A stretch of DNA of 64,000 bases from Paenibacillus sp. sptzw28. Lineage in GTDB: Bacteria > Bacillota > Bacilli > Paenibacillales > Paenibacillaceae. The stretch is taken from contig NZ_CP080545.1 in assembly GCF_019550795.1 (NCBI RefSeq), positions 451,001 to 515,000 of the forward strand. Direction: 5' to 3'. The notes beneath the pieces are model-generated. The model searched no databases. It was not told the DNA's origin and worked only from the letters and a program-made list of their open reading frames with translations. Position numbers and translations under genes: made by a program. Shown one piece after another: positions 1 to 64,000 of the stretch (position 1 is the first letter of the stretch; each line of letters starts with the position of its first letter).

Positions 1-311
1 CAGTGGCGGCTGGAGTCATCAAGGGCTACACCGAAGGCACGCTTCGTCCGAATGTCAAGATCAGCCGGGCGGAAATGATCACGATGCTGATGCGGGGCTG
101 GAATAATCAGGCCGCTGCGAACGTGGGAACCTCGTATGCGGACGATTCCAAAATTCCGAACTGGGCCAAAGGTCACGTAGCGGAAGCAGCCAAGAAAGGC
201 ATTGTACAGGGCCGCTTAAATAACCGCTTTGACCCGCTCAGTACGGCAACAAGAGCGGAAGCGGTCGTCGTGCTGGTCAGAATGCAGGAATTGACTCAAG
301 ATAAGCCGTAA
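1..311 (+). CDS. S-layer homology (SLH) domain protein, C-terminal end
   Basis: Partial gene; its 5' part lies before the window. About 102 residues are visible. They hold the end of one SLH repeat (VIKGYTEGTLRPNVKISRAEM) and most of another (SYADDSKIPNWAKGHVAEAA, then the RAEAVVVLVRM ending). SLH repeats anchor exported proteins to pyruvylated secondary cell-wall polymers in Gram-positive bacteria, so the product is an envelope protein. What else it carries cannot be seen. It ends 13 residues after the last SLH motif, as is usual when the SLH block is at the C terminus. Confidence 0.9.
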   Translation, partial: VAAGVIKGYTEGTLRPNVKISRAEMITMLMRGWNNQAAANVGTSYADDSKIPNWAKGHVAEAAKKGIVQGRLNNRFDPLSTATRAEAVVVLVRMQELTQDKP

Positions 312-335
312 CGGTCATTTCCGGGAAAAAGAATA

Positions 336-366
336 CATCCGCCGGGGCTCAACGCTCCGGTGGGTG
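336..366 (+). promoter_or_regulatory. Stem-loop in the leader of the Spo0E-like gene
   Basis: CATCCGCCGG (336-345) can pair over all ten positions, with wobbles, with CCGGTGGGTG (357-366) around an 11-nt loop. There is no U-tract, so it does not look like a standard terminator. Further possible short stems follow: GGC-AAAA-GCC near 372-382, and GGTA...CCG with CGG...TACC between about 397 and 430. The stretch to 450 could be a structured leader, but it fits no riboswitch class with confidence. Confidence 0.35.
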
Positions 367-468
367 GAAAGGAGGCAAAAGCCGTAAGGATTGACTGGTA
401 AACCGGATGGGATGGAGCGGTAATACCAGATTAGGTCAGATAATGAAAAAATCGGGTGATGATGTGGA

Positions 469-666
469 TTGGCACGAAGAGAAGAGGTAGTTAGCGGATC
501 TGCGGAACAGATTCTCGTTGCTGTTGAGAGGTTAAGAGAGGAACTGCATGCCACAGTAAACGCGTATGGCAGAATATCGACTAAGGTTTTACTGAAATCC
601 CAGGAACTCGATGATTTGCTGAACCGGTATAATGACTTGGTTAAGGATCCAGATGTATTGGTATAA
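469..666 (+). CDS. Spo0E-family aspartyl-phosphate phosphatase
   Basis: A 65-residue protein with the Spo0E-like signature: an amphipathic helix (ILVAVERLREELHATV) followed by the diagnostic SQELDDLLNRYNDL segment at about residues 45-58. Family members form a two-helix hairpin and remove phosphate from Spo0A~P, delaying sporulation. The only in-frame start option is TTG at 469, because a TGA at 460 closes the frame upstream. The ribosome site is weak (GGGTGATG). Its length is normal for the family. The target (Spo0A) is inferred from the family, not shown here. Confidence 0.85.
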   Translation: MARREEVVSGSAEQILVAVERLREELHATVNAYGRISTKVLLKSQELDDLLNRYNDLVKDPDVLV

Positions 667-789
667 CTCTTTCATCAAGTTCGAATAACCGGCAACTCCA
701 ATGGCGTAACGAGCTTTCGAATCTCTGCTTGTTCCTTATATACACCGTATTCACTCAAAAACAAATCCATATCGAAAGGAGGTGAAATT

Positions 790-876
790 ATGAAAGGATT
801 TAAAGTCAGCCTTAATCGAATGTACGATTCGATTTATACGGTCTACAGTTGTTGCGCTTATTGCAACTCGTGCTGA
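790..876 (+). CDS. 28-residue cysteine-tailed peptide (leader peptide or RiPP-like precursor)
   Basis: A short reading frame behind an excellent ribosome site (AAAGGAGGTG, 776-785, 4-5 nt before ATG). The product starts MKGFKVSLNRMYDSIYTVYS and ends CCAYCNSC, so four of its last eight residues are cysteine. It lies 115 nt upstream of the decarboxylase-like gene on the same strand. Two readings fit. It may be a ribosomally made precursor modified by the downstream flavoprotein and PLP enzymes. Or it may be a cysteine-sensing leader peptide controlling the operon. I recognise no family. The strong ribosome site and the composition argue against chance. Confidence 0.6.
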   Translation: MKGFKVSLNRMYDSIYTVYSCCAYCNSC

Positions 877-991
877 GTACGATTGGATATGTAATCTCCT
901 TCCGGTTTTTCTTTTGACGAAAATAAAACAGGATTACTTCATCGACCCATATTAGATTTGAACAACTAAAGTGATAATCAAAGGAGACTGC

Positions 992-2497
992 ATGATGAAC
1001 CAGCGGAGGGCCCCTTTATTCGAAGAACTTAAAGCTTTATATGAAAAACAACCTGCCAGTTTTCACGTTCCCGGACATAAATCAGGGCAAGGTTTGGATG
1101 ATCCGATGGAGCTGAACTTCTTTCAACAAGTGATGTCTATTGATTTTGGAACAGGAATATTGGGTTTGGATCGCTTGCATGATCCGAAGGGCTCCGTTAA
1201 AGTAGCACAGGAACTGGCCGCAGCCTGCTTTGGCGCAGATCAGAGTTTTTTCCTTGTGGGCGGAAGCTCGATCGGCAATTTGGCTCTCCTTTTATCGGTT
1301 TGCCGAAACAATGAGCCGATTATTGTACAGAGGAATGTGCATAAATCGGTCATTCATGGTCTTATGCTGGCGGGTGCCAGAGCGGTATTTTTGCCCTCAC
1401 GGTGGGACAAGCACAACGGAGTTGCCTATGGAGTCCGCTTGGAAGATGTGGAAGCCGCATTGAAACAATATCCGGATGCGAAGGGAGTCTTTTTATCCAA
1501 TCCGAATTATTACGGAATGGGAATTGACCTTCGACCGTTCGCCAAGCTGGTTCATGCTTATAACAAGCCACTGCTGGTCGACGAGGCGCACGGGGCTCAT
1601 TACGGATTTCACCCCTCGGTTCCGGCCTCCGCACTTTCCTCCGGTGCGGATGCCGTTATTCAATCAACACACAAGATGCTGACAGCTATGTCGTCGGGAA
1701 GTATGCTCCATGTTCAAGGGAATTTGCTGGACCGGGATTTGATTGCCCAGCGGCTTTCCATGCTTCACACCACCAGTCCATTTTATCCGATTCTGGCTTC
1801 TTTGGACCTGAGCCGCAGACAAATGGCGCTTGAAGGCCGGCAGAGATTGTCGGCGGGATTGAGGACGGTTGAAAAGTTCAGAAGCAGTCTTCGCCGCGAA
1901 ATGCCCTGGTTTCGTCTCATTGGTGATGCTGATGACCCGTTCGATTATGAAACCTTGGATCCATTTAAAATAAGCATCAAAGACGGCACCGGAACGTTAA
2001 CCGGCTTTCAGTTGGAGGCGGAGCTGGCACAGCAGGGATGCATTGTGGAAATGGCCGATTTGCAATACGCGCTTGCCGTTTTCAGTCTCGCTTCAACCGA
2101 AAAGGATGCGGATCGGCTCTTAAGCGCGCTAGAAAATATTTCTCTGCGTTACGGGCTGGAAAAGAAATCGTATCATGACGGGGGGCTGTCAAACTCCATG
2201 TTCGATTTCTCTCCATTTACGGAAATATCCGAAACCTCGGTTATCAGACTTCAGCAAAATGACACGGTCACCGTGCCTTTAGAAGAAGCTTTGCATGCGC
2301 AAGCCGGTGAAATGGTTATCCCCTTTCCCCCCGGAGTTCCATTGATTTACCCGGGCGAGAGAATAAACTCTCAGGTCATTCAAACCATTCGTATGCTCTC
2401 TGCAGCCGGCGCGAGATTTTCGGGCGTGCAGGATGACAGCATGAGAACGGTTCGGATACTTAGCCCTGTAAATGAACGCCTTGTAAGAATCAAATAG
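992..2497 (+). CDS. Orn/Lys/Arg decarboxylase-family PLP enzyme
   Basis: A 501-residue fold-type I PLP enzyme like the Bacillus YaaO/SpeA group. It opens with a substrate-tunnel motif (FHVPGHKSG, about residues 24-32). The core has VDEAHGAHYG (cofactor aspartate and histidine) and STHKMLTA, whose lysine should form the Schiff base. The C-terminal decarboxylase domain ends near IPFPPGVPLIYPGE. Members decarboxylate arginine, lysine or ornithine; the substrate here is unknown. An in-frame GTG at 971 exists, but AAGGAG at 981-986 sets the start at ATG 992. First enzyme of the cluster after the cysteine-rich peptide. A truncated second copy of its 3' end lies at 9602. Confidence 0.85.
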   Translation: MMNQRRAPLFEELKALYEKQPASFHVPGHKSGQGLDDPMELNFFQQVMSIDFGTGILGLDRLHDPKGSVKVAQELAAACFGADQSFFLVGGSSIGNLALLLSVCRNNEPIIVQRNVHKSVIHGLMLAGARAVFLPSRWDKHNGVAYGVRLEDVEAALKQYPDAKGVFLSNPNYYGMGIDLRPFAKLVHAYNKPLLVDEAHGAHYGFHPSVPASALSSGADAVIQSTHKMLTAMSSGSMLHVQGNLLDRDLIAQRLSMLHTTSPFYPILASLDLSRRQMALEGRQRLSAGLRTVEKFRSSLRREMPWFRLIGDADDPFDYETLDPFKISIKDGTGTLTGFQLEAELAQQGCIVEMADLQYALAVFSLASTEKDADRLLSALENISLRYGLEKKSYHDGGLSNSMFDFSPFTEISETSVIRLQQNDTVTVPLEEALHAQAGEMVIPFPPGVPLIYPGERINSQVIQTIRMLSAAGARFSGVQDDSMRTVRILSPVNERLVRIK

Positions 2498-2801
2498 GTT
2501 GGAATGACTTTACCTCTTGCAGACTCTGGCCTTTCGGCCAGGGTTTGCTCGAGCAAAGTAAACAGAATTGGAATGAACCTGATTCACGGATTAACTGTTA
2601 CGAGAGGTGTGTATCACGTAGGCGTTAGCGAACGTTCATGTGTTTATTTTGGTTGGCAGCAGCATGCTCCCGCACGGAAGAACCTGGAGTTGCACCTTGA
2701 AAACCGGATAACGAAAGCGCTGTTTTACAGTTGGCACCTTCATGTCATTTTTTATAGGGGATTAAACGAAGTGAAACGGGAGACGGGAGTGAGATTGGAA
2801 C
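2498..2801. other. Intergenic stretch between decarboxylase and panD
   Basis: 304 bases without a supported gene. A frame on the plus strand is open across it but runs on through panD in another phase and has no recognisable content. CTGGCCTTTCGGCCAG near 2525-2540 forms a short hairpin with no clear T-run. A ribosome-site-like GGGAG lies about 11 bases before the panD start. Confidence 0.5.
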
Positions 2802-3185
2802 ATGGAAAGATTGATGTGCAAAGGCAAAATCCACAGGGCAACGGTAACGGAGGCCGATTTAAACTATGTCGGAAGCATTACGATCGATGCTCTTCTTATG
2901 CGGGAAGCGAACATCCATCCGTATGAAATGGTGCAAATCACGAGCCTCAGAAACGCAACGAGATGGAAGACCTATGCGCTCCCGGGTCCCGAGGGCAGCG
3001 GAAAAATATGTTTGAACGGTCCCCCCGCCCATTTATTTCAACCGGGAGATATCGTTATCATTCTGAGCATGGGTTTGTTTTCCGAAGATGACATTAGAGG
3101 GCTAAGACCTAAAGTAGTGTTTGTAGATGCCGCCAACCGAATCACAGAAGTTCAGGTTCAGCGGATATTTCAACAAGAGGAGTAG
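2802..3185 (+). CDS. panD: Aspartate 1-decarboxylase (pyruvoyl type)
   Basis: A 127-residue PanD. It shows KIHRATVTEADLNYVGSITID, including the Gly24-Ser25 pair at which the proenzyme cleaves itself to make the pyruvoyl cofactor. The second half has the family motif GSGKICLNGPPAHL, then GDIVIILSMG. PanD converts aspartate to beta-alanine, normally for pantothenate. No panB or panC is nearby. Its place among an Orn/Lys/Arg-type decarboxylase, a threonine-synthase-like enzyme and a flavoprotein suggests beta-alanine or a related amine is made for this pathway, which is inference. A terminator follows at 3274. Confidence 0.92.
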   Translation: MERLMCKGKIHRATVTEADLNYVGSITIDALLMREANIHPYEMVQITSLRNATRWKTYALPGPEGSGKICLNGPPAHLFQPGDIVIILSMGLFSEDDIRGLRPKVVFVDAANRITEVQVQRIFQQEE

Positions 3186-3273
3186 GAATATTCGATTTAA
3201 AGCGATGGATAGGCTTGGACAACCGGCGACCATGTCAAACAAGAATTCACGATAATCCGGACGTTAGGAACAG

Positions 3274-3300
3274 GCACCTCTATTCAGAGTGCTTTGTTTT
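3274..3300 (+). terminator. Rho-independent terminator after panD
   Basis: GCACCTCT (3274-3281) pairs with AGAGTGC (3286-3292) with one bulged C and a four-base loop. It is followed by TTTGTTTT. It separates the peptide-decarboxylase-panD unit from the threonine-synthase-like unit. Confidence 0.7.
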
Positions 3301-3401
3301 TGCGTTCTTACTACAACCAAATGTCGAACGATATGGACGGAAATTTCCTTATTGATTAAATCTATATTTAACGGAGAAAATCGACAACAGGAGGGTTACT
3401 C

Positions 3402-4625
3402 TTGAGATTCTTGCTGGCATGTAGAAGCTGCGGAAAACAGATGCCTTTTGCGATAAAGGCAGGCTCCTGCAAATGTGGTGGAACCCTCTTGGTCGCTTAC
3501 GACTTGGAGCGGATCCGACGTACGCTGACTAAAGAAAAGCTGAAAAATCTTCCGGCAACGATGTGGAGATATAACGAGCTTTTGCCTATTGAGAACGAGG
3601 AGAGCATTATCTCACTGGGAGAGGGCTGGACACCGCTTGTTCCTTTAAATATGACGAAGGAAATATTGCCGGGCGGGAAGATATGGGTCAAAAGAGAGGA
3701 ACAGAATCCCACGGGAAGCTTTAAATCAAGAGGGTTTTCGGCAGCTTTATCCATTGCAAACGAGTACGGGATTCGCAAGGTGGCGGTGAACTCTAACGGT
3801 AATGCGGCATCCGCATTAGCCGCTTATGCCGGATATGCGGGAATGGAGGCATACGTGTTTCTTCCACTGGATTGCCCGGGGCTGATCGTCAAGGAATGCA
3901 TGGATTATGGAGCCAGAACCTTTTTGGTGGACGGATTAATTCACGATGCCGGGCGAATTGTCAAGGAAGGCGAGCAAGAACAAGGGTGGTACAATGTCGG
4001 CACGTTGAAAGAGCCCGGAAGAGTCGAAGGGAAAAAGACAATGGGCTTGGAGATCGCCGAGCAGCTGCAGTGGAAATTGCCGGATGTGATCATTTATCCG
4101 ACAGGCGGAGGATCCGGAATTATCGGAATGTGGAACGCATTTTTGCAATTAAAGGAACTGGGTTTCGTCGAGGGTGACCTTCCCCGCATGGTCAGTGTGC
4201 AGGAGCAAGGCTGTCAGCCTCTTGTAGACGCCGTGAGGAATAACGCACAATTTAAACCGCAATGTCATCATGTGTACTCGAGTCCGACCGGCATGAGAGT
4301 GCCAGACCCGCCCGATGGGCAATTGGTCGTTTCGGTTTTGCTTGAATCCGGAGGGACTGCAGTGTCCGTAACGGGAACAGAAATTCAACAAGCCCAGAAA
4401 ATCCTTGGAAAGCAAGGAATTTCGTCTTCGCCAGAGGGCGCTGCCGCTTTGGCTGGGTTATTTCGATTAATCGAACGAAATTTCATACGTTCAACTGATG
4501 AAGTCGTACTATTTAACACGTCACATTCTTTGAAATACTTACCATGGGACTGCATAGGTTTGCCAATAGTCAAGACTTATCGGCATTGGGTTTCCGTCAG
4601 CAGCCCTTCCGAGCTTAGTGTCTGA
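3402..4625 (+). CDS. Threonine synthase-like PLP enzyme with N-terminal zinc ribbon
   Basis: A 407-residue fold-type II PLP enzyme of the threonine synthase / cysteate synthase group. The N terminus carries a ribbon with CRSCGK and CKCGG. Next come GEGWTPLVPL, then NPTGSFKSRGF, whose lysine should bind PLP, then SNGNAASALAAYAGYAG, and the cofactor-phosphate loop PTGGGSGIIGMW. Family enzymes make threonine from O-phosphohomoserine, but relatives use other phospho-amino acids or sulfite. No hom or thrB is nearby, so a specialised beta/gamma-replacement reaction is plausible. The start is TTG 3402 behind CAGGAGGG. First gene of the second transcription unit of the cluster. Confidence 0.8.
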   Translation: MRFLLACRSCGKQMPFAIKAGSCKCGGTLLVAYDLERIRRTLTKEKLKNLPATMWRYNELLPIENEESIISLGEGWTPLVPLNMTKEILPGGKIWVKREEQNPTGSFKSRGFSAALSIANEYGIRKVAVNSNGNAASALAAYAGYAGMEAYVFLPLDCPGLIVKECMDYGARTFLVDGLIHDAGRIVKEGEQEQGWYNVGTLKEPGRVEGKKTMGLEIAEQLQWKLPDVIIYPTGGGSGIIGMWNAFLQLKELGFVEGDLPRMVSVQEQGCQPLVDAVRNNAQFKPQCHHVYSSPTGMRVPDPPDGQLVVSVLLESGGTAVSVTGTEIQQAQKILGKQGISSSPEGAAALAGLFRLIERNFIRSTDEVVLFNTSHSLKYLPWDCIGLPIVKTYRHWVSVSSPSELSV

Positions 4626-4662
4626 ATTTTGACCGGATATAATGAGAGAGCATCAATTTATT

Positions 4663-4694
4663 GGGTAGCAGCAGATATTCTGCTGCTGCTACCC
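4663..4694 (+). terminator. Stem-loop between threonine-synthase-like gene and YitT unit
   Basis: A perfect 12-bp inverted repeat: GGGTAGCAGCAG at 4663-4674 and CTGCTGCTACCC at 4683-4694, with an 8-base loop. Only a weak T-rich tail follows (CATTTATA), so it may attenuate or stabilise the transcript rather than stop it fully. Confidence 0.5.
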
Positions 4695-4754
4695 CATTTA
4701 TACCAGCGGAAAAATTATCGAGCCTGACCGATTTTGAAAGGAGGAGTTATCGTC

Positions 4755-4847
4755 GTGGAAAAAGGGCAGCCGAGACAGTTTTTCCGCAATCCCAAGCAGC
4801 CGAGAACGATATCGTTTATCGTGGCAACTAAAAACACCTCACCATGA
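4755..4847 (+). CDS. Short ORF translationally coupled to the YitT gene
   Basis: A 30-residue frame starting at GTG 4755 behind AAAGGAGGAG (4738-4746). It is basic at the start (KGQPRQFFRNPKQPR) and ends SFIVATKNTSP. Its stop overlaps the YitT start as ATGA at 4844-4847, and the YitT gene has no ribosome site of its own. That arrangement suggests translational coupling. The product is not recognised and may be only a leader. Confidence 0.5.
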   Translation: MEKGQPRQFFRNPKQPRTISFIVATKNTSP

Positions 4848-5680
4848 AGAATCTTATAACCGATATCATTCAAATCATTCTCGGTTCGTTCATCCTCGCG
4901 GTGGGAATGAATAGCTTTGCCATTCCGAATGAATTGGCCGAAGGCGGCGCAATCGGTATTTCGATGGATTTATATTATTTGTTTCAATGGTCCCCGGGAG
5001 TTACCCTTCTGCTGTTAAACGCGGTCCTCGTTTCGATCGGTTATAAATTGCTGGATAAACGGGTCACCTATTATACGATTATCACGATAGCAGCGAACTC
5101 TTTTTTCCTGCTTGTGACAAAGGGGATTGCCGTCTATGCCGGAGAGACGATTTTGGGGACGATATTTGCAGGAGTCTTTATTGGAATTGGAATAGGCATT
5201 ATCATACGCGCGGGCGGAACAACCGGAGGCTCCACTATTTTAGCGAAAATAGCAAACCGGTACTTTGGCTGGAGTATAAGCTATGCTGTGTTATTTTTCG
5301 ATCTGGTGGTTGTATTCGGATCCTATTTCATCATCGGCGCCGAGAAAGTTATGTACACGATTATTTCGCTTTATATCGCCGCCAAGCTGATTGATTTTAT
5401 TGTTGAAGGTCTGAACGCGAGAAAGACGGTTACGATTATTTCCCGCTTCAACCCTGAAATTGCCGATAAGATAAATAAGGAAATCAACAGAGGAGTTACT
5501 ATTTACTCCGCCGGCGGCGAGTATATGAAGGAAGCAAGGGAAGTTTTATATATTGTGATTAAAAAAAAGGAGCTGTTCAAGTTAAAGAAAATCGTTTATG
5601 AAATTGATCATCAAGCATTTGTGGTCATTCATGATGTTCGGGACGTATTCGGACAAGCGAAGTCTCCAGGGAAGGCTTGA
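4844..5680 (+). CDS. YitT-family membrane protein (DUF161 + DUF2179)
   Basis: A 278-residue protein, normal for the family. There are five to six hydrophobic segments in the first 190 residues, with the family glycine motifs GMNSFAIPNELAEGGAIGIS and AGGTTGGSTILAK. A C-terminal soluble domain follows (VTIISRFNPEIADKINKE...GVTIYSAGGEYM...VLYIVIKKKE), which matches DUF2179. The biochemical role of YitT proteins is not established; they are polytopic inner-membrane proteins. Translation probably depends on the upstream 30-residue frame. Its position beside an antiporter suggests transport of a cluster product or precursor. Confidence 0.85.
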   Translation: MKNLITDIIQIILGSFILAVGMNSFAIPNELAEGGAIGISMDLYYLFQWSPGVTLLLLNAVLVSIGYKLLDKRVTYYTIITIAANSFFLLVTKGIAVYAGETILGTIFAGVFIGIGIGIIIRAGGTTGGSTILAKIANRYFGWSISYAVLFFDLVVVFGSYFIIGAEKVMYTIISLYIAAKLIDFIVEGLNARKTVTIISRFNPEIADKINKEINRGVTIYSAGGEYMKEAREVLYIVIKKKELFKLKKIVYEIDHQAFVVIHDVRDVFGQAKSPGKA

Positions 5681-5785
5681 GTGTGAAGGCTGGAAGGCCA
5701 ATCATAAGAGAAGCAATGAGGCGTGACGAATGTAGCCTGTTCACTCGATCCGTATCGAACGTGTAAGAAAGGAGAATGAACTGAT

Positions 5786-7084
5786 TTGAACCATAACCTC
5801 CATTTGTTCTTAGCGGTTGTTACCGCAATCGTTATTGTTATTGTTGCCGCCCGTATTTGCGGAAGTCTATTCGTACGCATCCGTCAGCCAAGAGTAGTAG
5901 GCGAGATGGTCGCCGGGGTTCTGCTAGGACCGACATTTTTCGGGGTTCTCGCTCCTGAACTTCAAGCTTCCATTTTTACATCGGAGGTTAAAAGCACCTT
6001 ATTTGTTCTTAGCAATCTCGGTCTATCGGTGTATATGTTCTTAGTCGGAGCCGAGATGGATCTTCAAAGCTTTAATCGCTCATCCATCCAGAAATCCGGT
6101 TTTCTTGCATCAGCGGGAATTTTTCCGCCATTTATCATGGGTGTGGCAATCGGTTTTTTCCTGTATGATAGTTTCTCTTTTGATGCGATTAATAAAATGA
6201 GTTTTTGTATTTACATGGGGGTCGCTCTCTCCATTACAGCATTTCCAATGATGGCAAGAATTCTGCAAGATGAGGGGTTGGTGAAAACAAAGTTCGGGTC
6301 CTTGACGCTCTTGGCGGCAAGCGTTGACGATGCGGCCGCGTGGTGTTTTTTGGCAGTTGTTACCGCGATGGCCCAGTCTAAAGATATGATTGCCGGTCTG
6401 TACACGGCGGTCGGCGGAGTTTTGTTTGCCTTATTGGTTTTGACTTTAGTGAAGAAGCGGCTAAAAAAAATGAGCGATCGGGTGGAAGCCGCAGGTCAGT
6501 TCTTGCAGCACGACTTCGCCATCATATTGCTGCTAATACTCGGTGCCGCCTGGATAACGGATTATATAGGAATTTACTCTGTGTTTGGAGGATTTATCTT
6601 AGGCTTGGCAATGCCGAGAACACCGGTATTTCAACGGGAAATCCACGGTAAGCTAACCGACTTTGTGGTTGTGCTGTTGCTTCCGCTGTTTTTCGCCTTT
6701 TCTGGTTTAAACGCCGACATTGCTTCCCTTTTCAATATGGGAATTGTGATCCCGTTCTTGTTCATTCTTTTGGCTTCCATACTCGGTAAGTACGGCGGAT
6801 GTACGCTGGCCATGCGGAGGATGGGCTTCACGTGGCGGGAGTCCTCGGCCATCGGGGGACTCATGAATGCAAGAGGATTAATGGAGCTGATTGTTGTGAA
6901 CATCGGGCTTGCTTATGAAATTATTAATCAGGATCTTTACTCTATGCTGGTGCTTATGGCTATTGTCACGACTGCTGCGGCGATGCCTATATTTAACGCA
7001 TCTTTAGGGAATCGCGGCACCATGGCTCAGAATTCAAAGGAAAATCCCACATTCAATTTGGAGGGTAACGCTTCAGCGCCATAA
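5786..7084 (+). CDS. Cation:proton antiporter, CPA2 type
   Basis: A 432-residue integral membrane protein with about 12 predicted hydrophobic segments. Family landmarks are the early PRVVGEMVAGVLLGPTFFG segment, ITAFPMMARIL, and AASVDDAAAWCFLAVV, where the paired aspartates sit in the ion site of Kef/NapA-type exchangers. MNARGLMELIV lies near the end. No RCK/TrkA-N domain is present. It should exchange Na+ or K+ for H+; the ion is not readable. Start at TTG 5786 (AAAGGAG at 5769), since ATG 5776 hits a stop at once. It lies 23 bases before the flavoprotein, probably in one operon. Confidence 0.85.
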   Translation: MNHNLHLFLAVVTAIVIVIVAARICGSLFVRIRQPRVVGEMVAGVLLGPTFFGVLAPELQASIFTSEVKSTLFVLSNLGLSVYMFLVGAEMDLQSFNRSSIQKSGFLASAGIFPPFIMGVAIGFFLYDSFSFDAINKMSFCIYMGVALSITAFPMMARILQDEGLVKTKFGSLTLLAASVDDAAAWCFLAVVTAMAQSKDMIAGLYTAVGGVLFALLVLTLVKKRLKKMSDRVEAAGQFLQHDFAIILLLILGAAWITDYIGIYSVFGGFILGLAMPRTPVFQREIHGKLTDFVVVLLLPLFFAFSGLNADIASLFNMGIVIPFLFILLASILGKYGGCTLAMRRMGFTWRESSAIGGLMNARGLMELIVVNIGLAYEIINQDLYSMLVLMAIVTTAAAMPIFNASLGNRGTMAQNSKENPTFNLEGNASAP

Positions 7085-7107
7085 AACATTATGAGGGGGA
7101 GAAATCA

Positions 7108-8655
7108 TTGAAAAACAAGTTTGACATCGTAATTGCAGGCGGGGGTCCTGGGGGAATCCAACTGGCTTTGACTCTGAAAGAACTGAATGAGCAGTACGGT
7201 ACCGATATTAATTTTGTCATTTTGGAAGCTGAGAAGCATGCAGGTTCCTTTTATAGGAAATTTCCGGTACATGGACAATTGATCAGCAACAACAAATTGT
7301 ATTCCGGCAAGCCTGCGGAGCACCGCTTTACAGAAAGGTTTGATTGGAACAGTTTGCTTACGAAAGAGAAGAAGATCTTGATGCGAAACTACAGCACGGA
7401 TTTTCACCCAAGAAGAGAAGCGTTATTTGATATGATTCAAGATTTGGTGTTGGAGTACCAGCTGCCAATACATTTCGAGACCAAGTGGTTGAATACAAGA
7501 AAGAATGACGAGGGAACTTTTGAGGTGATCACGGATAAGGGCAATTATTACTGCCGTTATTTCATTCTTGCTACGGGCCTTGTTCCGAAAATACCAACCA
7601 TTCCGGGATTGGAACATGTAACAATGTACGAGAATATGCGTGAAAAAGAATACTACAGGGATAAAAGGGTGCTCATTTTAGGCAAGGGTAATAGCGCCAT
7701 GGAGAGCGCGCAGGATATTCTGAACGAAGCAAACCTGATAATGCTGGCCAGCCCCAGTTCGGCACGCCTGGCATACAAAACGCATTATGTCGGCAGCATT
7801 CGTGCAACCAACAGTTGGCTCATTGAGAATTATCAGCTAAAGCATCAAGCAGCGCTTCTCGATTGCCATGTAGTGGACATTCAAAAAAGAGATGACGGCT
7901 ACGATGTGACGGTAACCTACGTGCATGCGCAGAACGAGACTGAAACCTTGTTTTTCAACGAAGTTATTGCGGCTACCGGTTTTAAACCGAATTTTGTGAA
8001 TCTAATGGAAGATTTCAATATTCAAATCATTAATGACAAGTTTCCTTCGATCACCGGGGAATTTGAATCGACCGATGTTTCGAATCTGTTTTTTGCGGGG
8101 GCTCAAACACACGGATTGGATTTTAGAGAGACGTCAAGCGGGTTCATTCATGGATTTCGGTATAATTCAAAAATACTGGCGAATATCTTGATGGAACGCC
8201 TGAATGCGCCTTTAGGTTATCGGAACATTGCAACAAACAAGATTGTGGAGGAAATCCTTCAAGAGCTTAATGAGTCTCCCGATCTCTGGCTGCAGCCGGG
8301 ATTCATTGCCTATATCCTGAAGTATCGTCAGGGACAATGGACGGAAGTAGGATACCGAACCTTGAAGGATTTTAAAGAATGTTCGCTTGATGCGGACGAA
8401 TGCTTGTTGGCAGCAACTCTGGAATACGGGGACATTCATAAATTTGAGGATCCGCTTAGCATTCCGAGAATTCCCGGGGAGCCGTCCGAAAGTGCTCATA
8501 TCCACCCGGTGATTCGTGTACGCAAGGCACATAAAGAGCTGATGAAATACGACTTGGAAGAGCACTTGGAGTCACGATTTACGGATCCGAAGTACACTGC
8601 AGTATTATCCGAATTAATTAAGGGAATTATGAAAGACCATTTTATTCGGGCGTAG
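7108..8655 (+). CDS. FOXRED2/FMO-like FAD- and NAD(P)-dependent oxidoreductase
   Basis: A 515-residue flavoprotein. The FAD Rossmann motif is IVIAGGGPGGIQLAL (about residues 6-20), followed by E39 in VILEAE. A RFDWNSLL segment resembles FOXRED2. The second dinucleotide site is VLILGKGNSAMESA, and the late ATGFKPNF motif is typical of FMO-like monooxygenases. The C-terminal ~150 residues match no domain I know. It could N-hydroxylate an amine or oxidise a peptide side chain; the substrate is unknown. It starts at TTG 7108 behind GAGGGGGA and ends the cluster, with a terminator 70 bases downstream. Confidence 0.75.
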   Translation: MKNKFDIVIAGGGPGGIQLALTLKELNEQYGTDINFVILEAEKHAGSFYRKFPVHGQLISNNKLYSGKPAEHRFTERFDWNSLLTKEKKILMRNYSTDFHPRREALFDMIQDLVLEYQLPIHFETKWLNTRKNDEGTFEVITDKGNYYCRYFILATGLVPKIPTIPGLEHVTMYENMREKEYYRDKRVLILGKGNSAMESAQDILNEANLIMLASPSSARLAYKTHYVGSIRATNSWLIENYQLKHQAALLDCHVVDIQKRDDGYDVTVTYVHAQNETETLFFNEVIAATGFKPNFVNLMEDFNIQIINDKFPSITGEFESTDVSNLFFAGAQTHGLDFRETSSGFIHGFRYNSKILANILMERLNAPLGYRNIATNKIVEEILQELNESPDLWLQPGFIAYILKYRQGQWTEVGYRTLKDFKECSLDADECLLAATLEYGDIHKFEDPLSIPRIPGEPSESAHIHPVIRVRKAHKELMKYDLEEHLESRFTDPKYTAVLSELIKGIMKDHFIRA

Positions 8656-8725
8656 GTTTGGAAAAGGGAGGAGACCGTTCTGATCCGTATGAAGCGTCTA
8701 CTAAGCCAATAGACGGATGCGGCCT

Positions 8726-8758
8726 GCGGGAGCGGCTTGAAGCGCTTCCGCCTTTTTC
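8726..8758 (+). terminator. Rho-independent terminator closing the cluster
   Basis: GCGGGAGCG (8726-8734) pairs, with one wobble, with CGCTTCCGC (8743-8751). CTTTTTCTT follows. It ends the unit that runs from the threonine-synthase-like gene to the flavoprotein. Confidence 0.8.
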
Positions 8759-8802
8759 TTGAAATGTAAAACAGGACGCTATACATTGGTATAAGGAGTT
8801 GA

Positions 8803-9309
8803 ATGATGCACATCCGATTATTAGAAAGCTCAGATGCGGAAATTTACAGAGATATCCTTCTTATGTCGCTTAAGGATAGTCCTGAAGCTTTTCTGACCAC
8901 TTATGAGCTTGAAAAAGAAAAATCAATTGAAATGATACGGAATAATTTAATGCCATCCGATAGTCAATTTACGTTGGGTGCTTTTAATAAAAATAACAGG
9001 TTGGTTGGAATTGTAAGGTTTATCCGGGAAGACAATTTGAAAACAAACCACAAAGGCAGTGTTATTGGCATGTTTGTTTTACCTGAATGGCGCGGACAAG
9101 GAATAGGCAAGGCATTAATGAAACAATTGATTAAAAAAGCAAAAAAATGTGATGGGCTTGAGCGAATTAATTTAACCGTGATCTCAAATAATGATACTGC
9201 CAAGAATCTTTACAGATCAATCGGTTATGAGGTATACGGTTCAGAATGCAATGCTATAAAGACTGATGGACAGTATTGGGACGCAGATTTTATGGTGTTG
9301 ATTATCTAG
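8803..9309 (+). CDS. GNAT-family N-acetyltransferase
   Basis: A 168-residue single-domain acetyltransferase. The acetyl-CoA pyrophosphate loop is WRGQGIGKALM at about residues 94-104, and the C-terminal NDTAKNLYRSIGYEVYG motif is typical. It resembles small-molecule or antibiotic acetyltransferases, but the substrate cannot be named. It follows the cluster terminator by 45 bases and has its own AAGGAG site. Two in-frame ATGs are adjacent at 8803 and 8806. It may serve the cluster (self-protection or tailoring) or be independent. Its base composition is somewhat more AT-rich than its neighbours. Confidence 0.85.
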   Translation: MMHIRLLESSDAEIYRDILLMSLKDSPEAFLTTYELEKEKSIEMIRNNLMPSDSQFTLGAFNKNNRLVGIVRFIREDNLKTNHKGSVIGMFVLPEWRGQGIGKALMKQLIKKAKKCDGLERINLTVISNNDTAKNLYRSIGYEVYGSECNAIKTDGQYWDADFMVLII

Positions 9310-9601
9310 TTTAATCCATCAGAAAAATAGCGGCCGCAGCTAAATTTGGCTCGTTCGTACGCCGGAGCAAGATATTGAGATCCGGCCATAGTCGACTCTC
9401 TTAGGGTGCCTGCTCGCGCAGTGCGCCCATTTTTCATTTTCCCGCTATCGAATATCCAAAAAATCCATTCCGCTATGTCCAAAAAAGCCATCCAAAAAAA
9501 GCAGAACATGGTAAAAGTGATATACACGGCTATACGGCGGCGGTGGCCAATAGCGTCAGCAGCGTGAGCGTTCGCCGGAAGCTTGAGCCCGGCATTTGCG
9601 A
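9310..9601. other. Degraded spacer between GNAT gene and duplicated decarboxylase fragment
   Basis: 292 bases with no supportable gene. A minus-strand frame is open across it but has no recognisable motif. Short AT-rich repeats of ATCCAAAAAA occur between about 9465 and 9500. It probably represents decayed sequence left with the two pseudogenes that follow. Confidence 0.4.
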
Positions 9602-9776
9602 TCTCCATTTACGGAAATATCCGAAATTTCGGTTATCAGGCTTCAGCAAAACTTAATTTACCCGGGTGAGAAAATAAACTTTCAGGTCATTCAAACCATT
9701 CGTATGCTCTCTGCGGCCGGCGCGAGATTTCCGGGTGTGCAGGACGCTAAAATGAGAACAATCCAGATACTAAGCG
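9602..9776 (+). pseudogene. Truncated second copy of the decarboxylase 3' end
   Basis: This stretch repeats the 3' part of the decarboxylase gene at 2210-2460. TCTCCATTTACGGAAATATC is identical in both, and GTCATTCAAACCATTCGTAT is shared further on. Between them 81 nt (27 codons, DTVTVP to PPGVP) have been removed cleanly in frame. The frame is therefore still open (SPFTEISEISVIRLQQN then LIYPGEKINFQ), but it lacks the whole catalytic core. Substitutions between the copies are scattered. This shows an old duplication of the cluster followed by decay. Confidence 0.85.
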
Positions 9777-9795
9777 CTGATTTGCTGCTGCGGAT

Positions 9796-10346
9796 ATGAA
9801 GGGGAATCCGCAACAGTATTTGAGGAAACATATCGGTTACCTGGGTGACGTGAAGGGTAAGAAGATCGCCGTTTTACTCGGGAGCAGCGGTCGCAAAGCG
9901 ATCCCTCTTGCCATATTGGGCGGATTGGTCACCGTCGTCGATATCTCACCCGAGAACCAGCGGTACGCGCTGGAAGTGGCAAGAGAAGCAGGGGTGGAAA
10001 TTGAATATATCGTATCTGACGTATTTGAGATAAACATGGACAAGCTGAAGCATGCCTATGATATCGTCTACCTGGAAGGCGGAATTCTTCATTATTTCGC
10101 AGACCTCGCGCCGTTTGCCCGCATTGTCCACGATTTGTTGAAAGCGGCATGTTTGCGTTGAGCGAACAAGAGGAATTCCCGGATTGTTTACTGCGTTACT
10201 GGACCCTCGGGGAGATTGTCAGCGCAGTGGCCGCCTCCGGATTAGTGATTGAAGAGCTGGTTGAAGAGCCTAGAAGTGAGGGGAGCCGGCTTCTTCCTGG
10301 AAGCATCACGCTTGTCGCGAACAAATACAAGGTCGAGAGAACGTAA
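9796..10346 (+). pseudogene. Class I SAM-dependent methyltransferase, frameshifted and internally deleted
   Basis: The first frame (9796-10161) holds the N-terminal half: GKKIAVLLGSSGRKAIPLAI (SAM loop), then VTVVDISPENQRYAL and IEYIVSDVFEI. At about 10146-10152 the frame is lost after LLKA. The protein continues in the next frame as GMFALSEQ, then EEFPDCLLRYWTLGEIVSAV and LPGSITLVANKY. Family members carry roughly 50 residues between those last two blocks, so an internal deletion is likely too. It directly abuts the decayed decarboxylase copy and is probably non-functional. Confidence 0.8.
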
Positions 10347-10403
10347 GGCTGGCACTTGTCTCCTCCGGAGAGAAATTGGATCTTGCCGGCCAGGAGACTA
10401 CTA

Positions 10404-10437
10404 AAAACCGTCAGGGTGATTCCCTGACGGTTTTTTT
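10404..10437. terminator. Strong bidirectional terminator
   Basis: AAACCGTCAGGG pairs perfectly with CCCTGACGGTTT around a TGATT loop. T7 follows on the plus side and an A-run precedes it, so it can stop transcription from both the methyltransferase remnant and the convergent aldo/keto reductase gene. Confidence 0.9.
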
Positions 10438-10471
10438 AGCTTCTCGGCGGCGGAATAACTGCTTATTCCGT

Positions 10472-11491
10472 TTATTTCAGCGCTTCCACAACGCGTCCAT
10501 CGAGTGTCATGGTCGTGAACCAGTTTGGATACAGCGGCACCGGGCGTGTCAGCTCATTCAGCTTGGCGGTTTCTTCCGATGTCAGCTGCAGGTCGACCGC
10601 ACTTAAATTATCATCGAGCTGGGAAGGTTTACTCGAGCCTACCAGCACGCTGCACACATGAGACTGCGAGAGGAGCCAGGCGAGTGACACTTGTGCCGGT
10701 GTTGCGCTATGATTTTGCGCAATTTCCCGGACGGCATCCAGCACTGTAAAACCCCATTCCTTATCAAGGGGGAGAAAATCAAAGCCGCTCAGGCGGTTAT
10801 TCGGATCGCTGAGATTATCGCGGGTGTACTTGCCGCTTAAGAAGCCGCCGGCGAGTGGACTCCACACCGTCAATCCGACTCCGCAATTGTTCATGAAAGG
10901 AACCGTATCGTGCTCGATATCCCGGCCGACTAAGGAATAATACATTTGCCCGTTAATGAAAGTCGCCCAGCGGCGCTCGTGCTGGATCTGAACAGCCTGA
11001 GCAGCCATCCATGCAGGCCAGTTGGAATAACCGATATACCGAGCCTTGCCCTGCCGGACAAGATCGTTCAATGCCCCGAGCGTTTCTTCGAGCGGAGTAA
11101 ACGGGTCCGTCTTATGAACAATATACAGATCGATATAATCGGTGTTTAAACGGGCCAGACTGGCATCGCATGCATCGAACAAATGCTTGCGGGAGAGCCC
11201 GGATTGGACCAGACCCGGACCCATTCGATTGCCGGCTTTCGTGGCGATTACGGTTTCTTTCCGCCGTGCGCCCAGCAGCCGTCCCAGCATTTCCTCGCTT
11301 TGTCCGTCGGCATATGCATCCGCTGTGTCGAAGAAATTGATCCCGGCTGCGAGCGCCCGGTCTACCAGCTCCTGCGACTGGTCCTGTCCTACCTTGTAGA
11401 CGCTTGGAATATTCCCGTAGCCGAAGGTCATAGCCCCGAACGCCAGCTTTGATACGATTAACCCCGAATTGCCCAGTTGTACGTATTTCAT
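10472..11491 (-). CDS. Aldo/keto reductase
   Basis: A 339-residue (beta/alpha)8 NAD(P)H-dependent reductase. The catalytic Asp-Tyr pair is in FFDTADAYADG. The lysine is in VIATKAG, the histidine in YIDLYIVHKTD, and the cofactor-binding end in SVLVGSSKPSQLDDNL. It acts on aldehydes or ketones in the cytosol; the substrate is unknown. A longer frame to 11512 exists, but GGAGG lies just inside it and serves the ATG at 11491 (MKYVQLGNSGL, the usual family N terminus). It is convergent with the pseudogenes and divergent from the IMP dehydrogenase-like gene. Confidence 0.92.
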   Translation of the reverse strand: MKYVQLGNSGLIVSKLAFGAMTFGYGNIPSVYKVGQDQSQELVDRALAAGINFFDTADAYADGQSEEMLGRLLGARRKETVIATKAGNRMGPGLVQSGLSRKHLFDACDASLARLNTDYIDLYIVHKTDPFTPLEETLGALNDLVRQGKARYIGYSNWPAWMAAQAVQIQHERRWATFINGQMYYSLVGRDIEHDTVPFMNNCGVGLTVWSPLAGGFLSGKYTRDNLSDPNNRLSGFDFLPLDKEWGFTVLDAVREIAQNHSATPAQVSLAWLLSQSHVCSVLVGSSKPSQLDDNLSAVDLQLTSEETAKLNELTRPVPLYPNWFTTMTLDGRVVEALK

Positions 11492-11639
11492 AAGTTCCGC
11501 AACCTCCGTCATTAGACTTGTGTCCTGCTTGATTTAAGTATATAAGGTAACAATACCCTTTTCTTGAATAAAATCATCATGATATTGAACAAAATGCTCA
11601 TTCAATTAACTGCCGGGTCTATCAGGCCCTAAATTCCCA

Positions 11640-11668
11640 TTGACCGCCCTCCCTTTCGGTGATAGAAT
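11640..11668 (+). promoter_or_regulatory. Sigma-A promoter of the IMP dehydrogenase-like gene
   Basis: TTGACC at 11640-11645 and TAGAAT at 11663-11668 are separated by 17 bases. This is 43 bases before the ATG at 11711, whose ribosome site is GGGCAGGGAG. Confidence 0.75.
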
Positions 11669-11710
11669 TGAAAAAATTTACCCAAATGAAGGGCAGGGAG
11701 ATCCGAACTC

Positions 11711-13210
11711 ATGGCAACCTATTACAATGAACCGTCGCGGACATTCAGCGAGTATTTGCTCATTCCGAATTTGACGACCAAGGATTGCAATACCGCTAAC
11801 GTCAGCCTAAAGACACCGCTGGTTAAGTTCAAGAAAGGCGACAGCCCGGCGTATTCGCTCAACATTCCGTTCTCCTCGGCGGTAATGCAGTCTGTTTCCG
11901 ATGACAGAATGGCAGTCGCACTGGCACGCTGCGGAGGTATCTCGTTTATCTTCGGTTCACAGCCGATCGAGGAACAGGCCAAGATGGTCCGCAAGGTCAA
12001 AAGCTATAAAGCCGGCTTTGTTGTCAGCCGCTCGAATCTCACCCCCGATCACACCCTCCAGGATGTATTGGCTTTGAAAGAGAAGAACGGACACTCCACC
12101 TTCGCCATCACCCACGACGGCACCCCCAACGGCAAGCTGCTGGGCATCGTGACGAGCCGGGATTACCGGATCAGCCGCGATTCGCCGGATAAGAAGATAA
12201 GCAGCTTTATGACACCCTTCGATTCACTCATTTACGGCAAATCGGGCATTACCCTATCTGAAGCCAACGACCTTATCTGGGATCACAAGCTTAATTGCCT
12301 GCCGATCGTAACGGGCGACCAGTGTCTCGACTATCTTGTCTTCCGCAAAGACTATGATGCACATAAGGAATATCCGTACGAGCTGCTTGATACCAATAAA
12401 AGCTACATCGTCGGGGCCGGCATTAACAGCAAGGATTACATGGAGCGGGTACCGGCGCTTGTCGAAGCGGGAGTAGACGTGCTGGTCATCGACTCGTCGG
12501 ATGGGTACAGTGAATGGCAGCGCGAGACGATCGAATACGTCAAGGCGAACTTCGACGTGAAGATCGGCGCCGGTAACGTAGTCGACAAGGAAGGGTTCCT
12601 CTACTTGGTGGAAGCCGGAGCGGATTTCGTAAAGGTCGGGATCGGCGGCGGCTCCATATGTATCACGCGCGAGCAGAAAGGAATCGGACGGGGTCAGGCG
12701 TCGGCAGTAATCGAGGTTGCGGAAGCCCGGGAGAAATATTTCGAAGAGACGGGCATTTACGTCCCGATCTGCTCGGACGGCGGCATTGTCCACGATTACC
12801 ACATCACGCTTGCCCTCGCCATGGGAGCGGACTTCGTTATGATGGGACGGTATTTTGCCCGTTTCGACGAGAGCCCGACACGCAAGCTGAAGGTCGGCAA
12901 CAATTTCGTGAAGGAATTCTGGGGTGAAGGCTCCAACAGAGCGCGGAACTGGGAACGGTACGATACAGGCGGCAAGTCGGGTCTGCTGTTTGAGGAAGGC
13001 GTGGACTCTTATGTGCCTTATGCGGGCGGCCTTCAGGAAAATCTGGACAAGACGCTTGGCAAAATCAAATCGACCATGTGCAACTGCGGTTCCAAGACGA
13101 TTGAAGAGATGCAGCGCAATGCGCGCATAACGCTCGTGTCGGCTACCAGTCTGGTCGAAGGCGGCGCTCATGACGTGATCCTGAAGGAAAGCGGTCTGTC
13201 CGGGGAATAA
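11711..13210 (+). CDS. IMP dehydrogenase-like protein (divergent GuaB)
   Basis: A 499-residue IMPDH/GMP-reductase barrel with an inserted CBS pair at about residues 100-215. The catalytic cysteine is Cys317 in [18 protein letters not shown]. The phosphate-binding [11 protein letters not shown] and the MMGRYFA loop are present. GuaB oxidises IMP to XMP with NAD+ for guanine nucleotide synthesis. The loop after the cysteine is [10 protein letters not shown] rather than the common RVVAGVGVPQ, so this belongs to a divergent branch. Whether it is the only IMPDH of the genome or an extra copy cannot be seen. It is a single gene with its own promoter. Confidence 0.8.
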
Positions 13211-13330
13211 AAAGCCGCGGCGAGCAGCTAAAATGAGTGCGAAATGAGCGTATTCTAATAGACATTGGGCTTTTCTAATTAGAAATACACGGCGTAATCT
13301 AGTAACCTTGAAGCATAACCTTTTTTTCTG

Positions 13331-13373
13331 CTCCTCTAAAGCGGCTCAAGAACCGCCCAGAGGAGTTTTTTTT
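13331..13373 (+). terminator. Terminator between the IMPDH-like and pyruvate kinase genes
   Basis: CTCCTCT (13331-13337) pairs with AGAGGAG (13359-13365), with an inner GCGG/CCGC stem. T8 follows. The rest of the 321-base gap (13211-13531) holds no gene I can support. The pyruvate kinase ribosome site TAGGAGGGAT lies at its end. Confidence 0.85.
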
Positions 13374-13531
13374 ATATCCACGCGTTCTATATTGTCTCGA
13401 ACACCCCGCTTGATCGTTACTTTCCCCGGGCTGAAGCGGGAGGAGCGTGTTTTTACCTGCGTTTTACGTTTATACATAATAAAAGGCAAGCGTGTGCTTA
13501 TGAACAAAAAGCTCTTAGGAGGGATATAGCA

Positions 13532-14599
13532 ATGAGTATTGACATGATTTGCACAATCGGACCTGCCAGCTTCTCCCCTGCGGTGATTAGAGAGTTGATT
13601 CTTGGCGGAATGACGACCGCCAGATTAAATCTGTCTCACGGCACCCATGACAGTCATAGGACAATCATTCGTAATCTAAGGGAAGCCAGCAGTGAAATCG
13701 ACAGGCCTATCCGAATAATGGGTGATCTTCAGGGTCCTAAAATCCGGTTGGGAGAGATCGAAGGAAACGGCGTTTTTCTCGAAGAAGGGCAGCCCTTTGA
13801 GCTATTGGTTACTCCTATTACCGGCAACGTTCACAGAGCGGATATCGACTACCCGGGCATAACAGGTGACATTGGTTCAGGCTCGTTGATTCTTATTAAT
13901 GACGGCATGGTCAAGCTTGAGGTCACTGAAGTCTCCTCCCAGCGGATAAAAACCAAAGTGACGGTCGGCGGTCAAATAAGCAGTAATAAGGGCGTCAATT
14001 TCCCCGGAACGAAACTGAACATTCCCGCACTGACGGATAAGGACCGGGAGGATCTCGCGTTCCTGCTCGAAGAAGGGGTCGATCTGATCGCCTGTTCATT
14101 CATCCGCCAAGCTGTGCATCTGGAACAAATCAGGGATGTTTGCCGATCTTTGACCGGAAGCGTTCCCAAACTTGTGGCCAAAATCGAAACGGTGGAAGGC
14201 GTGAAAAATTTCCGTGATATAGCGGCCCATTCGGAAGGCATTATGATTGCAAGGGGCGATCTCGGAGTTGAACTGCCGTTTGAGCAAATTCCGCTGATTC
14301 AAAAAGCGCTCCTCAGGGAATGCAGGATTTCCGGCACCTACGTCATTACGGCTACTCAAATGCTTCAATCCATGATTGACCAACCGATACCAACCCGAGC
14401 TGAAGTGACGGATATCTTTCAGGCGGTCCAAGACGGTACGAATGCGGTTATGCTGTCGGGCGAGAGCTCTGTGGGCAAATATCCGATCCAGTCCGTCAAG
14501 GTGCTGAAGTGCGTCTCCCTCTATGCCGAGGAGATCGCTCGCGGGGAGTCCTACACCCTTGATGACGTATACGCCCGCTATCCTTTTAAGGCCACCTGA
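13532..14599 (+). CDS. pyk: Pyruvate kinase lacking the C-terminal regulatory domain
   Basis: A 355-residue enzyme with the complete catalytic A and B domains: ARLNLSHGTH, DLQGPKIRLGEI, KGVNFPGTKLNIPALTDKD, the catalytic lysine in LVAKIETVEG, IARGDLGVELP, and TATQMLQSMIDQPIPTRAEV. It converts PEP and ADP to pyruvate and ATP. Usual pyruvate kinases are about 470-590 residues. This one stops right after the last barrel segment (AVMLSGESSVGKYPIQSVK), so the allosteric C domain is absent. The end is a clean stop followed by a terminator, with no leftover coding sequence downstream. It is probably a short isoform rather than a fresh truncation. Confidence 0.85.
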   Translation: MSIDMICTIGPASFSPAVIRELILGGMTTARLNLSHGTHDSHRTIIRNLREASSEIDRPIRIMGDLQGPKIRLGEIEGNGVFLEEGQPFELLVTPITGNVHRADIDYPGITGDIGSGSLILINDGMVKLEVTEVSSQRIKTKVTVGGQISSNKGVNFPGTKLNIPALTDKDREDLAFLLEEGVDLIACSFIRQAVHLEQIRDVCRSLTGSVPKLVAKIETVEGVKNFRDIAAHSEGIMIARGDLGVELPFEQIPLIQKALLRECRISGTYVITATQMLQSMIDQPIPTRAEVTDIFQAVQDGTNAVMLSGESSVGKYPIQSVKVLKCVSLYAEEIARGESYTLDDVYARYPFKAT

Positions 14600-14653
14600 C
14601 AAGGGTTCGTATCCAATGCGATTTTGTTAAAAGAACACCTCTGATGAATAGAA

Positions 14654-14679
14654 AAAGCCTTACCGTATTGGAAGGCTTT
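14654..14679 (+). terminator. Stem-loop after pyruvate kinase
   Basis: AAAGCCTT (14654-14661) and AAGGCTTT (14672-14679) form a perfect 8-bp stem with a run of A before and GGTTT after. It may stop transcription in both directions. TATAAT at 14684-14689 next to it may be the -10 of the toxin gene. Confidence 0.6.
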
Positions 14680-14750
14680 GGTTTATAATACAGTTAAGTA
14701 CATAGTAAGGCTTAAGGGCGGTCGGCATTCCTCCGAAAGGAGGTGATGCT

Positions 14751-14834
14751 ATGGAAGTGCACCAGGCTTTGACGCTAATGATTTCATTCGCGACATTGGT
14801 TGTGTTGATACTTTCTTTCCGTAAAAGGAAATAG
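14751..14834 (+). CDS. Putative holin-like toxin (type I toxin-antitoxin family)
   Basis: A 27-residue peptide behind a near-perfect ribosome site (GAAAGGAGGTGATG, ending 5 nt before ATG). It has the layout of the putative holin-like toxin family of Firmicutes: a short N terminus (MEVHQALTLM), one hydrophobic helix (ISFATLVVLILSF) and a basic end (RKRK). Related peptides insert in the membrane and are held down by an antisense RNA. Family membership is by resemblance. An antisense RNA would come from the opposite strand and overlap the 3' hairpins at 14827-14932. Confidence 0.75.
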   Translation: MEVHQALTLMISFATLVVLILSFRKRK

Positions 14835-14867
14835 ACCGCCCTCCGACAAAGGTTAACGGTCTATTCC
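14827..14867. repeat. Long inverted repeat at the toxin 3' end
   Basis: GGAAATAGACCG (14827-14838) includes the toxin stop codon and pairs with CGGTCTATTCC (14857-14867). A stem at the end of the reading frame is typical of type I toxin mRNAs and could be where an antisense RNA pairs. Confidence 0.6.
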
Positions 14868-14898
14868 TGTCACTTTTGTTTGTGCCGCCTTGATTCGG

Positions 14899-14932
14899 CC
14901 GTAGATGTTAGCGCATCTGCGGTCTTTTATTA
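14899..14932 (+). terminator. Probable terminator of the toxin transcript
   Basis: CCGTAGATG (14899-14907) pairs with CATCTGCGG (14914-14922) with one wobble. TCTTTTATT follows. Confidence 0.65.
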
Positions 14933-15044
14933 GTTTAAGCATATCATTCCTGTTTTAGACGTTCAAGAATATCGTGCATAAAAACCTCTCTGTTAAATTG
15001 AGATATGGGCAATCTTGTCATGCGGAGAATGTCCAGTCCAAAAT

Positions 15045-15593
15045 TCAGTCTTCGCTTTGCTGGCTGCGCAGGTATTCTTCGTATTCAGCGGTGAATTCGA
15101 GCGCATGCTTGAAATCATTGGAACGGAGAGAGAGCCCCGCAACGACCTCCTCCTTACCGACCTCGTTTAAGGCGATAATTTGAGGCGGACGGGGAACGCG
15201 GAACTGCGTGTGATCGTGGAACACAATGGTGACTATCGTGCCGAGTGCATCGCCGTTTGCCGAATAAACGGTGCTCCACATCCAGCGCTGCTGGTCGGTT
15301 TGTTCCTTGCTGCCCCATTCTCTCGAGATGTCGAAATCGCCGGGGAATCGAGGCTCAGGGCGCAGGTCCGCTTCTTTAAGCTGCTTATGAACAGGCAGAT
15401 ACAATAAGTTCAAATACGTTCCGTATGCCATATCGCCGGCCTCGCGGTAGGCTTCCAGCAGCTTTTCCCGATCATTTTGCAGCACGGTTTGCCAGTTTTC
15501 GGCGATATGACCCTCGATGTATTGCGCAATTGCGTCAATTCGGCTTACCTTGCTTTCCTGAAGAAGCTCCGTTAGCGGTTTCATCTGGTTCAT
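15045..15593 (-). CDS. Uncharacterised protein in a MarR operon
   Basis: A 182-residue soluble protein that I do not recognise. It is helical in the first 75 residues. The middle contains conserved-looking aromatic motifs (FDISREWGSKEQTDQQRWMWSTVY), then VTIVFHDHTQFRVPRPPQIIAL, and an acidic end (YEEYLRSQQSED). There is no signal peptide or membrane segment. Its ATG overlaps the stop of the upstream MarR gene (ATGA), so the two are co-translated and it is probably a target of that regulator. Confidence 0.75.
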   Translation of the reverse strand: MNQMKPLTELLQESKVSRIDAIAQYIEGHIAENWQTVLQNDREKLLEAYREAGDMAYGTYLNLLYLPVHKQLKEADLRPEPRFPGDFDISREWGSKEQTDQQRWMWSTVYSANGDALGTIVTIVFHDHTQFRVPRPPQIIALNEVGKEEVVAGLSLRSNDFKHALEFTAEYEEYLRSQQSED

Positions 15594-16078
15594 GGTTTAT
15601 CCCCCTTTAATTGTCCTTCTCCGCCGGCTGCTGCAGCATCTTGCTCAAGGCTTTCGCTTAACTTGCGCAGTGTCGTGACGGCTTCCTGTAAGCTCTCCAA
15701 AGAATGACTCCTTCCTAGTTCATTCGCCCACTCGGTATGATGTCGCTCTACGTATTGAAGCGCTTCGCGCCCGGCTGGAGTTAGCGCCATGAGTTTGGCA
15801 CGGCGGTGATGAGGGTTCTCCCGATACTCGATGAAACCCTCCCTCTCCAACGCATCGGCGGTCTGCTGTACGCTTTGACGCGACAGCCCCATCACGCGGG
15901 CCACGTGAGCGACGGGAGCAGCGCCATGCTCCACCACGCCAAGCACCTGCCAACGGGCGCTGCTTAGACCGACAGGCTCGGTTAATCGGTCACCGGCTTC
16001 TAGTAATAGTCCATTGAGACGAAATACCGCCAGGACCAGTTCTGTGAATGTACTTCCAGAAGTTGTTAGTTTATTCAT
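15590..16078 (-). CDS. MarR-family transcriptional regulator
   Basis: A 162-residue winged-helix regulator. The DNA-binding part reads LSSARWQVLGVVE, then VAHVARVMGLSRQSVQQTADALEREGFIEYRENPHHRRAKLMALTPAGREAL, the classic MarR recognition helix and wing. The ATG at 16078 has no Shine-Dalgarno sequence, and the predicted start of transcription falls within a few bases of it, so the mRNA may be leaderless. The promoter is embedded in repeated TGTCA/TGACA half-sites, which suggests autorepression. It overlaps the downstream gene by 4 nt. Confidence 0.88.
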   Translation of the reverse strand: MNKLTTSGSTFTELVLAVFRLNGLLLEAGDRLTEPVGLSSARWQVLGVVEHGAAPVAHVARVMGLSRQSVQQTADALEREGFIEYRENPHHRRAKLMALTPAGREALQYVERHHTEWANELGRSHSLESLQEAVTTLRKLSESLEQDAAAAGGEGQLKGDKP

Positions 16079-16120
16079 ATGACAACATTATGTCAATATG
16101 ACAGGGTATTGTCAATATGA
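16079..16120 (-). promoter_or_regulatory. Promoter and operator of the marR operon
   Basis: Read on the minus strand: TTGACA (16115-16110), 17 bases, CATAAT (16092-16087). The region holds repeated half-sites: TGACA-N6-TGTCA at about 16080-16095, a perfect TGTCA-ATA-TGACA at 16091-16103, and a further TTGTCAATATGA. MarR proteins bind such palindromes, so repression of the operon by its own product is likely. Confidence 0.7.
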
Positions 16121-16226
16121 AATTGAGAAAAGCAGATCGTTTACCGCCCGCTTTCGAGAATGTGGTTTGAAGCCATTCCAGGATGGTATGATGGGTCAAG
16201 GTCATATACATTTTATAGGGAGGATG

Positions 16227-16493
16227 GTGAGAAATTTCGAGAATCTCATTATTAACGTGCTTTCGTATCTTTTTTCCAAGCATAGATGTTTGGTGTTTAC
16301 CTCATTCAATCAAGCGGACTACTTTAAAACGGTAGGGAAGTTACAAAATCATGGAGTTTCTTACCGAACGAGGATCTCAAGCCAAAATACCGGAATGCCG
16401 GGGGCAAGTAGAAACGATTTAAACCAATATGATATCTTTGTCAAAAAAAGTGAGGAAGACCTTGCGGAGAGAGCGATAAACAGTAAGTTCTAG
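16227..16493 (+). CDS. Small uncharacterised protein
   Basis: An 88-residue frame divergent from the marR operon, not recognised. It reads like a single compact alpha/beta domain: LSYLFSKHRCLVFTSFNQADYFKTVGKLQNHGVSYRTRIS, then QYDIFVKKSEEDLAERAINSK. The YDIFVKK...A pattern suggests a real fold. The start is uncertain. GGGAGG at 16218 lies close to ATG 16224 (out of frame) and GTG 16227; the same frame is open back to 16098. Confidence 0.55.
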   Translation: MRNFENLIINVLSYLFSKHRCLVFTSFNQADYFKTVGKLQNHGVSYRTRISSQNTGMPGASRNDLNQYDIFVKKSEEDLAERAINSKF

Positions 16494-16563
16494 GCCGCAC
16501 GCATAATGGAAAGCAATAGAAAGACCATGTTCAATTTGAACGTTAATTCATTGGAGGCAAAAA

Positions 16564-17169
16564 ATGTTGATTAATTTGTTTAAGAAAACCGATCTTAAAG
16601 CTTCTTTTTGGAAGTGGTTTAGTAATAAGGAAAACGAATTATATTTGAATTTTGAAGAAAATAAAGACCACTACATGGACGAAATAAGTGAAAGACTTAA
16701 TGCAATCGATCCAAACTTAACATTTGAAATAGGGACAATAAATGATGAAGTAAAAAGGCAATTTATTATTTCTGCTGATGGAATAGCAGATTCCTTCGAG
16801 TCTGTTGAGAATCTCTGTAATGCAGCACCAGCCTATAGTAATTGGATAACAGTGAAATTTAGACCTCGGATGAGCTCGGAAAATATAGAAATAAGTATGG
16901 GGGATGTTGAGCTTTCCTACGATGATATTTACTTCATACATGAGAATCATAGGCATTATGTTGATTTAAAGATTTATATAAGAAATTACGACTCAAAGGA
17001 TAATCGTTACGATTTTTCATATTTTATTCTTTTAGATTCATTAGTTGGGGAATATGATGCCGTTGCAAAAATAGGTGACACAAGCTTTTATCCCCTTACA
17101 AATGATATAAGAGAAAGAGCTAAGAAATTTGTCGAGTTAACGTCAATTGTTGATGAGCTTCAAAATTGA
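16564..17169 (+). CDS. Uncharacterised AT-rich acidic protein
   Basis: A 201-residue soluble protein of unknown family, with a good ribosome site (GGAGGCAAAAA). It is acidic and rich in Asn, Asp, Ile and Tyr, without membrane segments. The central part (ITVKFRPR, then IEISMGDVELSYDDIYFIHENHRHYVDLKIYI) looks like a beta-rich domain. Base composition is clearly lower in GC than the flanking genes, suggesting acquisition by transfer. Such orphan proteins are often immunity or contact-dependent components, but nothing nearby supports that. Confidence 0.7.
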   Translation: MLINLFKKTDLKASFWKWFSNKENELYLNFEENKDHYMDEISERLNAIDPNLTFEIGTINDEVKRQFIISADGIADSFESVENLCNAAPAYSNWITVKFRPRMSSENIEISMGDVELSYDDIYFIHENHRHYVDLKIYIRNYDSKDNRYDFSYFILLDSLVGEYDAVAKIGDTSFYPLTNDIRERAKKFVELTSIVDELQN

Positions 17170-17597
17170 TTCGAGTTTTCTTCACGTAACTTCTCCTCCG
17201 AACCCAACACCATCAAGGAAGCGCTCTTACTTTTGAAGTTTAATATTTCATGGTTTTCAAGAGTCCAACCACATAGTAATTCCCTTTCTTCTTTTACCTT
17301 TTATTATAACTGCAATAAATTAGCATGAGTACATTCTCGATACGTTTTTGCGTGCATGTAACCGGGAATACGCGCATATTTTCAAACATGTCCTGTCTAA
17401 AGGAATGAATAGACAACCAATTATGTCATGTTTTATGACATCTAAATCTGATATTGGTCTTTCGCTGGACAAATTGACTGAATTTTCAGCCGTCTATTTT
17501 ACCTTTTGTCTAATGTCAGTCATGTATTATGGGTGTACCATGTAAGTAAATGTGACGCAAGACGGGTGATACCCAAGATCGGGGAGTGAGGAATGTC
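17170..17597. other. Regulatory gap ahead of the pyrimidine transport operon
   Basis: About 430 bases without a supported gene. It contains the GlnR/TnrA-type site at 17424. Nearby, TTGACT at 17474 and TATTTT at 17495 are a weak promoter pair with 15-bp spacing. A short plus-strand frame at 17348-17545 lacks a ribosome site and was not accepted. Confidence 0.5.
17424..17440. promoter_or_regulatory. GlnR/TnrA-type nitrogen regulator site
   Basis: TGTCA-N7-TGACA matches the consensus TGTNAN7TNACA exactly and extends to 7-bp arms (ATGTCAT/ATGACAT). It lies 174 bases before the start codon of the ABC importer operon. GlnR and TnrA control nitrogen assimilation in Bacilli. Two more exact matches lie at 28402 and 28506 in the same locus. 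Confidence 0.75.
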
Positions 17598-18374
17598 ATG
17601 ACGGAAACGGTTATTCCCGAAATTGAGCTCGATCAGATCAGCATGAAGTTTGGAACCGAAACCTCCGATGTGCTTGCGGTCGGACAGGTCAGCTTAAATA
17701 TCGCCAAAGGCGAGTTTGTCTCTCTTCTGGGCCCTTCGGGCTGCGGCAAGACCACGCTGCTTCGGCTGATGGCCGATCTGATTCAGCCGACGAGCGGCAC
17801 GATTAAGGTCGCCGGCAAGACAGCTAAAGAAGCAAGGCTGGCACAGAAGTACGGCATCGTTTTTCAGAATCCCGTCCTCTACGATTGGAGAAAGGTTAAG
17901 CATAACATTACCCTGCCGCTTGAGCTGATGGGCATCGCAAAGGCCGAAAGACACAGGAAATCCGAGGAATTGCTGGAGCTTGTCGGTCTTCAGGGCTTCG
18001 GAGATAAGTACCCCTGGCAGCTGAGCGGGGGGATGCAGCAGCGTGTAGCCATCGCCAGGGCGCTGTCGATGGAACCGGAAATATTGCTGATGGATGAGCC
18101 TTTCTCAGCGCTCGATGAATTTTCCCGGGAACGCCTGAATGAAGAGCTGTTGTCGATATGGAGCAAGGTGAACAACACCGTTGTTTTTGTAACGCACAGC
18201 ATCCCCGAATCGATCTTCTTGTCCGACAGGGTCTTTGTCCTCTCTCCCCACCCGGGGAGGCTGTCCGCAGTTGTGGACATACCGCTGCCGCGTCCGCGCA
18301 CGAAAGACATGAGGAACAGCGCGGAGTTCTTCCGGCTCATCGCACAAATTCGGGATTGCTTTGAAGGGGTGTAA
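17598..18374 (+). CDS. ABC transporter ATP-binding protein (NitT/TauT type), pyrimidine importer
   Basis: A 258-residue ATPase. Walker A is LLGPSGCGKTTLL, the Q-loop is VFQNPVLYDWRKV, the signature is LSGGMQQR, Walker B is ILLMDEPFSALDEF, and the switch histidine is in FVTHSIPES. The NitT/TauT/SsuB subgroup energises uptake of small organic nitrogen or sulfur compounds. Its place at the head of a pyrimidine-degradation operon points to uracil/thymine or a related base. ATG 17598 (GAGG upstream) was chosen over GTG 17586. The permease gene starts 3 bases after its stop. Confidence 0.9.
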   Translation: MTETVIPEIELDQISMKFGTETSDVLAVGQVSLNIAKGEFVSLLGPSGCGKTTLLRLMADLIQPTSGTIKVAGKTAKEARLAQKYGIVFQNPVLYDWRKVKHNITLPLELMGIAKAERHRKSEELLELVGLQGFGDKYPWQLSGGMQQRVAIARALSMEPEILLMDEPFSALDEFSRERLNEELLSIWSKVNNTVVFVTHSIPESIFLSDRVFVLSPHPGRLSAVVDIPLPRPRTKDMRNSAEFFRLIAQIRDCFEGV

Positions 18375-18377
18375 ACC

Positions 18378-19190
18378 ATGAAGGGCCACAGCATCCGGAA
18401 TCACAGTCGCACACTCCCTATAGTCATATGGGCGGCAGCATTGCTCATTATATGGGAAGCCGTTTCATGGTTTATGCTGCATGTGCTGCATACGCCTCTG
18501 GCCCAGTCCAAGCTGCCATATATCCACGAAGTAGCCCGAGCGTTCGGTGAATACGGCGGCACCCTGCTGAAGGAAGGCGGAGTCACCTTCGCCAATGCCG
18601 GCATGGGGTTTCTGCTTGGCGGCGCTGCCGGCGCACTTCTCGCGATACTAATGAGCGTCTCGAAATGGATCGAGCACCTCACCTTTCCTTATGCCGTCGC
18701 CTCCCAAATGATCCCGATCCTGGGTCTCGCTCCGATCCTCTACGGGATCGTTCACGATGAGCAAGTGGCACGAATTCTGATCGCCGGATACATTACTTTC
18801 TTCCCTGTTGCTTTGAATATGCTGAGAGGACTTCGGAGCGTCAATCCTTCCGCTCTTGAATTGATGTACTCATATGCAGCCAAGCCGTGGGCGGTTTATT
18901 GGAAGCTTCGTTTTCCCGCCTCGCTGCCCGGATTGTTCAGCGGGCTGAAGATCGCTGCGCCGCTGGCTGTCACCGGCGCGATACTCGTTGAGCTCATGGG
19001 CGCCCAGCACGGGATCGGCGTTATTATGCTCCGAAATTTGTACTATGGACCGTCCCATGTGTATATGTTCTGGTCTACCGTATTAGTCGGCGCACTGCTG
19101 GGTGTGTTCAGTTATCTGCTCATAGGTGTGGCGGAGCGGCTGGCAGCCCCTTGGCAGCCCGAGTACCGCAATAGGGGAGGTGGCCGCTGA
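18378..19190 (+). CDS. ABC transporter permease 1 of pyrimidine importer
   Basis: A 270-residue inner-membrane subunit of the SsuC/ThiX type with about six hydrophobic segments. An EAA-like coupling loop (LELMYSYAAKPWAVYWKLRFPASLPGLFSGLKIAAPLAV) contacts the ATPase. The second permease follows with a 1-nt overlap (TGATG), so the two are translated together and should form a heterodimeric channel. Confidence 0.9.
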   Translation: MKGHSIRNHSRTLPIVIWAAALLIIWEAVSWFMLHVLHTPLAQSKLPYIHEVARAFGEYGGTLLKEGGVTFANAGMGFLLGGAAGALLAILMSVSKWIEHLTFPYAVASQMIPILGLAPILYGIVHDEQVARILIAGYITFFPVALNMLRGLRSVNPSALELMYSYAAKPWAVYWKLRFPASLPGLFSGLKIAAPLAVTGAILVELMGAQHGIGVIMLRNLYYGPSHVYMFWSTVLVGALLGVFSYLLIGVAERLAAPWQPEYRNRGGGR

Positions 19191-20095
19191 TGGAAGGAAA
19201 TTCGGCAGGAGAGCGCGCACTCGTGACTCGTTATTCCCCGGATGCGGATACCTCTGCGCCGTCGGCAATTCGGGCGATAGACGGTGAATCGCCTTCCGTA
19301 ATCGCGGCCAATAAGAGACGGAGGCTCAGCGTCGCTCCCGCAATCCGGATCGGGCTTCCGCTCCTGGCGGGCTTGCTGTTCCTGGCTGCATGGCAGCTGC
19401 AGCTGTTTCATTCCCTCTTCAACCTGAAAACCTATCAATTGCCGCTGCCGTCGGCTATCGGAGAAGCGATGGCGGATAATGCGGGCCTTCTCTTATCCTA
19501 TACCGGCTATACGCTTACCGAAGCCGTGCTCGGAATGCTGCTAGGCTCCTTGGCGGGATTCTTCGTTGCTTTGGCAGCAACCGTTTGGCCGAGGTGGGGT
19601 TCAGGCGGAGTGCTGCTAATCGCTTCCCTCAACGCCGTGCCGATCGTAGCGCTCGCTCCAATCATGAACCTGTGGTTCGGCGACGGGATCGGATCAAGAG
19701 TTGCGATCGTTATGGTAAGCACGATGGCGGCCATGGCCATCAATGCGAATAAAGGCATGAACGCGGTTGACCCGCTGGCACTGGATTTAATGCACTCCTA
19801 TGCGGCAACGAAGAGCGAAGTGTTCCGGTATTTGCGTTTTTCCACCAGCCTGCCGTATGTCTTTACCGCCTTGAAAATTAATACGACGGCCAGCATGATC
19901 GGAGCGATCGTCGGCGAGTTTTTCTTCTCGTCCCGGGGACTCGGGTATCTGCTTTCCAACTCGATCAAAGTGGCCAAAATGCCTTTGGGCTGGTCCTGCA
20001 TCGTCGTAGCGGCGGTTGCGGGCGTCATCTTCTATCTCCTTATGGAACGACTTGAGAAATTGTTCATTCGCTGGCATCCTTCGCAGAGAACATGA
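19190..20095 (+). CDS. ABC transporter permease 2 of pyrimidine importer
   Basis: A 301-residue membrane subunit homologous to the preceding permease. It has an extra polar N terminus of about 50 residues before the first membrane segment (LPLLAGLLFLAAWQL). The coupling loop reads LDLMHSYAATKSEVFRYLRFSTSLPYVFTALKI. Two different permeases in tandem are usual for this importer subgroup. The stop is followed by 160 bases before the binding-protein gene. Confidence 0.9.
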   Translation: MEGNSAGERALVTRYSPDADTSAPSAIRAIDGESPSVIAANKRRRLSVAPAIRIGLPLLAGLLFLAAWQLQLFHSLFNLKTYQLPLPSAIGEAMADNAGLLLSYTGYTLTEAVLGMLLGSLAGFFVALAATVWPRWGSGGVLLIASLNAVPIVALAPIMNLWFGDGIGSRVAIVMVSTMAAMAINANKGMNAVDPLALDLMHSYAATKSEVFRYLRFSTSLPYVFTALKINTTASMIGAIVGEFFFSSRGLGYLLSNSIKVAKMPLGWSCIVVAAVAGVIFYLLMERLEKLFIRWHPSQRT

Positions 20096-20255
20096 TGCAG
20101 TATGAATGAAACGGACTCTGCACAGCCGGCTGAGCGTGAGACAGATACACAAGTTTGCGCGGCCGATCTCATATCTCATATCTCATATACCCGTGCACAA
20201 TTGGCACTACGCTGTGTTTCAAACATTATTACGGATCAAGAGGGAGAGAGAATCG

Positions 20256-21359
20256 ATGGAGAAAAAGAAACCGAAATACCGAAGGGCCATGCTGTTAGCC
20301 GTAGCCATGCTGTTTGCAACCGTGCTCGCCGCATGCGGCGGCTCGAACGGGAACACCAAGACAGACGAGCCTGCTGCAGCGAACGCGGCAGGAGGAACGA
20401 ATGAGCAGGCGGCCGGTGCGAATAAGAGTGCGGATCCGGTGACGGTCAAGCTGCAGCTCAAATGGGTGCCTCAGGCTCAGTTTGCCGGTTATTACGTCGC
20501 CCTGGACAAAGGCTATTACAAAGACGAAGGGCTGTCGGTTCAAATTCTGCCCGGCGGACCGGATATCGTGCCGGAGCAGCAGGTGGCGAATGGGGCTGCC
20601 GATATCGGAATAGACTGGGTGGCCAGCCTCCTGGCACATCAGGAGCAGGGACTCCCGCTTGTCGAGATTTCGCAAATCTATCAGAAGAGCGGGCTGGTGC
20701 TTGTCTCTAAGAAATCGGCCGCAATCAACTCGCCAGCCGACCTGAAGGGCAAGAAGGTCGGGAACTGGATGGGCGGGAACGAATTCGAGGTGCTGGCTCT
20801 ATTCGACAAATACAAGCTGGACCCGAATAAGGATCTCCAGTTCGTGAAGCAGGGCTTTACGATGGATCAGTTCCTCGGCGGGGAATTGGATGCGGCTTCC
20901 GCTATGACCTACAACGAATACCAGGTGGTGCTCGAGCAAGGGATACCGGAGAAGGATCTTTCGGTTATCGATATGAACAAAGAAGGCGTCGCCATGCTGG
21001 AGGATAACCTGTTTGCGAACAAAGATTGGCTGGCTGCCAATAAGGAGACGGCCGCGAAATTTATCAGGGCCTCGCTCAAGGGCTGGAAGGATGCGATTGC
21101 AGACCCCGAGGCGGCAGTGGACAGCGTCATGAAGGTAGCCGAGGAAGGCAGCACATCCCGGGCTCATCAGCTGAAGATGATGGAGGAGGTTGCCAAGCTT
21201 GTCGCGCCTGAAGGCTTCGATACCGCGAAGCTCGGTTACATCGACGATGCCATGTTCAAGCAAACGGCCGATATTGCACTGAAATTCGGCGTTATCAAGA
21301 AAGCTGCCGACCTCAAAGAGGCGTACACGAATGAAATCGTGGATATGGCGATGAAATAA
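20256..21359 (+). CDS. NMT1/THI5-like substrate-binding lipoprotein of pyrimidine importer
   Basis: A 367-residue lipoprotein. The signal peptide (KKKPKYRRAMLLAVAMLFAT) ends in the lipobox VLAAC. An Ala/Asn/Gly-rich linker leads to the binding domain, which starts VKLQLKWVPQAQFAGYYVAL and continues GGPDIVPEQQVANGAADIGI, typical of NMT1/THI5-type pyrimidine-precursor binders. It delivers the ligand to the two permeases. A longer frame extends back to 20106, but AGGGAGAG at 20241 and the signal peptide set the start at 20256. The ligand is inferred to be a pyrimidine base from the operon. Confidence 0.9.
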   Translation: MEKKKPKYRRAMLLAVAMLFATVLAACGGSNGNTKTDEPAAANAAGGTNEQAAGANKSADPVTVKLQLKWVPQAQFAGYYVALDKGYYKDEGLSVQILPGGPDIVPEQQVANGAADIGIDWVASLLAHQEQGLPLVEISQIYQKSGLVLVSKKSAAINSPADLKGKKVGNWMGGNEFEVLALFDKYKLDPNKDLQFVKQGFTMDQFLGGELDAASAMTYNEYQVVLEQGIPEKDLSVIDMNKEGVAMLEDNLFANKDWLAANKETAAKFIRASLKGWKDAIADPEAAVDSVMKVAEEGSTSRAHQLKMMEEVAKLVAPEGFDTAKLGYIDDAMFKQTADIALKFGVIKKAADLKEAYTNEIVDMAMK

Positions 21360-21543
21360 AGAAGTAGGGATTAAAAAACGGAGCGAACCGGGGAGATTCC
21401 GGAGAAACGAAGTGACCGCCTTTGTCCGCGGGAATTTCATCATTAGAGGGTTCATTATATAAGGAAATCTGGGGAAAACAGCGATCGAAAGAACGTTCCG
21501 CACGCGCAGTGAGAGCTTATACGTGAATCCGAAAGGAGTGTGA

Positions 21544-22428
21544 ATGATGGATACGGTAAGGATCGGTCTCATTCAAGCGCAGCATGACGTGAACGGCGAG
21601 GAGCCGGTAGAGAAACACAAGGCGGCGGCGATCCGGAAGCATATGGGGCTGGTGCGCGAAGCGAAGAAGCAGGGCGCCCAGATCGTATCCCTGCAGGAAA
21701 TCTTCTACGGACCCTATTTCTGTGCTGAGCAGACCGCCAAATGGTATGAGGCGGCGGAGGAGATTCCGAACGGTCCTACAACCAAGCTGTTTCAGGAGCT
21801 CGCCAAGGAGCTTGGCATCGTCATCGTCCTGCCGATTTACGAACGAGAGGGTATTGCCACCTATTACAATACGGCAGCGATGATCGATGCGGACGGAGCC
21901 TATTTGGGTAAATACCGGAAACACCACATTCCCCATGTTGGAGCGGGCAGCCGAGGCTGCGGATTTTGGGAGAAGTATTATTTTAAACCGGGCAACCTGG
22001 GATATCCGGTCTTCGATACGGCGTTTGCCAAGGTGGGCGTCTACATCTGCTACGACAGGCATTTCCCGGAGGGCGCGAGAATGCTAGGTCTGAACGGCGC
22101 GGAAATCGTCTTCAACCCCTCCGCCACCGTGTCGGGCACCTCCGAATATTTGTGGAAGCTGGAGCAGCCTGCCCATGCGGTAGCCAACGGCTACTACATA
22201 GGCGCGATCAACCGCGTGGGCTATGAAGCGCCGTGGCATATGGGCGAGTTCTACGGCCAATCATATTTGGCCGATCCGCGGGGAAGCATTGTCTCAATCG
22301 GCAGCCGCGACCGAAGCGAAGTTGTGATCGGGGATATGAGTAAAGCCCTGATTCGTGAAGTCCGTGAAAGCTGGCAGTTCTATAGGGACCGCAGGCCTGA
22401 GACGTACCGGGAGCTTACTGAGCTTTAA
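21544..22428 (+). CDS. Nitrilase-family beta-ureidopropionase (N-carbamoyl-beta-alanine amidohydrolase)
   Basis: A 294-residue carbon-nitrogen hydrolase. The catalytic triad is visible: Glu52 (QEIFYG), Lys126 (YRKHHIP) and Cys169 (ICYDRHFPE). CYDRHFPEGAR and the SATVSGTSEYLWKLEQPAHAVAN block are typical of the beta-ureidopropionase branch. It would split N-carbamoyl-beta-alanine to beta-alanine, CO2 and NH3, the third step of reductive pyrimidine breakdown. The ribosome site is GAAAGGAGTGTGA. A second, unrelated enzyme that could do the same step lies at 28590. Confidence 0.85.
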   Translation: MMDTVRIGLIQAQHDVNGEEPVEKHKAAAIRKHMGLVREAKKQGAQIVSLQEIFYGPYFCAEQTAKWYEAAEEIPNGPTTKLFQELAKELGIVIVLPIYEREGIATYYNTAAMIDADGAYLGKYRKHHIPHVGAGSRGCGFWEKYYFKPGNLGYPVFDTAFAKVGVYICYDRHFPEGARMLGLNGAEIVFNPSATVSGTSEYLWKLEQPAHAVANGYYIGAINRVGYEAPWHMGEFYGQSYLADPRGSIVSIGSRDRSEVVIGDMSKALIREVRESWQFYRDRRPETYRELTEL

Positions 22429-22471
22429 TGCCGGGTGAGGTTGAATGAAGCAGCGGAGAGGGGCGGTTCGT

Positions 22472-23950
22472 ATGGCGGTAACGGCTTCAGCCACACCGAA
22501 GAAAATAAAAAATATGATCGGCGGTCAGTGGGTCCAGCCGGAAGCCTCCCACTATGAGGAAGTGCCCAATCCCGCCACCGGTGAAGTGATCGCACTTGTG
22601 CCGATCTCTACCAAGGAGGAACTGGACCGGGCGGTCGAAGCGGCAAACACGGCGTTTCAAGCCTGGCGGAAAGTGGCTGTCCCCCGCAGGGCGAGGTATC
22701 TGTTCCGTTACCAGCAGCTGCTCATTGAGAATTGGAGGGAGCTCGCAGCACTCATTACGGCCGAGAACGGAAAAAGCTACGAGGAAGCATACGGTGAAGT
22801 CCAGCGCGGCATCGAATGCGTCGAGTTTGCCGCCGGCGCGCCGACGCTTATGATGGGCAGTCAGCTCCCCGATATCGCCACTGGTATTGAGTCGGGCATG
22901 TTCCGCTATCCCCTTGGCGTTATCGGCGGCATTACGCCGTTTAATTTTCCGATGATGGTGCCATGCTGGATGTTCCCGCTTGCCGTCGCGTGCGGCAATA
23001 CTTTCGTGCTCAAGCCTTCCGAACGGACTCCCCTCCTGGTAAACCGGTTGGGCGAGCTGTTCGGGGAAGCGGGATTTCCCCAGGGGGTTCTCAATATTGT
23101 GCACGGAGCGCATGATGTGGTGAATGGAATGCTGCGGCACGAGGACATTAAAGCGGTGTCGTTCGTCGGTTCGCAGCCGGTGGCGGAATATGTGTACAAG
23201 ACGGGAGCGGCTGCGGGGAAACGGGTTCAGGCGCTGGCAGGCGCGAAAAATCATTCGATCGTCCTAGAGGACGCCGATCTCGATCAAGCCGTGAAGAATA
23301 TCATTGGGGCAGCTTTCGGCTCGGCGGGCGAGCGCTGTATGGCCTGTTCCGTAGTAGTCGCGGTTGAGCCTGTCGCGGACGAACTGGTGAGCCGGCTCGC
23401 GGAAGCTGCGCGCGGGCTCGCCATCGGCAACGGTATGGACGAGAATGTGTTTCTCGGCCCCGTCATCCGGGAAGCAAGCAGAGAGCGGACGATCCGCTAT
23501 ATCGAGACAGGGATAGCCGAGCAGGCCGAGCTTGTAGTCGACGGAAGAGGCGTCCCGACGCCTGTGAAGGAGAGCGGGAGAGGCGGATATTTTATCGGCC
23601 CAACGATCTTCGACCGGGTCCAGCCGGGGATGACAATTTGGAAGGACGAGATTTTCGCCCCTGTCCTCTCGGTGGTGCGGGTGAAGGATTTGAAAGAAGC
23701 CATCGCTGTTGCCAATCAGTCCGAATTCGCAAACGGGGCTTGCATTTATACCGACAGCGCGAAGGCGATCCGCGAGTTTCGGGAAGAGATCGATGCAGGC
23801 ATGCTGGGCGTAAATCTGGGCGTCCCTGCACCAATGGCCTTCTTTCCTTTCTCCGGCTATAAAAAATCCTTCTACGGAGATTTGCATACTGGCGGACGCG
23901 ACGGCGTCGAATTTTACACCCGCAAAAAAATGATAACCGCCCGTTATTAA
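22472..23950 (+). CDS. CoA-acylating (methyl)malonate-semialdehyde dehydrogenase
   Basis: A 492-residue aldehyde dehydrogenase of the MmsA/IolA branch. Landmarks are [19 protein letters not shown], the NAD loop [12 protein letters not shown], and the catalytic Cys289 in GERCMACS. The C-terminal [26 protein letters not shown] is diagnostic for the CoA-dependent type. It turns malonate semialdehyde, made from beta-alanine by the next gene's product, into acetyl-CoA and CO2. A start at ATG 22445 is also possible; ATG 22472 has the better site (GAGAGGGG). Confidence 0.88.
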
Positions 23951-23971
23951 CCGGGATGAGGAGCTGATCGC

Positions 23972-25351
23972 ATGGTGGGCCAGAATAACAATGAAACCGC
24001 AGAAGACATGATTGATAAAGACCGTAAATACTTATGGCACAATATGACGCCGTACAGCGAGACGGATCGTCCGATGGTTGTGACGGAAGCGGCCGGATCA
24101 TGGATTACCGACCATAATGGAAAACGATATTTGGATGCCATGTCGGGACTATGGTGCGTCAATGTCGGATATGGAAGACAGGAACTCGCCGAGGCGGCCT
24201 ACAAACAGCTATCCACACTCCCGTACTACCCGCTCACCCAAAGTCATCTGCCCGCTATCCGGCTCGCGGAGAAGCTCAACGAGTGGCTCGAAGGCGAATA
24301 TGTCATATTCTTCTCCAACAGCGGTTCGGAAGCGAATGAGGCAGCCTTCAAAATCGCTCGCCAGTATCATGAGCAGTCCGGCGACCACAACCGGTACAAA
24401 TTCATTTCCCGGTACCGCGCTTACCATGGAAGCTCTATGGGCGCCCTTGCTGCTACGGGGCAGGCCCAGCGCAAGTATAAATATGAACCGCTTAGCGGCG
24501 GATTCCTGCATGTTTGTCCCCCTGACAGCTACCGCCGGCCCGCAGGCCAGTCGGTCGAGGATTTTAACCGGCAGTGCGCGCAGGCGATCGAAAATATGAT
24601 CTTATGGGAAGGCGTGGAGACGATCGCGGGAGTCATTATGGAGCCGGTCATTACGGGCGGCGGCATCATCGTCCCGCACTCGGTCTATACGGATAGAGTT
24701 CAGGAAATCTGCAATAAACACGGCGTGCTGCTTATCGTGGACGAGGTCATCTGCGGATTCGGCCGTTCGGGGGAGAAGTTCGGGCACCTCAACTTCGGCA
24801 TGAAGCCGGATATCGTGACGATGGCCAAGGGCCTGACCAGCGGCTACCTGCCGCTTTCCGCTACTGCGGTCCGCAAGGAAATTTATGAGGCGTTCAAGGA
24901 TCGGGAAATGTACAGCCATTTCCGTCACATCAACACATTCGGCGGGAACCCCGCTGCCTGCGCGCTCGCTCTGGAGAACCTTGAAGTGATGGAGAGGGAG
25001 AATCTGGTTGACCGCGCACGGGTACTCGGGAACCGGATGAAGGAAGAGTTTGCGGAATTGCTGGAGCACCCGCTTGTCGGAGATATCCGCACCTTCGGTC
25101 TGCTTCTGGGCATCGAGCTGGTTGCGAACAAGGAGACGAAGGAACCGGCTTCCCCGGCGGTCGTCAAGAAGATCATGGGTGAGTGCAAAAGCGCCGGCCT
25201 TATCATCGGGAAGAACGGGGATACGGTGGCAGGCTTCAACAATGTACTGACATTCGCTCCGCCATTGTCCTCTACTGATGATGACCTGGCATTTATCATT
25301 CAAACCTTCAAGAAAGTGATGAGCGATCAGATCGAAGGTGTTCCGTCATGA
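23972..25351 (+). CDS. Class III omega-aminotransferase, probable beta-alanine:pyruvate transaminase
   Basis: A 459-residue fold-type I PLP enzyme. It has [31 protein letters not shown], cofactor Asp257 ([12 protein letters not shown]) and the Schiff-base Lys286 in [10 protein letters not shown], the last in the form seen in beta-alanine transaminases. It passes the amino group of beta-alanine to pyruvate, giving malonate semialdehyde and alanine. Both products are handled by the flanking genes (semialdehyde dehydrogenase and alanine dehydrogenase). Its stop overlaps the ald start as ATGA. Choice of pyruvate as acceptor is inferred from the adjacent alanine dehydrogenase. Confidence 0.88.
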
Positions 25352-26469
25352 TTACGATCGGCGTTCCCAAGGAAATCAAGAATAATGAGAACAGGGTAGC
25401 GATGACGCCCGCCTCGGTGAAGGAATACGTCAGGTCCGGGCACAGCGTCCGGGTTGAAACGGGCGCCGGGGCGGGAAGCGGCTTCGCGGATCAGGATTAC
25501 CGCGATGCGGGAGCGGCCATCGTCACGGGGGCGGAAGAGGCATGGTTCTCGGATATGGTAATTAAGGTGAAGGAGCCGCAGCGGGAAGAGTACCGGTATT
25601 TCCGCAGCGGCTTGATCCTCTACACTTATTTGCATCTGGCGCCGGATCCCGGGCTGACCGATGCGCTCGTCAGCGGCGGCGTAACCGCCATCGCGTATGA
25701 GACGATTCAATTGGATAACGGCAGCCTGCCCCTTCTGACTCCGATGAGCGAGGTGGCCGGCAGAATGTCCGTCCAGCTGGGCGCGCGTTTCCTGGAAAAC
25801 GCGGGTGGAGGTAAGGGTGTTCTGCTTGGCGGCGTTCCGGGGGTTGAGCCAGCCCGTGTCGTCATTATCGGCGGGGGCGTCGTAGGGACCAACGCTGCGA
25901 AGATGGCTGTCGGGCTGGGGGCGGACGTCACTTTGCTGGACATTAGCCCGGACCGCTTGCGCCAGCTGGATGACCAGTTTGGCGGGCGGCTCAAGACGGT
26001 CCAGTCAAACAGCTATACGATCAGGGAAGCGGTAAGGCGGGCGGACCTGCTGATCGGCGCCGTCCTGATTCCGGGAGCTCGGGCTCCGAAGCTTGTTACC
26101 GAAGATATGGTGAGAGAAATGCAGCAGGGCTCGGTAATCGTCGACGTAGCGATCGATCAAGGCGGCTCGGTTGAGACAATCGACCGGATAACGACTCACG
26201 ATAACCCGACCTATGAGAAGCACGGCGTCATCCACTACGCCGTCGCGAACATACCGGGGTCTGTCGCCCGAACCTCCACAATCGCGCTTACCAACGTGAC
26301 AACAGGCTACGGCCTGCAAATCGCGAATCGCGGCTACAAGCAGGCGGCGGCAGAGTTTCCGGCCATTGCCAAAGGCATTAATGTGACCGACGGCAAAGTG
26401 ACCTATCAAGCGGTTGCCGAAGCGCAGGGGTTGGCATATACCGATATCCGCCGGGCGCTGAGCGGGTAA
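25348..26469 (+). CDS. ald: Alanine dehydrogenase
   Basis: A 373-residue NAD-dependent enzyme. It begins [21 protein letters not shown], the family N terminus. Substrate-site residues are Lys75 (VIKVKEP) and His96 (TYLHLAPDP). The Rossmann motif is [22 protein letters not shown], and [21 protein letters not shown] is conserved. It deaminates alanine to pyruvate and ammonium, regenerating the acceptor used by the preceding transaminase and releasing nitrogen for assimilation. It is translationally coupled to the transaminase and ends the first operon. Confidence 0.95.
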
Positions 26470-26495
26470 GGGTGTCCGGCCAGGTGGAGATGGGT

Positions 26496-26636
26496 CTACT
26501 CCAGCTCCGGCGGCAGAATCATTCGTGTTGCCCGGCTGGTTTGGCGCTCGGATGATTCGGATACGCGGTCTTCTCCAGCCGAGCGGATATGTACAATCCG
26601 GATGCAGCTGAGTGAAGCGGCATCCGCCGCTACCAA
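26496..26636 (-). CDS. Possible small protein downstream of pucR
   Basis: A 46-residue frame (TTG at 26636) ending RATRMILPPELE. It is in the same phase as pucR and stays open right up to the pucR stop (26667-26669), about 56 codons in all. It could be a small downstream gene or a former C-terminal extension of an ancestral protein. AAGGAGAGG lies just after the pucR stop but about 20 bases from the TTG. No family is recognised. Confidence 0.25.
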   Translation of the reverse strand: MVAADAASLSCIRIVHIRSAGEDRVSESSERQTSRATRMILPPELE

Positions 26637-26666
26637 CTGATTGAACTTTCGCAGCGCCTCTCCTTG

Positions 26667-28352
26667 TTAGCCGCCCGATATTTTGTGATTATCGCTGAAC
26701 TTCTCGGGGTGCAGCAGTTGGTAGGCTCGCAGCGCGACCTGGATGGAGATGCGGTTCTCCGGAGCCATGAAATCCTCGCCCAGCAGCTCCGTTATTTTCT
26801 CCAGCCGGTAGTAGAGGGATTGCCGGACGATAAACAGCTTCTGGGCCGCTATTTGCTTGGAGCCGTCGTGGTCCAGATACACCTTGAGCGTAAGGAGCAG
26901 GTCGCTGCCTTTCACTTGGTCGTGATCGATCAGCGGGCCCAGATAATTGCGAATAAAGAGCTGCAAAGTTTTCCCGTCATTGAGGCCGAGCAGCAGCTGG
27001 AACACCCCGAGCTCTTCGTAGAACAGAATCGGCTTCCTGTAGCAGGCGTAGAGGGACAGTGCTTGCACGGCTTCCTGGTAGCTGCTGTAAGCATTTCTTA
27101 GGTGGCTGTAGGATTTGCCCACCCCGATCAGCAGCCTGAGGTCCTTCAGCTTCTCGTCCGCCTGAATAAGGTGGAGCGACGCCAGTGCCTGCTGCAGTCT
27201 CGCTTTGGTACCGACCTTCGACTTAATATCAAGCGCGATGACGGCGAGCCGGTTGTTCTTGAGCGTAATGAGCGGACGGAACGAATGTTTCTCGAGCGTG
27301 GAACGTAAAATCAAAGATAAATGCAGTCGAACGGACTCCCATTCGTGGTCAGGCATGCTCAGCCGCTCGTCGTACAGGTTTTCAATTTCAATCAGGCAGA
27401 CCCGGTAATTCAGCTCGTTCAGCCGTTTGAAATCCGGGCCGATCAAAGCTTTAATCTGCTTCTCATCGTCCAGTCCGCCGTTCATTAGCTCGTCGACCCA
27501 CAGGTTTTCCGAGTACAGCTTTCGCTCTTCCATATAACGGGTGCGCAGAAGCTCTTGGGCAATTGACAAAGAAGCCGAGTCCAGGAGCAGATAATCATAT
27601 TCCCCCGGCTTATGGTCGCAGAGCATCATTATATACGCCCAGTTCTGATCCATCGCGCCTATCGGCTTCAAGATCGCGGAAGAATTGCGGTATTCCCGGA
27701 GGGCAGGAGCCGTATTGGGCTTGATCTCATCAAGCTCGCCCCAGCAAGCATCGGCAAATTCAACCAGCGGAGCTTGATCTTCCGGCGATAAGGCCGGGAA
27801 GAACAAGGGTTTCCCTGGTAACGGCCGGTATATAAGCTGTGATCCGGTGCTCTTATACAGCAGCTTCAGAACGCTCATTTTCCCTTGCGAAGTAAGCGTA
27901 AGTCGATGAAATTCTCTGGATAGACTCTCGAGCTGCCGAAGCATTGTATGATGACGGTTAATGATCATCGAATGCAGATCCTGCGTAATGTCGACAAAAC
28001 GAACGGTATGCGGAAACAGAATGATCGGAAACCCATGAAGATTCGCGAGCTCCATCAACTCTTCCGAAACCGACTGAAAGTACGGTCCGAGCTCGATGCA
28101 TAAGCAGGCGGCGTTCTGTTTGATCAGATTTTCCACGAAGGTGACGGACGAAGCGGCTTCCAGATTAAACCCGAGACCTGTGGTGAGAATCATCTCTTCG
28201 CCATGAATCAGCGTTTCGAAGCTTGTAATTTCCAAAATATGCACCCACCGGATTTGACGATGCAGCCCGTTTTCTCCCGCAACCACCAGGGCATTGTGAA
28301 AAAGAGGCCGGTGCAGCGTTTCCCGAACGGTAAGATTGCGCTTCGAATCCAT
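26667..28352 (-). CDS. PucR-family transcriptional regulator
   Basis: A 561-residue regulator. The N-terminal PucR sensory domain (VRETLHRPLFHNALVVAGENGLHRQIRWVHILEI, then GEEMILTTGLG) covers about residues 8-130. A middle GGDEF-like/CdaR region follows. The C-terminal helix-turn-helix is LLLTLKVYLDHDGSKQIAAQKLFIVRQSLYYRLEKITELLG. PucR proteins activate purine and other nitrogen-compound catabolic genes. It is divergent from the dehydrogenase operon and lies between both pyrimidine operons, so it is probably their specific activator. Two GlnR/TnrA-type sites lie in the shared promoter region. Confidence 0.88.
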   Translation of the reverse strand: MDSKRNLTVRETLHRPLFHNALVVAGENGLHRQIRWVHILEITSFETLIHGEEMILTTGLGFNLEAASSVTFVENLIKQNAACLCIELGPYFQSVSEELMELANLHGFPIILFPHTVRFVDITQDLHSMIINRHHTMLRQLESLSREFHRLTLTSQGKMSVLKLLYKSTGSQLIYRPLPGKPLFFPALSPEDQAPLVEFADACWGELDEIKPNTAPALREYRNSSAILKPIGAMDQNWAYIMMLCDHKPGEYDYLLLDSASLSIAQELLRTRYMEERKLYSENLWVDELMNGGLDDEKQIKALIGPDFKRLNELNYRVCLIEIENLYDERLSMPDHEWESVRLHLSLILRSTLEKHSFRPLITLKNNRLAVIALDIKSKVGTKARLQQALASLHLIQADEKLKDLRLLIGVGKSYSHLRNAYSSYQEAVQALSLYACYRKPILFYEELGVFQLLLGLNDGKTLQLFIRNYLGPLIDHDQVKGSDLLLTLKVYLDHDGSKQIAAQKLFIVRQSLYYRLEKITELLGEDFMAPENRISIQVALRAYQLLHPEKFSDNHKISGG

Positions 28353-28401
28353 CCAACCCCTCGCTTTCGCACATATTCAATACCGCTATAATAGAAGTTT
28401 G

Positions 28402-28418
28402 TGTTAAATAATATAACA
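28402..28418. promoter_or_regulatory. GlnR/TnrA-type site, pucR side
   Basis: TGTTAAATAATATAACA fits TGTNAN7TNACA exactly (TGTTA-N7-TAACA). It lies 50 bases upstream of the pucR start codon and about 170 bases upstream of the divergent operon's first gene. Confidence 0.75.
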
Positions 28419-28505
28419 TATTGAATCAAATCTTTCATAGATTGCTGAGAGATACCACGCGTATGTATTAATAACATTGAAAATTTCTGAACATTTTAAT
28501 ATTTA

Positions 28506-28522
28506 TGTTATATTACATAACA
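28506..28522. promoter_or_regulatory. GlnR/TnrA-type site, dehydrogenase-operon side
   Basis: TGTTATATTACATAACA fits the consensus exactly, within 7-bp palindromic arms TATGTTA/TAACATA. It is centred 76 bases before the start codon at 28590. A weak -10-like stretch (CATAGATAAG, about 28543-28552) would place the site near -45, where TnrA activates. Confidence 0.75.
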
Positions 28523-28589
28523 TAGACTTCTTTTTTTGGAATCATAGATAAGCCTTCTTAACTATTACATTGCTTAGGAGGGGATAGGC

Positions 28590-29918
28590 ATGAACGGGTT
28601 TAGCATTGATGCGGACAGAGTGATGCGGCGAATTGAGAGACTTGCCCAAATTGGAAAAATCAGCGAAACGGGCGTCTGCCGGCTTGCTTTGTCCAAAGAG
28701 GACCGTGAAGCAGTGGACGTAGTGAGAATTTGGATGGAAGAGGCCGGCATGAAAGACCGGATCGATGCCTTCGGGAACCTCATTGGCCGCTTGGAAGGGC
28801 TTAACCCGGAAGCCCCCGCCGTTATGATCGGCTCGCATATCGATACCCAGCCGTATGCGGGAAGGTTTGACGGTATCGTCGGCGTGATAGGTGCGATCGA
28901 AACCGTTCAGACGCTCGTTGAGGCCGGTATCGTTCCGTCCGTTCCCATAGAGGTGGCGGCATTTTGCGACGAAGAAGGATGCAGATTCAATAAGGGGCTG
29001 TTCGGAGTCCGCGGCATACTCGGCCGTCTTGAGGATGGCGAGCTGGAGCGGGAGGATAAGAACGGCATTACGCGAAGGCAGGCGCTGCTCGAATTTGGCG
29101 GAGATCCGGAGCTGTTCGCCGGATCCGAGTACCCGCCCGGCCGGGTCGGGGCTTTTCTGGAGCTGCACATTGAACAGGGGCCGGTGCTCGAATCGCTGGA
29201 CCGTCCTGTTGGCATCGTAACCGGAATATCCGGGCCCCTGTGGTGGACAGTCGATATGTACGGCTTCGCCGGACATGCCGGATCGGTGCCGATGGGTCTT
29301 CGGAAGGACGCGCTTGTCGGCGCCGCCAAAGTCATCGTCGGACTGCAGGAGCTCGCTTCGGGCGACCCGGGAGCGCCTACGGTGGGGACGGTCGGGACCT
29401 TGAAGGTGTTCCCGGACTCGCGGAATATCATTCCGGAGCATGTTCAGTTCACCATCGATCTGCGCGACATCGATCTGCCGCGCCGGGATTCTCTGGAGCG
29501 GAAGCTTCGGACAATCATCGGGAATGCGGCGGCCGAACACGGTTTGAGCTATGAGATCCGGGAAGATACGAACAGCGAGCCGCGCTACTGTGCAGAGCAT
29601 ATCCTCGGTTCGATCAGGGAAGCGGCCCGGGAGATGGAGCTCGAGGCACCCGAGCTGATGAGCGGCCCGTTTCACGATTCGCTGGCCATGTCCTACTATT
29701 GCGATTACGGCATGATTTTTGTCCGGTGCAGGGAAGGAATCAGCCATAATCCGAAGGAGTACGCAAGCCCGGAGGACATTGCGGCGGGGGTGGAGCTGCT
29801 CTGCAGAACCGTTATAAAGATGTGCCGAGAACAAGACAGGCTGGAACTTGCGGTACAAAATGCACAAGCGGCAGAAGCAGCGCAAGCTGTATCGGGGCAA
29901 TCAGAACAAACGACATAG
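28590..29918 (+). CDS. M20-family Zn-dependent carbamoyl-amino acid hydrolase (beta-ureidopropionase / allantoate amidohydrolase type)
   Basis: A 442-residue hydrolase of the AllC/HyuC/PydB group. Metal ligands are recognisable in GSHIDTQPYAGRFDG (His83, Asp94), DEEGCRF (Glu128/Glu129) and ELHIEQGPVLE (His193). A late FHDSLAMS segment follows. The dimerisation lid is GFAGHAGSVPMGLRKDA. Such enzymes decarbamoylate N-carbamoyl-beta-alanine, N-carbamoyl amino acids or allantoate. Being first in the dehydrogenase-dihydropyrimidinase operon it should act on the ring-opened ureido acid. The C-terminal 20 residues are Ala/Gln-rich. The ribosome site is TAGGAGGGG. Confidence 0.85.
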   Translation: MNGFSIDADRVMRRIERLAQIGKISETGVCRLALSKEDREAVDVVRIWMEEAGMKDRIDAFGNLIGRLEGLNPEAPAVMIGSHIDTQPYAGRFDGIVGVIGAIETVQTLVEAGIVPSVPIEVAAFCDEEGCRFNKGLFGVRGILGRLEDGELEREDKNGITRRQALLEFGGDPELFAGSEYPPGRVGAFLELHIEQGPVLESLDRPVGIVTGISGPLWWTVDMYGFAGHAGSVPMGLRKDALVGAAKVIVGLQELASGDPGAPTVGTVGTLKVFPDSRNIIPEHVQFTIDLRDIDLPRRDSLERKLRTIIGNAAAEHGLSYEIREDTNSEPRYCAEHILGSIREAAREMELEAPELMSGPFHDSLAMSYYCDYGMIFVRCREGISHNPKEYASPEDIAAGVELLCRTVIKMCREQDRLELAVQNAQAAEAAQAVSGQSEQTT

Positions 29919-29930
29919 GAGGGATCACGG

Positions 29931-31316
29931 ATGGAACGACAAGCTTCACTTGGCATGCTGCCGCCGGAGAGAATCATCCGGAACTTCGCTGAAGTAAAGC
30001 CGGGGCTGACTCGCAAGGCGGCAATGGAAGAATCCAATCGCTGTCTGTATTGCTATGATGCGCCTTGTATTCAGGCATGCCCGACAGGTATTAACATTCC
30101 TTCTTTCATCAAAAGGATCGCCACCGACAATCTCAAAGGCTCCGCCGCGACAATTATGGATTCCAACCCGGTCGGCGCAAGCTGCTCGCGTGTCTGCCCG
30201 ACCGAAGTTCTATGCGAAGGCGCGTGTGTTCTGAATGGCCCTTCGAAGCCGATTATGATCGGGCTCCTCCAGCGTTACGCCACGGATTGGGCGATACAAA
30301 GCGGACAGCAGCTTTTTGATGCGGGACCTTCCAACGGGAGGAAGATCGCCGTCATCGGAGGCGGGCCTGCAGGGCTTTCCGCCGCAAGGGAGCTGGCGAG
30401 GGAAGGGTTCTCGGTTGTGATTTATGAAGCGAAGCCTCAAGCCGGGGGGCTTGATACCCACGGAATTGTCTCTTTCCGGCTGCCCCAGCATGTATCGCTG
30501 TGGGAGGTGGAGCAGGTCGAGAAACTCGGCGTCGAGATCCGCACCGGTGTCAAGGTGGGAGTGGATATACCTGCGGAACAGCTGATAGCGGAGTATGATG
30601 CGGTCATATTGGCGGCAGGTATGGGATATGTCCCGCCGATCGGCATTGAAGGCGAGGAACTCGAAGGCGTTTATGACGCCATCAAGCTCGTTGAGCATAC
30701 GAAGTCGGATCTGCCGCCGATCCCATTGGCCGGAGCGCGGGTGGCCGTCATCGGCGCGGGCAATACGGCGATCGATGCCGCCACCTGCTCCGTCAGGCTG
30801 GGGGCGGAGAACGTCAAGATTGTGTACCGGCGGACGAGGGAAGAGATGACGGCATACGATTTCGAATATGAATTCGCCAAGCAGGACGGCGTTGAATTCA
30901 ATTGGCTGACCGCGCCGAAGCGGATTCTCGGTGACAGCACCGGCAAGGTCACTCATCTGCAGTGTGTGCGGATGGCGCTCACGGCCGATGCGGGCAAGGA
31001 CGGAAGGCCGATTCCGGTACCCGTCGCGGGCTCTGAATTCCTCCTGCCTGTCGATGCCGTTGTACTGGCCATCGGACAGAAGCGCCAGATCAACCTCATT
31101 GAGCTGCTGGGTCTCGACCATGACCGCGGAGTGGTGCTGATCGATGAAACGACCCGCAGAACGTCTCATCCGAAGATTTACGCAGCCGGTGATATCGTGT
31201 TCGGAGCCGGCCAGGGTGAAGCAATGGTCGTTTCGGCGGCGGAGCAGGGGAAACAGACGGCATATGCGATCAGCAGACATTTTGCCGCAGAGCACGTTAG
31301 CCAGGCAGCGATATAA
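29931..31316 (+). CDS. preT: NAD-dependent dihydropyrimidine dehydrogenase, PreT subunit
   Basis: A 461-residue flavoprotein of the GltD/PreT type. The N-terminal ferredoxin-like part has CLYCYDAPCIQACPTG (Cys38, 41, 46, 50) and CSRVCPTEVLCEGAC, binding two Fe-S clusters. The FAD motif is VIGGGPAGLSAARELAREG. The NAD(P)H motif is VAVIGAGNTAIDAATCSVRLGA, and the end is YAAGDIVFGAGQGEAMVVSA. PreT takes electrons from NADH and passes them to PreA to reduce uracil or thymine. It follows the hydrolase by 12 bases. A 150-base gap, with no feature I can name, separates it from preA. Confidence 0.93.
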   Translation: MERQASLGMLPPERIIRNFAEVKPGLTRKAAMEESNRCLYCYDAPCIQACPTGINIPSFIKRIATDNLKGSAATIMDSNPVGASCSRVCPTEVLCEGACVLNGPSKPIMIGLLQRYATDWAIQSGQQLFDAGPSNGRKIAVIGGGPAGLSAARELAREGFSVVIYEAKPQAGGLDTHGIVSFRLPQHVSLWEVEQVEKLGVEIRTGVKVGVDIPAEQLIAEYDAVILAAGMGYVPPIGIEGEELEGVYDAIKLVEHTKSDLPPIPLAGARVAVIGAGNTAIDAATCSVRLGAENVKIVYRRTREEMTAYDFEYEFAKQDGVEFNWLTAPKRILGDSTGKVTHLQCVRMALTADAGKDGRPIPVPVAGSEFLLPVDAVVLAIGQKRQINLIELLGLDHDRGVVLIDETTRRTSHPKIYAAGDIVFGAGQGEAMVVSAAEQGKQTAYAISRHFAAEHVSQAAI

Positions 31317-31468
31317 GCTGAGAACGAACGCAGACCTGCCGAAGCGAGCTTGCTGCTCAAGGGGGCTCAAGCTAGACAGGAAGCTTCAGAAAGCTTCAGC
31401 TTATCCTTCTGCAGGTGAGCTGGCTGATGCACGGGCAACACATCTCAAATCAGGAAGGGTGAGAAGCG

Positions 31469-32758
31469 ATGGCGGATTTAAGCATTAATCTGGCGGGCAT
31501 TAAATCGCCTAATCCTTTTTGGCTGGCATCCGCGCCGCCCACGAATACGGGATATCAGGTTCAGCGTGCCTTAGAAGCGGGATGGGGCGGGGCGGTATGG
31601 AAGACGCTTGGCGAGCCGATCATCAACACCTCATCCCGGTTCGCGGCCGTGCATTTTGGCGGCCAGCGGGTAGCGGGTTTCAATAACATCGAACTGATTA
31701 CCGACCGGCCCTTGGAGGTGAACCTGAAGGAAATATACGAGACGAAGAAGAGGTTTCCGAACCATGCGCTCGTCGTTTCCCTCATGGTCGAGCCGACAAG
31801 GGAGAAGTGGCACGAAATCGTCAAGCGGGTGGAAGCGGTCGGCGTGGACGGTCTGGAGCTTAACTTCGGCTGTCCGCACGGCATGGCGGAGCGCGGTATG
31901 GGCGCGGCTTCAGGGCAGCAGCCCGATCTGGTTGAGAAGCAGACGATGTGGGTGAAGGAGGTCGCCCAGACGCCTGTAATCGTCAAGCTGACCCCCAACA
32001 TTACGGATATTACCGCCACAGCGCGGCATGCCGTGCTTGGCGGAGCGGATGCGATCAGCTTGATCAATACAATCAACAGCTTGGCGGGCGTTGACATCCA
32101 CTCATGGAACACGATCCCCCACGTCGGCGGCAAAGGGGCGCACGGCGGTTACTGCGGACCGGCGGTGAAGCCGATCGCACTCAATATGGTGGCGGAATGC
32201 GCCAGGAATGAGGGGGTCGGCGTCCCGATTTCCGGGATCGGCGGCATCTCCAACTGGCAGGACACCGTCGAGTTTATGCTGATGGGCGCTACCGGCGTTC
32301 AAATCTGTACCGCAGCGATGCATCACGGCTTCCGCATTGTGGAAGAGATGATTGACGGGCTGAACAACTATCTCGATGATAAAGGCATTGCTTCGGTGAC
32401 GGATCTGATCGGGCAAAGCGTCCCAAGGTATTCCGATTGGGGCGATCTGGACCTCAATTATAAAGTCGTCGCCCGCATCAATACGGAGACGTGCATCAAC
32501 TGCAACAAATGCCATATCGCCTGCGAGGATACGTCGCATCAATGCATCGATATGCTGACAGGCGATCAAGGCGATCGTTACCTGCAGGTCCGTGAAGAAG
32601 ATTGTGTCGGCTGCAATCTTTGTTCGATCGTATGCCCGGTCGACGGCGCGATCGAAATGGTGGAGCTGCCGAATGAACAGGCGCCGATGAGCTGGAATGA
32701 AAGGCAGAGCGCGATAAACAAGCTGAATGCTGATCCTACCAGGATGGAGGTCATATAA
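31469..32758 (+). CDS. preA: NAD-dependent dihydropyrimidine dehydrogenase, PreA subunit
   Basis: A 429-residue protein with an FMN-binding DHOD-like barrel in residues 1-320: FWLASAPPTNTG, NFGCPHGMAERGMG, IVKLTPNITDI, and GIGGISNWQD with GATGVQICTA for FMN phosphate. Two [4Fe-4S] sites follow: Cys342/345/348/352 and Cys379/382/385/389. It reduces uracil to dihydrouracil using electrons from PreT. The position matching the catalytic cysteine of mammalian dihydropyrimidine dehydrogenase is Ser148 (AASGQ). The ribosome site is GGAAGGGTGAG. hydA starts 3 bases after its stop. Confidence 0.93.
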   Translation: MADLSINLAGIKSPNPFWLASAPPTNTGYQVQRALEAGWGGAVWKTLGEPIINTSSRFAAVHFGGQRVAGFNNIELITDRPLEVNLKEIYETKKRFPNHALVVSLMVEPTREKWHEIVKRVEAVGVDGLELNFGCPHGMAERGMGAASGQQPDLVEKQTMWVKEVAQTPVIVKLTPNITDITATARHAVLGGADAISLINTINSLAGVDIHSWNTIPHVGGKGAHGGYCGPAVKPIALNMVAECARNEGVGVPISGIGGISNWQDTVEFMLMGATGVQICTAAMHHGFRIVEEMIDGLNNYLDDKGIASVTDLIGQSVPRYSDWGDLDLNYKVVARINTETCINCNKCHIACEDTSHQCIDMLTGDQGDRYLQVREEDCVGCNLCSIVCPVDGAIEMVELPNEQAPMSWNERQSAINKLNADPTRMEVI

Positions 32759-32761
32759 GCC

Positions 32762-34189
32762 ATGAAGAAAATCATCAAGAACGGAACCGTTGTTACGGCG
32801 GCGGATACGTATTTCGGCGATATTCTCATTGATGACGGCGTTATCGTCATGATCGGCGTCGATCTGGACGCTGAGGACGCTGAAGTCGTCGACGCATCGG
32901 GCTGCTACGTATTTCCAGGCGGCGTCGATCCGCATACCCATCTCGATATGCCGTTTGGCGGTACGGTCACGAAGGACGACTTTGAGACCGGTACGATCGC
33001 CGCAGCCTATGGCGGCACCACAACCATTATCGATTTCTGTCTGACCTCCAAGGACGCGCCGCTCAGCAAAGCGGTTGAGACATGGCATGCCAAATCGAAG
33101 GGAAAAGCGGTCATCGACTACGGCTTTCATCTGATGATCGGCGATGTCAACGATGACGTTCTGTTCGAGCTCCCCCAGATCATCGAGGAGGAGGGCATCA
33201 CCTCGCTGAAGGTGTTTATGGCTTATAAGAACGTTCTTCAGGCCGACGACGGTACGCTCTTCAAGACCCTGCTGATGGCAAAGGAGCATGGATCGCTTGT
33301 CATGGTTCACGCGGAGAACGGCGATGTCATCGCCTACTTGATCGACAAGGCGCTGGAGGAAGGCAACACCGAACCGGTCTACCACGCGCTCACTAGACCG
33401 CCGGTGCTCGAGGGCGAAGCGACCGGCAGGGCGGCCAACTTGACGGAGCTGGCCGATTCCCAGCTGTATGTCGTGCATGTCACCTGCGCCGAAGCCGTGA
33501 TGAAGATCGCGGAAGCCCGGAATAAAGGGCTGCGCGTCTATGGCGAGACTTGTCCGCAGTATTTGATGCTGGATCAATCGTACCTGGAGAAGCCCGATTT
33601 CGAGGGAGCCAAATATGTCTGGTCGCCGCCGCTTAGGGAGAAGTGGAATCAGGATGTATTATGGGACGCGTTATTAAACGGTCAGCTGCAAACCGTCGGC
33701 TCCGACCAATGTTCATTCGACTTCAAGGGGCAGAAGGAGCTCGGGCTTAATGACTTCTCGAAAATACCGAATGGAGGTCCCATGATCGAGGACCGGTTCT
33801 CCATTTTATATTCGGAGGGCGCCCATAAAGGGAGAATCTCGCTCAATAAGTTCGTGGACGTTATCTCTACGGCAAGCGCCAAGCTGTTCGGGCTCTTCCC
33901 GAAGAAGGGCACGATAGCAATCGGCAGCGATGCGGATATTGTCATTTTCGACCCCCACGCACAGAGGACCATATCCGCGGAAACCCACCATATGAATGTC
34001 GATTACAATGCGTTCGAAGGAATGCAGATAACCGGGGAACCGGTATCGGTTCTGGTCCGAGGCGAATTTATCATCCGCGACAAGCAGTTCGTCGGGACTC
34101 CGGGCTACGGGCAGTATTTGCACCGCAAAAGATTTAATCAGCCCGGTAAGCTGCCAATCAAGGATAAAACGGCAGGAGGCGTGTTCTGA
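32762..34189 (+). CDS. hydA: Dihydropyrimidinase
   Basis: A 475-residue amidohydrolase of the usual length. Metal ligands are His58 and His60 (DPHTHLD), the carboxylated Lys150 (SLKVFMAYK), and histidines in MVHAENGD and VVHVTCAEA. The late aspartate is in GSDQCSF. It opens dihydrouracil or dihydrothymine to the N-carbamoyl-beta-amino acid, the second step of the pathway. It is packed between preA (3 bases) and a small gene (1-nt overlap), so all three belong to one operon. Confidence 0.95.
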   Translation: MKKIIKNGTVVTAADTYFGDILIDDGVIVMIGVDLDAEDAEVVDASGCYVFPGGVDPHTHLDMPFGGTVTKDDFETGTIAAAYGGTTTIIDFCLTSKDAPLSKAVETWHAKSKGKAVIDYGFHLMIGDVNDDVLFELPQIIEEEGITSLKVFMAYKNVLQADDGTLFKTLLMAKEHGSLVMVHAENGDVIAYLIDKALEEGNTEPVYHALTRPPVLEGEATGRAANLTELADSQLYVVHVTCAEAVMKIAEARNKGLRVYGETCPQYLMLDQSYLEKPDFEGAKYVWSPPLREKWNQDVLWDALLNGQLQTVGSDQCSFDFKGQKELGLNDFSKIPNGGPMIEDRFSILYSEGAHKGRISLNKFVDVISTASAKLFGLFPKKGTIAIGSDADIVIFDPHAQRTISAETHHMNVDYNAFEGMQITGEPVSVLVRGEFIIRDKQFVGTPGYGQYLHRKRFNQPGKLPIKDKTAGGVF

Positions 34190-34419
34190 TGTCCGCCTTC
34201 AGGGAATTCTGGAACGAGAAGCAGGAAATCGATGCGTTATTGAGCGAAGGTTACTCGGTTGCCTCGGTTAAGGAAGACCTGGATGGCACCAAGGTGAGAT
34301 TCGTAAGGGATGAATCTTCGCCGGAGCATGCGGAGTTACTGCTGCTGACGGCAGATGCGCGAAAGTACGTGGTGAGCTTGATCTTCGAGCGGCAGCGGAT
34401 AATGGAGATGCAATCATAA
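34189..34419 (+). CDS. Small uncharacterised protein coupled to dihydropyrimidinase
   Basis: A 76-residue soluble protein whose ATG overlaps the hydA stop (TGATG), with a strong internal site (GGCAGGAGGCG). It starts MSAFREFWNEKQEIDALLSEGY and contains a predicted alpha-beta-beta-beta-alpha pattern (VASVKEDLDGTKVRFVRD, ELLLLTADARKYVVSLIFERQR). I know no family. Coupling to hydA and its place as the last gene before the operon terminator suggest a dedicated role in pyrimidine breakdown, for example an accessory or regulatory subunit. This is inference only. Confidence 0.75.
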   Translation: MSAFREFWNEKQEIDALLSEGYSVASVKEDLDGTKVRFVRDESSPEHAELLLLTADARKYVVSLIFERQRIMEMQS

Positions 34420-34440
34420 AATCTGAGTGAAGAATATATA

Positions 34441-34484
34441 ACCTCTTTTCCATGAAGTCTTCTTTATGGAAAAGAGGTGTTTTG
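34441..34484 (+). terminator. Terminator of the preT-preA-hydA operon
   Basis: ACCTCTTTTCCAT (34441-34453) pairs perfectly over 13 bases with ATGGAAAAGAGGT (34466-34478). GTTTTG follows. Confidence 0.85.
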
Positions 34485-34608
34485 TCCGTTTAAGATCAAA
34501 CAAGGGGAACCTTACCACAAATAGCACATACCGAGTATTTGGGGGGGGTGATGTTGAATAGGGTTTTCTTTTGGATTGGTACAATGCTACTTAGTTTAGA
34601 ATACCGAT

Positions 34609-35148
34609 TTAAAGATTAATAGATAGTTGTTCTTGATTAGATGGCACGGAGACTGTTTTTTCACTTTTGTGTCCGTTGATGGTCAACAGAGTATATAAAT
34701 TAAAATATTTATCGAGACTGAAGTGATATACATCTGACCTGAAAATAATCAATGAAAACGCACTTGTATAAAGAACAAGACTTATTAAATTCATATTTCC
34801 AGAAAGAATGAAGTTTATGTGCATAAAGAGACAAATAAGGATAGAAGGTATGGTAAATAAACCTGCTATAAGGAATATGCCAAGTATAATTTGGGCAATT
34901 GGGATAACATAGTTCAAAACCATCACCTGTTCTATAGCTATATTTTCAATGAAAGTTTTATAAAATGTCGGGACATTAGGTTCATGTAATGAATTCAATA
35001 AATACTCTCTCAAAAACAAACCTGGTTCCTTAAACCATGATTTTTCAGTAATTTTGGTTGTCCCTGCTAATAACCAACCTATTCCAAAAAGAACACGTAT
35101 TAAAACAATAAGAAATGGAAACAAATATACATTTTTTATTACTTTCAC
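34609..35148 (-). CDS. DoxX-family membrane protein
   Basis: A 179-residue protein with four hydrophobic segments, beginning VYLFPFLIVLIRVLFGIGWLLAGTTKI, and a polar C-terminal tail. The WLLAG-K pattern followed by WF is typical of DoxX/MauE-like proteins; these sit in the membrane and are often tied to thiol or quinone redox balance. The start is GTG 35148 behind GGAGGAGC. The gene is markedly AT-rich compared with the pyrimidine operon next door. Two TTTTTCCATA repeats lie just upstream. It is a single gene, convergent with the pyrimidine operon. Confidence 0.75.
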   Translation of the reverse strand: MKVIKNVYLFPFLIVLIRVLFGIGWLLAGTTKITEKSWFKEPGLFLREYLLNSLHEPNVPTFYKTFIENIAIEQVMVLNYVIPIAQIILGIFLIAGLFTIPSILICLFMHINFILSGNMNLISLVLYTSAFSLIIFRSDVYHFSLDKYFNLYTLLTINGHKSEKTVSVPSNQEQLSINL

Positions 35149-35748
35149 TTAAAGCTCCTCCTTGTTTTTGTTTTTCCATAAGACAATTATTTTTTCCATA
35201 GGAAACTTTTGGCCAAAAAAAATCTAAAAGTTTTCAGGTATTTATCTTAATGAATCATATGTATTATAGTGCTTATTGTTTCCTTCATGCACAAAAGTTT
35301 ACCACGGGCAAAAAACGTTGTAAATATATATTTAGATATATTGAACTACGAAATGTCTTGGGTGAATAAACAAGCTTATATTCTAATGAGATTATTTCGG
35401 GTATCCCGGGCTTAAACAAGCTTATTTCAATATTGCCCAGCAAAATAATCCGTCACTATTTGTCGAATTATTATGAGTACATATATCTTTATTATTTACA
35501 TTATTTATATACTTATTGGAGATTAAAAAAACAACATGTCCAACTATTTAAGTCAAAATATAACGTTGTATAAGTAGAATATGCTATAATATACCAAATA
35601 ATGGTTAATTAAATCTTTAAATCAAGTTGTAAGCCTGTGAATGGATCAACATGTAACCGAATATGACAACAAAAATTTTCCTGCCGGTTCGACAAAATTA
35701 TGCTAAGATGGCTTTATTAGAGCTACAGCTTTTATGGGGTGAACGGTT
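35149..35748. other. Long AT-rich intergenic region
   Basis: 600 bases without a gene. It holds two direct repeats TTTTTCCATA (35171-35180, 35191-35200), two copies of AAACAAGCTTAT near 35370 and 35415, and an extended -10 promoter on the plus strand (TGC then TATAAT at 35585-35590). The promoter lies about 160 bases before the exopolysaccharide operon. The AT-richness fits a regulatory or acquired segment. Confidence 0.6.
35582..35590 (+). promoter_or_regulatory. Extended -10 promoter ahead of the GGDEF operon
   Basis: TGC directly followed by TATAAT (35585-35590). The -35 region is poor, as is normal for extended -10 promoters. It lies about 160 bases before the TTG start of the first gene, leaving a long leader. 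Confidence 0.5.
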
Positions 35749-37077
35749 TTGAACGAATATAGAGTTAATAGTTTTGAGCGGCATAATCTGATTGAATCCG
35801 ACAACCAGTTGGTTCTGCTGCTTCATAGTCAGATTGATGCTGCCACTAAAGATGCGATCGGAAGTCAAATTCAAATGGTGGAAGCAGGGAGTTCAGCCGC
35901 GGGTACGGCATTGTGTTACGAGCTGAATCCGGATTGTGTCATTATTCATACCTCTCTGATTAGCAAAGAGGGCACAGATGCATTTCAAGAAATCATTGAT
36001 CTGTGTGACAATAATTACATTCCTGTTATTGTAGTCACGCCTTCTATTGAAATTGAATTTTATAAGAAATACGCATTCGCCCAGATTATCATGGAAAGTC
36101 CGATTAACTCATTGACTATGACAAGGGAATTGCAGATTCTGTTGGCCAAGCGGAAGAGGATCATGAGCCAGCTCCTGATTGATCAGATGACGGGCGTGAA
36201 GAACCAGGTCTTCCTGGAGCAGGAAATAGAGGATCTGCTCAATGACATGAAACGGTCGCACGAATCGTTTGCACTCGTTTACATTGAATTAGACGGAATG
36301 CACAGGGTACGTCAATCACATGGATATAAAACGTCACATGAAATGATGAAGGGTTTGGCGCATTTTTTCAAGCAAAGTCTCCGTCCGGCAGATTCGGTTG
36401 CCCGATACCAACAGGGCTTTGTTCTTGTGCTCCCAAAAACGTACAGGGATGATGCTCTCAAAATGTTAGGCCGGCTGATGACCAAGTTTAAGCAAATTAA
36501 ATTTGACACACCGGAAGGCGAGACAACAGCGACATTCTCAGCCAAAGTGGTCGATTTTATTGATTCCAGCCAAACGGCCCGCCAATGCTTATCCCTGGTG
36601 CCGTTCTTGCCGGAAGAAAAGAGCGAAGACGGGAAAGAGCTCCTGATCGACGGGGGAGAACAAGAAACAGGCAATGCATTAAGAAAGCTGAAGGTCGGAA
36701 TTATTGATGATGACCGGATTATCCGAGAGCTTCTGAGAATGCAGCTGAGCGATATCGGCGAGGAAGAATTTGAGGTTGAAGTGAGAAGCTTTGCAGACGG
36801 CGAAGAGTTCTTTAATGATCCCTGGCATAGACAGAATGAACGATTCCTGCTCATAATTGACAGAATAATGCCTAAGATGGACGGCCTCGAGATCCTTCAA
36901 AAAATTCGTACGCAGTATGACCGCAGAAGATATTTGTGCATCATGCTCACAAGCAGGGATTCGGAATCCGAAATCGCACTTGCTATCCAAAAAGGTGCTA
37001 ATGATTATCTTATAAAGCCGTTCAGCCTCAAGGAGCTCCGCGCACGTATAAACCGTTTATTCAGAGGTTCACGATGA
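35749..37077 (+). CDS. Degenerate GGDEF protein with C-terminal receiver domain
   Basis: A 442-residue cytosolic signalling protein. Residues 1-130 resemble a receiver fold without a phosphorylatable aspartate. Residues 140-285 resemble a GGDEF domain (LLIDQMTGVKNQVFLEQEI), but the GGDEF signature is replaced by RYQQGF (219-224), so no diguanylate cyclase activity is expected. Residues 315-442 are a true receiver: Asp320/321/322, phosphoacceptor Asp371 (IIDRIMPKMDG), Thr401 and Lys423. It starts at TTG 35749 behind GGGGTGA. The next gene overlaps its stop. The operon suggests control of exopolysaccharide synthesis. Confidence 0.85.
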   Translation: MNEYRVNSFERHNLIESDNQLVLLLHSQIDAATKDAIGSQIQMVEAGSSAAGTALCYELNPDCVIIHTSLISKEGTDAFQEIIDLCDNNYIPVIVVTPSIEIEFYKKYAFAQIIMESPINSLTMTRELQILLAKRKRIMSQLLIDQMTGVKNQVFLEQEIEDLLNDMKRSHESFALVYIELDGMHRVRQSHGYKTSHEMMKGLAHFFKQSLRPADSVARYQQGFVLVLPKTYRDDALKMLGRLMTKFKQIKFDTPEGETTATFSAKVVDFIDSSQTARQCLSLVPFLPEEKSEDGKELLIDGGEQETGNALRKLKVGIIDDDRIIRELLRMQLSDIGEEEFEVEVRSFADGEEFFNDPWHRQNERFLLIIDRIMPKMDGLEILQKIRTQYDRRRYLCIMLTSRDSESEIALAIQKGANDYLIKPFSLKELRARINRLFRGSR

Positions 37078-38156
37078 TCACGATCGATCCCAATTTAGCA
37101 TTGTTGTTAACCTTCTTCATGTTCTTCGTGCTGCTTATCATGTATTTGTACTTAGTCCTGCGCAAATACAGGGGCAACAGATTCGGGCAGAAGAAGAAAG
37201 CCTGGTTAAGACTCCATATGCCGGCAATAGAAAGTTATATTATAAACGGCCAAGGCGCTGAGAAATTTGCTCCGCAAGCTGAATTTCATTTTCAGGCGAT
37301 AGAAGATTTTTTCAGCGATTATCTCAGCAGCTACAAAGCCGATACGGTCAATAACCCGGTGAAATTGTTCGTCGAACAATATATGGTTCCAAGATACCGC
37401 AAGAGGCTCACGGACCCCTTATGGAGTGTTCGCGTTAATACCTTGTATTTCATCGATTTATTCAAGCTGAAGAGCATGCAGGATGACCTGTTAATTCTTC
37501 TTGGAAGAAAGAAATGCTCTGCGGAAGAGAGATTTCAAATCTACCTGCTCTTGGCTCACTTTGATTATACGAACCTTCAGGATCTGTTGAAGTCTTCCAA
37601 CGATATGCCTCCATTTCTCCTGAACGAGCTGCTTAACCGCCTGGTCAACCATGATAATCTGGATAGCTACGTCGACTTATTCCATGAACTTCCTCAAAAT
37701 TGGCAGTTGGGGCTGCTGGATGTATTTCGCGACCAAAACCTGAGATCCGAAAAACTGCACAACTTATTGGAATCACTATTGGAAGGCCCAAACAGAGAGT
37801 TAAAGGTAAGGGCGCTTAAGACAATCTCCGTCCTGGGATATATTACTTCACCCTTCGTGATTACCCGAATGATTGAGAACAGCTTAAGTAAAGGTGAGTG
37901 GAAGGACAGCATGGCAGCTGGCGAGCGGTTGATGGCAGCTCAATTAATGGGACAAATTCGAGTGGATGGTTTTATTCCCTATCTCGAGACACTGATTACG
38001 GACCGAAATTACAATGTTAGAACAAATGCGGCGAAATCGATTCGAAAATATAGACGGGGCAGGGAATTGCTGCTCTCAATCGCTAATACGCATGAAGATG
38101 CTTTTGCGAAGAATATTGCTAGAGAATGGCTCGACAGGAGTACGGAATATGAGTAG
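37074..38156 (+). CDS. HEAT-repeat membrane-anchored protein
   Basis: A 360-residue protein. One N-terminal membrane helix (LALLLTFFMFFVLLIMYLYLVL) is followed by a basic stretch. A helical-repeat domain continues to the end, with HEAT-like units such as DPLWSVRVNTLYFIDLFKLKSM, NRELKVRALKTISVLGYI and DRNYNVRTNAAKSIRKYRRG. It probably scaffolds the adjacent glycosyltransferase and signalling protein at the membrane. Its start overlaps the previous stop (ATGA), and the next gene overlaps its end by 8 bases. Confidence 0.85.
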   Translation: MITIDPNLALLLTFFMFFVLLIMYLYLVLRKYRGNRFGQKKKAWLRLHMPAIESYIINGQGAEKFAPQAEFHFQAIEDFFSDYLSSYKADTVNNPVKLFVEQYMVPRYRKRLTDPLWSVRVNTLYFIDLFKLKSMQDDLLILLGRKKCSAEERFQIYLLLAHFDYTNLQDLLKSSNDMPPFLLNELLNRLVNHDNLDSYVDLFHELPQNWQLGLLDVFRDQNLRSEKLHNLLESLLEGPNRELKVRALKTISVLGYITSPFVITRMIENSLSKGEWKDSMAAGERLMAAQLMGQIRVDGFIPYLETLITDRNYNVRTNAAKSIRKYRRGRELLLSIANTHEDAFAKNIAREWLDRSTEYE

Positions 38157-39594
38157 TTTCTTGAACGTAATGTCTATTGTATTTGAATTCGTTACGGCAA
38201 TCATTTTTGTTTATTTGATGATCGTATGTCTGTTCTACCTCTTGATGTTCATCACAGCCTATAACCGGCTAAAGAGAGAACGCGGTTTGCACAATATAGA
38301 ACCTTACCGGCAGGTCAAAACTTCTTCGTTTACACCTCCTATCTCTATAATAGTCCCCGCTTATAACGAAGAGGCGGGTATTATTGGTACGGTATTGTCG
38401 CTGGTTACAGGCAGCGGCAGGTTAGATTACCCGGAATATGAAGTTATCATTGTTAATGACGGATCCCAAGACGGGACCCTTCAAACAGTAATCGACCGGT
38501 TCAAGCTTGTTCCGGCAACAAACAGGGTGATTCAAAAACGGAATGGTATCCAAACCAAGCCGGTAAGAGGGATATATTATTCGGAAATTTATCCCCAACT
38601 TCTATTAGTCGATAAGGAGAACGGCGGGAAGTCGGATGCGCTGAATGTGGGCATCAACCTTGCTAAATACCCTTACTTTGCCTCCATTGACGGGGATACC
38701 ATTCTCGAGCCCGACTCCTTTCTGAAGATCATGAAGCCGATCGTAGAGAACAGTGAGCAGGAAATACTCGCTGCCGGCGGTAATGTACTCATTGCCAATG
38801 GCAGCACAATTGTAAGAGGGCAAATGCAGGAGTTGAAGCTCTCAAGGAATCCCCTGCTTATCATGCAAACCATTGAGTATATGCGCGCATTCCTGCTGGG
38901 AAGAGTTGGACTTAGCAGGGATAACCTGTTACTTATTATATCGGGAGCGTTCGGTGTGTTCAAAACGGCCAGGGTCATTCAAGCCGGCGGCTACAAGGCG
39001 GATACGGTCGGGGAAGATATGGAGCTTGTCGTACGTCTGCACCGCCTCAATATCGAGAACAAATGGGGCGCGAAGATCCAATTTGTAGCCGATCCTGTAT
39101 GTTATACCGAGGCTCCGGACAGCTTCAAGTATTTAAAAAATCAAAGAATTCGATGGCAGCGGGGTTTATTCGAGAGCTTATGGGCCCACAGAGGGATGAT
39201 TTTCAATCCGAAATATAAAGGAATCGGGATTATTGCAATGCCTTATTTTGTATTTGTGGAATTGCTCGGTCCGCTCGTTGAATTTATCGGTTACGTAGTC
39301 ATGACCACCGGACTCGCATCAGGTACGATTTATTTACCGGACACATTACCGCTCATTCTGCTAATGGTAATCTATGGTTCATTTTTATCGATGGGGGCCG
39401 TTTTATTGGAAGAATGGCGGCTCGGGAAGCATCAAAAAATAAGTGAATTAAATAAATTATTCTTATACGCTTTATCGGAAGTCTTCTGGTTCCGTCCGAT
39501 CCTAACAGTTTGGCGGTTTTACGCGGTAATTACAGTTATTACGGGTAAGAAGCGCGGCTGGGGAGCAATGAAACGCCGAGGGGTTTCGACATAG
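38149..39594 (+). CDS. Processive family-2 glycosyltransferase (polysaccharide synthase type)
   Basis: A 481-residue membrane glycosyltransferase. There is an N-terminal helix, then the GT-A core: PISIIVPAYNEEAGI, VNDGSQDGT, the DGDT metal site, GEDMELVVRL (catalytic base) and QRIRWQRG (the QxxRW motif of processive synthases). Three to four membrane helices follow. Similar enzymes make cellulose-like, PNAG or hyaluronan-type polymers. No PilZ domain is present. The start at ATG 38149 (GACAGGAG upstream) was chosen over the longer open frame. The operon supports exopolysaccharide synthesis. Confidence 0.9.
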   Translation: MSSFLNVMSIVFEFVTAIIFVYLMIVCLFYLLMFITAYNRLKRERGLHNIEPYRQVKTSSFTPPISIIVPAYNEEAGIIGTVLSLVTGSGRLDYPEYEVIIVNDGSQDGTLQTVIDRFKLVPATNRVIQKRNGIQTKPVRGIYYSEIYPQLLLVDKENGGKSDALNVGINLAKYPYFASIDGDTILEPDSFLKIMKPIVENSEQEILAAGGNVLIANGSTIVRGQMQELKLSRNPLLIMQTIEYMRAFLLGRVGLSRDNLLLIISGAFGVFKTARVIQAGGYKADTVGEDMELVVRLHRLNIENKWGAKIQFVADPVCYTEAPDSFKYLKNQRIRWQRGLFESLWAHRGMIFNPKYKGIGIIAMPYFVFVELLGPLVEFIGYVVMTTGLASGTIYLPDTLPLILLMVIYGSFLSMGAVLLEEWRLGKHQKISELNKLFLYALSEVFWFRPILTVWRFYAVITVITGKKRGWGAMKRRGVST

Positions 39595-39621
39595 TGGGAT
39601 TTATTTCGGAGGGAACGGTTG

Positions 39622-41937
39622 GTGTTCAGTTTGCTTAAAAAGAAAAGGTTCTATCTTGCGTTGATCATTATCGCCGGATTGTTAGTGGCCGGTGTTTTTC
39701 TTCGGCAAAAACCGATTGAGAATACATATACCGCGACAGTCGAAGGGGTCACGCTCCCGGCCAATGTGGGAAAACAATATTTGCAGTTGTATGACAAGAA
39801 TAGCCGCCCTCATAATATATTGCTCAAAGGCGTCAATATGGGAATGGCCAAGCCGGGCCACTTTCCAGGCGAAGCTGCTATCACGAAAGATGAATACTTA
39901 AAATGGTTCAAGGAAATCGGTTCCATGAATGCGAATGTAATCCGGATTTACACACTGCATCCGCCTGCCTTTTATGAAGCATTGTCGGAGTACAATGCCA
40001 GAGCGAGCCATCCGCTCTACGTTCTCCATGGCATCTGGATTGATGAAGATAAACTGATCTCTTCCAAAGATGCTTACAATGAGGACGTGACAAAGGAACT
40101 TAATGAGGATATTAAAAGAACAGTCGATGTGATACATGGACAAGCCGATCTTCCTGCAAGACCCGGACATGCATCCGGGAAATACCGGGCGGATATTTCT
40201 AAGTACGTAATCGGCTGGGTGCTTGGCATCGAATGGGATCCCGAGATGGTGAAATCCACTAATGAGAAACACCAGGGAAAGCCTGATTTTGTCGGCACAT
40301 ATTTCCGCACGGAGCATGCATCTCCATTTGAAGTATGGCTAGCGGGCGCAATGGATGAGATCGCCGCTTATGAGACCGGCCAATATTCGTGGCAGCGTCC
40401 TATCAGCTTTACGAATTGGGTGACTACCGATCTGCTCAGCCATCCATCAGAGCCGATGTATTTGGAGGATTGGGTCTCTGTCAATCCTAACGTGATTCAA
40501 GAGCAGCCTAAATTCCATGGCGGTTATTTTGCGTCTTATCACGTTTATCCGTACTATCCTGAATTTTTAAACTATGAAACTAAATATACCGGGTATGTCG
40601 ATGCCCGGGGAGAGAAGAACAGCTATGCCGGCTATCTTCATGATCTGAAGCAAGCGCATCATATGCCCGTCCTTATCGCCGAGTTTGGTGTCCCGTCTTC
40701 ACGCGGAATGGCGCACCGTAACATAAATGGTTGGGACCAGGGGTTACATTCCGAGCAGGAGCAGGGAAATATCGATGCACACCTGTTCGAGGATATCCGC
40801 AGCGAAGGCATGGCTGGTGGAATCATCTTTTCCTGGCAGGATGAATGGTTTAAGCGCACATGGAATACCGATCAAGTGGATAACCCCGATCGCAGGCCGT
40901 TCTGGTCGAATGCTCAAACCGGCGAGCAGCAATTCGGATTGCTCAGTTTTGACCCCGGCGATGAGAAAACAGCGATGTATGTTGACGGTGATACAACTGA
41001 TTGGAATAAGAACGATACGCCGCCAGTGCCGATAAAGTCTGGAGCTGTCTTACCCGCTTCGGACGGCTACGACCAGGATAGAAAAATCAAACAGTGGTAC
41101 GTTATCAGCGACGATCGATACGTTTATTTCCGAATTGATTTCGAGAAGGTGGCCCGTCCCTTCGATTGGTCCAAGGTTGGGGCGATGATTCTGCTTGATA
41201 CTATACCGGGCCAAGGCCAGCAGCGCATACCCGGCGGCAGCGGACTTACGACGGATGCGGGAATTGATTTCGCAATCGATCTTAAGGGGCCGAAAAAATC
41301 CCGGATATGGGTTGACAGTTATTATGACACTTTCTATTATGAATACGGTTCGGTTCAGAAATTACTGCCGGGCCTGGAGTACGCAAACAAGAAGAATAAC
41401 GGAATATTTCACACAATGAAGCTGCTCTTAAACTATCCTCTGGAGATTCCGAAGGTCAATGGTAAAACACTTCAGCTGCCTTTGGAAGCTTTTGAAACAG
41501 GTGCGTTAACATACGGAAACGGAAATCCGGACAGCCCGAATTTTGATTCCTTAACGGATGTTTCATATAACGCAAAGGAGCATGTTGTGGAGGTGAGGAT
41601 TCCTTGGCAGCTGCTTAATGTTAAGGATCCGAGCACACATGAGGTTATGGGAGACATATGGAAGGATGGTCTGGCAAGCAAAAGAGAAATATCAGGATTT
41701 AAGGTTTCTGTGCTCTCCTATCGTCCGGACAACAAGGAAACAAGCGAAGCTCCTGGCGGAGCTGCCGTCTCCTACTCTTCTCCGGAGCCGACAAACGGTT
41801 CTCTAATGGCTAAAGACATGTACGAGTATCACTGGGATAAGTGGGATATCCCGGTCTATCATGAACGCCTGAAAAAATCTTACTTCATCATGAAGGATTT
41901 ATTTGGAGCTTCTGATGTTCTGACTTCCGGAAATTAG
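39622..41937 (+). CDS. Membrane-anchored glycoside-hydrolase-like protein
   Basis: A roughly 770-residue exported protein held by one N-terminal helix (FYLALIIIAGLLVAGVFL). Residues 60-440 look like a TIM-barrel glycosidase of the GH2/GH5 type: ILLKGVNMGMAKPGHFPGE, VIRIYTLHPPAFYEAL, a possible acid/base in VLGIEWDPE, and a possible nucleophile in LIAEFGVPSSRG. Residues 450-740 form a beta-rich carbohydrate-binding-like region. It may trim or transfer the polymer made by the adjacent synthase. GTG 39622 or TTG 39619 can start it behind GGAGGGA. A terminator follows. Confidence 0.75.
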   Translation: MFSLLKKKRFYLALIIIAGLLVAGVFLRQKPIENTYTATVEGVTLPANVGKQYLQLYDKNSRPHNILLKGVNMGMAKPGHFPGEAAITKDEYLKWFKEIGSMNANVIRIYTLHPPAFYEALSEYNARASHPLYVLHGIWIDEDKLISSKDAYNEDVTKELNEDIKRTVDVIHGQADLPARPGHASGKYRADISKYVIGWVLGIEWDPEMVKSTNEKHQGKPDFVGTYFRTEHASPFEVWLAGAMDEIAAYETGQYSWQRPISFTNWVTTDLLSHPSEPMYLEDWVSVNPNVIQEQPKFHGGYFASYHVYPYYPEFLNYETKYTGYVDARGEKNSYAGYLHDLKQAHHMPVLIAEFGVPSSRGMAHRNINGWDQGLHSEQEQGNIDAHLFEDIRSEGMAGGIIFSWQDEWFKRTWNTDQVDNPDRRPFWSNAQTGEQQFGLLSFDPGDEKTAMYVDGDTTDWNKNDTPPVPIKSGAVLPASDGYDQDRKIKQWYVISDDRYVYFRIDFEKVARPFDWSKVGAMILLDTIPGQGQQRIPGGSGLTTDAGIDFAIDLKGPKKSRIWVDSYYDTFYYEYGSVQKLLPGLEYANKKNNGIFHTMKLLLNYPLEIPKVNGKTLQLPLEAFETGALTYGNGNPDSPNFDSLTDVSYNAKEHVVEVRIPWQLLNVKDPSTHEVMGDIWKDGLASKREISGFKVSVLSYRPDNKETSEAPGGAAVSYSSPEPTNGSLMAKDMYEYHWDKWDIPVYHERLKKSYFIMKDLFGASDVLTSGN

Positions 41938-41982
41938 GCATTGAACGAAAGCAATCTACGCAGAGGACAGGAAACGAACAAT

Positions 41983-42020
41983 GAGCCATCCACATACTGG
42001 ATGGCTCGTTTTCATTTTTT
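41983..42020 (+). terminator. Terminator of the exopolysaccharide operon
   Basis: GAGCCATCC (41983-41991) pairs with GGATGGCTC (41999-42007). GTTTTCATTTTTT follows. Confidence 0.88.
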
Positions 42021-42028
42021 GTACGGAG

Positions 42029-42694
42029 TTATGGAGTGCTGTTTTCACCTACTCCCCAAGCGTCATGAAAGATAAGGGCGTGAAGCTCCTTTCTCTTTTC
42101 CCAGTTAGCCGATTCCAATATCGGCTTCGCGGGGTAATGCTCGGTGTACCCGACAGATAACAACGCAACCGGCTCGATGTGCGGTGGGATACCAAGAATA
42201 TCACGCACATCGTTCTTTTTGTAAAAGCTGACCCAACCCATTGCTAAACCTTCTGCACAAGCGGCGAGCCACATATTTTGTATAGCACAGGCAGTGGATA
42301 ACATATCGGTCTCAGGAATGGAATTTCGTCCTAATACGTGAGAACCTCCCCGTGTGGGGTCACACGTAACACATATAGTAAGTGGAGCTTGCTGTATACC
42401 TTCCACTTTCAGACTCAGAAACTGGTCCTGCCGGTCGTCTTCATAATGAATGGCAAGTGCTCTTCTTTCTTTGTCGGCTGCCCAAGCGAGTCGGGCTTTG
42501 ATTTCTTCCCGCGTAACCAAAATAAAATTCCATGGCTGCATGAAACCTACCGAAGGGCCGTGGTGTGCTGCATCTAATAAATTCATTATGGCTTCAGGAG
42601 GGATGGGGTCTGTTAGAAACGTCCTGATATCTCTTCTTGTATATATGATCTTGTACAGCGCTTCTTTTTCTTGTTCGCTAAACACATCTAACAC
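42029..42694 (-). CDS. bluB: 5,6-dimethylbenzimidazole synthase BluB
   Basis: A 221-residue nitroreductase-fold flavoenzyme. Features that set BluB apart from ordinary nitroreductases are RRDIRTFLTDPIPPEAI, AAHHGPSVGFMQPWNFILV, ETDMLSTACAIQNMWLAACAEG and MGWVSFY. BluB splits FMN with O2 to make the lower ligand of vitamin B12. No other cobalamin gene is in the window, so it may serve remodelling of imported corrinoids. It is a single gene, convergent with the polysaccharide operon. Confidence 0.88.
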   Translation of the reverse strand: MLDVFSEQEKEALYKIIYTRRDIRTFLTDPIPPEAIMNLLDAAHHGPSVGFMQPWNFILVTREEIKARLAWAADKERRALAIHYEDDRQDQFLSLKVEGIQQAPLTICVTCDPTRGGSHVLGRNSIPETDMLSTACAIQNMWLAACAEGLAMGWVSFYKKNDVRDILGIPPHIEPVALLSVGYTEHYPAKPILESANWEKRKELHALIFHDAWGVGENSTP

Positions 42695-42862
42695 CCCGTT
42701 GCCGGATATGAATTGCTGTCAGGTAATTTTACCATAGTGTATGCGTAGAACCGAAGCGCAAATAGTGGTAAACGCGGTTAAAATAAACCTGCATCGCTGA
42801 CACACCGTTGTCAGTGGAGACCTTTTATAATGACACTAACAACATTATAAGGAGGTTTTTCA

Positions 42863-43360
42863 ATGTATGTAACTATACAAAGCTTTGTTGACGAATACCG
42901 GAACGAGTCTGAATTTACGCAGAAGCTGCTGAATGCCCTAACGGACGATTCCCTCAAGCAGGAGGTCGCCCCGGGTTTTCGCACAATCGGTCATCTAGCT
43001 TGGCATCTGGTGCCATCGGGTGGAATTCTCACACCAACCGGCCTGAAATTTGAAGCTCCGCCGGAACACAGCAATGCCCCTGCATCCGCTTCGGTTATTG
43101 CGAAATCGTATCACGCCGCTTCGCAAGCGATTATCGAGGCGGTACGAACGCAGTGGAAGGATGATCAGCTGCAGGAATCTGTTACGATCTTCGGTGAGCA
43201 ATGGAAGAACGGTTATACGCTGTCCATGTTTCTGAGGCATGAAATTCACCACCGCGGCCAGTTAACCGTGTTGATGCGCCAAGCGGGAGTTCCTGTAACC
43301 GGGATCTACGGTCCGACCAAGGAAGAGTGGATCGGAATCGGAATGGAAGCTCCGTTATAA
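42863..43360 (+). CDS. DinB-family protein
   Basis: A 165-residue four-helix-bundle protein. The three histidines expected to bind a metal are present: one in IGHLAWHLV and two in RHEIHHRGQLTVLMRQAGV. DinB/DfsB-like proteins include metal-dependent thiol (bacillithiol) transferases and many of unknown role. The ribosome site AAGGAGG is 11 bases before the ATG. A palindrome CTGACA-N6-TGTCAG at about 42798-42815 lies in its promoter region. Confidence 0.85.
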   Translation: MYVTIQSFVDEYRNESEFTQKLLNALTDDSLKQEVAPGFRTIGHLAWHLVPSGGILTPTGLKFEAPPEHSNAPASASVIAKSYHAASQAIIEAVRTQWKDDQLQESVTIFGEQWKNGYTLSMFLRHEIHHRGQLTVLMRQAGVPVTGIYGPTKEEWIGIGMEAPL

Positions 43361-43478
43361 ACAATATAACCGGAAGCTTGCGTCGGCGCCGTATGGCAGT
43401 GAAAACGTGGCATCTTCAGCTTCTTTTCGGTATCATTACTTGTAAATAATGCCTGTAAACGAAAAGGAGGACGGTGCC

Positions 43479-44261
43479 TTGTCACTCGTTTATGTAAACG
43501 GAGTCGACCTGTACGTTGAGATCGAAGGTGAAGGAGAGCCGGTCATTTTAATTCACGGTCTTGGCGGTAATGCAACCTCAATGCATCCTACTATTAAATG
43601 GTTGTCCAAATCGTTCAAAACGATTGCCTATGATTGCCGCGGCCATGGGAGGTCGGATAAGCCTTCAAGCTATACTTTAGACGATCATATCAACGATACT
43701 CTGGCATTAATGGATGAGTTAGGAATCGAAAAGACTAACCTCATCGGCGAATCGGGAGGCAGCTACATCGCTCAGGGCGTCGCCGCATCCGAGCCCGGCA
43801 GGATTCATAAACTGATCCTTGTCGTATCCAAAGCTCACGGCACCAAGTCATCATCGCAGCTTTTTTATGAGAGCCATGCCGCCGAGATGTCGGGTATGAA
43901 TGAACATGAGCAAAGGCTTTATTTGATCGATCATGTGTTTGCACCGGGTTTTTTGGAGAAAGTGGGTCCGGAATTTTTACTGCCGCAGCCGCTGGCGTTG
44001 TCCCCGCAGGAAGCGGATGCGGCTAACAAGGCTTTTGAAGGCTTCGACTTTCGACCTGTACTGCATCAAATCTCTGCTCCCGCGCTAATCATTAACGGAA
44101 AGTATGACGGATTAAACCCGCCCGCCAAGGGCATAGAGATTGCGTCTTATATCCCGAATTCGATATTTGTAGAGATGCAGCATTCCGGCCACGCACCCAG
44201 TCTCGAGGAGCCGGAGAAGTTCTCCGAATTGGTTATTGATTTCTTAAGCGGCCCTGCTTGA
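43479..44261 (+). CDS. Alpha/beta-hydrolase
   Basis: A 260-residue hydrolase. The oxyanion motif is ILIHGLGGNAT, the nucleophile serine is in GESGGSYIA, the acid is in NGKYDGLNP and the histidine is in HSGHAPS, giving a complete triad. The substrate is unknown; the shape fits esterases or lactonases. The frame is open from ATG 43449, but AAAGGAGG at 43463-43470 lies 8 bases before TTG 43479, which gives the usual N terminus LVYVNGVDLYVEIEGEG. Confidence 0.88.
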   Translation: MSLVYVNGVDLYVEIEGEGEPVILIHGLGGNATSMHPTIKWLSKSFKTIAYDCRGHGRSDKPSSYTLDDHINDTLALMDELGIEKTNLIGESGGSYIAQGVAASEPGRIHKLILVVSKAHGTKSSSQLFYESHAAEMSGMNEHEQRLYLIDHVFAPGFLEKVGPEFLLPQPLALSPQEADAANKAFEGFDFRPVLHQISAPALIINGKYDGLNPPAKGIEIASYIPNSIFVEMQHSGHAPSLEEPEKFSELVIDFLSGPA

Positions 44262-44277
44262 ATCTGATTTACCGTAT

Positions 44278-44318
44278 GAAGCAGACTTCCTCAAATTGAG
44301 GAAGCTGCTTCTTTTTTT
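44278..44318 (+). terminator. Terminator after the alpha/beta-hydrolase
   Basis: GAAGCAG-A-CTTCCTCA pairs with TGAGGAAG-C-TGCTTC around an AAAT loop. T7 follows. Confidence 0.92.
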
Positions 44319-44363
44319 ATGTGGAAAACACTGCAATTTCTCGGAATTGGTACTGTTTTTTTG

Positions 44364-44397
44364 TTGACATACAATATATCCTAATGGTAGGATATAT
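44364..44397 (+). promoter_or_regulatory. Promoter with perfect palindromic operator (DoxX-pirin-MarR operon)
   Basis: TTGACA (-35) is at 44364-44369 and TAGGAT (-10) at 44388-44393, with 18-bp spacing. Overlapping it is a perfect palindrome: ATATATCCTA (44374-44383) and TAGGATATAT (44388-44397), spacer ATGG. Further TATCCT/AGGATA half-sites continue to about 44432. A MarR protein is encoded two genes downstream and is the obvious candidate repressor. Confidence 0.8.
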
Positions 44398-44458
44398 TTA
44401 TCCTAAATCAAGGATAAATAACTTTAGGATAATTAACGGTAAAGGGAGAGAAAAATTA

Positions 44459-44815
44459 ATGGGTATTTTATCAATTATTCTTCAAGTTTTATTAGGATTA
44501 GGTTTCCTCATGTTTGGATTTATGAAGCTCGGATCAAAGCAAATTGTGGAAGGATTTAAGCATTATGGGTATCCCGGATGGTTTAGAATATTTACAGGAA
44601 TAGTAGAACTCATTTCGGCAGCCTTAGTGATTGCAGGTATTTGGTATGAGACACTGGCTGCTGGGGGTGGTTTGCTCATTGCTGCCACGATGATCGGAGC
44701 TATTTCTACTCATATAAAAATAAAGGATACTTTCAAAGAAATGATGATGCCGATCATTTTATTAATTCTGGGATTAGTAATATTAGTTATAAACTTCGGA
44801 TCATTGCTTGTTTAA
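44459..44815 (+). CDS. DoxX-family membrane protein
   Basis: A 118-residue protein with four hydrophobic segments: LSIILQVLLGLGFLMFGFMKL, FRIFTGIVELISAALVIAGI, AAGGGLLIAATMIGAI and MMMPIILLILGLVILVINF. The LGxxFLxFGxxKL entry and the FR-FTG motif are typical of small DoxX proteins. The true start is ATG 44459 behind GGGAGAG; the frame upstream of it includes the operator. First gene of a three-gene redox-type operon. It is AT-rich like the two genes after it. Confidence 0.85.
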   Translation: MGILSIILQVLLGLGFLMFGFMKLGSKQIVEGFKHYGYPGWFRIFTGIVELISAALVIAGIWYETLAAGGGLLIAATMIGAISTHIKIKDTFKEMMMPIILLILGLVILVINFGSLLV

Positions 44816-44845
44816 ATAGCCAATTAACCTATAGGAGGGATACAA

Positions 44846-45613
44846 ATGGAGGTTAAGATTATACAACCACAGGATCAAGCGAACGGGGAGTTCGATGGCG
44901 GTAAAATAAAAGAACAAAAACCAATTGGCTTTTCTGGAGAAGGATCACTAATAAATCGGCTGGGACCATTATTTTACTGGGCTTGGGGGAATTCTCAGGG
45001 ACCTGCAGAAATTGGTCTACACCCACATCAAGGTTTTGAAATCATTACTTATGTGATCGAAGGTAAAGCTTATCATCGTGATACGCTTGGTACGGAAAGT
45101 GTTGTAGATGCTGGAGGCACTCAGCTCATGCAGACAGGCTCTGGTGTGTATCATGCAGAAGCATTAAAAGAACCAACGGAAGCTTTACAAATCTGGTTTG
45201 AACCGCATTTAAGCCAGGCAGTAAAACGTGCACCTATTTATTTGCAATACGACTCTAATGAGTTTTCCTTAACCGATAAAGATGGTGTGACAATTAAAAC
45301 AATATTAGGAAACGATTCACCGATGAAAATTGTGACAGATGCAGGTATGTGGGATATCCGCATTCCAAATGGTACAGTATATACCCATAGTCTTGCTCCA
45401 AACCGGACACTAGCGGGTTTAGCCATCAGAGGCGATGGAGCTTTTTCATTAGACATGAATGAACCAACTCGTTTTGCACATAAAGATTTTGTTATCGTTC
45501 AATCAGAACAGGGTGGAGAAGCAGCCATTCAAGCTTTCGATAAAGATATTAGAATCTTCCTGATTGAAGTTCCGACTGAAGTTGATTATCCTTTATACAA
45601 TAAACGAAAATAA
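44846..45613 (+). CDS. Pirin-family protein
   Basis: A 255-residue bicupin. The N-terminal cupin carries the metal-binding pattern GLHPHQGFEIITYVIEGKAYHRDTLG, then GVYHAE. The C-terminal cupin is more degenerate. Some pirins act as quercetin dioxygenases or redox-responsive iron proteins. The ribosome site is TAGGAGGGAT. Together with DoxX and MarR it forms an operon of the kind induced by quinones or other electrophiles in Firmicutes; this is inferred from context. Confidence 0.88.
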   Translation: MEVKIIQPQDQANGEFDGGKIKEQKPIGFSGEGSLINRLGPLFYWAWGNSQGPAEIGLHPHQGFEIITYVIEGKAYHRDTLGTESVVDAGGTQLMQTGSGVYHAEALKEPTEALQIWFEPHLSQAVKRAPIYLQYDSNEFSLTDKDGVTIKTILGNDSPMKIVTDAGMWDIRIPNGTVYTHSLAPNRTLAGLAIRGDGAFSLDMNEPTRFAHKDFVIVQSEQGGEAAIQAFDKDIRIFLIEVPTEVDYPLYNKRK

Positions 45614-45654
45614 CCTATTGTAATTTTTAAGTTGTGGAATAGGAGGTTCGGTGA

Positions 45655-46104
45655 ATGTATCAAGGTGATGAACAGAGTCAGATTGATTTACGGCTTTTCC
45701 GTGTCTGGATGAAGGCTAGTAAAACAATTTTTGATCATGTCGTAAAAGATATAGAAAGGCACGGAATTAGTCCGGAGAATTTTATGATTCTTGAGCTGCT
45801 TTATAATAAGGGACCCCACACCATCCAAATAATTAGCGAAAAATTGTCTATTCCTAGTGGGAGCATCACTTACGTTGTCGATAAGCTTGAAAAGAAAGAA
45901 TTCGTAAAAAGGGAGCCAAGTCCAACAGACCGTCGAGCTTCAAATGTAGTTCTAACTGACAAAGGTCAAAGTTTATTTAATGAAATCTTTCCTCAACACG
46001 TTGAAGTCATATCTGAAAATATGTCTTTCATAAGTAACGAGGAAAAAATACAGTTAACGAATCTTCTCAAAAAGCTTGGGCTTGGTGCAAGTCAGATTAA
46101 ATAA
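45655..46104 (+). CDS. MarR-family regulator, probable repressor of its own operon
   Basis: A 149-residue winged-helix protein. The DNA-binding core reads HTIQIISEKLSIPSGSITYVVDKLEKKEFVKREPSPTDRRASNVVLTDKGQSLF. The only cysteine-free sensing surface means a thiol switch is unlikely: no cysteine is visible in the sequence. It resembles MhqR/YkvE-type regulators that control quinone-responsive genes. The operator at 44374 is the likely target. The ribosome site is AGGAGGTT. A nitroreductase fragment follows 25 bases after its stop. Confidence 0.88.
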   Translation: MYQGDEQSQIDLRLFRVWMKASKTIFDHVVKDIERHGISPENFMILELLYNKGPHTIQIISEKLSIPSGSITYVVDKLEKKEFVKREPSPTDRRASNVVLTDKGQSLFNEIFPQHVEVISENMSFISNEEKIQLTNLLKKLGLGASQIK

Positions 46105-46129
46105 TCAAATTACAAAGTAAAGATAGACT

Positions 46130-46231
46130 GGCTTTGACCCCGATCGCGTCCGTCAAGAATTCAACATTCCTGAACATTTGATTCCGGTGAAACCCGCAGG
46201 GGGCGAGGCTCACGGTCAGGGGCTCTGTTAG
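46130..46231 (+). pseudogene. Nitroreductase C-terminal remnant
   Basis: An open stretch of 33 codons reading GFDPDRVRQEFNIPEHLIPV then KPAGGEAHGQGLC. The first part matches the end of nitroreductase-family proteins (GFDPEKVxxxFxIPExxxPV). There is no start and no flavin-binding part. Quinone-inducible MarR operons often include a nitroreductase, so this is probably the last trace of a fourth gene of the operon. Confidence 0.7.
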
Positions 46232-46251
46232 CGAAATAGGTTGTCACTTTC

Positions 46252-46545
46252 TTATACGAGTGATTCGCCAAAACCAATCGTATACCCTTGCGGGTCTTTT
46301 ATTGCGAACTCTCTCATCTTATATTCATTTGTTCTTAGTTGATATTGAAAAACTGCCCCTTTAGAGTTAAATTCATCATACAAATTATCAATGCCTTCTA
46401 CCATTGCATAGACGTTTACGGCATTTTCGCCATGAGTCGGATAGTTTGGAATGATTGCATTTACTTCATCACTTTCATGAATTATCAACGTTAGACCTTC
46501 GCGTTCGACAAAACCCATTTCATAGTCGCACCAAAATCCAAGCAT
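46252..46545 (-). CDS. VOC (glyoxalase-like) protein lacking a normal start
   Basis: 97 residues from the only in-frame ATG: MLGFWCDYEMGFVEREGLTL, then VNVYAMVEGIDNLYDEFNS, then REFAIKDPQGYTIGFGES. The reading frame continues upstream to about 46615 as KIKHFSAILFVSNRKQVLDYYS, which is exactly the missing first beta-alpha unit of a VOC domain. No ATG, GTG or TTG precedes that part before a stop, and there is no ribosome site. The gene has probably lost its 5' end and may be a pseudogene. Confidence 0.6.
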   Translation of the reverse strand: MLGFWCDYEMGFVEREGLTLIIHESDEVNAIIPNYPTHGENAVNVYAMVEGIDNLYDEFNSKGAVFQYQLRTNEYKMREFAIKDPQGYTIGFGESLV

Positions 46546-46768
46546 ACTGTAATAGTCTAAAACCTGCTTTCGATTAGAAACAAATAAGATTGCGGAGAAA
46601 TGTTTTATCTTACTTTGAACGCTTCAAACATGCCGATCCATTATTTCAGTCGGCGCTATTAAAGAAAGCGGCCGTCTCCATCTCGTTCATGCTCGCGATG
46701 TGTAACGCCGCCATATTATTCAGAAGGAACGGACCGGCTTATCTCTGCTGCTGCTTCCTCGAGTACCC

Positions 46769-47533
46769 TTAACGCTGGTGGAAGGAAATGGACCTGTACT
46801 TGAGAGAGAGCCGCTTGCGCTTGGCTGCCGACAGCCGGGATGCCTTTATGTGCAAGCTTTTGTTAAGAGCGGGCTTTCGTGCGAGCGTTCCGGGATAATG
46901 GGCGTGGAGGAAGTTTCCGTACGTCTCGAACTCGGAGAAACCGAACTGCTTCTTCTTGTTGATGCTGCGTATAATTGCGCCGTACCACGTAGTTTGATGC
47001 CTGGCTGCAATTGTTTTTTTCAGCTTCCTCACTTTCGAGCGTTCAAACAGCATGTAATGGGTTACAAAAGAACTGGGGGACCCGGCTTTCTGTCCGAGCA
47101 GCTTCCGGTAGGTTTTGAAATATTCCGGCTGACTCCACTTGCGGCAGTAAAAGACGGTCCGTCCGCCCGTAGTGCGGAAAGCATGCGGCCTAATAAGCAC
47201 CGTATCGGCGTCAATGACCAAATAAAACTTCTGCGAGCTTAATGTATCGCCGCCCAGCTTGAGCAGCTGCTGGTAGAGCCAGCCCGACCGCTCCCATTTT
47301 GTTGAACGATAGTGGATGTTCTTCTTTGTAATCGGCAGGACGGTGTTCTCGTTAATAAAGGTGCAGCCCTTTTGTTTGCACAACCGTTTCATTCGTTTGC
47401 TGTTCGGGGAGACAATCAAGACCCTGCCGATCGGATGCTTGACCATGCTTCTCACACTGTCAATGACATATGGGAGGGTGCCCAAATCCTTCTCGATTGC
47501 CGGAATCAGTACATCTATTTTGGGAAGCGGCAT
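46769..47533 (-). CDS. DUF6492-type putative glycosyltransferase
   Basis: A 254-residue soluble protein resembling a GT-A fold. It opens KIDVLIPAIEKDLGTLPYVI, followed by RVLIVSPNSKRM. The metal-type motif is YLVIDADTVLIRP, and late aromatic motifs are FVTHYMLFERS and FSEFETYGNFLHAHYP. DUF6492 proteins are predicted glycosyltransferases of unknown acceptor. The frame runs back to 47605, but GGAGATGAAAAA precedes ATG 47533 (MPLPKIDVLIP). The C-terminal 30 residues are very basic. 223 bases without a clear gene separate it from the VOC gene. Confidence 0.7.
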   Translation of the reverse strand: MPLPKIDVLIPAIEKDLGTLPYVIDSVRSMVKHPIGRVLIVSPNSKRMKRLCKQKGCTFINENTVLPITKKNIHYRSTKWERSGWLYQQLLKLGGDTLSSQKFYLVIDADTVLIRPHAFRTTGGRTVFYCRKWSQPEYFKTYRKLLGQKAGSPSSFVTHYMLFERSKVRKLKKTIAARHQTTWYGAIIRSINKKKQFGFSEFETYGNFLHAHYPGTLARKPALNKSLHIKASRLSAAKRKRLSLKYRSISFHQR

Positions 47534-47695
47534 TTTTTCATCTCCGTTTATAATGAAATTGTGCGGATGCATCATATTATGCCGTTGAGGACCTTCCCGC
47601 CACATGGCCTGCCATGTTGGCAGCCTCTTGCGAAAGGTGCAAAGGACGAGCCGTTATGCTAAAGTGGGTTAGACGAAAATAAGGAGGCTTAACTG

Positions 47696-48058
47696 ATGAC
47701 AAATCACAACGAGAAAACTATGGAACATGCTGATCTGCCGCCAAAAACTTGTTCGATCGAACGGATGGTTACGCTCCCTGCCGATGTCGAGCGGGTGCTT
47801 GCCGGGCAGAAGACGGCGACACGCCGTAACGGCAGATATGCGGATGTAGGCGAAATCATGACGCTGCAGGACCGCCAATTTGTCGTTGAACGGGTCTACT
47901 CCCAGTCGCTTGGCGAGTTGACCGATGAGCATGCCCGCCAGGAGGGCTACGCGACTGTGGAGGAATATAAGCAATCCATTCTGTCGATTCATCCCGGAAT
48001 GCCATGGCTGCCTCATATGAGAGTATGGGTTCATGAGTTTCGCCCGGCACAGGATTAG
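47696..48058 (+). CDS. ASCH-domain protein
   Basis: A 120-residue protein. The ASCH/PUA-like core reads VERVLAGQKTATRRNGRYADVGEIMTLQDRQFVVERVYSQSL, with the G-KT-T-R signature. ASCH domains bind RNA or nucleosides; one characterised relative is an N4-acetylcytidine amidohydrolase. The exact role is unknown. The ribosome site is AAGGAGGC. A membrane-protein gene starts 8 bases after it. Confidence 0.8.
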   Translation: MTNHNEKTMEHADLPPKTCSIERMVTLPADVERVLAGQKTATRRNGRYADVGEIMTLQDRQFVVERVYSQSLGELTDEHARQEGYATVEEYKQSILSIHPGMPWLPHMRVWVHEFRPAQD

Positions 48059-48066
48059 TTCGAAGC

Positions 48067-48507
48067 GTGAATATACTGCACCGACTGCTTCTGTATATTC
48101 ATATTCTGAGCGTCATCATGTCTATCGGACCTTTCTTCATATTGCTTCCGATGGTCAAGAAACTGCGGGCCGCGGAAGGCCTGGCACAGCAAGCATACGT
48201 AGACACGTTCAGGTCGGCTGTCAGGCTGGCTAAGCATGCCGGTCATATACTGGTCGTTTCCGGGATACTGCTTGTCATCGTCGGTTCGTGGGCATGGACG
48301 ACCTCGTGGATTGTAATGACCGTACTCATTCTGGCAAGCTCGTTGTTCTTCCTGGCCCGCGCGTTCTCGCCGAAACTAAGAAAGTTCAGCGAGCCTGAAC
48401 AGGACAAGGATGTCTTGATGAGAAAGCTCAGCCGTTCGGTCTGGATCTATATCGGTCTCTTAATGGTGATGCTGTGGTTTATGGTGGCCAAGCCATCTCT
48501 TTGGTAG
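48067..48507 (+). CDS. DUF2269-like integral membrane protein
   Basis: A 146-residue protein with four hydrophobic segments: LLLYIHILSVIMSIGPFFILLPM, ILVVSGILLVIVGSWAWTT, WIVMTVLILASSLFFLARAF and WIYIGLLMVMLWFMVA. The first segment has the HxxS/G pattern of DUF2269-type membrane proteins. It starts at GTG 48067 and is closely linked to the ASCH gene, so both may be co-transcribed. Function unknown. Confidence 0.7.
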   Translation: MNILHRLLLYIHILSVIMSIGPFFILLPMVKKLRAAEGLAQQAYVDTFRSAVRLAKHAGHILVVSGILLVIVGSWAWTTSWIVMTVLILASSLFFLARAFSPKLRKFSEPEQDKDVLMRKLSRSVWIYIGLLMVMLWFMVAKPSLW

Positions 48508-48575
48508 AGTAAGCTAATGCCGCCGCCTGGCATTGAAGTGATCGCGGGGACAACGCTCGCACATTAATAGACAAG

Positions 48576-48615
48576 AGAAAGCCAGCCGGGCACGCATGCC
48601 AGGTTGGCTTTCTTG
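48576..48615 (+). terminator. Terminator after the membrane-protein gene
   Basis: GAAAGCCAGCC pairs, with one wobble, with GGTTGGCTTTC around a loop of about 15 bases containing GCATGC. TTGAAA follows. Confidence 0.75.
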
Positions 48616-48660
48616 AAATCTAGAGATAGAGTAATGTTTATCGCTATGCCGTGCTAAACG

Positions 48661-48963
48661 TCACACTGTGTAATCGAGCCGGGAATCGGCGATTATAACC
48701 GCCTGCTTCGCTTCCTTGTCCACCTGAAGCGCACCGCTGCGGGAGTAGAACCAATACTTCTGATTCGGATTATCCTCAGGAATAACGAATAGATTCAATT
48801 CATCTCGAAATCGCAGCAGCATCTCCGCCACATCTGCGTCACTGATTCCGATCGTAAACTTCCACCCGCCGTCGATTTGCTCCAATACATAGCTGCCGCC
48901 ATGCTTCTCCGTATCGAATAAGAGCATGCTGCCTACGGCATGTCTGATATACAAACGATTCAT
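48661..48963 (-). CDS. Uncharacterised 100-residue protein
   Basis: A soluble protein not recognised, beginning MNRLYIRHAVGSMLLFDTEK. It has a helical segment (ISDADVAEMLLRFRDELNLFVI) and ends VIIADSRLDYTV. The frame is open to 49011, but AAGGGAGGCG precedes ATG 48963. It is a single gene, divergent from the pirin gene at 49069. Confidence 0.65.
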   Translation of the reverse strand: MNRLYIRHAVGSMLLFDTEKHGGSYVLEQIDGGWKFTIGISDADVAEMLLRFRDELNLFVIPEDNPNQKYWFYSRSGALQVDKEAKQAVIIADSRLDYTV

Positions 48964-49068
48964 AAATACGCCTCCCTTGGCCGAAAAACTTGACAAAAAT
49001 AAGTATAACACATACTTTCAATAAGTAAGGTGAAATCAAAAGGTTAGCCAAAAAGGATGTGATGCCAA

Positions 49069-49773
49069 GTGATTAAGATCTACCCGGAAGAGAACAGACA
49101 TTCAGCCGATCATGGCTGGCTGCAGTGCAATTTCAGTTTCTCTTTTGCGGATTACTACGACCCCGAGAACATGAGCTTCGGTCCGCTTCGCGTGTTTAAT
49201 GACGATGTGATTCAGCCGCTTGAAGGCTTCGGGACTCATCCCCACCGTGATATGGAGATCGTCACCTTCGTTCTGAAGGGTGAATTGAAGCACGAGGATA
49301 ATACCGGCGGCAATGAAATCCTAAGACCCGGCGAAGTGCAGCGCATGAGCGCCGGCACGGGTATCCTCCATTCGGAGATGAATTCCTCGCCTGATGAAGC
49401 CACCAACTCGCTTCAGCTTTGGTTTTTACCGAGTGAAAAAGGCTTAACGCCTTCCTATGAGCAGCGGCCATATGACCAGGAGGCTGCGAGGAATGAGCTG
49501 CTCCCGGTCGTTTCGGGCCGGCTGCAATCAGAGGGCGTTACTTTCATCAACCAGGATTTAACCATCTACATGTCGAATCTTGAAGCGGGGAAGACGCTGA
49601 GCTTCACACAGGGGCCGGGCCGCAGAATCTATTTGTTCGTTATCGAGGGCGAGCTTATGTTAAACCGGACATCCCTGCTTGGTAAGCGCGACGCCGCCCG
49701 GATTACGGATATGACGCAGCTTGATATCGAATCCTTCGGAGGCTGCAGGTTCATGCTGATAGACTTGCCCTAA
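49069..49773 (+). CDS. Pirin-family protein (second)
   Basis: A 234-residue bicupin. The metal motif is GFGTHPHRDMEIVTFVLKGELKHEDNTG, with SAGTGILHSEMN completing it. The C-terminal cupin has GRRIYLFVIEGELMLN. It matches YhhW-type pirins (about 230 residues) and is more GC-rich than the pirin at 44846, so the two are not recent copies. It starts at GTG 49069. A kinase-fold gene follows 21 bases later, possibly co-transcribed. Confidence 0.88.
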   Translation: MIKIYPEENRHSADHGWLQCNFSFSFADYYDPENMSFGPLRVFNDDVIQPLEGFGTHPHRDMEIVTFVLKGELKHEDNTGGNEILRPGEVQRMSAGTGILHSEMNSSPDEATNSLQLWFLPSEKGLTPSYEQRPYDQEAARNELLPVVSGRLQSEGVTFINQDLTIYMSNLEAGKTLSFTQGPGRRIYLFVIEGELMLNRTSLLGKRDAARITDMTQLDIESFGGCRFMLIDLP

Positions 49774-49794
49774 GCGGGGAAAGCGGATGATCAA

Positions 49795-50739
49795 ATGGGG
49801 ATACCTGTTGATATCGTCATGCCGGACGGGACGCTGAATGCGAATTATATCATCAAGAGAGAAACTTTGTACCTGGGCATGAACGGACAAGCGGTGGAGC
49901 GAATCTATCTTACTCCATCGCAGAGTTATATATTCAAACCTCTAACCAATAACGACCAATGGGGTAAGGAGATGTGGGTATACGAGCACGTGCTGCCCGC
50001 CTTCCCGGAAATTTATCCGAAGCTGATTGCCGGCTCATCCGACGCTGCAAGCGGCCTGCATTGGATCTTATTTGAGGATCTTGGCCCTCTCCGTCACGAC
50101 TTCCGGGAAGCGCTCGCGCTTAAAGTTGTGGCGCATACGGCCTGGTGGCATGCGCTGCCTTCAGGGCATTTGGCCGAGGCGCCGCTGAGAGGTCCGAAGC
50201 CCTTCATCGAAGAGGTAGCCGCGGAGCTGTTCAGCGACAGAGCGGAAATCATGCGCGATATGCCAGCGCTCTCAATCCCAACGGGAAAGCTTGAATCCGT
50301 GTACGCGGCGCTGGAAAGGGAGCCCTTTTCCAGGGAACGTGTGCTCTCGCACGGAGATCTTCATTCGGGCAATTACGCGTTGGCGGGTCAGCGTCTTATG
50401 GTCCTCGATTGGGAGCATACTCACCTGAATTCGCGCTTATGGGATCTATATCACATTATCGACATGTCGCATCCCGTTTTTCCGAAGACGGTTACGGGAC
50501 GCATCAGGGACCGGCTGCTGGCGGCATATGCCGAGCAGGCCGAACTCGGTGGCCATCGGATAGATAGACCGGCGTTTATGCGCGAGTATGCAAGGTTTAC
50601 CTGTGCGTTCTCCATCTGGATGATCCGGCTTATCCTTCAGGACCTTTCCCGTAATGAGACCAAATGGCCCCGCCGGCAGCTGGAGAGGCAGCTTGCGGAG
50701 ACGATTGGAAGCTTCAAGCAGTGCAGTGATAGGATTTAA
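49795..50739 (+). CDS. Aminoglycoside phosphotransferase-like kinase
   Basis: A 314-residue protein with the APH/choline-kinase fold. The catalytic loop is LSHGDLHSGNYAL and the metal motif is MVLDWEHTHLNSRLWDL. An N-lobe lysine is in YIFKPLTNND and the hinge is WILFEDLGP. It probably phosphorylates a small molecule; substrate unknown. It sits 21 bases behind the pirin gene and is closed by a terminator. Confidence 0.85.
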   Translation: MGIPVDIVMPDGTLNANYIIKRETLYLGMNGQAVERIYLTPSQSYIFKPLTNNDQWGKEMWVYEHVLPAFPEIYPKLIAGSSDAASGLHWILFEDLGPLRHDFREALALKVVAHTAWWHALPSGHLAEAPLRGPKPFIEEVAAELFSDRAEIMRDMPALSIPTGKLESVYAALEREPFSRERVLSHGDLHSGNYALAGQRLMVLDWEHTHLNSRLWDLYHIIDMSHPVFPKTVTGRIRDRLLAAYAEQAELGGHRIDRPAFMREYARFTCAFSIWMIRLILQDLSRNETKWPRRQLERQLAETIGSFKQCSDRI

Positions 50740-50755
50740 AAGGTTCTTTATAAAT

Positions 50756-50794
50756 AATGCCGCCTTCCCGGTGTTCGGTAGAGCGGCATTTTTA
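50756..50794 (+). terminator. Terminator after the kinase gene
   Basis: AATGCCGC (50756-50763) pairs with GCGGCATT (50783-50790), with TTTTTAA after it. The A-rich left flank could also serve the converging reductase gene. Confidence 0.85.
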
Positions 50795-50819
50795 ATTCGA
50801 TACGGCTTGCGATTACGGC

Positions 50820-51890
50820 TCAGGGAATCACCTTGCGCCGGCGGAAATCCTCGAAAATGTTCATGAACATCGCTTCGGTGTCGACATACTCGTGGAAGCC
50901 GAACCGGCGCGCCTTCGTGCCGTCGGCGAACATGTCGTAATCCCATGAGAATACGAAATCGCCGAAGCCCCAAGACGATACATCCTTGTAGGGGTGCCGT
51001 TCAAGTCCGTACTTCTCGGTCATGACGTTCCAGAGAGGCTCTTTGTCGGCCATGACGATGTCAAGCGACATCGGCAGCGGAGGTGCTGTCTCAAGGTCAA
51101 AGAACCGGGCGATCTTCGGCCACATCTCGCTCCAGCGGAAAAGATCGCCGTTATTGATGTTGAACGCCTGATTAGCGCAGCGCTCATCAGTTGCCGCCCA
51201 TACAGTGGCCTGCGCGAGCAGCCCGGCGTCCGTCATTTCGAGCAGCTTATCGTATGCGCCCGGTTTGCCCGGGAACCGCAGAAGCACCCCCAGCTCCTTC
51301 GAGATCGAGGCATATACTGCGATGACCATGGCCAGGTTCATCGGATTGCCGAGCGCGAACCCACCCACTACGCTGGGACGAATCGCCGACCATGTCCAGG
51401 GTTTGCCCTTCTGCCGTTCTTCAAGGAAGCTCTGCTGGTCGACATTGAACTCCGGCGGCATATGATTGGCGTCGGTCTCGCGGGCCGGCGTCTTAAAGGG
51501 GCCCAGATGCGCGCCGTATACTTTATATCCCTGCATCAGGCTTACGTGGCGCAGGCCGGATGCAGCGGCTTCGACAGCCTCGACGACGTTAACCAGCATG
51601 TCAACATTGGGCTGCACGAGTTCGGCCCAATTGGGCCGGTCCTGATATGCGGCGTAGAAAATGTGCGTCACTTCGGAGAGACCACCAAGCTTCTCCCTGC
51701 AGTCATCCCGGTCCAGCAGGTCCACCGCCACGTATCTTATGCGTTCTGACGAGACTCCTCCGCGCCGCGACAGGCCGATGACGTCCCAATCTGCGAGCGT
51801 CAGGAGGTGATCGATAAGATTGCGGCCGATGACGCCGCCTGCTCCTGCGACCAGGGCGACCTTGCCATTCGTTTGCACTTCTTGATTCAT
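50820..51890 (-). CDS. PRISE-like (progesterone 5-beta-reductase/iridoid synthase-type) SDR
   Basis: A 356-residue extended short-chain dehydrogenase. The NADPH motif is ALVAGAGGVIGRNLIDHL, followed by GLSRRG. The PRISE catalytic lysine region is LMQGYKVYGAHLGPFKTPARE, but the usual NFYY motif is replaced by EFNVDQQSFLEE. WTWSAIRPSVVGGFALGNPMN is typical. These enzymes reduce activated enones; the bacterial substrate is unknown. The frame is open to 51986, but AAAGGAGCC precedes ATG 51890. It is divergent from an ArsR-type gene, which probably controls it. Confidence 0.85.
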   Translation of the reverse strand: MNQEVQTNGKVALVAGAGGVIGRNLIDHLLTLADWDVIGLSRRGGVSSERIRYVAVDLLDRDDCREKLGGLSEVTHIFYAAYQDRPNWAELVQPNVDMLVNVVEAVEAAASGLRHVSLMQGYKVYGAHLGPFKTPARETDANHMPPEFNVDQQSFLEERQKGKPWTWSAIRPSVVGGFALGNPMNLAMVIAVYASISKELGVLLRFPGKPGAYDKLLEMTDAGLLAQATVWAATDERCANQAFNINNGDLFRWSEMWPKIARFFDLETAPPLPMSLDIVMADKEPLWNVMTEKYGLERHPYKDVSSWGFGDFVFSWDYDMFADGTKARRFGFHEYVDTEAMFMNIFEDFRRRKVIP

Positions 51891-52084
51891 ACATACCGGC
51901 TCCTTTGGTTTGAATTCCGTGAGTGTCGAACAATAAGTCAACACGTACCATTTGTTTAATGTACTAGAAACATCGTACAATTGCATGTTATCATTTTCCC
52001 AGCATTAGTCAACCTTTATTTCTTTCCATTGTACTAATGATTTAGTTCATTTGAATTTGATATGGACTGTGATAAAATGATGGC

Positions 52085-52402
52085 ATGAGAAAACCATACC
52101 AGCCTTCCATCAATGAAATAAAATTGTCTTCCGTTCTGCATGCGTTAAGCGATCCCCGGCGTTTGCAAATCGTGAAGAGCCTAAGTGAAAAGTTCGAGCA
52201 GAACTGTACGATTTACCATGAGCTCGAGATACCGAAATCGACGCTGACGCATCATTTGAAGGTCCTGCGAGAGGCAGGTGTCACAAAGCTAAGGATAGAA
52301 GGGACCCAGCATTATTATTCTCTGCGAATCGAGGATCTCGAGCAGCTGTTCCCCGGCCTTGTACATTCGATTCTTAATGTGAATTCCGAGTTGATTGAAT
52401 AA
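52085..52402 (+). CDS. ArsR-family transcriptional regulator
   Basis: A 105-residue winged-helix regulator. The core reads LSSVLHALSDPRRLQIVKSL, then YHELEIPKSTLTHHLKVLREAGVTKLRIEGTQHYYSLRIEDLEQLFPGL. The metal-binding cysteine box of classical ArsR (CVC) is absent; the one cysteine (NCTIY) is isolated. It is more likely a non-metal member such as those controlling NAD-dependent reductases. GTAC-containing repeats around 51960-51980 and 52030-52036 in the shared promoter region may be its operator. Confidence 0.88.
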   Translation: MRKPYQPSINEIKLSSVLHALSDPRRLQIVKSLSEKFEQNCTIYHELEIPKSTLTHHLKVLREAGVTKLRIEGTQHYYSLRIEDLEQLFPGLVHSILNVNSELIE

Positions 52403-52434
52403 AGAGAATAACACGGACCGCGGCTAAAACAGAA

Positions 52435-52476
52435 ATCGCCCTTCACCCTTGCCTTTCGGGCAAAGTGAGGGGCGAT
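52435..52476. terminator. Bidirectional terminator between arsR-like and aminopeptidase genes
   Basis: ATCGCCCTTCAC pairs with GTGAGGGGCGAT with one wobble, and an inner TTGCC/GGCAA stem closes it. CTATTTT follows on the plus strand and AAAACAG precedes it for the minus strand. Confidence 0.85.
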
Positions 52477-52509
52477 CTATTTTAGAAAGCTATAAGAATG
52501 GACGGGAAC

Positions 52510-53742
52510 TCAGACAGCCCAATTGCCCTGCCGAAAGATCGGAAAGACCGTTCCGTCATCCATAATCCCGTCTATGTCCATTTCGGCCGAGCCGATCATG
52601 AAATCGACATGCGTAATGCTGGAATTGACGCCGCTTGCGGCAAGCTCTTCGGGAGACATCGTTTTACCGCCTTCGATATTGAATGCATATCCGCTGCCGA
52701 TCGCGAAATGGTTCGAAGCGTTCTCGTCGAACAACGTATTGTAGAAGAGAATATTCGACTGTGAAATCGGGGACTCATGCGGCACCAGCGCGACTTCGCC
52801 CAGATAGTGCGACCCTTCGTCGGTGTCGACCAGCTGCTGCAGAATAGTCTGGCCTTCCTCCGCTTCCACCTTCACAATGCGTCCCTTCTCGAACGTCAGC
52901 TTGAAGCGGTCGATTATATTGCCGCCATAGCTGAGCGGCTTTGTGCTCGATACATATCCATCCACGCCCTCGCGGAGCGGTACGGTAAACACTTCTTCCG
53001 TCGGCATGTTGGCCATAAAGCTGACCCCGTCCTTGGACGTACTTGATGCGCCTACCCACAGATGCTTATCCGGCAGCTCTACCGTAAGGTCCGTACCCGG
53101 GGCGCGATAATGCAGCTTGCGGAAGCGTCTTTCGTTAAGAATCTCGACCTTTGCATGCAGGCTGCCGTTATGCTCTTCCCAGGCTGCAACGGGATTGCCG
53201 GCCGTCAGTCTGACCGAAGCGAATATCGCATCCCACAGCTTATCGACCGCTTCCTCGGCACTTACACCCGGAAACACCCTCATCGCCCATTCTTTGGACG
53301 AAGCCGCGACAACCGTCCAGCTCACTTTATCCGATTGGACCGCCCGCCGGTATTCGGCCAAGCCTTGACCTGCGGCCTTCTGATAGTTGCCGATTCGCTT
53401 CGGATCGATGCCTTTGAGCAAATCCGGATTAGGGGAAATGATGGCCACAAAAGCCGCTCCGCGCTCTACGAAAGAATTGCGCTTGGCCGTTTCCCATTCC
53501 GGGAACGAAGTAAACACCTCGTCAGCGGCTTTCTCGTATTTGAGCCGGGAGAGCGCTTCATCCGTCCAATCAACGTGGACGCTGCTTGCACCGGCTATGT
53601 AGGCCTGTTCTGCCACAAGCCGCGCCAAAGGCGCCATATCGATCGCACAGTTGACGAATACCTCCTGTCCCTGCTGGACGTTGACGCCCACCTTAACAAT
53701 CAGCTCCGCATATTGCTTCAGCTTCTGATTCAAGTCCGCCAT
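52510..53742 (-). CDS. M29-family metallo-aminopeptidase (AmpS/PepS type)
   Basis: A 410-residue cytosolic aminopeptidase. The N-terminal domain opens LNQKLKQYAELIVKVGVNVQQGQEV. Metal-site motifs of the M29 family are visible: MANMPTEEVFTVP (Glu), KGRIVKVEAEEG (Glu), HYLGEVALVPHESPIS (Glu, His), LFYNTLFDENASNHFAIG (Asp, His) and HVDFMIGSAEMDIDG (His, Asp). It removes N-terminal residues from peptides. The frame extends to 53847; ATG 53742 (MADLNQKL) matches the family start and has AGGGAAGG upstream. Confidence 0.92.
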   Translation of the reverse strand: MADLNQKLKQYAELIVKVGVNVQQGQEVFVNCAIDMAPLARLVAEQAYIAGASSVHVDWTDEALSRLKYEKAADEVFTSFPEWETAKRNSFVERGAAFVAIISPNPDLLKGIDPKRIGNYQKAAGQGLAEYRRAVQSDKVSWTVVAASSKEWAMRVFPGVSAEEAVDKLWDAIFASVRLTAGNPVAAWEEHNGSLHAKVEILNERRFRKLHYRAPGTDLTVELPDKHLWVGASSTSKDGVSFMANMPTEEVFTVPLREGVDGYVSSTKPLSYGGNIIDRFKLTFEKGRIVKVEAEEGQTILQQLVDTDEGSHYLGEVALVPHESPISQSNILFYNTLFDENASNHFAIGSGYAFNIEGGKTMSPEELAASGVNSSITHVDFMIGSAEMDIDGIMDDGTVFPIFRQGNWAV

Positions 53743-53841
53743 CCGAATCATCCTTCCCTTAGCTAAATAATGGTACTCGTCTCCATTGTAATCGTCTTTG
53801 GGCGGAATATCTAATGCAGCGTGCTTAGTCGACTCAGAAGG

Positions 53842-53868
53842 GCGCAAGCACTGAGTAGTGTTTTGCGC
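53842..53868. repeat. Stem-loop between aminopeptidase and SecF remnant
   Basis: GCGCAA-G-CACT pairs with AGTG-TT-TTGCGC around GAGT. T-rich sequence is inside rather than after the stem, so its use as a terminator is doubtful. Confidence 0.45.
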
Positions 53869-53870
53869 TC

Positions 53871-54155
53871 CTACATTATTGTCGGCGTACTCAATGTTTG
53901 CTCGTCCGAAAAATTCACATCAGGAGATGCAGCCTGTTTTAGGGTGTTACGTTTCAGCAGCAGCCAGACCTGGCTGGCGATGTAGACAGTGGAGTACATC
54001 CCTACCATGAGGCCGATTGTCATCGCGAGCGAGCAGCACAAAGTAACACTAAATATACTCGATTCGAATGAGATCGTTTCATGCATTGATGGCGAGCGGG
54101 TATATTTCCGCAACATTGTATACTGCTCTGACGTCCTCAAATTTAAGGATTTCAA
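53871..54155 (-). pseudogene. secF: SecF C-terminal remnant
   Basis: A 94-codon open stretch. Residues 38-75 (SLAMTIGLMVGMYSTVYIAS then QVWLLLKRN) match the last membrane helix of SecF (IGxxxGxYSSIFIASPxWxxLK). The first 35 residues do not resemble SecF, and the rest of the protein is absent. It is an isolated fragment with no secD nearby and no ribosome site, so it is a pseudogene left by rearrangement. Confidence 0.7.
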
Positions 54156-54311
54156 CCGGTAATTAACTTGAGAAAGATAACTAACACTTATTCCTTTTTT
54201 TCTCGACGTTATGTTGGGTTGGTTTTAATCTAATGTAACAAAATAATTTCATGAATTTGCAACCTAAAGGGTCGGAGCTGCATCATAAGTGCATGAGAGG
54301 GGGAGCGCGCC

Positions 54312-54875
54312 CTGGATGTCATACAGAAACTAATAGAGAAAGATGAAACCGCGCTTCGGGCGCTTATGCATCAATACGGCGATTATTTAATGCGCATGGC
54401 TTTCCTGCTGCTAAAGGATCGGCAGGCGGCAGAAGAAGCGGTTCAAGACACCTTCATCCAGGCGTTCAATAAAATCGGGCAACTGCAGGATCCGGTCAAA
54501 CTTAAAGGCTGGCTGATTCAGATTGCGATCAACCGGTGCCGAATGAAGCAACGGACGTGGAGCTGGAAGCATCTATTTCCTTTTGCGCGGATGGAACAGG
54601 TGGAGGTGGGACGCGAACCCGGCCCTGAGGAGATCATATTGACCGAATGGCGGAATGAGCGGCTGGGCGACGCTGTTCATAGTCTTGATTATAAATACCG
54701 CGAAGTGATCACTCTCTTCTATTACAACGAAATGAGTGTTAAAGAGATTGCCGGGTATTTGCAATGTAATGAAAATACGGTCAAGGCAAGGCTGGCCAGA
54801 GGCCGCTTGCAGTTGAAACGGATCATTGAGGGGGGAGAGGGATATGAAGATGGATCGCGAGCAGGACTCTTTTAA
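54312..54875 (+). CDS. ECF-type RNA polymerase sigma factor
   Basis: Sigma-70 region 2 is YLMRMAFLLLKDRQAAEEAVQDTFIQAFNKI. Region 4 is LDYKYREVITLFYYNEMSVKEIAGYLQCNENTVKARLARGRLQLKR. The first ATG is 54366, but that leaves region 2 without its usual lead helix. The frame is open back to a TGA at 54294 and encodes DVIQKLIEKDETALRALM, a typical ECF N terminus. No ATG, GTG or TTG precedes it. CTG 54312 sits 6 bases after GGGGGAG and is my preferred start. The next gene overlaps its end, as for sigma/anti-sigma pairs. Confidence 0.85.
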   Translation: MDVIQKLIEKDETALRALMHQYGDYLMRMAFLLLKDRQAAEEAVQDTFIQAFNKIGQLQDPVKLKGWLIQIAINRCRMKQRTWSWKHLFPFARMEQVEVGREPGPEEIILTEWRNERLGDAVHSLDYKYREVITLFYYNEMSVKEIAGYLQCNENTVKARLARGRLQLKRIIEGGEGYEDGSRAGLF

Positions 54876-55188
54876 GCGGCGCTTGGATGAGGAATTGGGA
54901 GAGCTTCATTTTACACGAGAGATGGAAGTGCTTGAACGAACGCATCCGGCAACATGGCAGGCGCGGCTCAAGTCGATATGGAACAAAGAGATCGAGGTCC
55001 CTCTTCTGCCGGTTTGCGCGGCATTCCTGCTCCTATTCGCCACAGTAGTGATCTATGGTTCACTTAATTTCGGTTCCCCTGCTGGGCGACATTCCGTTGA
55101 TCGGGAGCAACGCCATTTAATTGTGGCCGGAGGCAGCACTTACTGGAAGGAAGACTTCGAGAAGGCGGTGGCAGCTCATGAAAATTAA
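54844..55188 (+). CDS. Probable membrane anti-sigma factor
   Basis: A 114-residue protein. There is a charged cytosolic N terminus (REQDSFKRRLDEELGELHFTREMEVLERTHP) and one membrane helix (LLPVCAAFLLLFATVVIYGSL). A short external tail of about 40 residues follows. It has no zinc-finger motif. Its gene starts inside the sigma gene behind GGGGGGAGAGG and overlaps the next gene by 11 bases, the layout of an anti-sigma factor that holds the ECF sigma at the membrane. Role inferred from position and topology. Confidence 0.75.
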   Translation: MKMDREQDSFKRRLDEELGELHFTREMEVLERTHPATWQARLKSIWNKEIEVPLLPVCAAFLLLFATVVIYGSLNFGSPAGRHSVDREQRHLIVAGGSTYWKEDFEKAVAAHEN

Positions 55189-57439
55189 AATAAAAGTGAA
55201 GCATTTGATCCTGCTGATCGCATTGGCCTTCATTCTGCTGCCGCTGATCGGGTATGTAATACTTCCCAATGTGAAAGCGTTCGTTGCCGTGAAACGGTTT
55301 GATCAAGGCAGCGTCAATGGTAAACAAGCTGTAATTGAGCTCATTAACGGATCCCTTACCGCTAAGAAAAAGTGGGAGCTCATTCGTACCAAAATTATCG
55401 AGCAAGGTCCGAATTCGTTGGCGGCACACTATGATGTCTATGTCGGTCCCGGATCGTCACAAGTGAACGGGGATGAGGGATCGGTAACGCACTTTAGTTG
55501 GCCTGAGAAGCAGCCGTATCTTGAGGCTTATTTAAAGGGCGGCCCGGTAGATGGTTACTTGGCACGTACAGCCAGACAGCTTGCTTATTATTACAATATG
55601 GAAGGCAAGCAGGACCAGGCGATGCAGGCTTTGGAGCTTGGGGAGAAGCGGCTGACAGGCAAACTAAACGACTCTCAGCGGCTGGGCTTAATGCTGGATA
55701 GGGCCAGACTCGCTGTGAACAACGGAGATGATGACACAGTCGAACAGGTTATAGATCAAATGGCCGTTCAGTTGGGCCCGTCACGGTCCTATATGGACAG
55801 CGAGCTTGCAAGGCTTCGCGCGCAACTCCTCATTAGCCGGGGCAGTTTGAAGGAAGCGCTCGATCAGATTAATAATGCGCTCGATGAGCATAGAAGGGAA
55901 TTAGGCAAGAAAACAGAGCAATTTCCGGAAGAAAAAAGTGTATCGGTTACAGAGGGGCAGATGGACATATTGAAAGAAAAACTTGAGCGCGCAATAAAAC
56001 AAGGCGGAAAAGTCGCCTCCACCGTAAATGGTTCGGTCAAACAAAGCGACGGAACCCCGATGCCATATGTTGGTGTATTTTTGCGAAATCGGACTGACGT
56101 TAACCATAGTGTTGTAGAGGGCGAGCCTTACCAAACGATGACGGATACGCACGGTAATTTCTCATTCAAAGGGGTATTGCCGGATAGCTACCAGCTGTAT
56201 CTCGGACTCTCGTTTGAACAAATTGACGGCTGGACATGGCCGGTACAGAACGATGAATGGATAGATGTGAAAGGCAACGAGCGGTTATCGGAGGAAGTCG
56301 TGCTCCATCCGCTGCTTCAATTGATCTCTCCGGTCAATCAGCGCACGATAACCGGGGAGCAGGTTGATTTTCAGTGGGAGCCTGTCGAAGGTGCAGCTTA
56401 CTACCAACTCAACGGTCAAATACCGATAAAGGATGGATCGGTAGGCACCATCCTTCGTACAAATATTAGGAATCATTATATCCAAATTCCCATTGAAACG
56501 ATGTATGATATGCAAACGGGATTGGCCTTTGCCAAGAGCGGCGATTGGTCAACGGTTGAACCGGCGACGCTGCTCGGCTATGCGAACACGGAGGCACGTT
56601 TCTCGTGGGACATTGAAGCTTATGACCGGAACGGTCGTCTGTTGTCCAGAAGCAGCGGCTACCGGTTGAATAAAGAGAGTATGGGCAACCTGCCTTTTTT
56701 CTATTTGAAGGAACGGAAATTGACCATTGGTGACCGAACACTGCTGGAACGCCGTCCGGCACAAGCATTTTCAGCCTATAAGAATGCGTTGGAAAAGGAT
56801 CCCCGCGATATCCATAGTCTTCGCATGGTGATCCGGTTACTGCAATCGCAGGCTTCGATTCTCGGGAAGAAGGAGGCGGAGAAGGAGGCGCTGCCTTATA
56901 TTAAGCGGATGATAGAACTTAACCCCGCTGAGAATTATATCTATATGCTTGTGGATTACTATTACACCAATGAAGATTGGATTGCATTCAACGCGTATTA
57001 TAAGCAGTACATCAGAACCCTTACGGACCCGCCTTCCGCTTATGTTCAGTCGATTTACGCGACGGCGTTAATGAAGCAAGGGAAACTCAAGGAAGCTGAA
57101 AGGGAATTCACGCTTGCACTGCGCAGAGACCGCAGCCACCGGTTCGTGGGGAACATGCTGGCACTCAATCTGTATACCGAAGGCATATATGAATCGGCCC
57201 TTGCTCTTGCCAAGACGTATCCTGAACGTTCCTATGGCGAGGAAGGCCGCGATTGGTCTAATCTTATCAAACAACTGATTAAGGAAGCACAACGCGACCC
57301 GTCGCTCTATTCCAGGGAATTGCATGAGAAGCTGGGCTGGTACATCCAAGGTGAGGATGACAAGCTGAACCGCTGGACAACAACGACAACATATATGGGT
57401 ATGAAAGCTTTCATTCAAGCGCTGCTTGTTGTGAAGTGA
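55178..57439 (+). CDS. Membrane-anchored TPR protein with carboxypeptidase-regulatory-like domain
   Basis: A 753-residue protein. One N-terminal helix (HLILLIALAFILLPLIGYVIL) is followed by an external TPR-like region (AYYYNMEGKQDQAMQALELGE and related, about 60-270). Next is a CarboxypepD_reg-like beta-sandwich (VNGSVKQSDGTPMPYVGVFL...TDTHGNFSFKGVLPDSYQLYL, about 300-390) and a fibronectin-like segment. C-terminal TPRs include RPAQAFSAYKNALEKDPRDI and GKLKEAEREFTLALRRDRSH. As third gene of a sigma/anti-sigma operon it may be the sensor or main target. Start ATG 55178 is inside the previous gene. Confidence 0.75.
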   Translation: MKIKIKVKHLILLIALAFILLPLIGYVILPNVKAFVAVKRFDQGSVNGKQAVIELINGSLTAKKKWELIRTKIIEQGPNSLAAHYDVYVGPGSSQVNGDEGSVTHFSWPEKQPYLEAYLKGGPVDGYLARTARQLAYYYNMEGKQDQAMQALELGEKRLTGKLNDSQRLGLMLDRARLAVNNGDDDTVEQVIDQMAVQLGPSRSYMDSELARLRAQLLISRGSLKEALDQINNALDEHRRELGKKTEQFPEEKSVSVTEGQMDILKEKLERAIKQGGKVASTVNGSVKQSDGTPMPYVGVFLRNRTDVNHSVVEGEPYQTMTDTHGNFSFKGVLPDSYQLYLGLSFEQIDGWTWPVQNDEWIDVKGNERLSEEVVLHPLLQLISPVNQRTITGEQVDFQWEPVEGAAYYQLNGQIPIKDGSVGTILRTNIRNHYIQIPIETMYDMQTGLAFAKSGDWSTVEPATLLGYANTEARFSWDIEAYDRNGRLLSRSSGYRLNKESMGNLPFFYLKERKLTIGDRTLLERRPAQAFSAYKNALEKDPRDIHSLRMVIRLLQSQASILGKKEAEKEALPYIKRMIELNPAENYIYMLVDYYYTNEDWIAFNAYYKQYIRTLTDPPSAYVQSIYATALMKQGKLKEAEREFTLALRRDRSHRFVGNMLALNLYTEGIYESALALAKTYPERSYGEEGRDWSNLIKQLIKEAQRDPSLYSRELHEKLGWYIQGEDDKLNRWTTTTTYMGMKAFIQALLVVK

Positions 57440-57553
57440 CGTTAGCTTATCGAGTGATTCGCCTAGGATCGGACCATTTCTGGTCACGCTTGTAAGGAGC
57501 GCCGGCGCAAGGCGGAAAAGGCGGGCGCCCCCAACAAACGGTAATACTTAAAG

Positions 57554-59122
57554 TTACGAGATAATGCGGTCCGCATAATCGGCCTTTATTTCCAACACTT
57601 CATCAAGATGCTCCAGGAAAATATCAACGACGTTCGGATCAAAGTGTTTGCCGCTTTCCGAACGAAGTAATGCGACTACTTCTTCGATCGGCCAAGCCTT
57701 CTTGTAAACGCGGTCACTGCAGAGCGCATCGAATACATCGGCTACGGCCGTAATGCGGGAGAAAATATGTATCTCTTCTCCCTTGAGCTTATTCGGATAA
57801 CCGGTCCCGTCATACCTCTCGTGATGCTCAAGAGCAATGATCGCTGCGGTAAGAATAATCTCTTTCTTCGAATGATTTAGCATACTGAAGCCCATCGTCG
57901 TATGTGTCTTTATCAGCTCAAACTCTTCGGGCGTCAGCTTGCCCGGCTTGTTCAGCACCGAATCCGGTATGCCGACTTTGCCGACGTCATGCATCGGCGA
58001 AGCAAGCCGCAGCAGCTCGGCTTCTTTCTCAGGCAGCCCGAGCCTCAGCGCCAGCAGCTTCGAATATTCAGCGACCCTTTTCACATGGTTGCCTGTCTCC
58101 CGTGAACGAGTTTCAGCAATTTCCCCCATAGTAAAGATGATTTCCTTCTGTGTATTGACCACTTCTTCATTCAGATAAAGATTTTCGAAAGCAACGGAGA
58201 CGTTCGCACAGTAAATTTCGATCAAATATCGGTCCCACTCGCTGAGCGGGGCGCCGCCGCGAAAATAGATGACATTTTCGGAGCCTGACTTGCTCTCGAA
58301 ATAAATGATGAAATGCGAATCGTAAAATTCGCTGCGTTTGCGTTCGAAGGCCTGCTGCATCTCCTGCATGGCGGCGACCGGAATCGTTCCGTGGGCGCGC
58401 TCGCCGACAAGTCCCGAATATTCACCGGTCGCAGCCATGATGATGAAATCCTGCTCGCCTTTCGTTGCCGCAAAGCTGCTGATGCTGCCGACATGAAGTG
58501 CGTTCTTGTGCAGATTTAGAATGCTCGTCAGCTGCAGCAGCACACCGGACGAGAATTTCCCCAGCGATTGCAATTCGAACAGGCTTGCCGAAGATTTGAT
58601 GATTTCTTCAAGTCCAATCTTATTTTTCTCAATGACCGTGATATCCCGGTATGCGCGAAGCGCCGAGACGAACATGGTGAACAGCTTCTGGCTGGTTAGC
58701 TCCGTCTTTTCCTTATAATCGTTAATATCATACTCGAGAATGACGGTTTTCTCCGGCGCCTGTCCGGGCTGACCGGTACGAAGCATAATGCGGACGCTGC
58801 TGTTTTTTAAATCGTTTCTAATGTATTTGACCAGCTGCAGGCCCGAATCGTCCTCCTCCATAACGACATCAAGCAGGATGAACGCAGTATCCGCATGGAG
58901 GGAGAGGATTTCACGAGCTTCGCGTGCCGAATAAGCGCTGATGAATTCGATCCCTTTCCCTTCAAACTCGAAGTCGCTCATGACCAATTTGGTCACTTGA
59001 TGAATTTCTTTGTCGTCATCGATTATTACGACCTTCCACATGTCCGCCGTACGCAGCGGAACGCTCTCATTTTCTTCGGCGAAAAAAAACACTTCTTCTT
59101 CAAGCGAATTGTTGTAGCTCAT
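57554..59122 (-). CDS. Receiver / DUF3369 / HD-GYP phosphodiesterase
   Basis: A 522-residue response regulator. The receiver domain (residues 30-150) has acidic Asp35-37 and phosphoacceptor Asp85 (FILLDVVMEEDDSGL). A middle DUF3369-like region runs from about 170 to 325 (LGKFSSGVLLQLTSILNL). The C-terminal HD-GYP domain contains HVKRVAEYSKLLALRLGL, MHDVGKVGIPD (377-387) and HHERYDGTGYP (433-443). It is expected to degrade c-di-GMP when phosphorylated. The upstream histidine kinase gene overlaps it by 23 bases and is its likely partner. Confidence 0.92.
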   Translation of the reverse strand: MSYNNSLEEEVFFFAEENESVPLRTADMWKVVIIDDDKEIHQVTKLVMSDFEFEGKGIEFISAYSAREAREILSLHADTAFILLDVVMEEDDSGLQLVKYIRNDLKNSSVRIMLRTGQPGQAPEKTVILEYDINDYKEKTELTSQKLFTMFVSALRAYRDITVIEKNKIGLEEIIKSSASLFELQSLGKFSSGVLLQLTSILNLHKNALHVGSISSFAATKGEQDFIIMAATGEYSGLVGERAHGTIPVAAMQEMQQAFERKRSEFYDSHFIIYFESKSGSENVIYFRGGAPLSEWDRYLIEIYCANVSVAFENLYLNEEVVNTQKEIIFTMGEIAETRSRETGNHVKRVAEYSKLLALRLGLPEKEAELLRLASPMHDVGKVGIPDSVLNKPGKLTPEEFELIKTHTTMGFSMLNHSKKEIILTAAIIALEHHERYDGTGYPNKLKGEEIHIFSRITAVADVFDALCSDRVYKKAWPIEEVVALLRSESGKHFDPNVVDIFLEHLDEVLEIKADYADRIIS

Positions 59123-60641
59123 GCGTCTTCTCCTGTCCTGTAGGGATATCGATTATGAACGTTGTACCTCGGCCCGGTTCACTATAGCAGTGAATTGTCC
59201 CGCCAAGCTTCTGGGTGATAAGATTGTACACGATATTCATGCCAAGTCCGGTGCCGCCCTTACTGCGGTTGGTCGTGAAGAACGGGTCGAAAATTTTATC
59301 GGCCACGTGTTTAGGCATTCCTTTACCGTCGTCGGCGTATTGGATGATGAGATGGCCTCTCTCGCTTTGAATGCGTAACAGCATATAACCCTCATCCTCC
59401 GGCTCATATGCGTGTGTGAGCGAGTTCATTACGAGATTCGTAACGATTTGGGATACAACGCCCGGATTTGAAGTCACTTCCATATTGTAATCGCCTAGCA
59501 CGGCTATCCGCTGTCTTGTTTTTCTGATCGTCGGCTGCAAGCTGCGCAGGATATCCTCTATATATTCCAATAGCCGAAACGTGCGTTTTTCTTCATGCGA
59601 TTGATCCACTGATACCTGCTTGAAGCTTTTGATAAGCTCGGAAGCGCGAAGCAAATTCGTTTGGATTATACCGGTTGTTTCCTGAGCCATCTTAATATAG
59701 CTTTCCAGATCCGACTTTTTCATGCGGTTCTGCTCATACAGCCCGGTGAAATCCTTTGTCCGCTGATCCAGATACGAAATTGCCGTAACGCCAACGCCGA
59801 GCGGCGTGTTTATTTCATGTGCGACGCCGGCAACCAGCCTGCCCAGCGCGGACATTTTCTCTGATTGAACCAGCTGTTCTTGTGTACTCTGAAGCGTATG
59901 CAGCGCTTGCCTCAATTCGCCGTATCGCGCATCCAAATTTTCCACCATGTCGTTGAAAGCATCGGCTACCTCTGTTATTTCGAGCGAAGCGTTCATTTGC
60001 AGCCTCGTGGTTCGTTTCCCGAGCTTTATTGCTATCGCCGCCTGGCGCAGGGTTAGCAGGGGTCTCACCAGCAGCTTTCGAAGGCTGAACCACAATAGGA
60101 TTACAAACCCGATATCGCATATGAGTCCTACCACTATCGAGCTCATGACATTATTTTTGATTAGTGCTTCCTCGACGCTTATGTTTAACAAAAGCTCGAT
60201 GGCGCCGACCGTAGTGCCATCCTCAAGCAGGGGCGCAAGCAGCCGGACCTTTGGTTCATCGCCATTAAGCAGCTGTTGGTCCACAAGAGTCTTGCTGTCT
60301 ATCAACGTTTCTCCAACATATTTCGGAGAGACGCGTCCTATGAGGCTTCTATCCGTTGAGGCGAGAATATACCTGTCGCTCCCGTGCAGGGTCAACTCGA
60401 GCACGTTAGCATTCCGAAGCTGTATGTAATCGAACATTTGTTGTATATCTTTAACGGATCTTGATTCCTCATATCTGGCGTTTAGTGCGGTCGTGATGCC
60501 GGTCATCTGACTGAAGAGAGCTTGGCGTACCGTTTGCTGCAGACTTTGGGCATGAAATGAAACGATGATGACTGTCATCGCCAAGATGACGAGCGAGACC
60601 AGAACGACAAGTTTGAACTGCAGGCTAATGGTTCGAATCAT
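59100..60641 (-). CDS. Sensor histidine kinase
   Basis: A 513-residue membrane kinase. Two membrane helices (VVLVSLVILAMTVIIVSF and IVVGLICDIGFVILLWF) flank an external sensor of about 130 residues. HAMP is near 190-240. The dimerisation helix has His275 in GVAHEINTPLG. The ATPase boxes are NLVMNSLTHA (N), DDGKGMP (G1) and TGLGMNIVYN (G2). The H-box form resembles kinases that pair with DUF3369/HD-GYP regulators. It is followed directly by that regulator gene, and a lipoprotein gene precedes it. Confidence 0.92.
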   Translation of the reverse strand: MIRTISLQFKLVVLVSLVILAMTVIIVSFHAQSLQQTVRQALFSQMTGITTALNARYEESRSVKDIQQMFDYIQLRNANVLELTLHGSDRYILASTDRSLIGRVSPKYVGETLIDSKTLVDQQLLNGDEPKVRLLAPLLEDGTTVGAIELLLNISVEEALIKNNVMSSIVVGLICDIGFVILLWFSLRKLLVRPLLTLRQAAIAIKLGKRTTRLQMNASLEITEVADAFNDMVENLDARYGELRQALHTLQSTQEQLVQSEKMSALGRLVAGVAHEINTPLGVGVTAISYLDQRTKDFTGLYEQNRMKKSDLESYIKMAQETTGIIQTNLLRASELIKSFKQVSVDQSHEEKRTFRLLEYIEDILRSLQPTIRKTRQRIAVLGDYNMEVTSNPGVVSQIVTNLVMNSLTHAYEPEDEGYMLLRIQSERGHLIIQYADDGKGMPKHVADKIFDPFFTTNRSKGGTGLGMNIVYNLITQKLGGTIHCYSEPGRGTTFIIDIPTGQEKTHELQQFA

Positions 60642-60654
60642 ACCTGGACTCCTG

Positions 60655-61044
60655 TCATTTGATCACGAAATCGATTTGCTTAGCGATATCGTAAGGTGTG
60701 TGGTCATTGTTATGAAGCGATACATTAACAGTATGCTTGCCCGGCGTCAAATTCTTGAAAGTATATTGTTTATCGGCAATCATAAGCTTCTCCCCATTGT
60801 CCAGATATAGATGAATATGGCCTTCACCGGCCACTCGCTCCATATCAAAGTCGTCTTCCGACATCCTCAAATTAGTAGTAATGGTCAACGTAGCGCTTCT
60901 CCCGGCCGTTGTGACCTGCAAACTAAGTGTCGGTTTGGCCATCGTCTTGGACGGCGGGGGCTCTTCCACCTCTGACATCGTATTTGTACTGCAGCCTGCC
61001 AAAAGCAATAAAACAGCCGCTAGAGCAACCCACTGTTTTTTCAT
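60655..61044 (-). CDS. Small lipoprotein
   Basis: A 129-residue exported protein. The signal peptide KKQWVALAAVLLLL ends in the lipobox LAGC. The mature part is beta-rich: TLSLQVTTAGRSATLTITTN, HIHLYLDNGEKLMIADKQY and GKHTVNVSLHNNDHTPYDI. It resembles small Ig-like or DUF4399/CopC-like domains with conserved HIH and H-DH. It may pass a signal to the kinase whose gene lies 13 bases downstream; no direct evidence. It starts at 61044, about 60 bases after an extended -10 promoter. Confidence 0.8.
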   Translation of the reverse strand: MKKQWVALAAVLLLLAGCSTNTMSEVEEPPPSKTMAKPTLSLQVTTAGRSATLTITTNLRMSEDDFDMERVAGEGHIHLYLDNGEKLMIADKQYTFKNLTPGKHTVNVSLHNNDHTPYDIAKQIDFVIK

Positions 61045-61098
61045 GCAAGATCCTCCGTCTCCTCTAGTTCAATAGTTGCGGATTTGGTAACATTATCT

Positions 61099-61107
61099 AT
61101 TATAGCA
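61099..61107 (-). promoter_or_regulatory. Extended -10 promoter of the lipoprotein-kinase-HD-GYP operon
   Basis: On the minus strand TGC is directly followed by TATAAT (61104-61099). The -35 area (TTATTC) is weak. It lies 55 bases before the lipoprotein start. Confidence 0.55.
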
Positions 61108-61226
61108 TGTTTTTATTTGTCGAATAAAATCGAAAAAATTCATATTTCTGCTCTAGTAATTTCCGATAGGATCAGGGCGCCGCAAGCTGTATGTTTTGAG
61201 AATTTGGATGGATTTTTGCTGCTGGC

Positions 61227-61529
61227 TTAAAGCATTCCGAAGCGCTTCAAGTGCTTCCATAGCTTTTCCTTCTGTAAAATTTCCTTCTGTTTTGTCCCTA
61301 TTAAGTCGAAATGGGGGAACGGCTGTCGGTTATGGATATATGTGGGGTCTAGTCCGTGTCCGGCACACCACTGAGACAGAAGCTCAAGGTTGGAGCAGCC
61401 AACTTTCGTTACCGTTTTGACGTCCGGAAACCGCGGGTCAAACCAGAAATGGGTCAGGAAGGCTATTTCGCCTTTTGTCACCGCCTCTTTCCACTCTGCC
61501 AATTCTTCTCTGATGATCCCGAATGCCAT
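61227..61529 (-). CDS. YneQ-like conserved small protein
   Basis: A 100-residue soluble protein of the type found in many Bacilli: MAFGIIREELAEWKEAVTKG, then EIAFLTHFWFDPRFPDVKTV, TKVGCSNLELLSQWCAGHGL and PFPHFDLIGTKQKEIL. It recalls B. subtilis YneQ in length and in the AFLTHFW, KVGCS and FPHFDL motifs. Function unknown. It is a single gene lying convergent with nothing and divergent from the OhrR-type gene. Confidence 0.75.
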   Translation of the reverse strand: MAFGIIREELAEWKEAVTKGEIAFLTHFWFDPRFPDVKTVTKVGCSNLELLSQWCAGHGLDPTYIHNRQPFPHFDLIGTKQKEILQKEKLWKHLKRFGML

Positions 61530-61708
61530 TTCGCTTCATCCTTTATCGTTATAAGTATTTGCTTAATTATATCAAGGGAAATTGTTAAATACCCGTTGCC
61601 GTCTAACCGCAGCCGGACGCTTGACAGTGCCCTGTTCGGCGGGCTATGCTGACATTACCACGAAATTTAATTGCACACAAATTAATTTGGCGAAAAGAGG
61701 CTGATACA

Positions 61709-62179
61709 ATGAGCCGGACTGAATACCTTAAGCTTGATAATCAACTGTGTTTTTCTTTATATGCAGCCTCAAGGGCAATCTCGCGGATGTACCGGCCGCT
61801 GCTGGATGAGCTTGGTCTTACGTATCCGCAGTATCTGGTGCTGCTTGTGCTGTGGGAACGGGAGCACAGTACGGTCAAGGAGTTGAGCGAGGTGCTTGAC
61901 CTTGACTCGGGAACGCTGACGCCGATGCTCAAGCGGATGGAAGCAGCCGATCTTATCGAGAGAAAGCGTTCATCCGAGGATGAACGGGTGGTGGTCGTTC
62001 GTATAACCGAAGCAGGCCGCGCTCTTGAGGAGAAAGCGGTCTGTATTCCGCAATCGCTGTTTGCTTCCAGCAGCCTGCCCCTGGAGCAGCTCATTGAAAT
62101 GAACGAGCAGCTCAAGTTATTGATGCGACAAATCAACCAGGCGAGTCAATCGGACGGAGTCCGCGTATCCAAAACTTAA
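61709..62179 (+). CDS. ohrR: OhrR-type peroxide-sensing MarR regulator
   Basis: A 156-residue regulator. It has the OhrR signature LKLDNQLCFSLYAASRAISRMYRPLL with the N-terminal peroxidatic cysteine (LCF), then YPQYLVLLVLWE and LDLDSGTLTPMLKRMEAADLIERKRSSEDERVV. OhrR represses the organic-hydroperoxide resistance gene ohr and is inactivated by cysteine oxidation. No ohr gene is in the window. The immediate downstream gene is a VOC protein 18 bases away, so the regulon may be arranged differently or ohr lies elsewhere. Start ATG 61709 fits the family. Confidence 0.85.
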   Translation: MSRTEYLKLDNQLCFSLYAASRAISRMYRPLLDELGLTYPQYLVLLVLWEREHSTVKELSEVLDLDSGTLTPMLKRMEAADLIERKRSSEDERVVVVRITEAGRALEEKAVCIPQSLFASSSLPLEQLIEMNEQLKLLMRQINQASQSDGVRVSKT

Positions 62180-62197
62180 AGAGGAGATGTGCCAAAC

Positions 62198-62674
62198 ATG
62201 CCTAAAGGAATTCTCGGAACGAATGTGATTACTCAGATCGGTATTCTGGTGAATGATATCGACGCCACAAGCCAGGCTTACGCTGATTTTTTCGGCATCG
62301 CGAAGCCGGAGTGGTTCCTGACGGATACGGTAGACGCCGCCCGCACGGAATTCCGCGGTCAGGCGACCGAAGCGCGCGCCAAGCTTGCCTTCTTCGACAT
62401 GGGCGCCCTGCAGCTTGAATTAATTGAGCCCGATCATAATCCGAGCACTTGGCGGGAGTATCTGGATGAGCACGGTGAAGGACCCCACCACATCGCTTTT
62501 GTGATTAAGGGAATGAAGGAGAAGATTGCTCTTCTCGAAGGCAATCAAATGCAGCTGCTGCAGAAGGGCGAGTACACAGGCGGACGGTATGCCTATATGG
62601 ATACGTTTAAACAGTTGAAGGTATTGGTCGAGCTGCTGGAAGATGATAAAGAGCAGGAGCAGCTGCATGTATAA
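62198..62674 (+). CDS. VOC-family protein (methylmalonyl-CoA epimerase-like)
   Basis: A 158-residue protein made of two beta-alpha-beta3 units: ITQIGILVNDIDATSQAYADFFG, LAFFDMGALQLELIEPDHNPSTWREYLDEHGEGPHHIAFVI, and GGRYAYMDTFKQLKVLVELLE. Metal ligands His/Glu are in the LELIEP, HHIAF and VELLE positions. It resembles methylmalonyl-CoA epimerases and dioxygenase-like VOC proteins; the substrate cannot be fixed. ATG 62198 is 11 bases after GAGGAG. GTG 62189 is too close to that site. Confidence 0.85.
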   Translation: MPKGILGTNVITQIGILVNDIDATSQAYADFFGIAKPEWFLTDTVDAARTEFRGQATEARAKLAFFDMGALQLELIEPDHNPSTWREYLDEHGEGPHHIAFVIKGMKEKIALLEGNQMQLLQKGEYTGGRYAYMDTFKQLKVLVELLEDDKEQEQLHV

Positions 62675-62735
62675 ATCAAGCTGGAAGCTGCACAATATAG
62701 GAGGTGTTGGCAGACATTATACAGGGAGGTAAACC

Positions 62736-63005
62736 ATGAGAAAGATTGCCGTTGAAAACTCGCTCAGCCACTGGAAAGACTCGCTTCAGCAAAACGGGTA
62801 CGATGTGGTCGATCTTGACACTACCCAGCAGACGTATGTGCCGGATGTCCTTTGTTATGTTATTACAGGGCAGGACAAGGATGTTATGGGCATGGCCGAC
62901 TTGCAAGCCGATCTGCCGGTGATCAACGCGGAAGGCATTACGGAAGCCGAGCTGCTGGAGCAAATCAAGCAGCGCACGGACATGGTGCTCTCGGCACGCG
63001 GATAG
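62736..63005 (+). CDS. YkuS-family (UPF0180) protein
   Basis: An 89-residue protein matching the YkuS group: it starts KIAVENSLSHWKDSLQQNGY, with VVDLDT after it. The core is CYVITGQDKDVMGMADLQADLPVINAEGITEAELLEQI, where TGxDxxVMG and VINAEG are the family signature. Function unknown; common in spore-forming Bacilli. The ribosome site is GGGAGG. A terminator follows. Confidence 0.85.
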   Translation: MRKIAVENSLSHWKDSLQQNGYDVVDLDTTQQTYVPDVLCYVITGQDKDVMGMADLQADLPVINAEGITEAELLEQIKQRTDMVLSARG

Positions 63006-63334
63006 CATATTTTGCGACATTGCCCGGGGAAGCACTCGGCAGAGGAATTCCCCGGTGGATTTTTATGTGGAGATGTGGCATAATGGAAGAGCATGAAGGA
63101 TATACTTATTGGAGTGATTGATTCTCTCCAAGCAAGCGACAAAATAATACTTGGATACATTTGCTTTTCAGATTAAGTTATGATAAGATGATGTTATCCA
63201 TAAAAAGAACCTGAATTCATGTGTTGAAAAGGGTTATCATTTGCGAAAGATGGAACCTTTCTCAATGTGTGAATTTTTTATTTGGTTTCTTGAATAAAAA
63301 GGTACATGTTAATTTAAAAGTGGAGGTAATACCC
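63006..63334. other. Leader and promoter region of the cold-shock gene
   Basis: About 330 bases without a supported gene. It begins with a terminator-like hairpin: CCGGGGAA (63024-63031) pairs with TTCCCCGG (63048-63055), then TGGATTTTTA. A possible promoter is TTGCTT, 17 bases, TAAGAT near 63160-63187. That would give the cold-shock mRNA a 5' leader of about 140 bases, as is usual for this family. Confidence 0.55.
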
Positions 63335-63535
63335 ATGCAAACAGGAACAGTTAAATGGTTTAACGCTGAGAAAGGCTTCGGCTTTATCGAAGTTGAAGGC
63401 GGAAACGACGTATTCGTACATTTCAGCGCAATCGTTGGCGACGGCTTCAAATCGCTTGACGAAGGTCAACGCGTTGAGTTCAACGTTGTTCAAGGCAACC
63501 GCGGACCACAAGCAGAAAACGTTGTAAAACTGTAG
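63335..63535 (+). CDS. Cold-shock protein (CspA/CspB family)
   Basis: A 66-residue single cold-shock domain. RNP1 is KGFGFIEV and RNP2 is DVFVHFSAI. It opens [20 protein letters not shown] and ends [12 protein letters not shown]. These proteins bind single-stranded RNA and keep it unfolded. The frame is open to 63221, but GGAGGT at 63322 sets the start at 63335. It is followed by a strong terminator and then by a YdjO-like gene, a pair often seen together in Bacilli. Confidence 0.97.
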
Positions 63536-63554
63536 TATTTTCAAGCTGTCTGAC

Positions 63555-63592
63555 AAAACTGCCCTTAACATGTGTTGAGGGCAGTTTTTTTA
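63555..63592 (+). terminator. Terminator of the cold-shock gene
   Basis: AAAACTGCCCT pairs with AGGGCAGTTTT around a 12-base loop. T-rich sequence follows. Confidence 0.92.
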
Positions 63593-63666
63593 ACTATCAG
63601 CAAAGCAACTCTGGATCTTTTTCTGATATGTAAAACTTCTTCTTAGACTCAAAGGAGGGATCAGTC

Positions 63667-63894
63667 TTGTATAACAGAAAAAAACCGTTAGAGGATATTC
63701 CCGAGGAAAACACAATGATTTGGTCATGCGAGAAAGAAGGCTGCAAAAGCTGGATGCGTGATAATTTCGCATTCGAGCATGTACCGACCTGCCATATCTG
63801 CCAGACACCTATGGTGAAAAGCATGAAAATGCTGCCGGCGCTCAATAATTCGAACGGCGACCTCAAATTGCTCAAAAAAGGCGTTCAAATATAA
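63667..63894 (+). CDS. YdjO-like cold-inducible zinc-ribbon protein
   Basis: A 75-residue protein. Four cysteines form a zinc-ribbon pattern: WSCEKEGCKSWMRDNF and PTCHICQTPMV, giving CxxxxC and CxxC. The length and the W-C-x4-C-W-R-NF pattern recall the cold-inducible YdjO family. It starts at TTG 63667 behind AAAGGAGGGAT and sits right after the cold-shock gene, separated by that gene's terminator. Confidence 0.85.
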   Translation: MYNRKKPLEDIPEENTMIWSCEKEGCKSWMRDNFAFEHVPTCHICQTPMVKSMKMLPALNNSNGDLKLLKKGVQI

Positions 63895-63896
63895 AG

Positions 63897-63931
63897 GCCA
63901 TCCCAGACTAATTGTCGGGATGGCTTTTTTT
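63897..63931 (+). terminator. Terminator after the YdjO-like gene
   Basis: GCCATCCC (63897-63904) pairs with GGGATGGC (63917-63924). T7 follows. The remaining 70 bases to the window end show no gene. Confidence 0.9.
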
Positions 63932-64000
63932 CTGTTTTACAGGTTTGGCACAGATCTCATATTGATGATACAATGAAGAACAGATGTTCTTACAATTGGC

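Follow-up and report, generated by a model that had tools for sequence, protein, structure and literature searches.

Seven consecutive genes on one strand in Paenibacillus sp. sptzw28 encode a cysteine-tailed peptide, two decarboxylases, a threonine-synthase-like enzyme, two membrane proteins and a flavoprotein, and they raise the question of whether a single pathway is at work. The original prediction held that these enzymes may build or tailor a specialised metabolite, possibly on or together with the peptide, with the membrane proteins acting in export. We examined this in a window of 64,000 nt (the whole stretch of DNA analysed; assembly GCF_019550795.1, NZ_CP080545.1 positions 451,001-515,000, forward strand), whose numbering is used throughout. 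Our main reading, to which we give a probability of about 0.6, is that two gene modules, both little studied, have been brought together here as a patchwork, and that the interval is not one conserved pathway.

Organization of the interval

All seven ORFs were recovered in the + orientation, with coordinates equal or close to those predicted (Table 1), and HMM searches assigned six of them to clear families (OKR_DC_1, Asp_decarbox/panD, PALP/threonine-synthase-like, YitT with DUF2179, CPA2 Na/H exchanger and Pyr_redox_3 flavoprotein), the 28-residue peptide being the exception. The strong ribosome sites proposed for these genes are present in the case of the peptide, with AAGGAGG 7 nt before its ATG, but they are not uniform, as the panD site is weak by eye. 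The decarboxylase ORF opens at GTG 971; ATG 992 or 995 has a better ribosome site by eye, and ATGATG at 992-997 is the more likely start. The genes do fall into units, yet not into the two terminator-bounded ones originally described: because hairpins at 2519-2548, 4663-4694 and 8726-8751 separate the parts, the arrangement suggests three, namely peptide-decarboxylase, panD-thrC and yitT-cpa2-fmo. Only the last of these hairpins has a T run and was detected by the terminator scan, which found 18 terminator-like sites in total against 9.6 expected. The GC content is 43% in yitT and 44% in fmo, below that of four flanking genes (51-56%); the window mean is 49%.

Table 1. Features of the interval and its downstream flank, in window coordinates
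Feature	Position	Strand	Basis
Orphan 28-residue peptide MKGF...CCAYCNSC, two CxxC spacings	790..876	+	ORF and ribosome site; no family match
Orn/Lys/Arg-type PLP decarboxylase, extra paralog	992..2497	+	PF01276, 250 bits
Strong hairpin 3' of decarboxylase	2519..2548	+	Fold z -6.2; no T run
PanD*, second protein resembling aspartate decarboxylase; NGPPA loop	2802..3185	+	PF02261, 148 bits; TIGR00223, 124.1 bits
ThrC*, PALP-family enzyme, N-terminal zinc-ribbon-like cysteines (by eye)	3402..4625	+	PRK08197 HMM; family alignment
Strong hairpin between ThrC* and yitT	4663..4694	+	Fold z -4.5; no T run
YitT-family membrane protein with DUF2179	4844..5680	+	HMM
CPA2-type cation/proton antiporter (cpa2)	5786..7084	+	PF00999, 185 bits; TIGR00932, 136 bits (cut-off 238)
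YpdA/monooxygenase-like NAD(P)H flavoprotein (fmo), additional C-terminal region about 371-515	7108..8655	+	HMM; structure comparison
Intrinsic-terminator-like hairpin with T run	8726..8751	+	Terminator scan; fold ordinary, z -0.45
Relic of a duplicated decarboxylase 3' end	9602..9779	+	50 nt 94% identical to 2210-2259 and 127 nt 86% identical to 2342-2468; the ~80 nt between missing

The seven genes were not seen together in any other genome examined (196 others of the same family), and the idea of a single conserved seven-gene cluster was rejected on this result; the gene-neighbourhood comparison proposed as a check thus found that the genes are not kept together elsewhere. The two modules described below lie between the decarboxylase gene and the relic of its 3' end. 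Besides this decarboxylase, the genome has two other matches, and the best full-length match to the window protein among those listed from the 196 other family genomes is 50% identical. It belongs to the same family as the housekeeping enzymes encoded beside tmk, which we take to be YaaO-like and which share about 39-50% full-length identity with it; unlike them, it is an extra copy, lies away from tmk and has the 3' relic downstream.

A second, divergent PanD and its partners

The panD of the window belongs to a separate subfamily of Bacilli, PanD*. When 388 genomes of the class were surveyed, 34, including that of sptzw28, had a PanD* hit scoring at least 179 bits, below which the scores dropped to 164. 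Like PanD, the protein is a full-length match to the family models, passing the TIGR00223 cut-off of 106 bits, and its YVGSITI and RWKTY segments retain the Gly-Ser self-cleavage site and the equivalents of Arg54 and Tyr58 of PanD. It differs in having NGPPA in place of NGAAA, and SLRNATRWKTY in place of NNNNGxRxETY. Among the homologs listed, with the window protein included, the NGPPA/GPPA loop is found in 120/120, the Arg54 equivalent in 114/120 and the Gly-Ser cleavage site in at least 116/120. The window gene also stands apart from panB and panC, and it is not the only panD of the genome, which carries in addition a canonical copy beside these genes (by eye). Two panD genes were likewise present in 10 of 11 genomes picked for having ThrC*, with the canonical copy beside panB/panC-like genes (by eye) in all three loci inspected. 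The PanD* proteins (119 others among the matches listed, many of them unnamed), which databases call aspartate 1-decarboxylase where they give a name, are probably not the vitamin enzyme.

A frequent partner of PanD* was a YheC/D-type ATP-grasp ligase gene, found within 2 kb in 26/31 loci, or in 24/28 when the loci with a degenerate panD*, with a remnant of the ligase and at the end of a contig are set aside; these counts leave out five further PanD* genomes of the 388-genome survey. The linkage was also seen in 13 of the 16 loci fetched for lacking ThrC*, and in 10/10 held-out loci, which comprise two family genomes and eight loci of one genus with previously unseen flanks; searching one family for further held-out loci yielded none. 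The PanD*-linked ligases form two tree groups and an outlier (support values not considered). The spore-associated YheC/YheD family (PF14398) accompanies PanD* at most of the loci considered here, and our search of titles and abstract starts found no reaction reported for it. In B. subtilis, yheC and yheD are reported to belong to the sigmaE regulon and to be upregulated by SpoIIID (PMC517825).

A mother-cell-like motif, CATANNNT, lies within 90 nt upstream of PanD* in 24/29 loci, compared with a mean of 2.5 and a maximum of 9 in 2000 shuffles and with 26/252 other ORFs, the pattern having been fixed after the sequences were seen and many of the control ORFs possibly lying inside genes. The motif was present in 10/10 held-out loci, and upstream of thrC* in 5/20 only. 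Scores of at least 7 with a sigK-like model were obtained for 21/29 PanD* upstream regions versus 48/323 controls, and of at least 11 with a sigE-like model for 18/29 versus 102/323; with the sigG model, the PanD* regions were not above controls. The best reading of these patterns is a PanD* that produces beta-alanine, or an analog of it, for use by a sporulation ligase. The window has no ATP-grasp gene, nor do the 40 kb upstream, and CATANNNT is absent from the 90 nt upstream of each of its seven genes, so that its PanD* module could be incomplete, in decay or put to another use.

The pairing of panD with a threonine-synthase-like gene was borne out, being conserved in several families. Among 197 family genomes, PanD* is present in 12, ThrC* in 11 and both in 10 (Fisher 4e-14), and outside the window thrC* occurs without panD* in 7/22 loci. 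ThrC* belongs, like threonine synthase, to the PALP fold family and passes the PRK08197 cut-off (457.7 bits vs 303), but falls under that of TIGR00260 thrC (153 bits vs 167.1). Compared with solved enzymes such as 1uim, it has SFK(S/A)RG, SNGNA and YPTGGGSG instead of SFKDRG, STGNT and PVGNAGN; the replaced motifs are presumably those holding the substrate phosphate, and the changes are largely shared by the 43% outgroup L080.

The antiporter-flavoprotein pair

In 7/7 Bacilli loci, cpa2 lies directly upstream of fmo beside large NRPS/PKS-type ORFs, NRPS domains being confirmed by HMM in two of the seven. The relatives of the flavoprotein occur in biosynthetic-looking clusters, and a nearby PLP decarboxylase was confirmed in two of these (L005 and L014). 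Because the pair adjoins NRPS/PKS-type ORFs, the proposed role in tailoring and transport is supported for the antiporter and flavoprotein; it did not extend to one joint pathway of seven genes, and a single joint metabolite is not indicated, since the two modules have different partners elsewhere. The pair marks a recurrent element of such clusters in Bacilli, for which no description was found in the titles and abstract starts searched.

The flavoprotein shares the two-Rossmann fold of the bacillithiol disulfide reductase YpdA/Bdr and of putrescine N-hydroxylase (7us3), but has ~145 extra C-terminal residues. It also differs from YpdA at the Cys of GGGPCG, the active-site residue of that enzyme, which is visible in alignments with 7a7b and 7a76: this position is Gly in 25 and Ala in 2 of 27, and a YpdA-type reductase was rejected for this reason. 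Kef-type CPA2 systems carry a C-terminal regulatory TrkA/KTN domain; in the window antiporter, unlike these, HMM searches detected PF00999 only. A plasmid search returned one record, 33% identical and without annotation.

Proposed origin of the modules and alternatives

In our proposal, Module A (panD*-thrC*) goes back to a gene set of Bacilli that includes a YheC/D ligase, whereas Module B (cpa2-fmo) would be the flavoprotein-antiporter pair of NRPS/PKS-type clusters. PanD*, as a paralog of the pyruvoyl decarboxylase, would form beta-alanine, or a beta-amino compound closely analogous to it, and hand this over to the ATP-grasp ligase encoded nearby; the probable site is the mother cell during sporulation. 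ThrC* may be an auxiliary PLP enzyme that provides a further building block. In Module B, the flavoprotein may oxidise an amine- or carrier-derived intermediate, with the antiporter serving export or protection. The analysis itself shows the paralogy, the subfamily signatures, the linkage of the genes, the upstream motif and the structural class, whereas substrates, ligation, the timing in sporulation and any joint action are inferred.

The genes could instead be one strain-specific cluster, recently assembled from parts, in which the decarboxylases, ThrC* and the flavoprotein build an amine-containing metabolite exported by YitT and the antiporter. Tight same-strand packing, the low GC of yitT and fmo, and the biosynthetic surroundings of the flavoprotein relatives, some with a PLP decarboxylase, agree with this; however, no second genome has the set, hairpins separate its parts and the interval contains no carrier, ligase or NRPS gene, and we regard such a cluster as unlikely. 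By analogy with KefC and a flavoprotein helper, the pair of Module B might be a device for stress or self-protection and not a biosynthetic step, as its constant adjacency in Bacilli and the presence of YpdA among the closest solved folds would allow. The missing YpdA cysteine, the undetected regulatory domain and the 4/4 non-Bacilli loci of the closer group in which the flavoprotein has no adjacent antiporter make this rather doubtful.

In a taurine-type route, ThrC* would act as a cysteate synthase and PanD* would decarboxylate cysteate to taurine, an analog of beta-alanine and 2-aminoethylphosphonate (AEP), for subsequent ligation. The match of ThrC* to the cysteate synthase model is weak (TIGR03844, 74.2 bits, far under the cut-off of 324.9), and PanD* does not need the ThrC* product, because it is paired with the ligase in most ThrC*-less loci; on these two grounds the route was rejected as the main reading, and we consider it very improbable. 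That the peptide is a RiPP precursor, or a cysteine-sensing leader controlling the decarboxylase, is suggested by its ribosome site, its Cys-rich tail and its position immediately 5' of that gene; the window has two ATG ORFs of 20-60 codons with such a ribosome site, compared with a mean of 0.3 and a maximum of 3 in 200 mononucleotide shuffles. Against this, no relative above chance was found in 197 family genomes, nor a RiPP maturation enzyme among ten ORFs scanned by HMM, which leaves the predicted partnership of peptide and enzymes without comparative support and either role improbable. A Cys-codon attenuator was rejected, the RNA lacking an attenuator-like fold (z -0.01) and no Rfam leader lying there (one weak match elsewhere was below the gathering score).

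Returning to the patchwork, its Module A may tentatively be seen as a displaced piece of a wider sporulation pathway of Bacilli, in which dedicated enzymes would make small beta-amino acids or analogs, to be joined to a spore component by YheC/D ligases; this is possible, if short of probable. The building blocks would be beta-alanine from PanD*, AEP from PEP mutase, decarboxylase and aminotransferase, and possibly a beta-amino acid from a KamA-like mutase. No description of such a pathway was found in the titles and abstract starts searched. The PanD* linkage offers these ligases a concrete, testable substrate (beta-alanine or an analog) and timing (the mother cell).

The genome of sptzw28 itself has nine YheC/D ATP-grasp matches. 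By eye, three other YheC/D regions have no amine-making neighbours, and CATANNNT is absent from the 120 nt upstream of each of the six genes of a phosphonate run at 1.877 Mb. This run, a single case, contains the nearest ligase relative in the genome together with the AEP genes; the scores for PEP mutase, phosphonopyruvate decarboxylase and AEP aminotransferase all exceed the respective NCBIfam cut-offs.

Two conserved modules meet in the interval

All seven open reading frames of the original prediction are borne out in the sequence of the window (451001-515000, part of a single 6.1 Mb contig). Profile searches assigned the decarboxylase to OKR_DC_1, the antiporter to CPA2 and the flavoprotein to Pyr_redox_3, and found DUF2179 in the YitT protein and no family match for the 28-residue peptide. 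The divergent aspartate-decarboxylase-like protein, PanD*, belongs to Asp_decarbox (panD model, 124 bits vs. a cut-off of 106), and its threonine-synthase-like neighbour, ThrC*, to PALP (PRK08197, 458 vs. 303; TIGR00260 thrC, 153 vs. 167). The genes had been read as one specialised-metabolite set in two terminator-bounded units. However, because hairpins follow the decarboxylase and thrC* genes and a terminator-like site follows the flavoprotein gene, three units are suggested instead of two. Terminator-like sites numbered 18 against 9.6 expected, and promoter-like matches were at chance level (14 vs. 14.5). The interval genes have a GC content of 36-50%, compared with 51-56% in four flanking genes and 49% in the whole window. 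The genes are real but the boundaries of the set were misplaced: two conserved, little-described modules meet here, panD* with thrC* (Module A) and the antiporter with the flavoprotein gene (Module B).

The seven genes were kept together nowhere among the loci examined. Searches of 197 family genomes (E up to 1e-40) and 22 genus genomes recovered this flavoprotein from the own genome alone. An alignment of its relatives led to 21 loci, some as short as 3-10 kb, and none of them encoded the decarboxylase, panD, thrC, yitT or the peptide. The flavoprotein, decarboxylase, yitT and peptide were absent from 22 other thrC* loci (11 family, 11 class) and from 16 further PanD* loci; a distant (27%) CPA2 protein occurred in one of the 22. 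The single-pathway reading is a less likely alternative and finds no comparative support.

Features located in the analysis (window positions unless a locus is named)
Feature	Position	Strand	Observation
Hairpin	3' of decarboxylase	+	z -6.2, without T run
Hairpin	3' of thrC*	+	z -4.5, without T run
Terminator-like site	3' of flavoprotein	+	T run; fold z -0.45
Segment between decarboxylase and relic	2469-9601		
Relic of decarboxylase 3' end	9602-9779		50 nt 94%, 127 nt 86%; downstream of flavoprotein
30-codon GTG ORF	4755-4847	+	strong ribosome site; stop overlaps yitT start (ATGA)
Methyltransferase-like gene	9796-10346	+	two overlapping frames, apparently frameshifted
27-residue ORF	14751-14834	+	AAGGAGG site; Hol_Tox (holin-like toxin) 34 bits, above cut-off 23; ComI 29 bits, below cut-off 55
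ABC transporter, nitrilase-like amidase, CoA-acylating semialdehyde dehydrogenase, class III aminotransferase, alanine dehydrogenase, other oxidoreductases	17586-34189	mostly +	- strand ORFs at 26667-29900
KamA-family radical SAM, YheC/D, PEP mutase, phosphonopyruvate decarboxylase, 2-aminoethylphosphonate (AEP) aminotransferase, YheC/D	L189:3187-9913 (own genome, about 1.871-1.878 Mb)	one strand	six genes
Amidohydrolase, flavoprotein, radical SAM, ATP-grasp near	L012:9112-14232; L014:9125-18193		Bradyrhizobium; Oscillospiraceae genome
Antiporter and flavoprotein, Paenibacillus sp. JCM 10914	L013:8673-11538		each split in two frames

PanD* is associated with ThrC* and a YheC/D ligase

The window panD (147 bits) is not the sole copy in the genome: a second one at 4.075 Mb (186 bits) adjoins, by eye, panC- and panB-like genes. 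Of 11 genomes selected because they carry ThrC*, ten have both types of panD, and G171 has the canonical type alone. The active-site loop reads NGPPA in PanD* and NGAAA in canonical PanD; GPPA was present in 120/120 of the closest proteins listed (the best 120 out of 6110 matches, a set that includes the window protein), whose names include Paenibacillus, Brevibacillus, Ammoniphilus, Piscibacillus, Filobacillus, Neobacillus and others. A PanD match of at least 179 bits occurred in 34 of 388 class genomes (own included); the next score was 164, and the group at or below it is presumed to be canonical PanD.

PanD* was found in 12 of the 197 family genomes, ThrC* (at least 57% identity) in 11, and both in 10 (Fisher 4e-14). 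Apart from the window, thrC* was examined at 11 family loci, where an intact panD* adjoined in nine, a degenerate one in one and none in one; at the 11 class loci panD* was present in five (one cut by a contig end), and all six without it came from one family. The window genes share the same orientation, unlike the 14 other pairs (12 divergent, 2 convergent).

A PF14398 YheC/D ATP-grasp gene lay within 2 kb of PanD* in 26/31 loci (177-184 bits in three tested), a count that takes in a degenerate panD* (L079) and an ATP-grasp remnant (L165) and whose five misses include a contig end (L121); without these three loci it is 24/28. Sixteen of the 31 had escaped the thrC* search and were retrieved for that reason; 13 of these have the ligase, as do 10/10 held-out PanD* loci (two in family genomes and eight in a single genus). 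Where class loci carry thrC* and lack panD*, four of six have the ligase next to thrC*.

ThrC* retains the PLP lysine motif; it carries SFK(S/A)RG, SNGNA and YPTGGGSG, whereas the corresponding motifs in the threonine synthase structure 1uim, which hold the substrate phosphate, are SFKDRG, STGNT and PVGNAGN. Since 172/197 family genomes lack a homolog at 1e-90, ThrC* is unlikely to be a housekeeping threonine synthase. The 43% outgroup L080 largely carries the same changes, which are therefore a mark of a broader group. Loci with PanD* and the ligase but no ThrC* indicate that PanD* can do without a ThrC* product as substrate, and for this reason the preferred reading is formation of beta-alanine from aspartate, not a taurine route.

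In the own genome, an ATP-grasp at 1.877 Mb apparently groups in the tree with the PanD*-linked ones, and is the last gene of a six-gene run. Its PEP mutase, phosphonopyruvate decarboxylase and AEP aminotransferase each exceed the equivalog cut-off, and the KamA-like protein exceeds the general KamA model only. This run is a possible phosphonate-ligase pathway. AEP is the phosphonate analog of beta-alanine; the run, a single instance, points the same way, to small beta-amino compounds beside YheC/D ligases. Against this parallel, three other YheC/D regions of this genome are, by eye, without such neighbours.

A mother-cell-like motif precedes panD* in most loci outside the window

The 160 nt upstream of PanD* were scanned with four sigma-factor consensus models. 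A sigK-like score of at least 7 was obtained for 21/29 PanD* upstreams vs. 48/323 controls, and a sigE-like score of at least 11 for 18/29 vs. 102/323; sigA was slightly above controls (8.28 vs. 7.92), and forespore sigG was not (mean 8.66 vs. 8.76). Upstream of thrC*, mother-cell scores were close to control (sigE, 9.9 vs. 10.06; sigK, 6.1 vs. 5.74). The pattern CATANNNT, chosen after inspecting the PanD* upstream sequences, has the shape of the mother-cell -10 element. It occurs within 90 nt upstream in 24/29 PanD* loci (shuffles: mean 2.5, maximum 9, 2000 runs), at 26/252 other ORFs of the same loci, at 5/20 thrC* genes and in 10/10 held-out PanD* loci, eight of them from one genus. It was found upstream of 0/7 window genes and, within 120 nt, 0/6 genes of the phosphonate run, which also counts against the parallel drawn from that run. 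In B. subtilis, yheC and yheD are described as members of the sigmaE regulon that SpoIIID upregulates (PMC517825).

The antiporter-flavoprotein pair

The antiporter gene lies directly upstream of the flavoprotein gene in 7/7 Bacilli loci (45-61% identity; Laceyella, Priestia, B. haikouensis, Hazenella, Rossellomorea, Cytobacillus and Paenibacillus sp. JCM 10914), all with ORFs of 1634-2722 residues within 10 kb, two of which run off the retrieved sequence. HMM searches identified condensation, adenylation and carrier domains in the Priestia and Cytobacillus loci. They also showed that the Priestia locus encodes a PLP decarboxylase and a nitroreductase, the Cytobacillus locus a ketoacyl synthase, that of B. 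haikouensis a phosphopantetheinyl transferase, that of Hazenella AMP-binding and TPP enzymes, and that of Paenibacillus sp. JCM 10914 an ornithine cyclodeaminase-family protein; other domain readings were made by eye. In the Bradyrhizobium and Oscillospiraceae loci the flavoprotein gene lies between those for the amidohydrolase and the radical SAM protein. The split frames in Paenibacillus sp. JCM 10914 may reflect sequencing error or decay.

The closest structure to the AlphaFold model of the flavoprotein (pLDDT 83) was YpdA, at TM scores of 0.82 (by target) and 0.53 (by query). The model also resembles a putrescine N-hydroxylase (TM 0.50, query-based), and its C-terminal region extends outside both matches. 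A YpdA-type reductase was rejected, the YpdA cysteine being absent in 27/27. Oxidation of an amine or a carrier-bound substrate would be the likeliest role.

The decarboxylase, the peptide and other features

OKR-type decarboxylases occur in 197/197 family genomes, and that of the window is one of three in its own genome. By eye, a tmk-like gene adjoins the decarboxylase at five inspected loci of other genomes and at the own copy at 0.254 Mb. Judging from the relic, a partial second copy once lay downstream of the flavoprotein gene, and insertion into a duplicated decarboxylase gene is one possible origin of the arrangement. The 28-residue peptide has a good ribosome site and may be a real small protein, tied to the decarboxylase by proximity only. 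A CCAYCNSC-stop DNA pattern search (two mismatches, 197 genomes) gave 7 matches outside the own genome vs. 10 for the reversed control, and neither an attenuator-like fold nor an Rfam match was found in the peptide region.

Elsewhere in the window, the methyltransferase-like gene had no copy in the other loci searched. The 30-codon ORF is a possible coupled leader of yitT, and the 27-residue ORF a possible type I toxin gene. The transporter-to-oxidoreductase block, 14 kb from panD*, might serve pyrimidine/beta-alanine catabolism.
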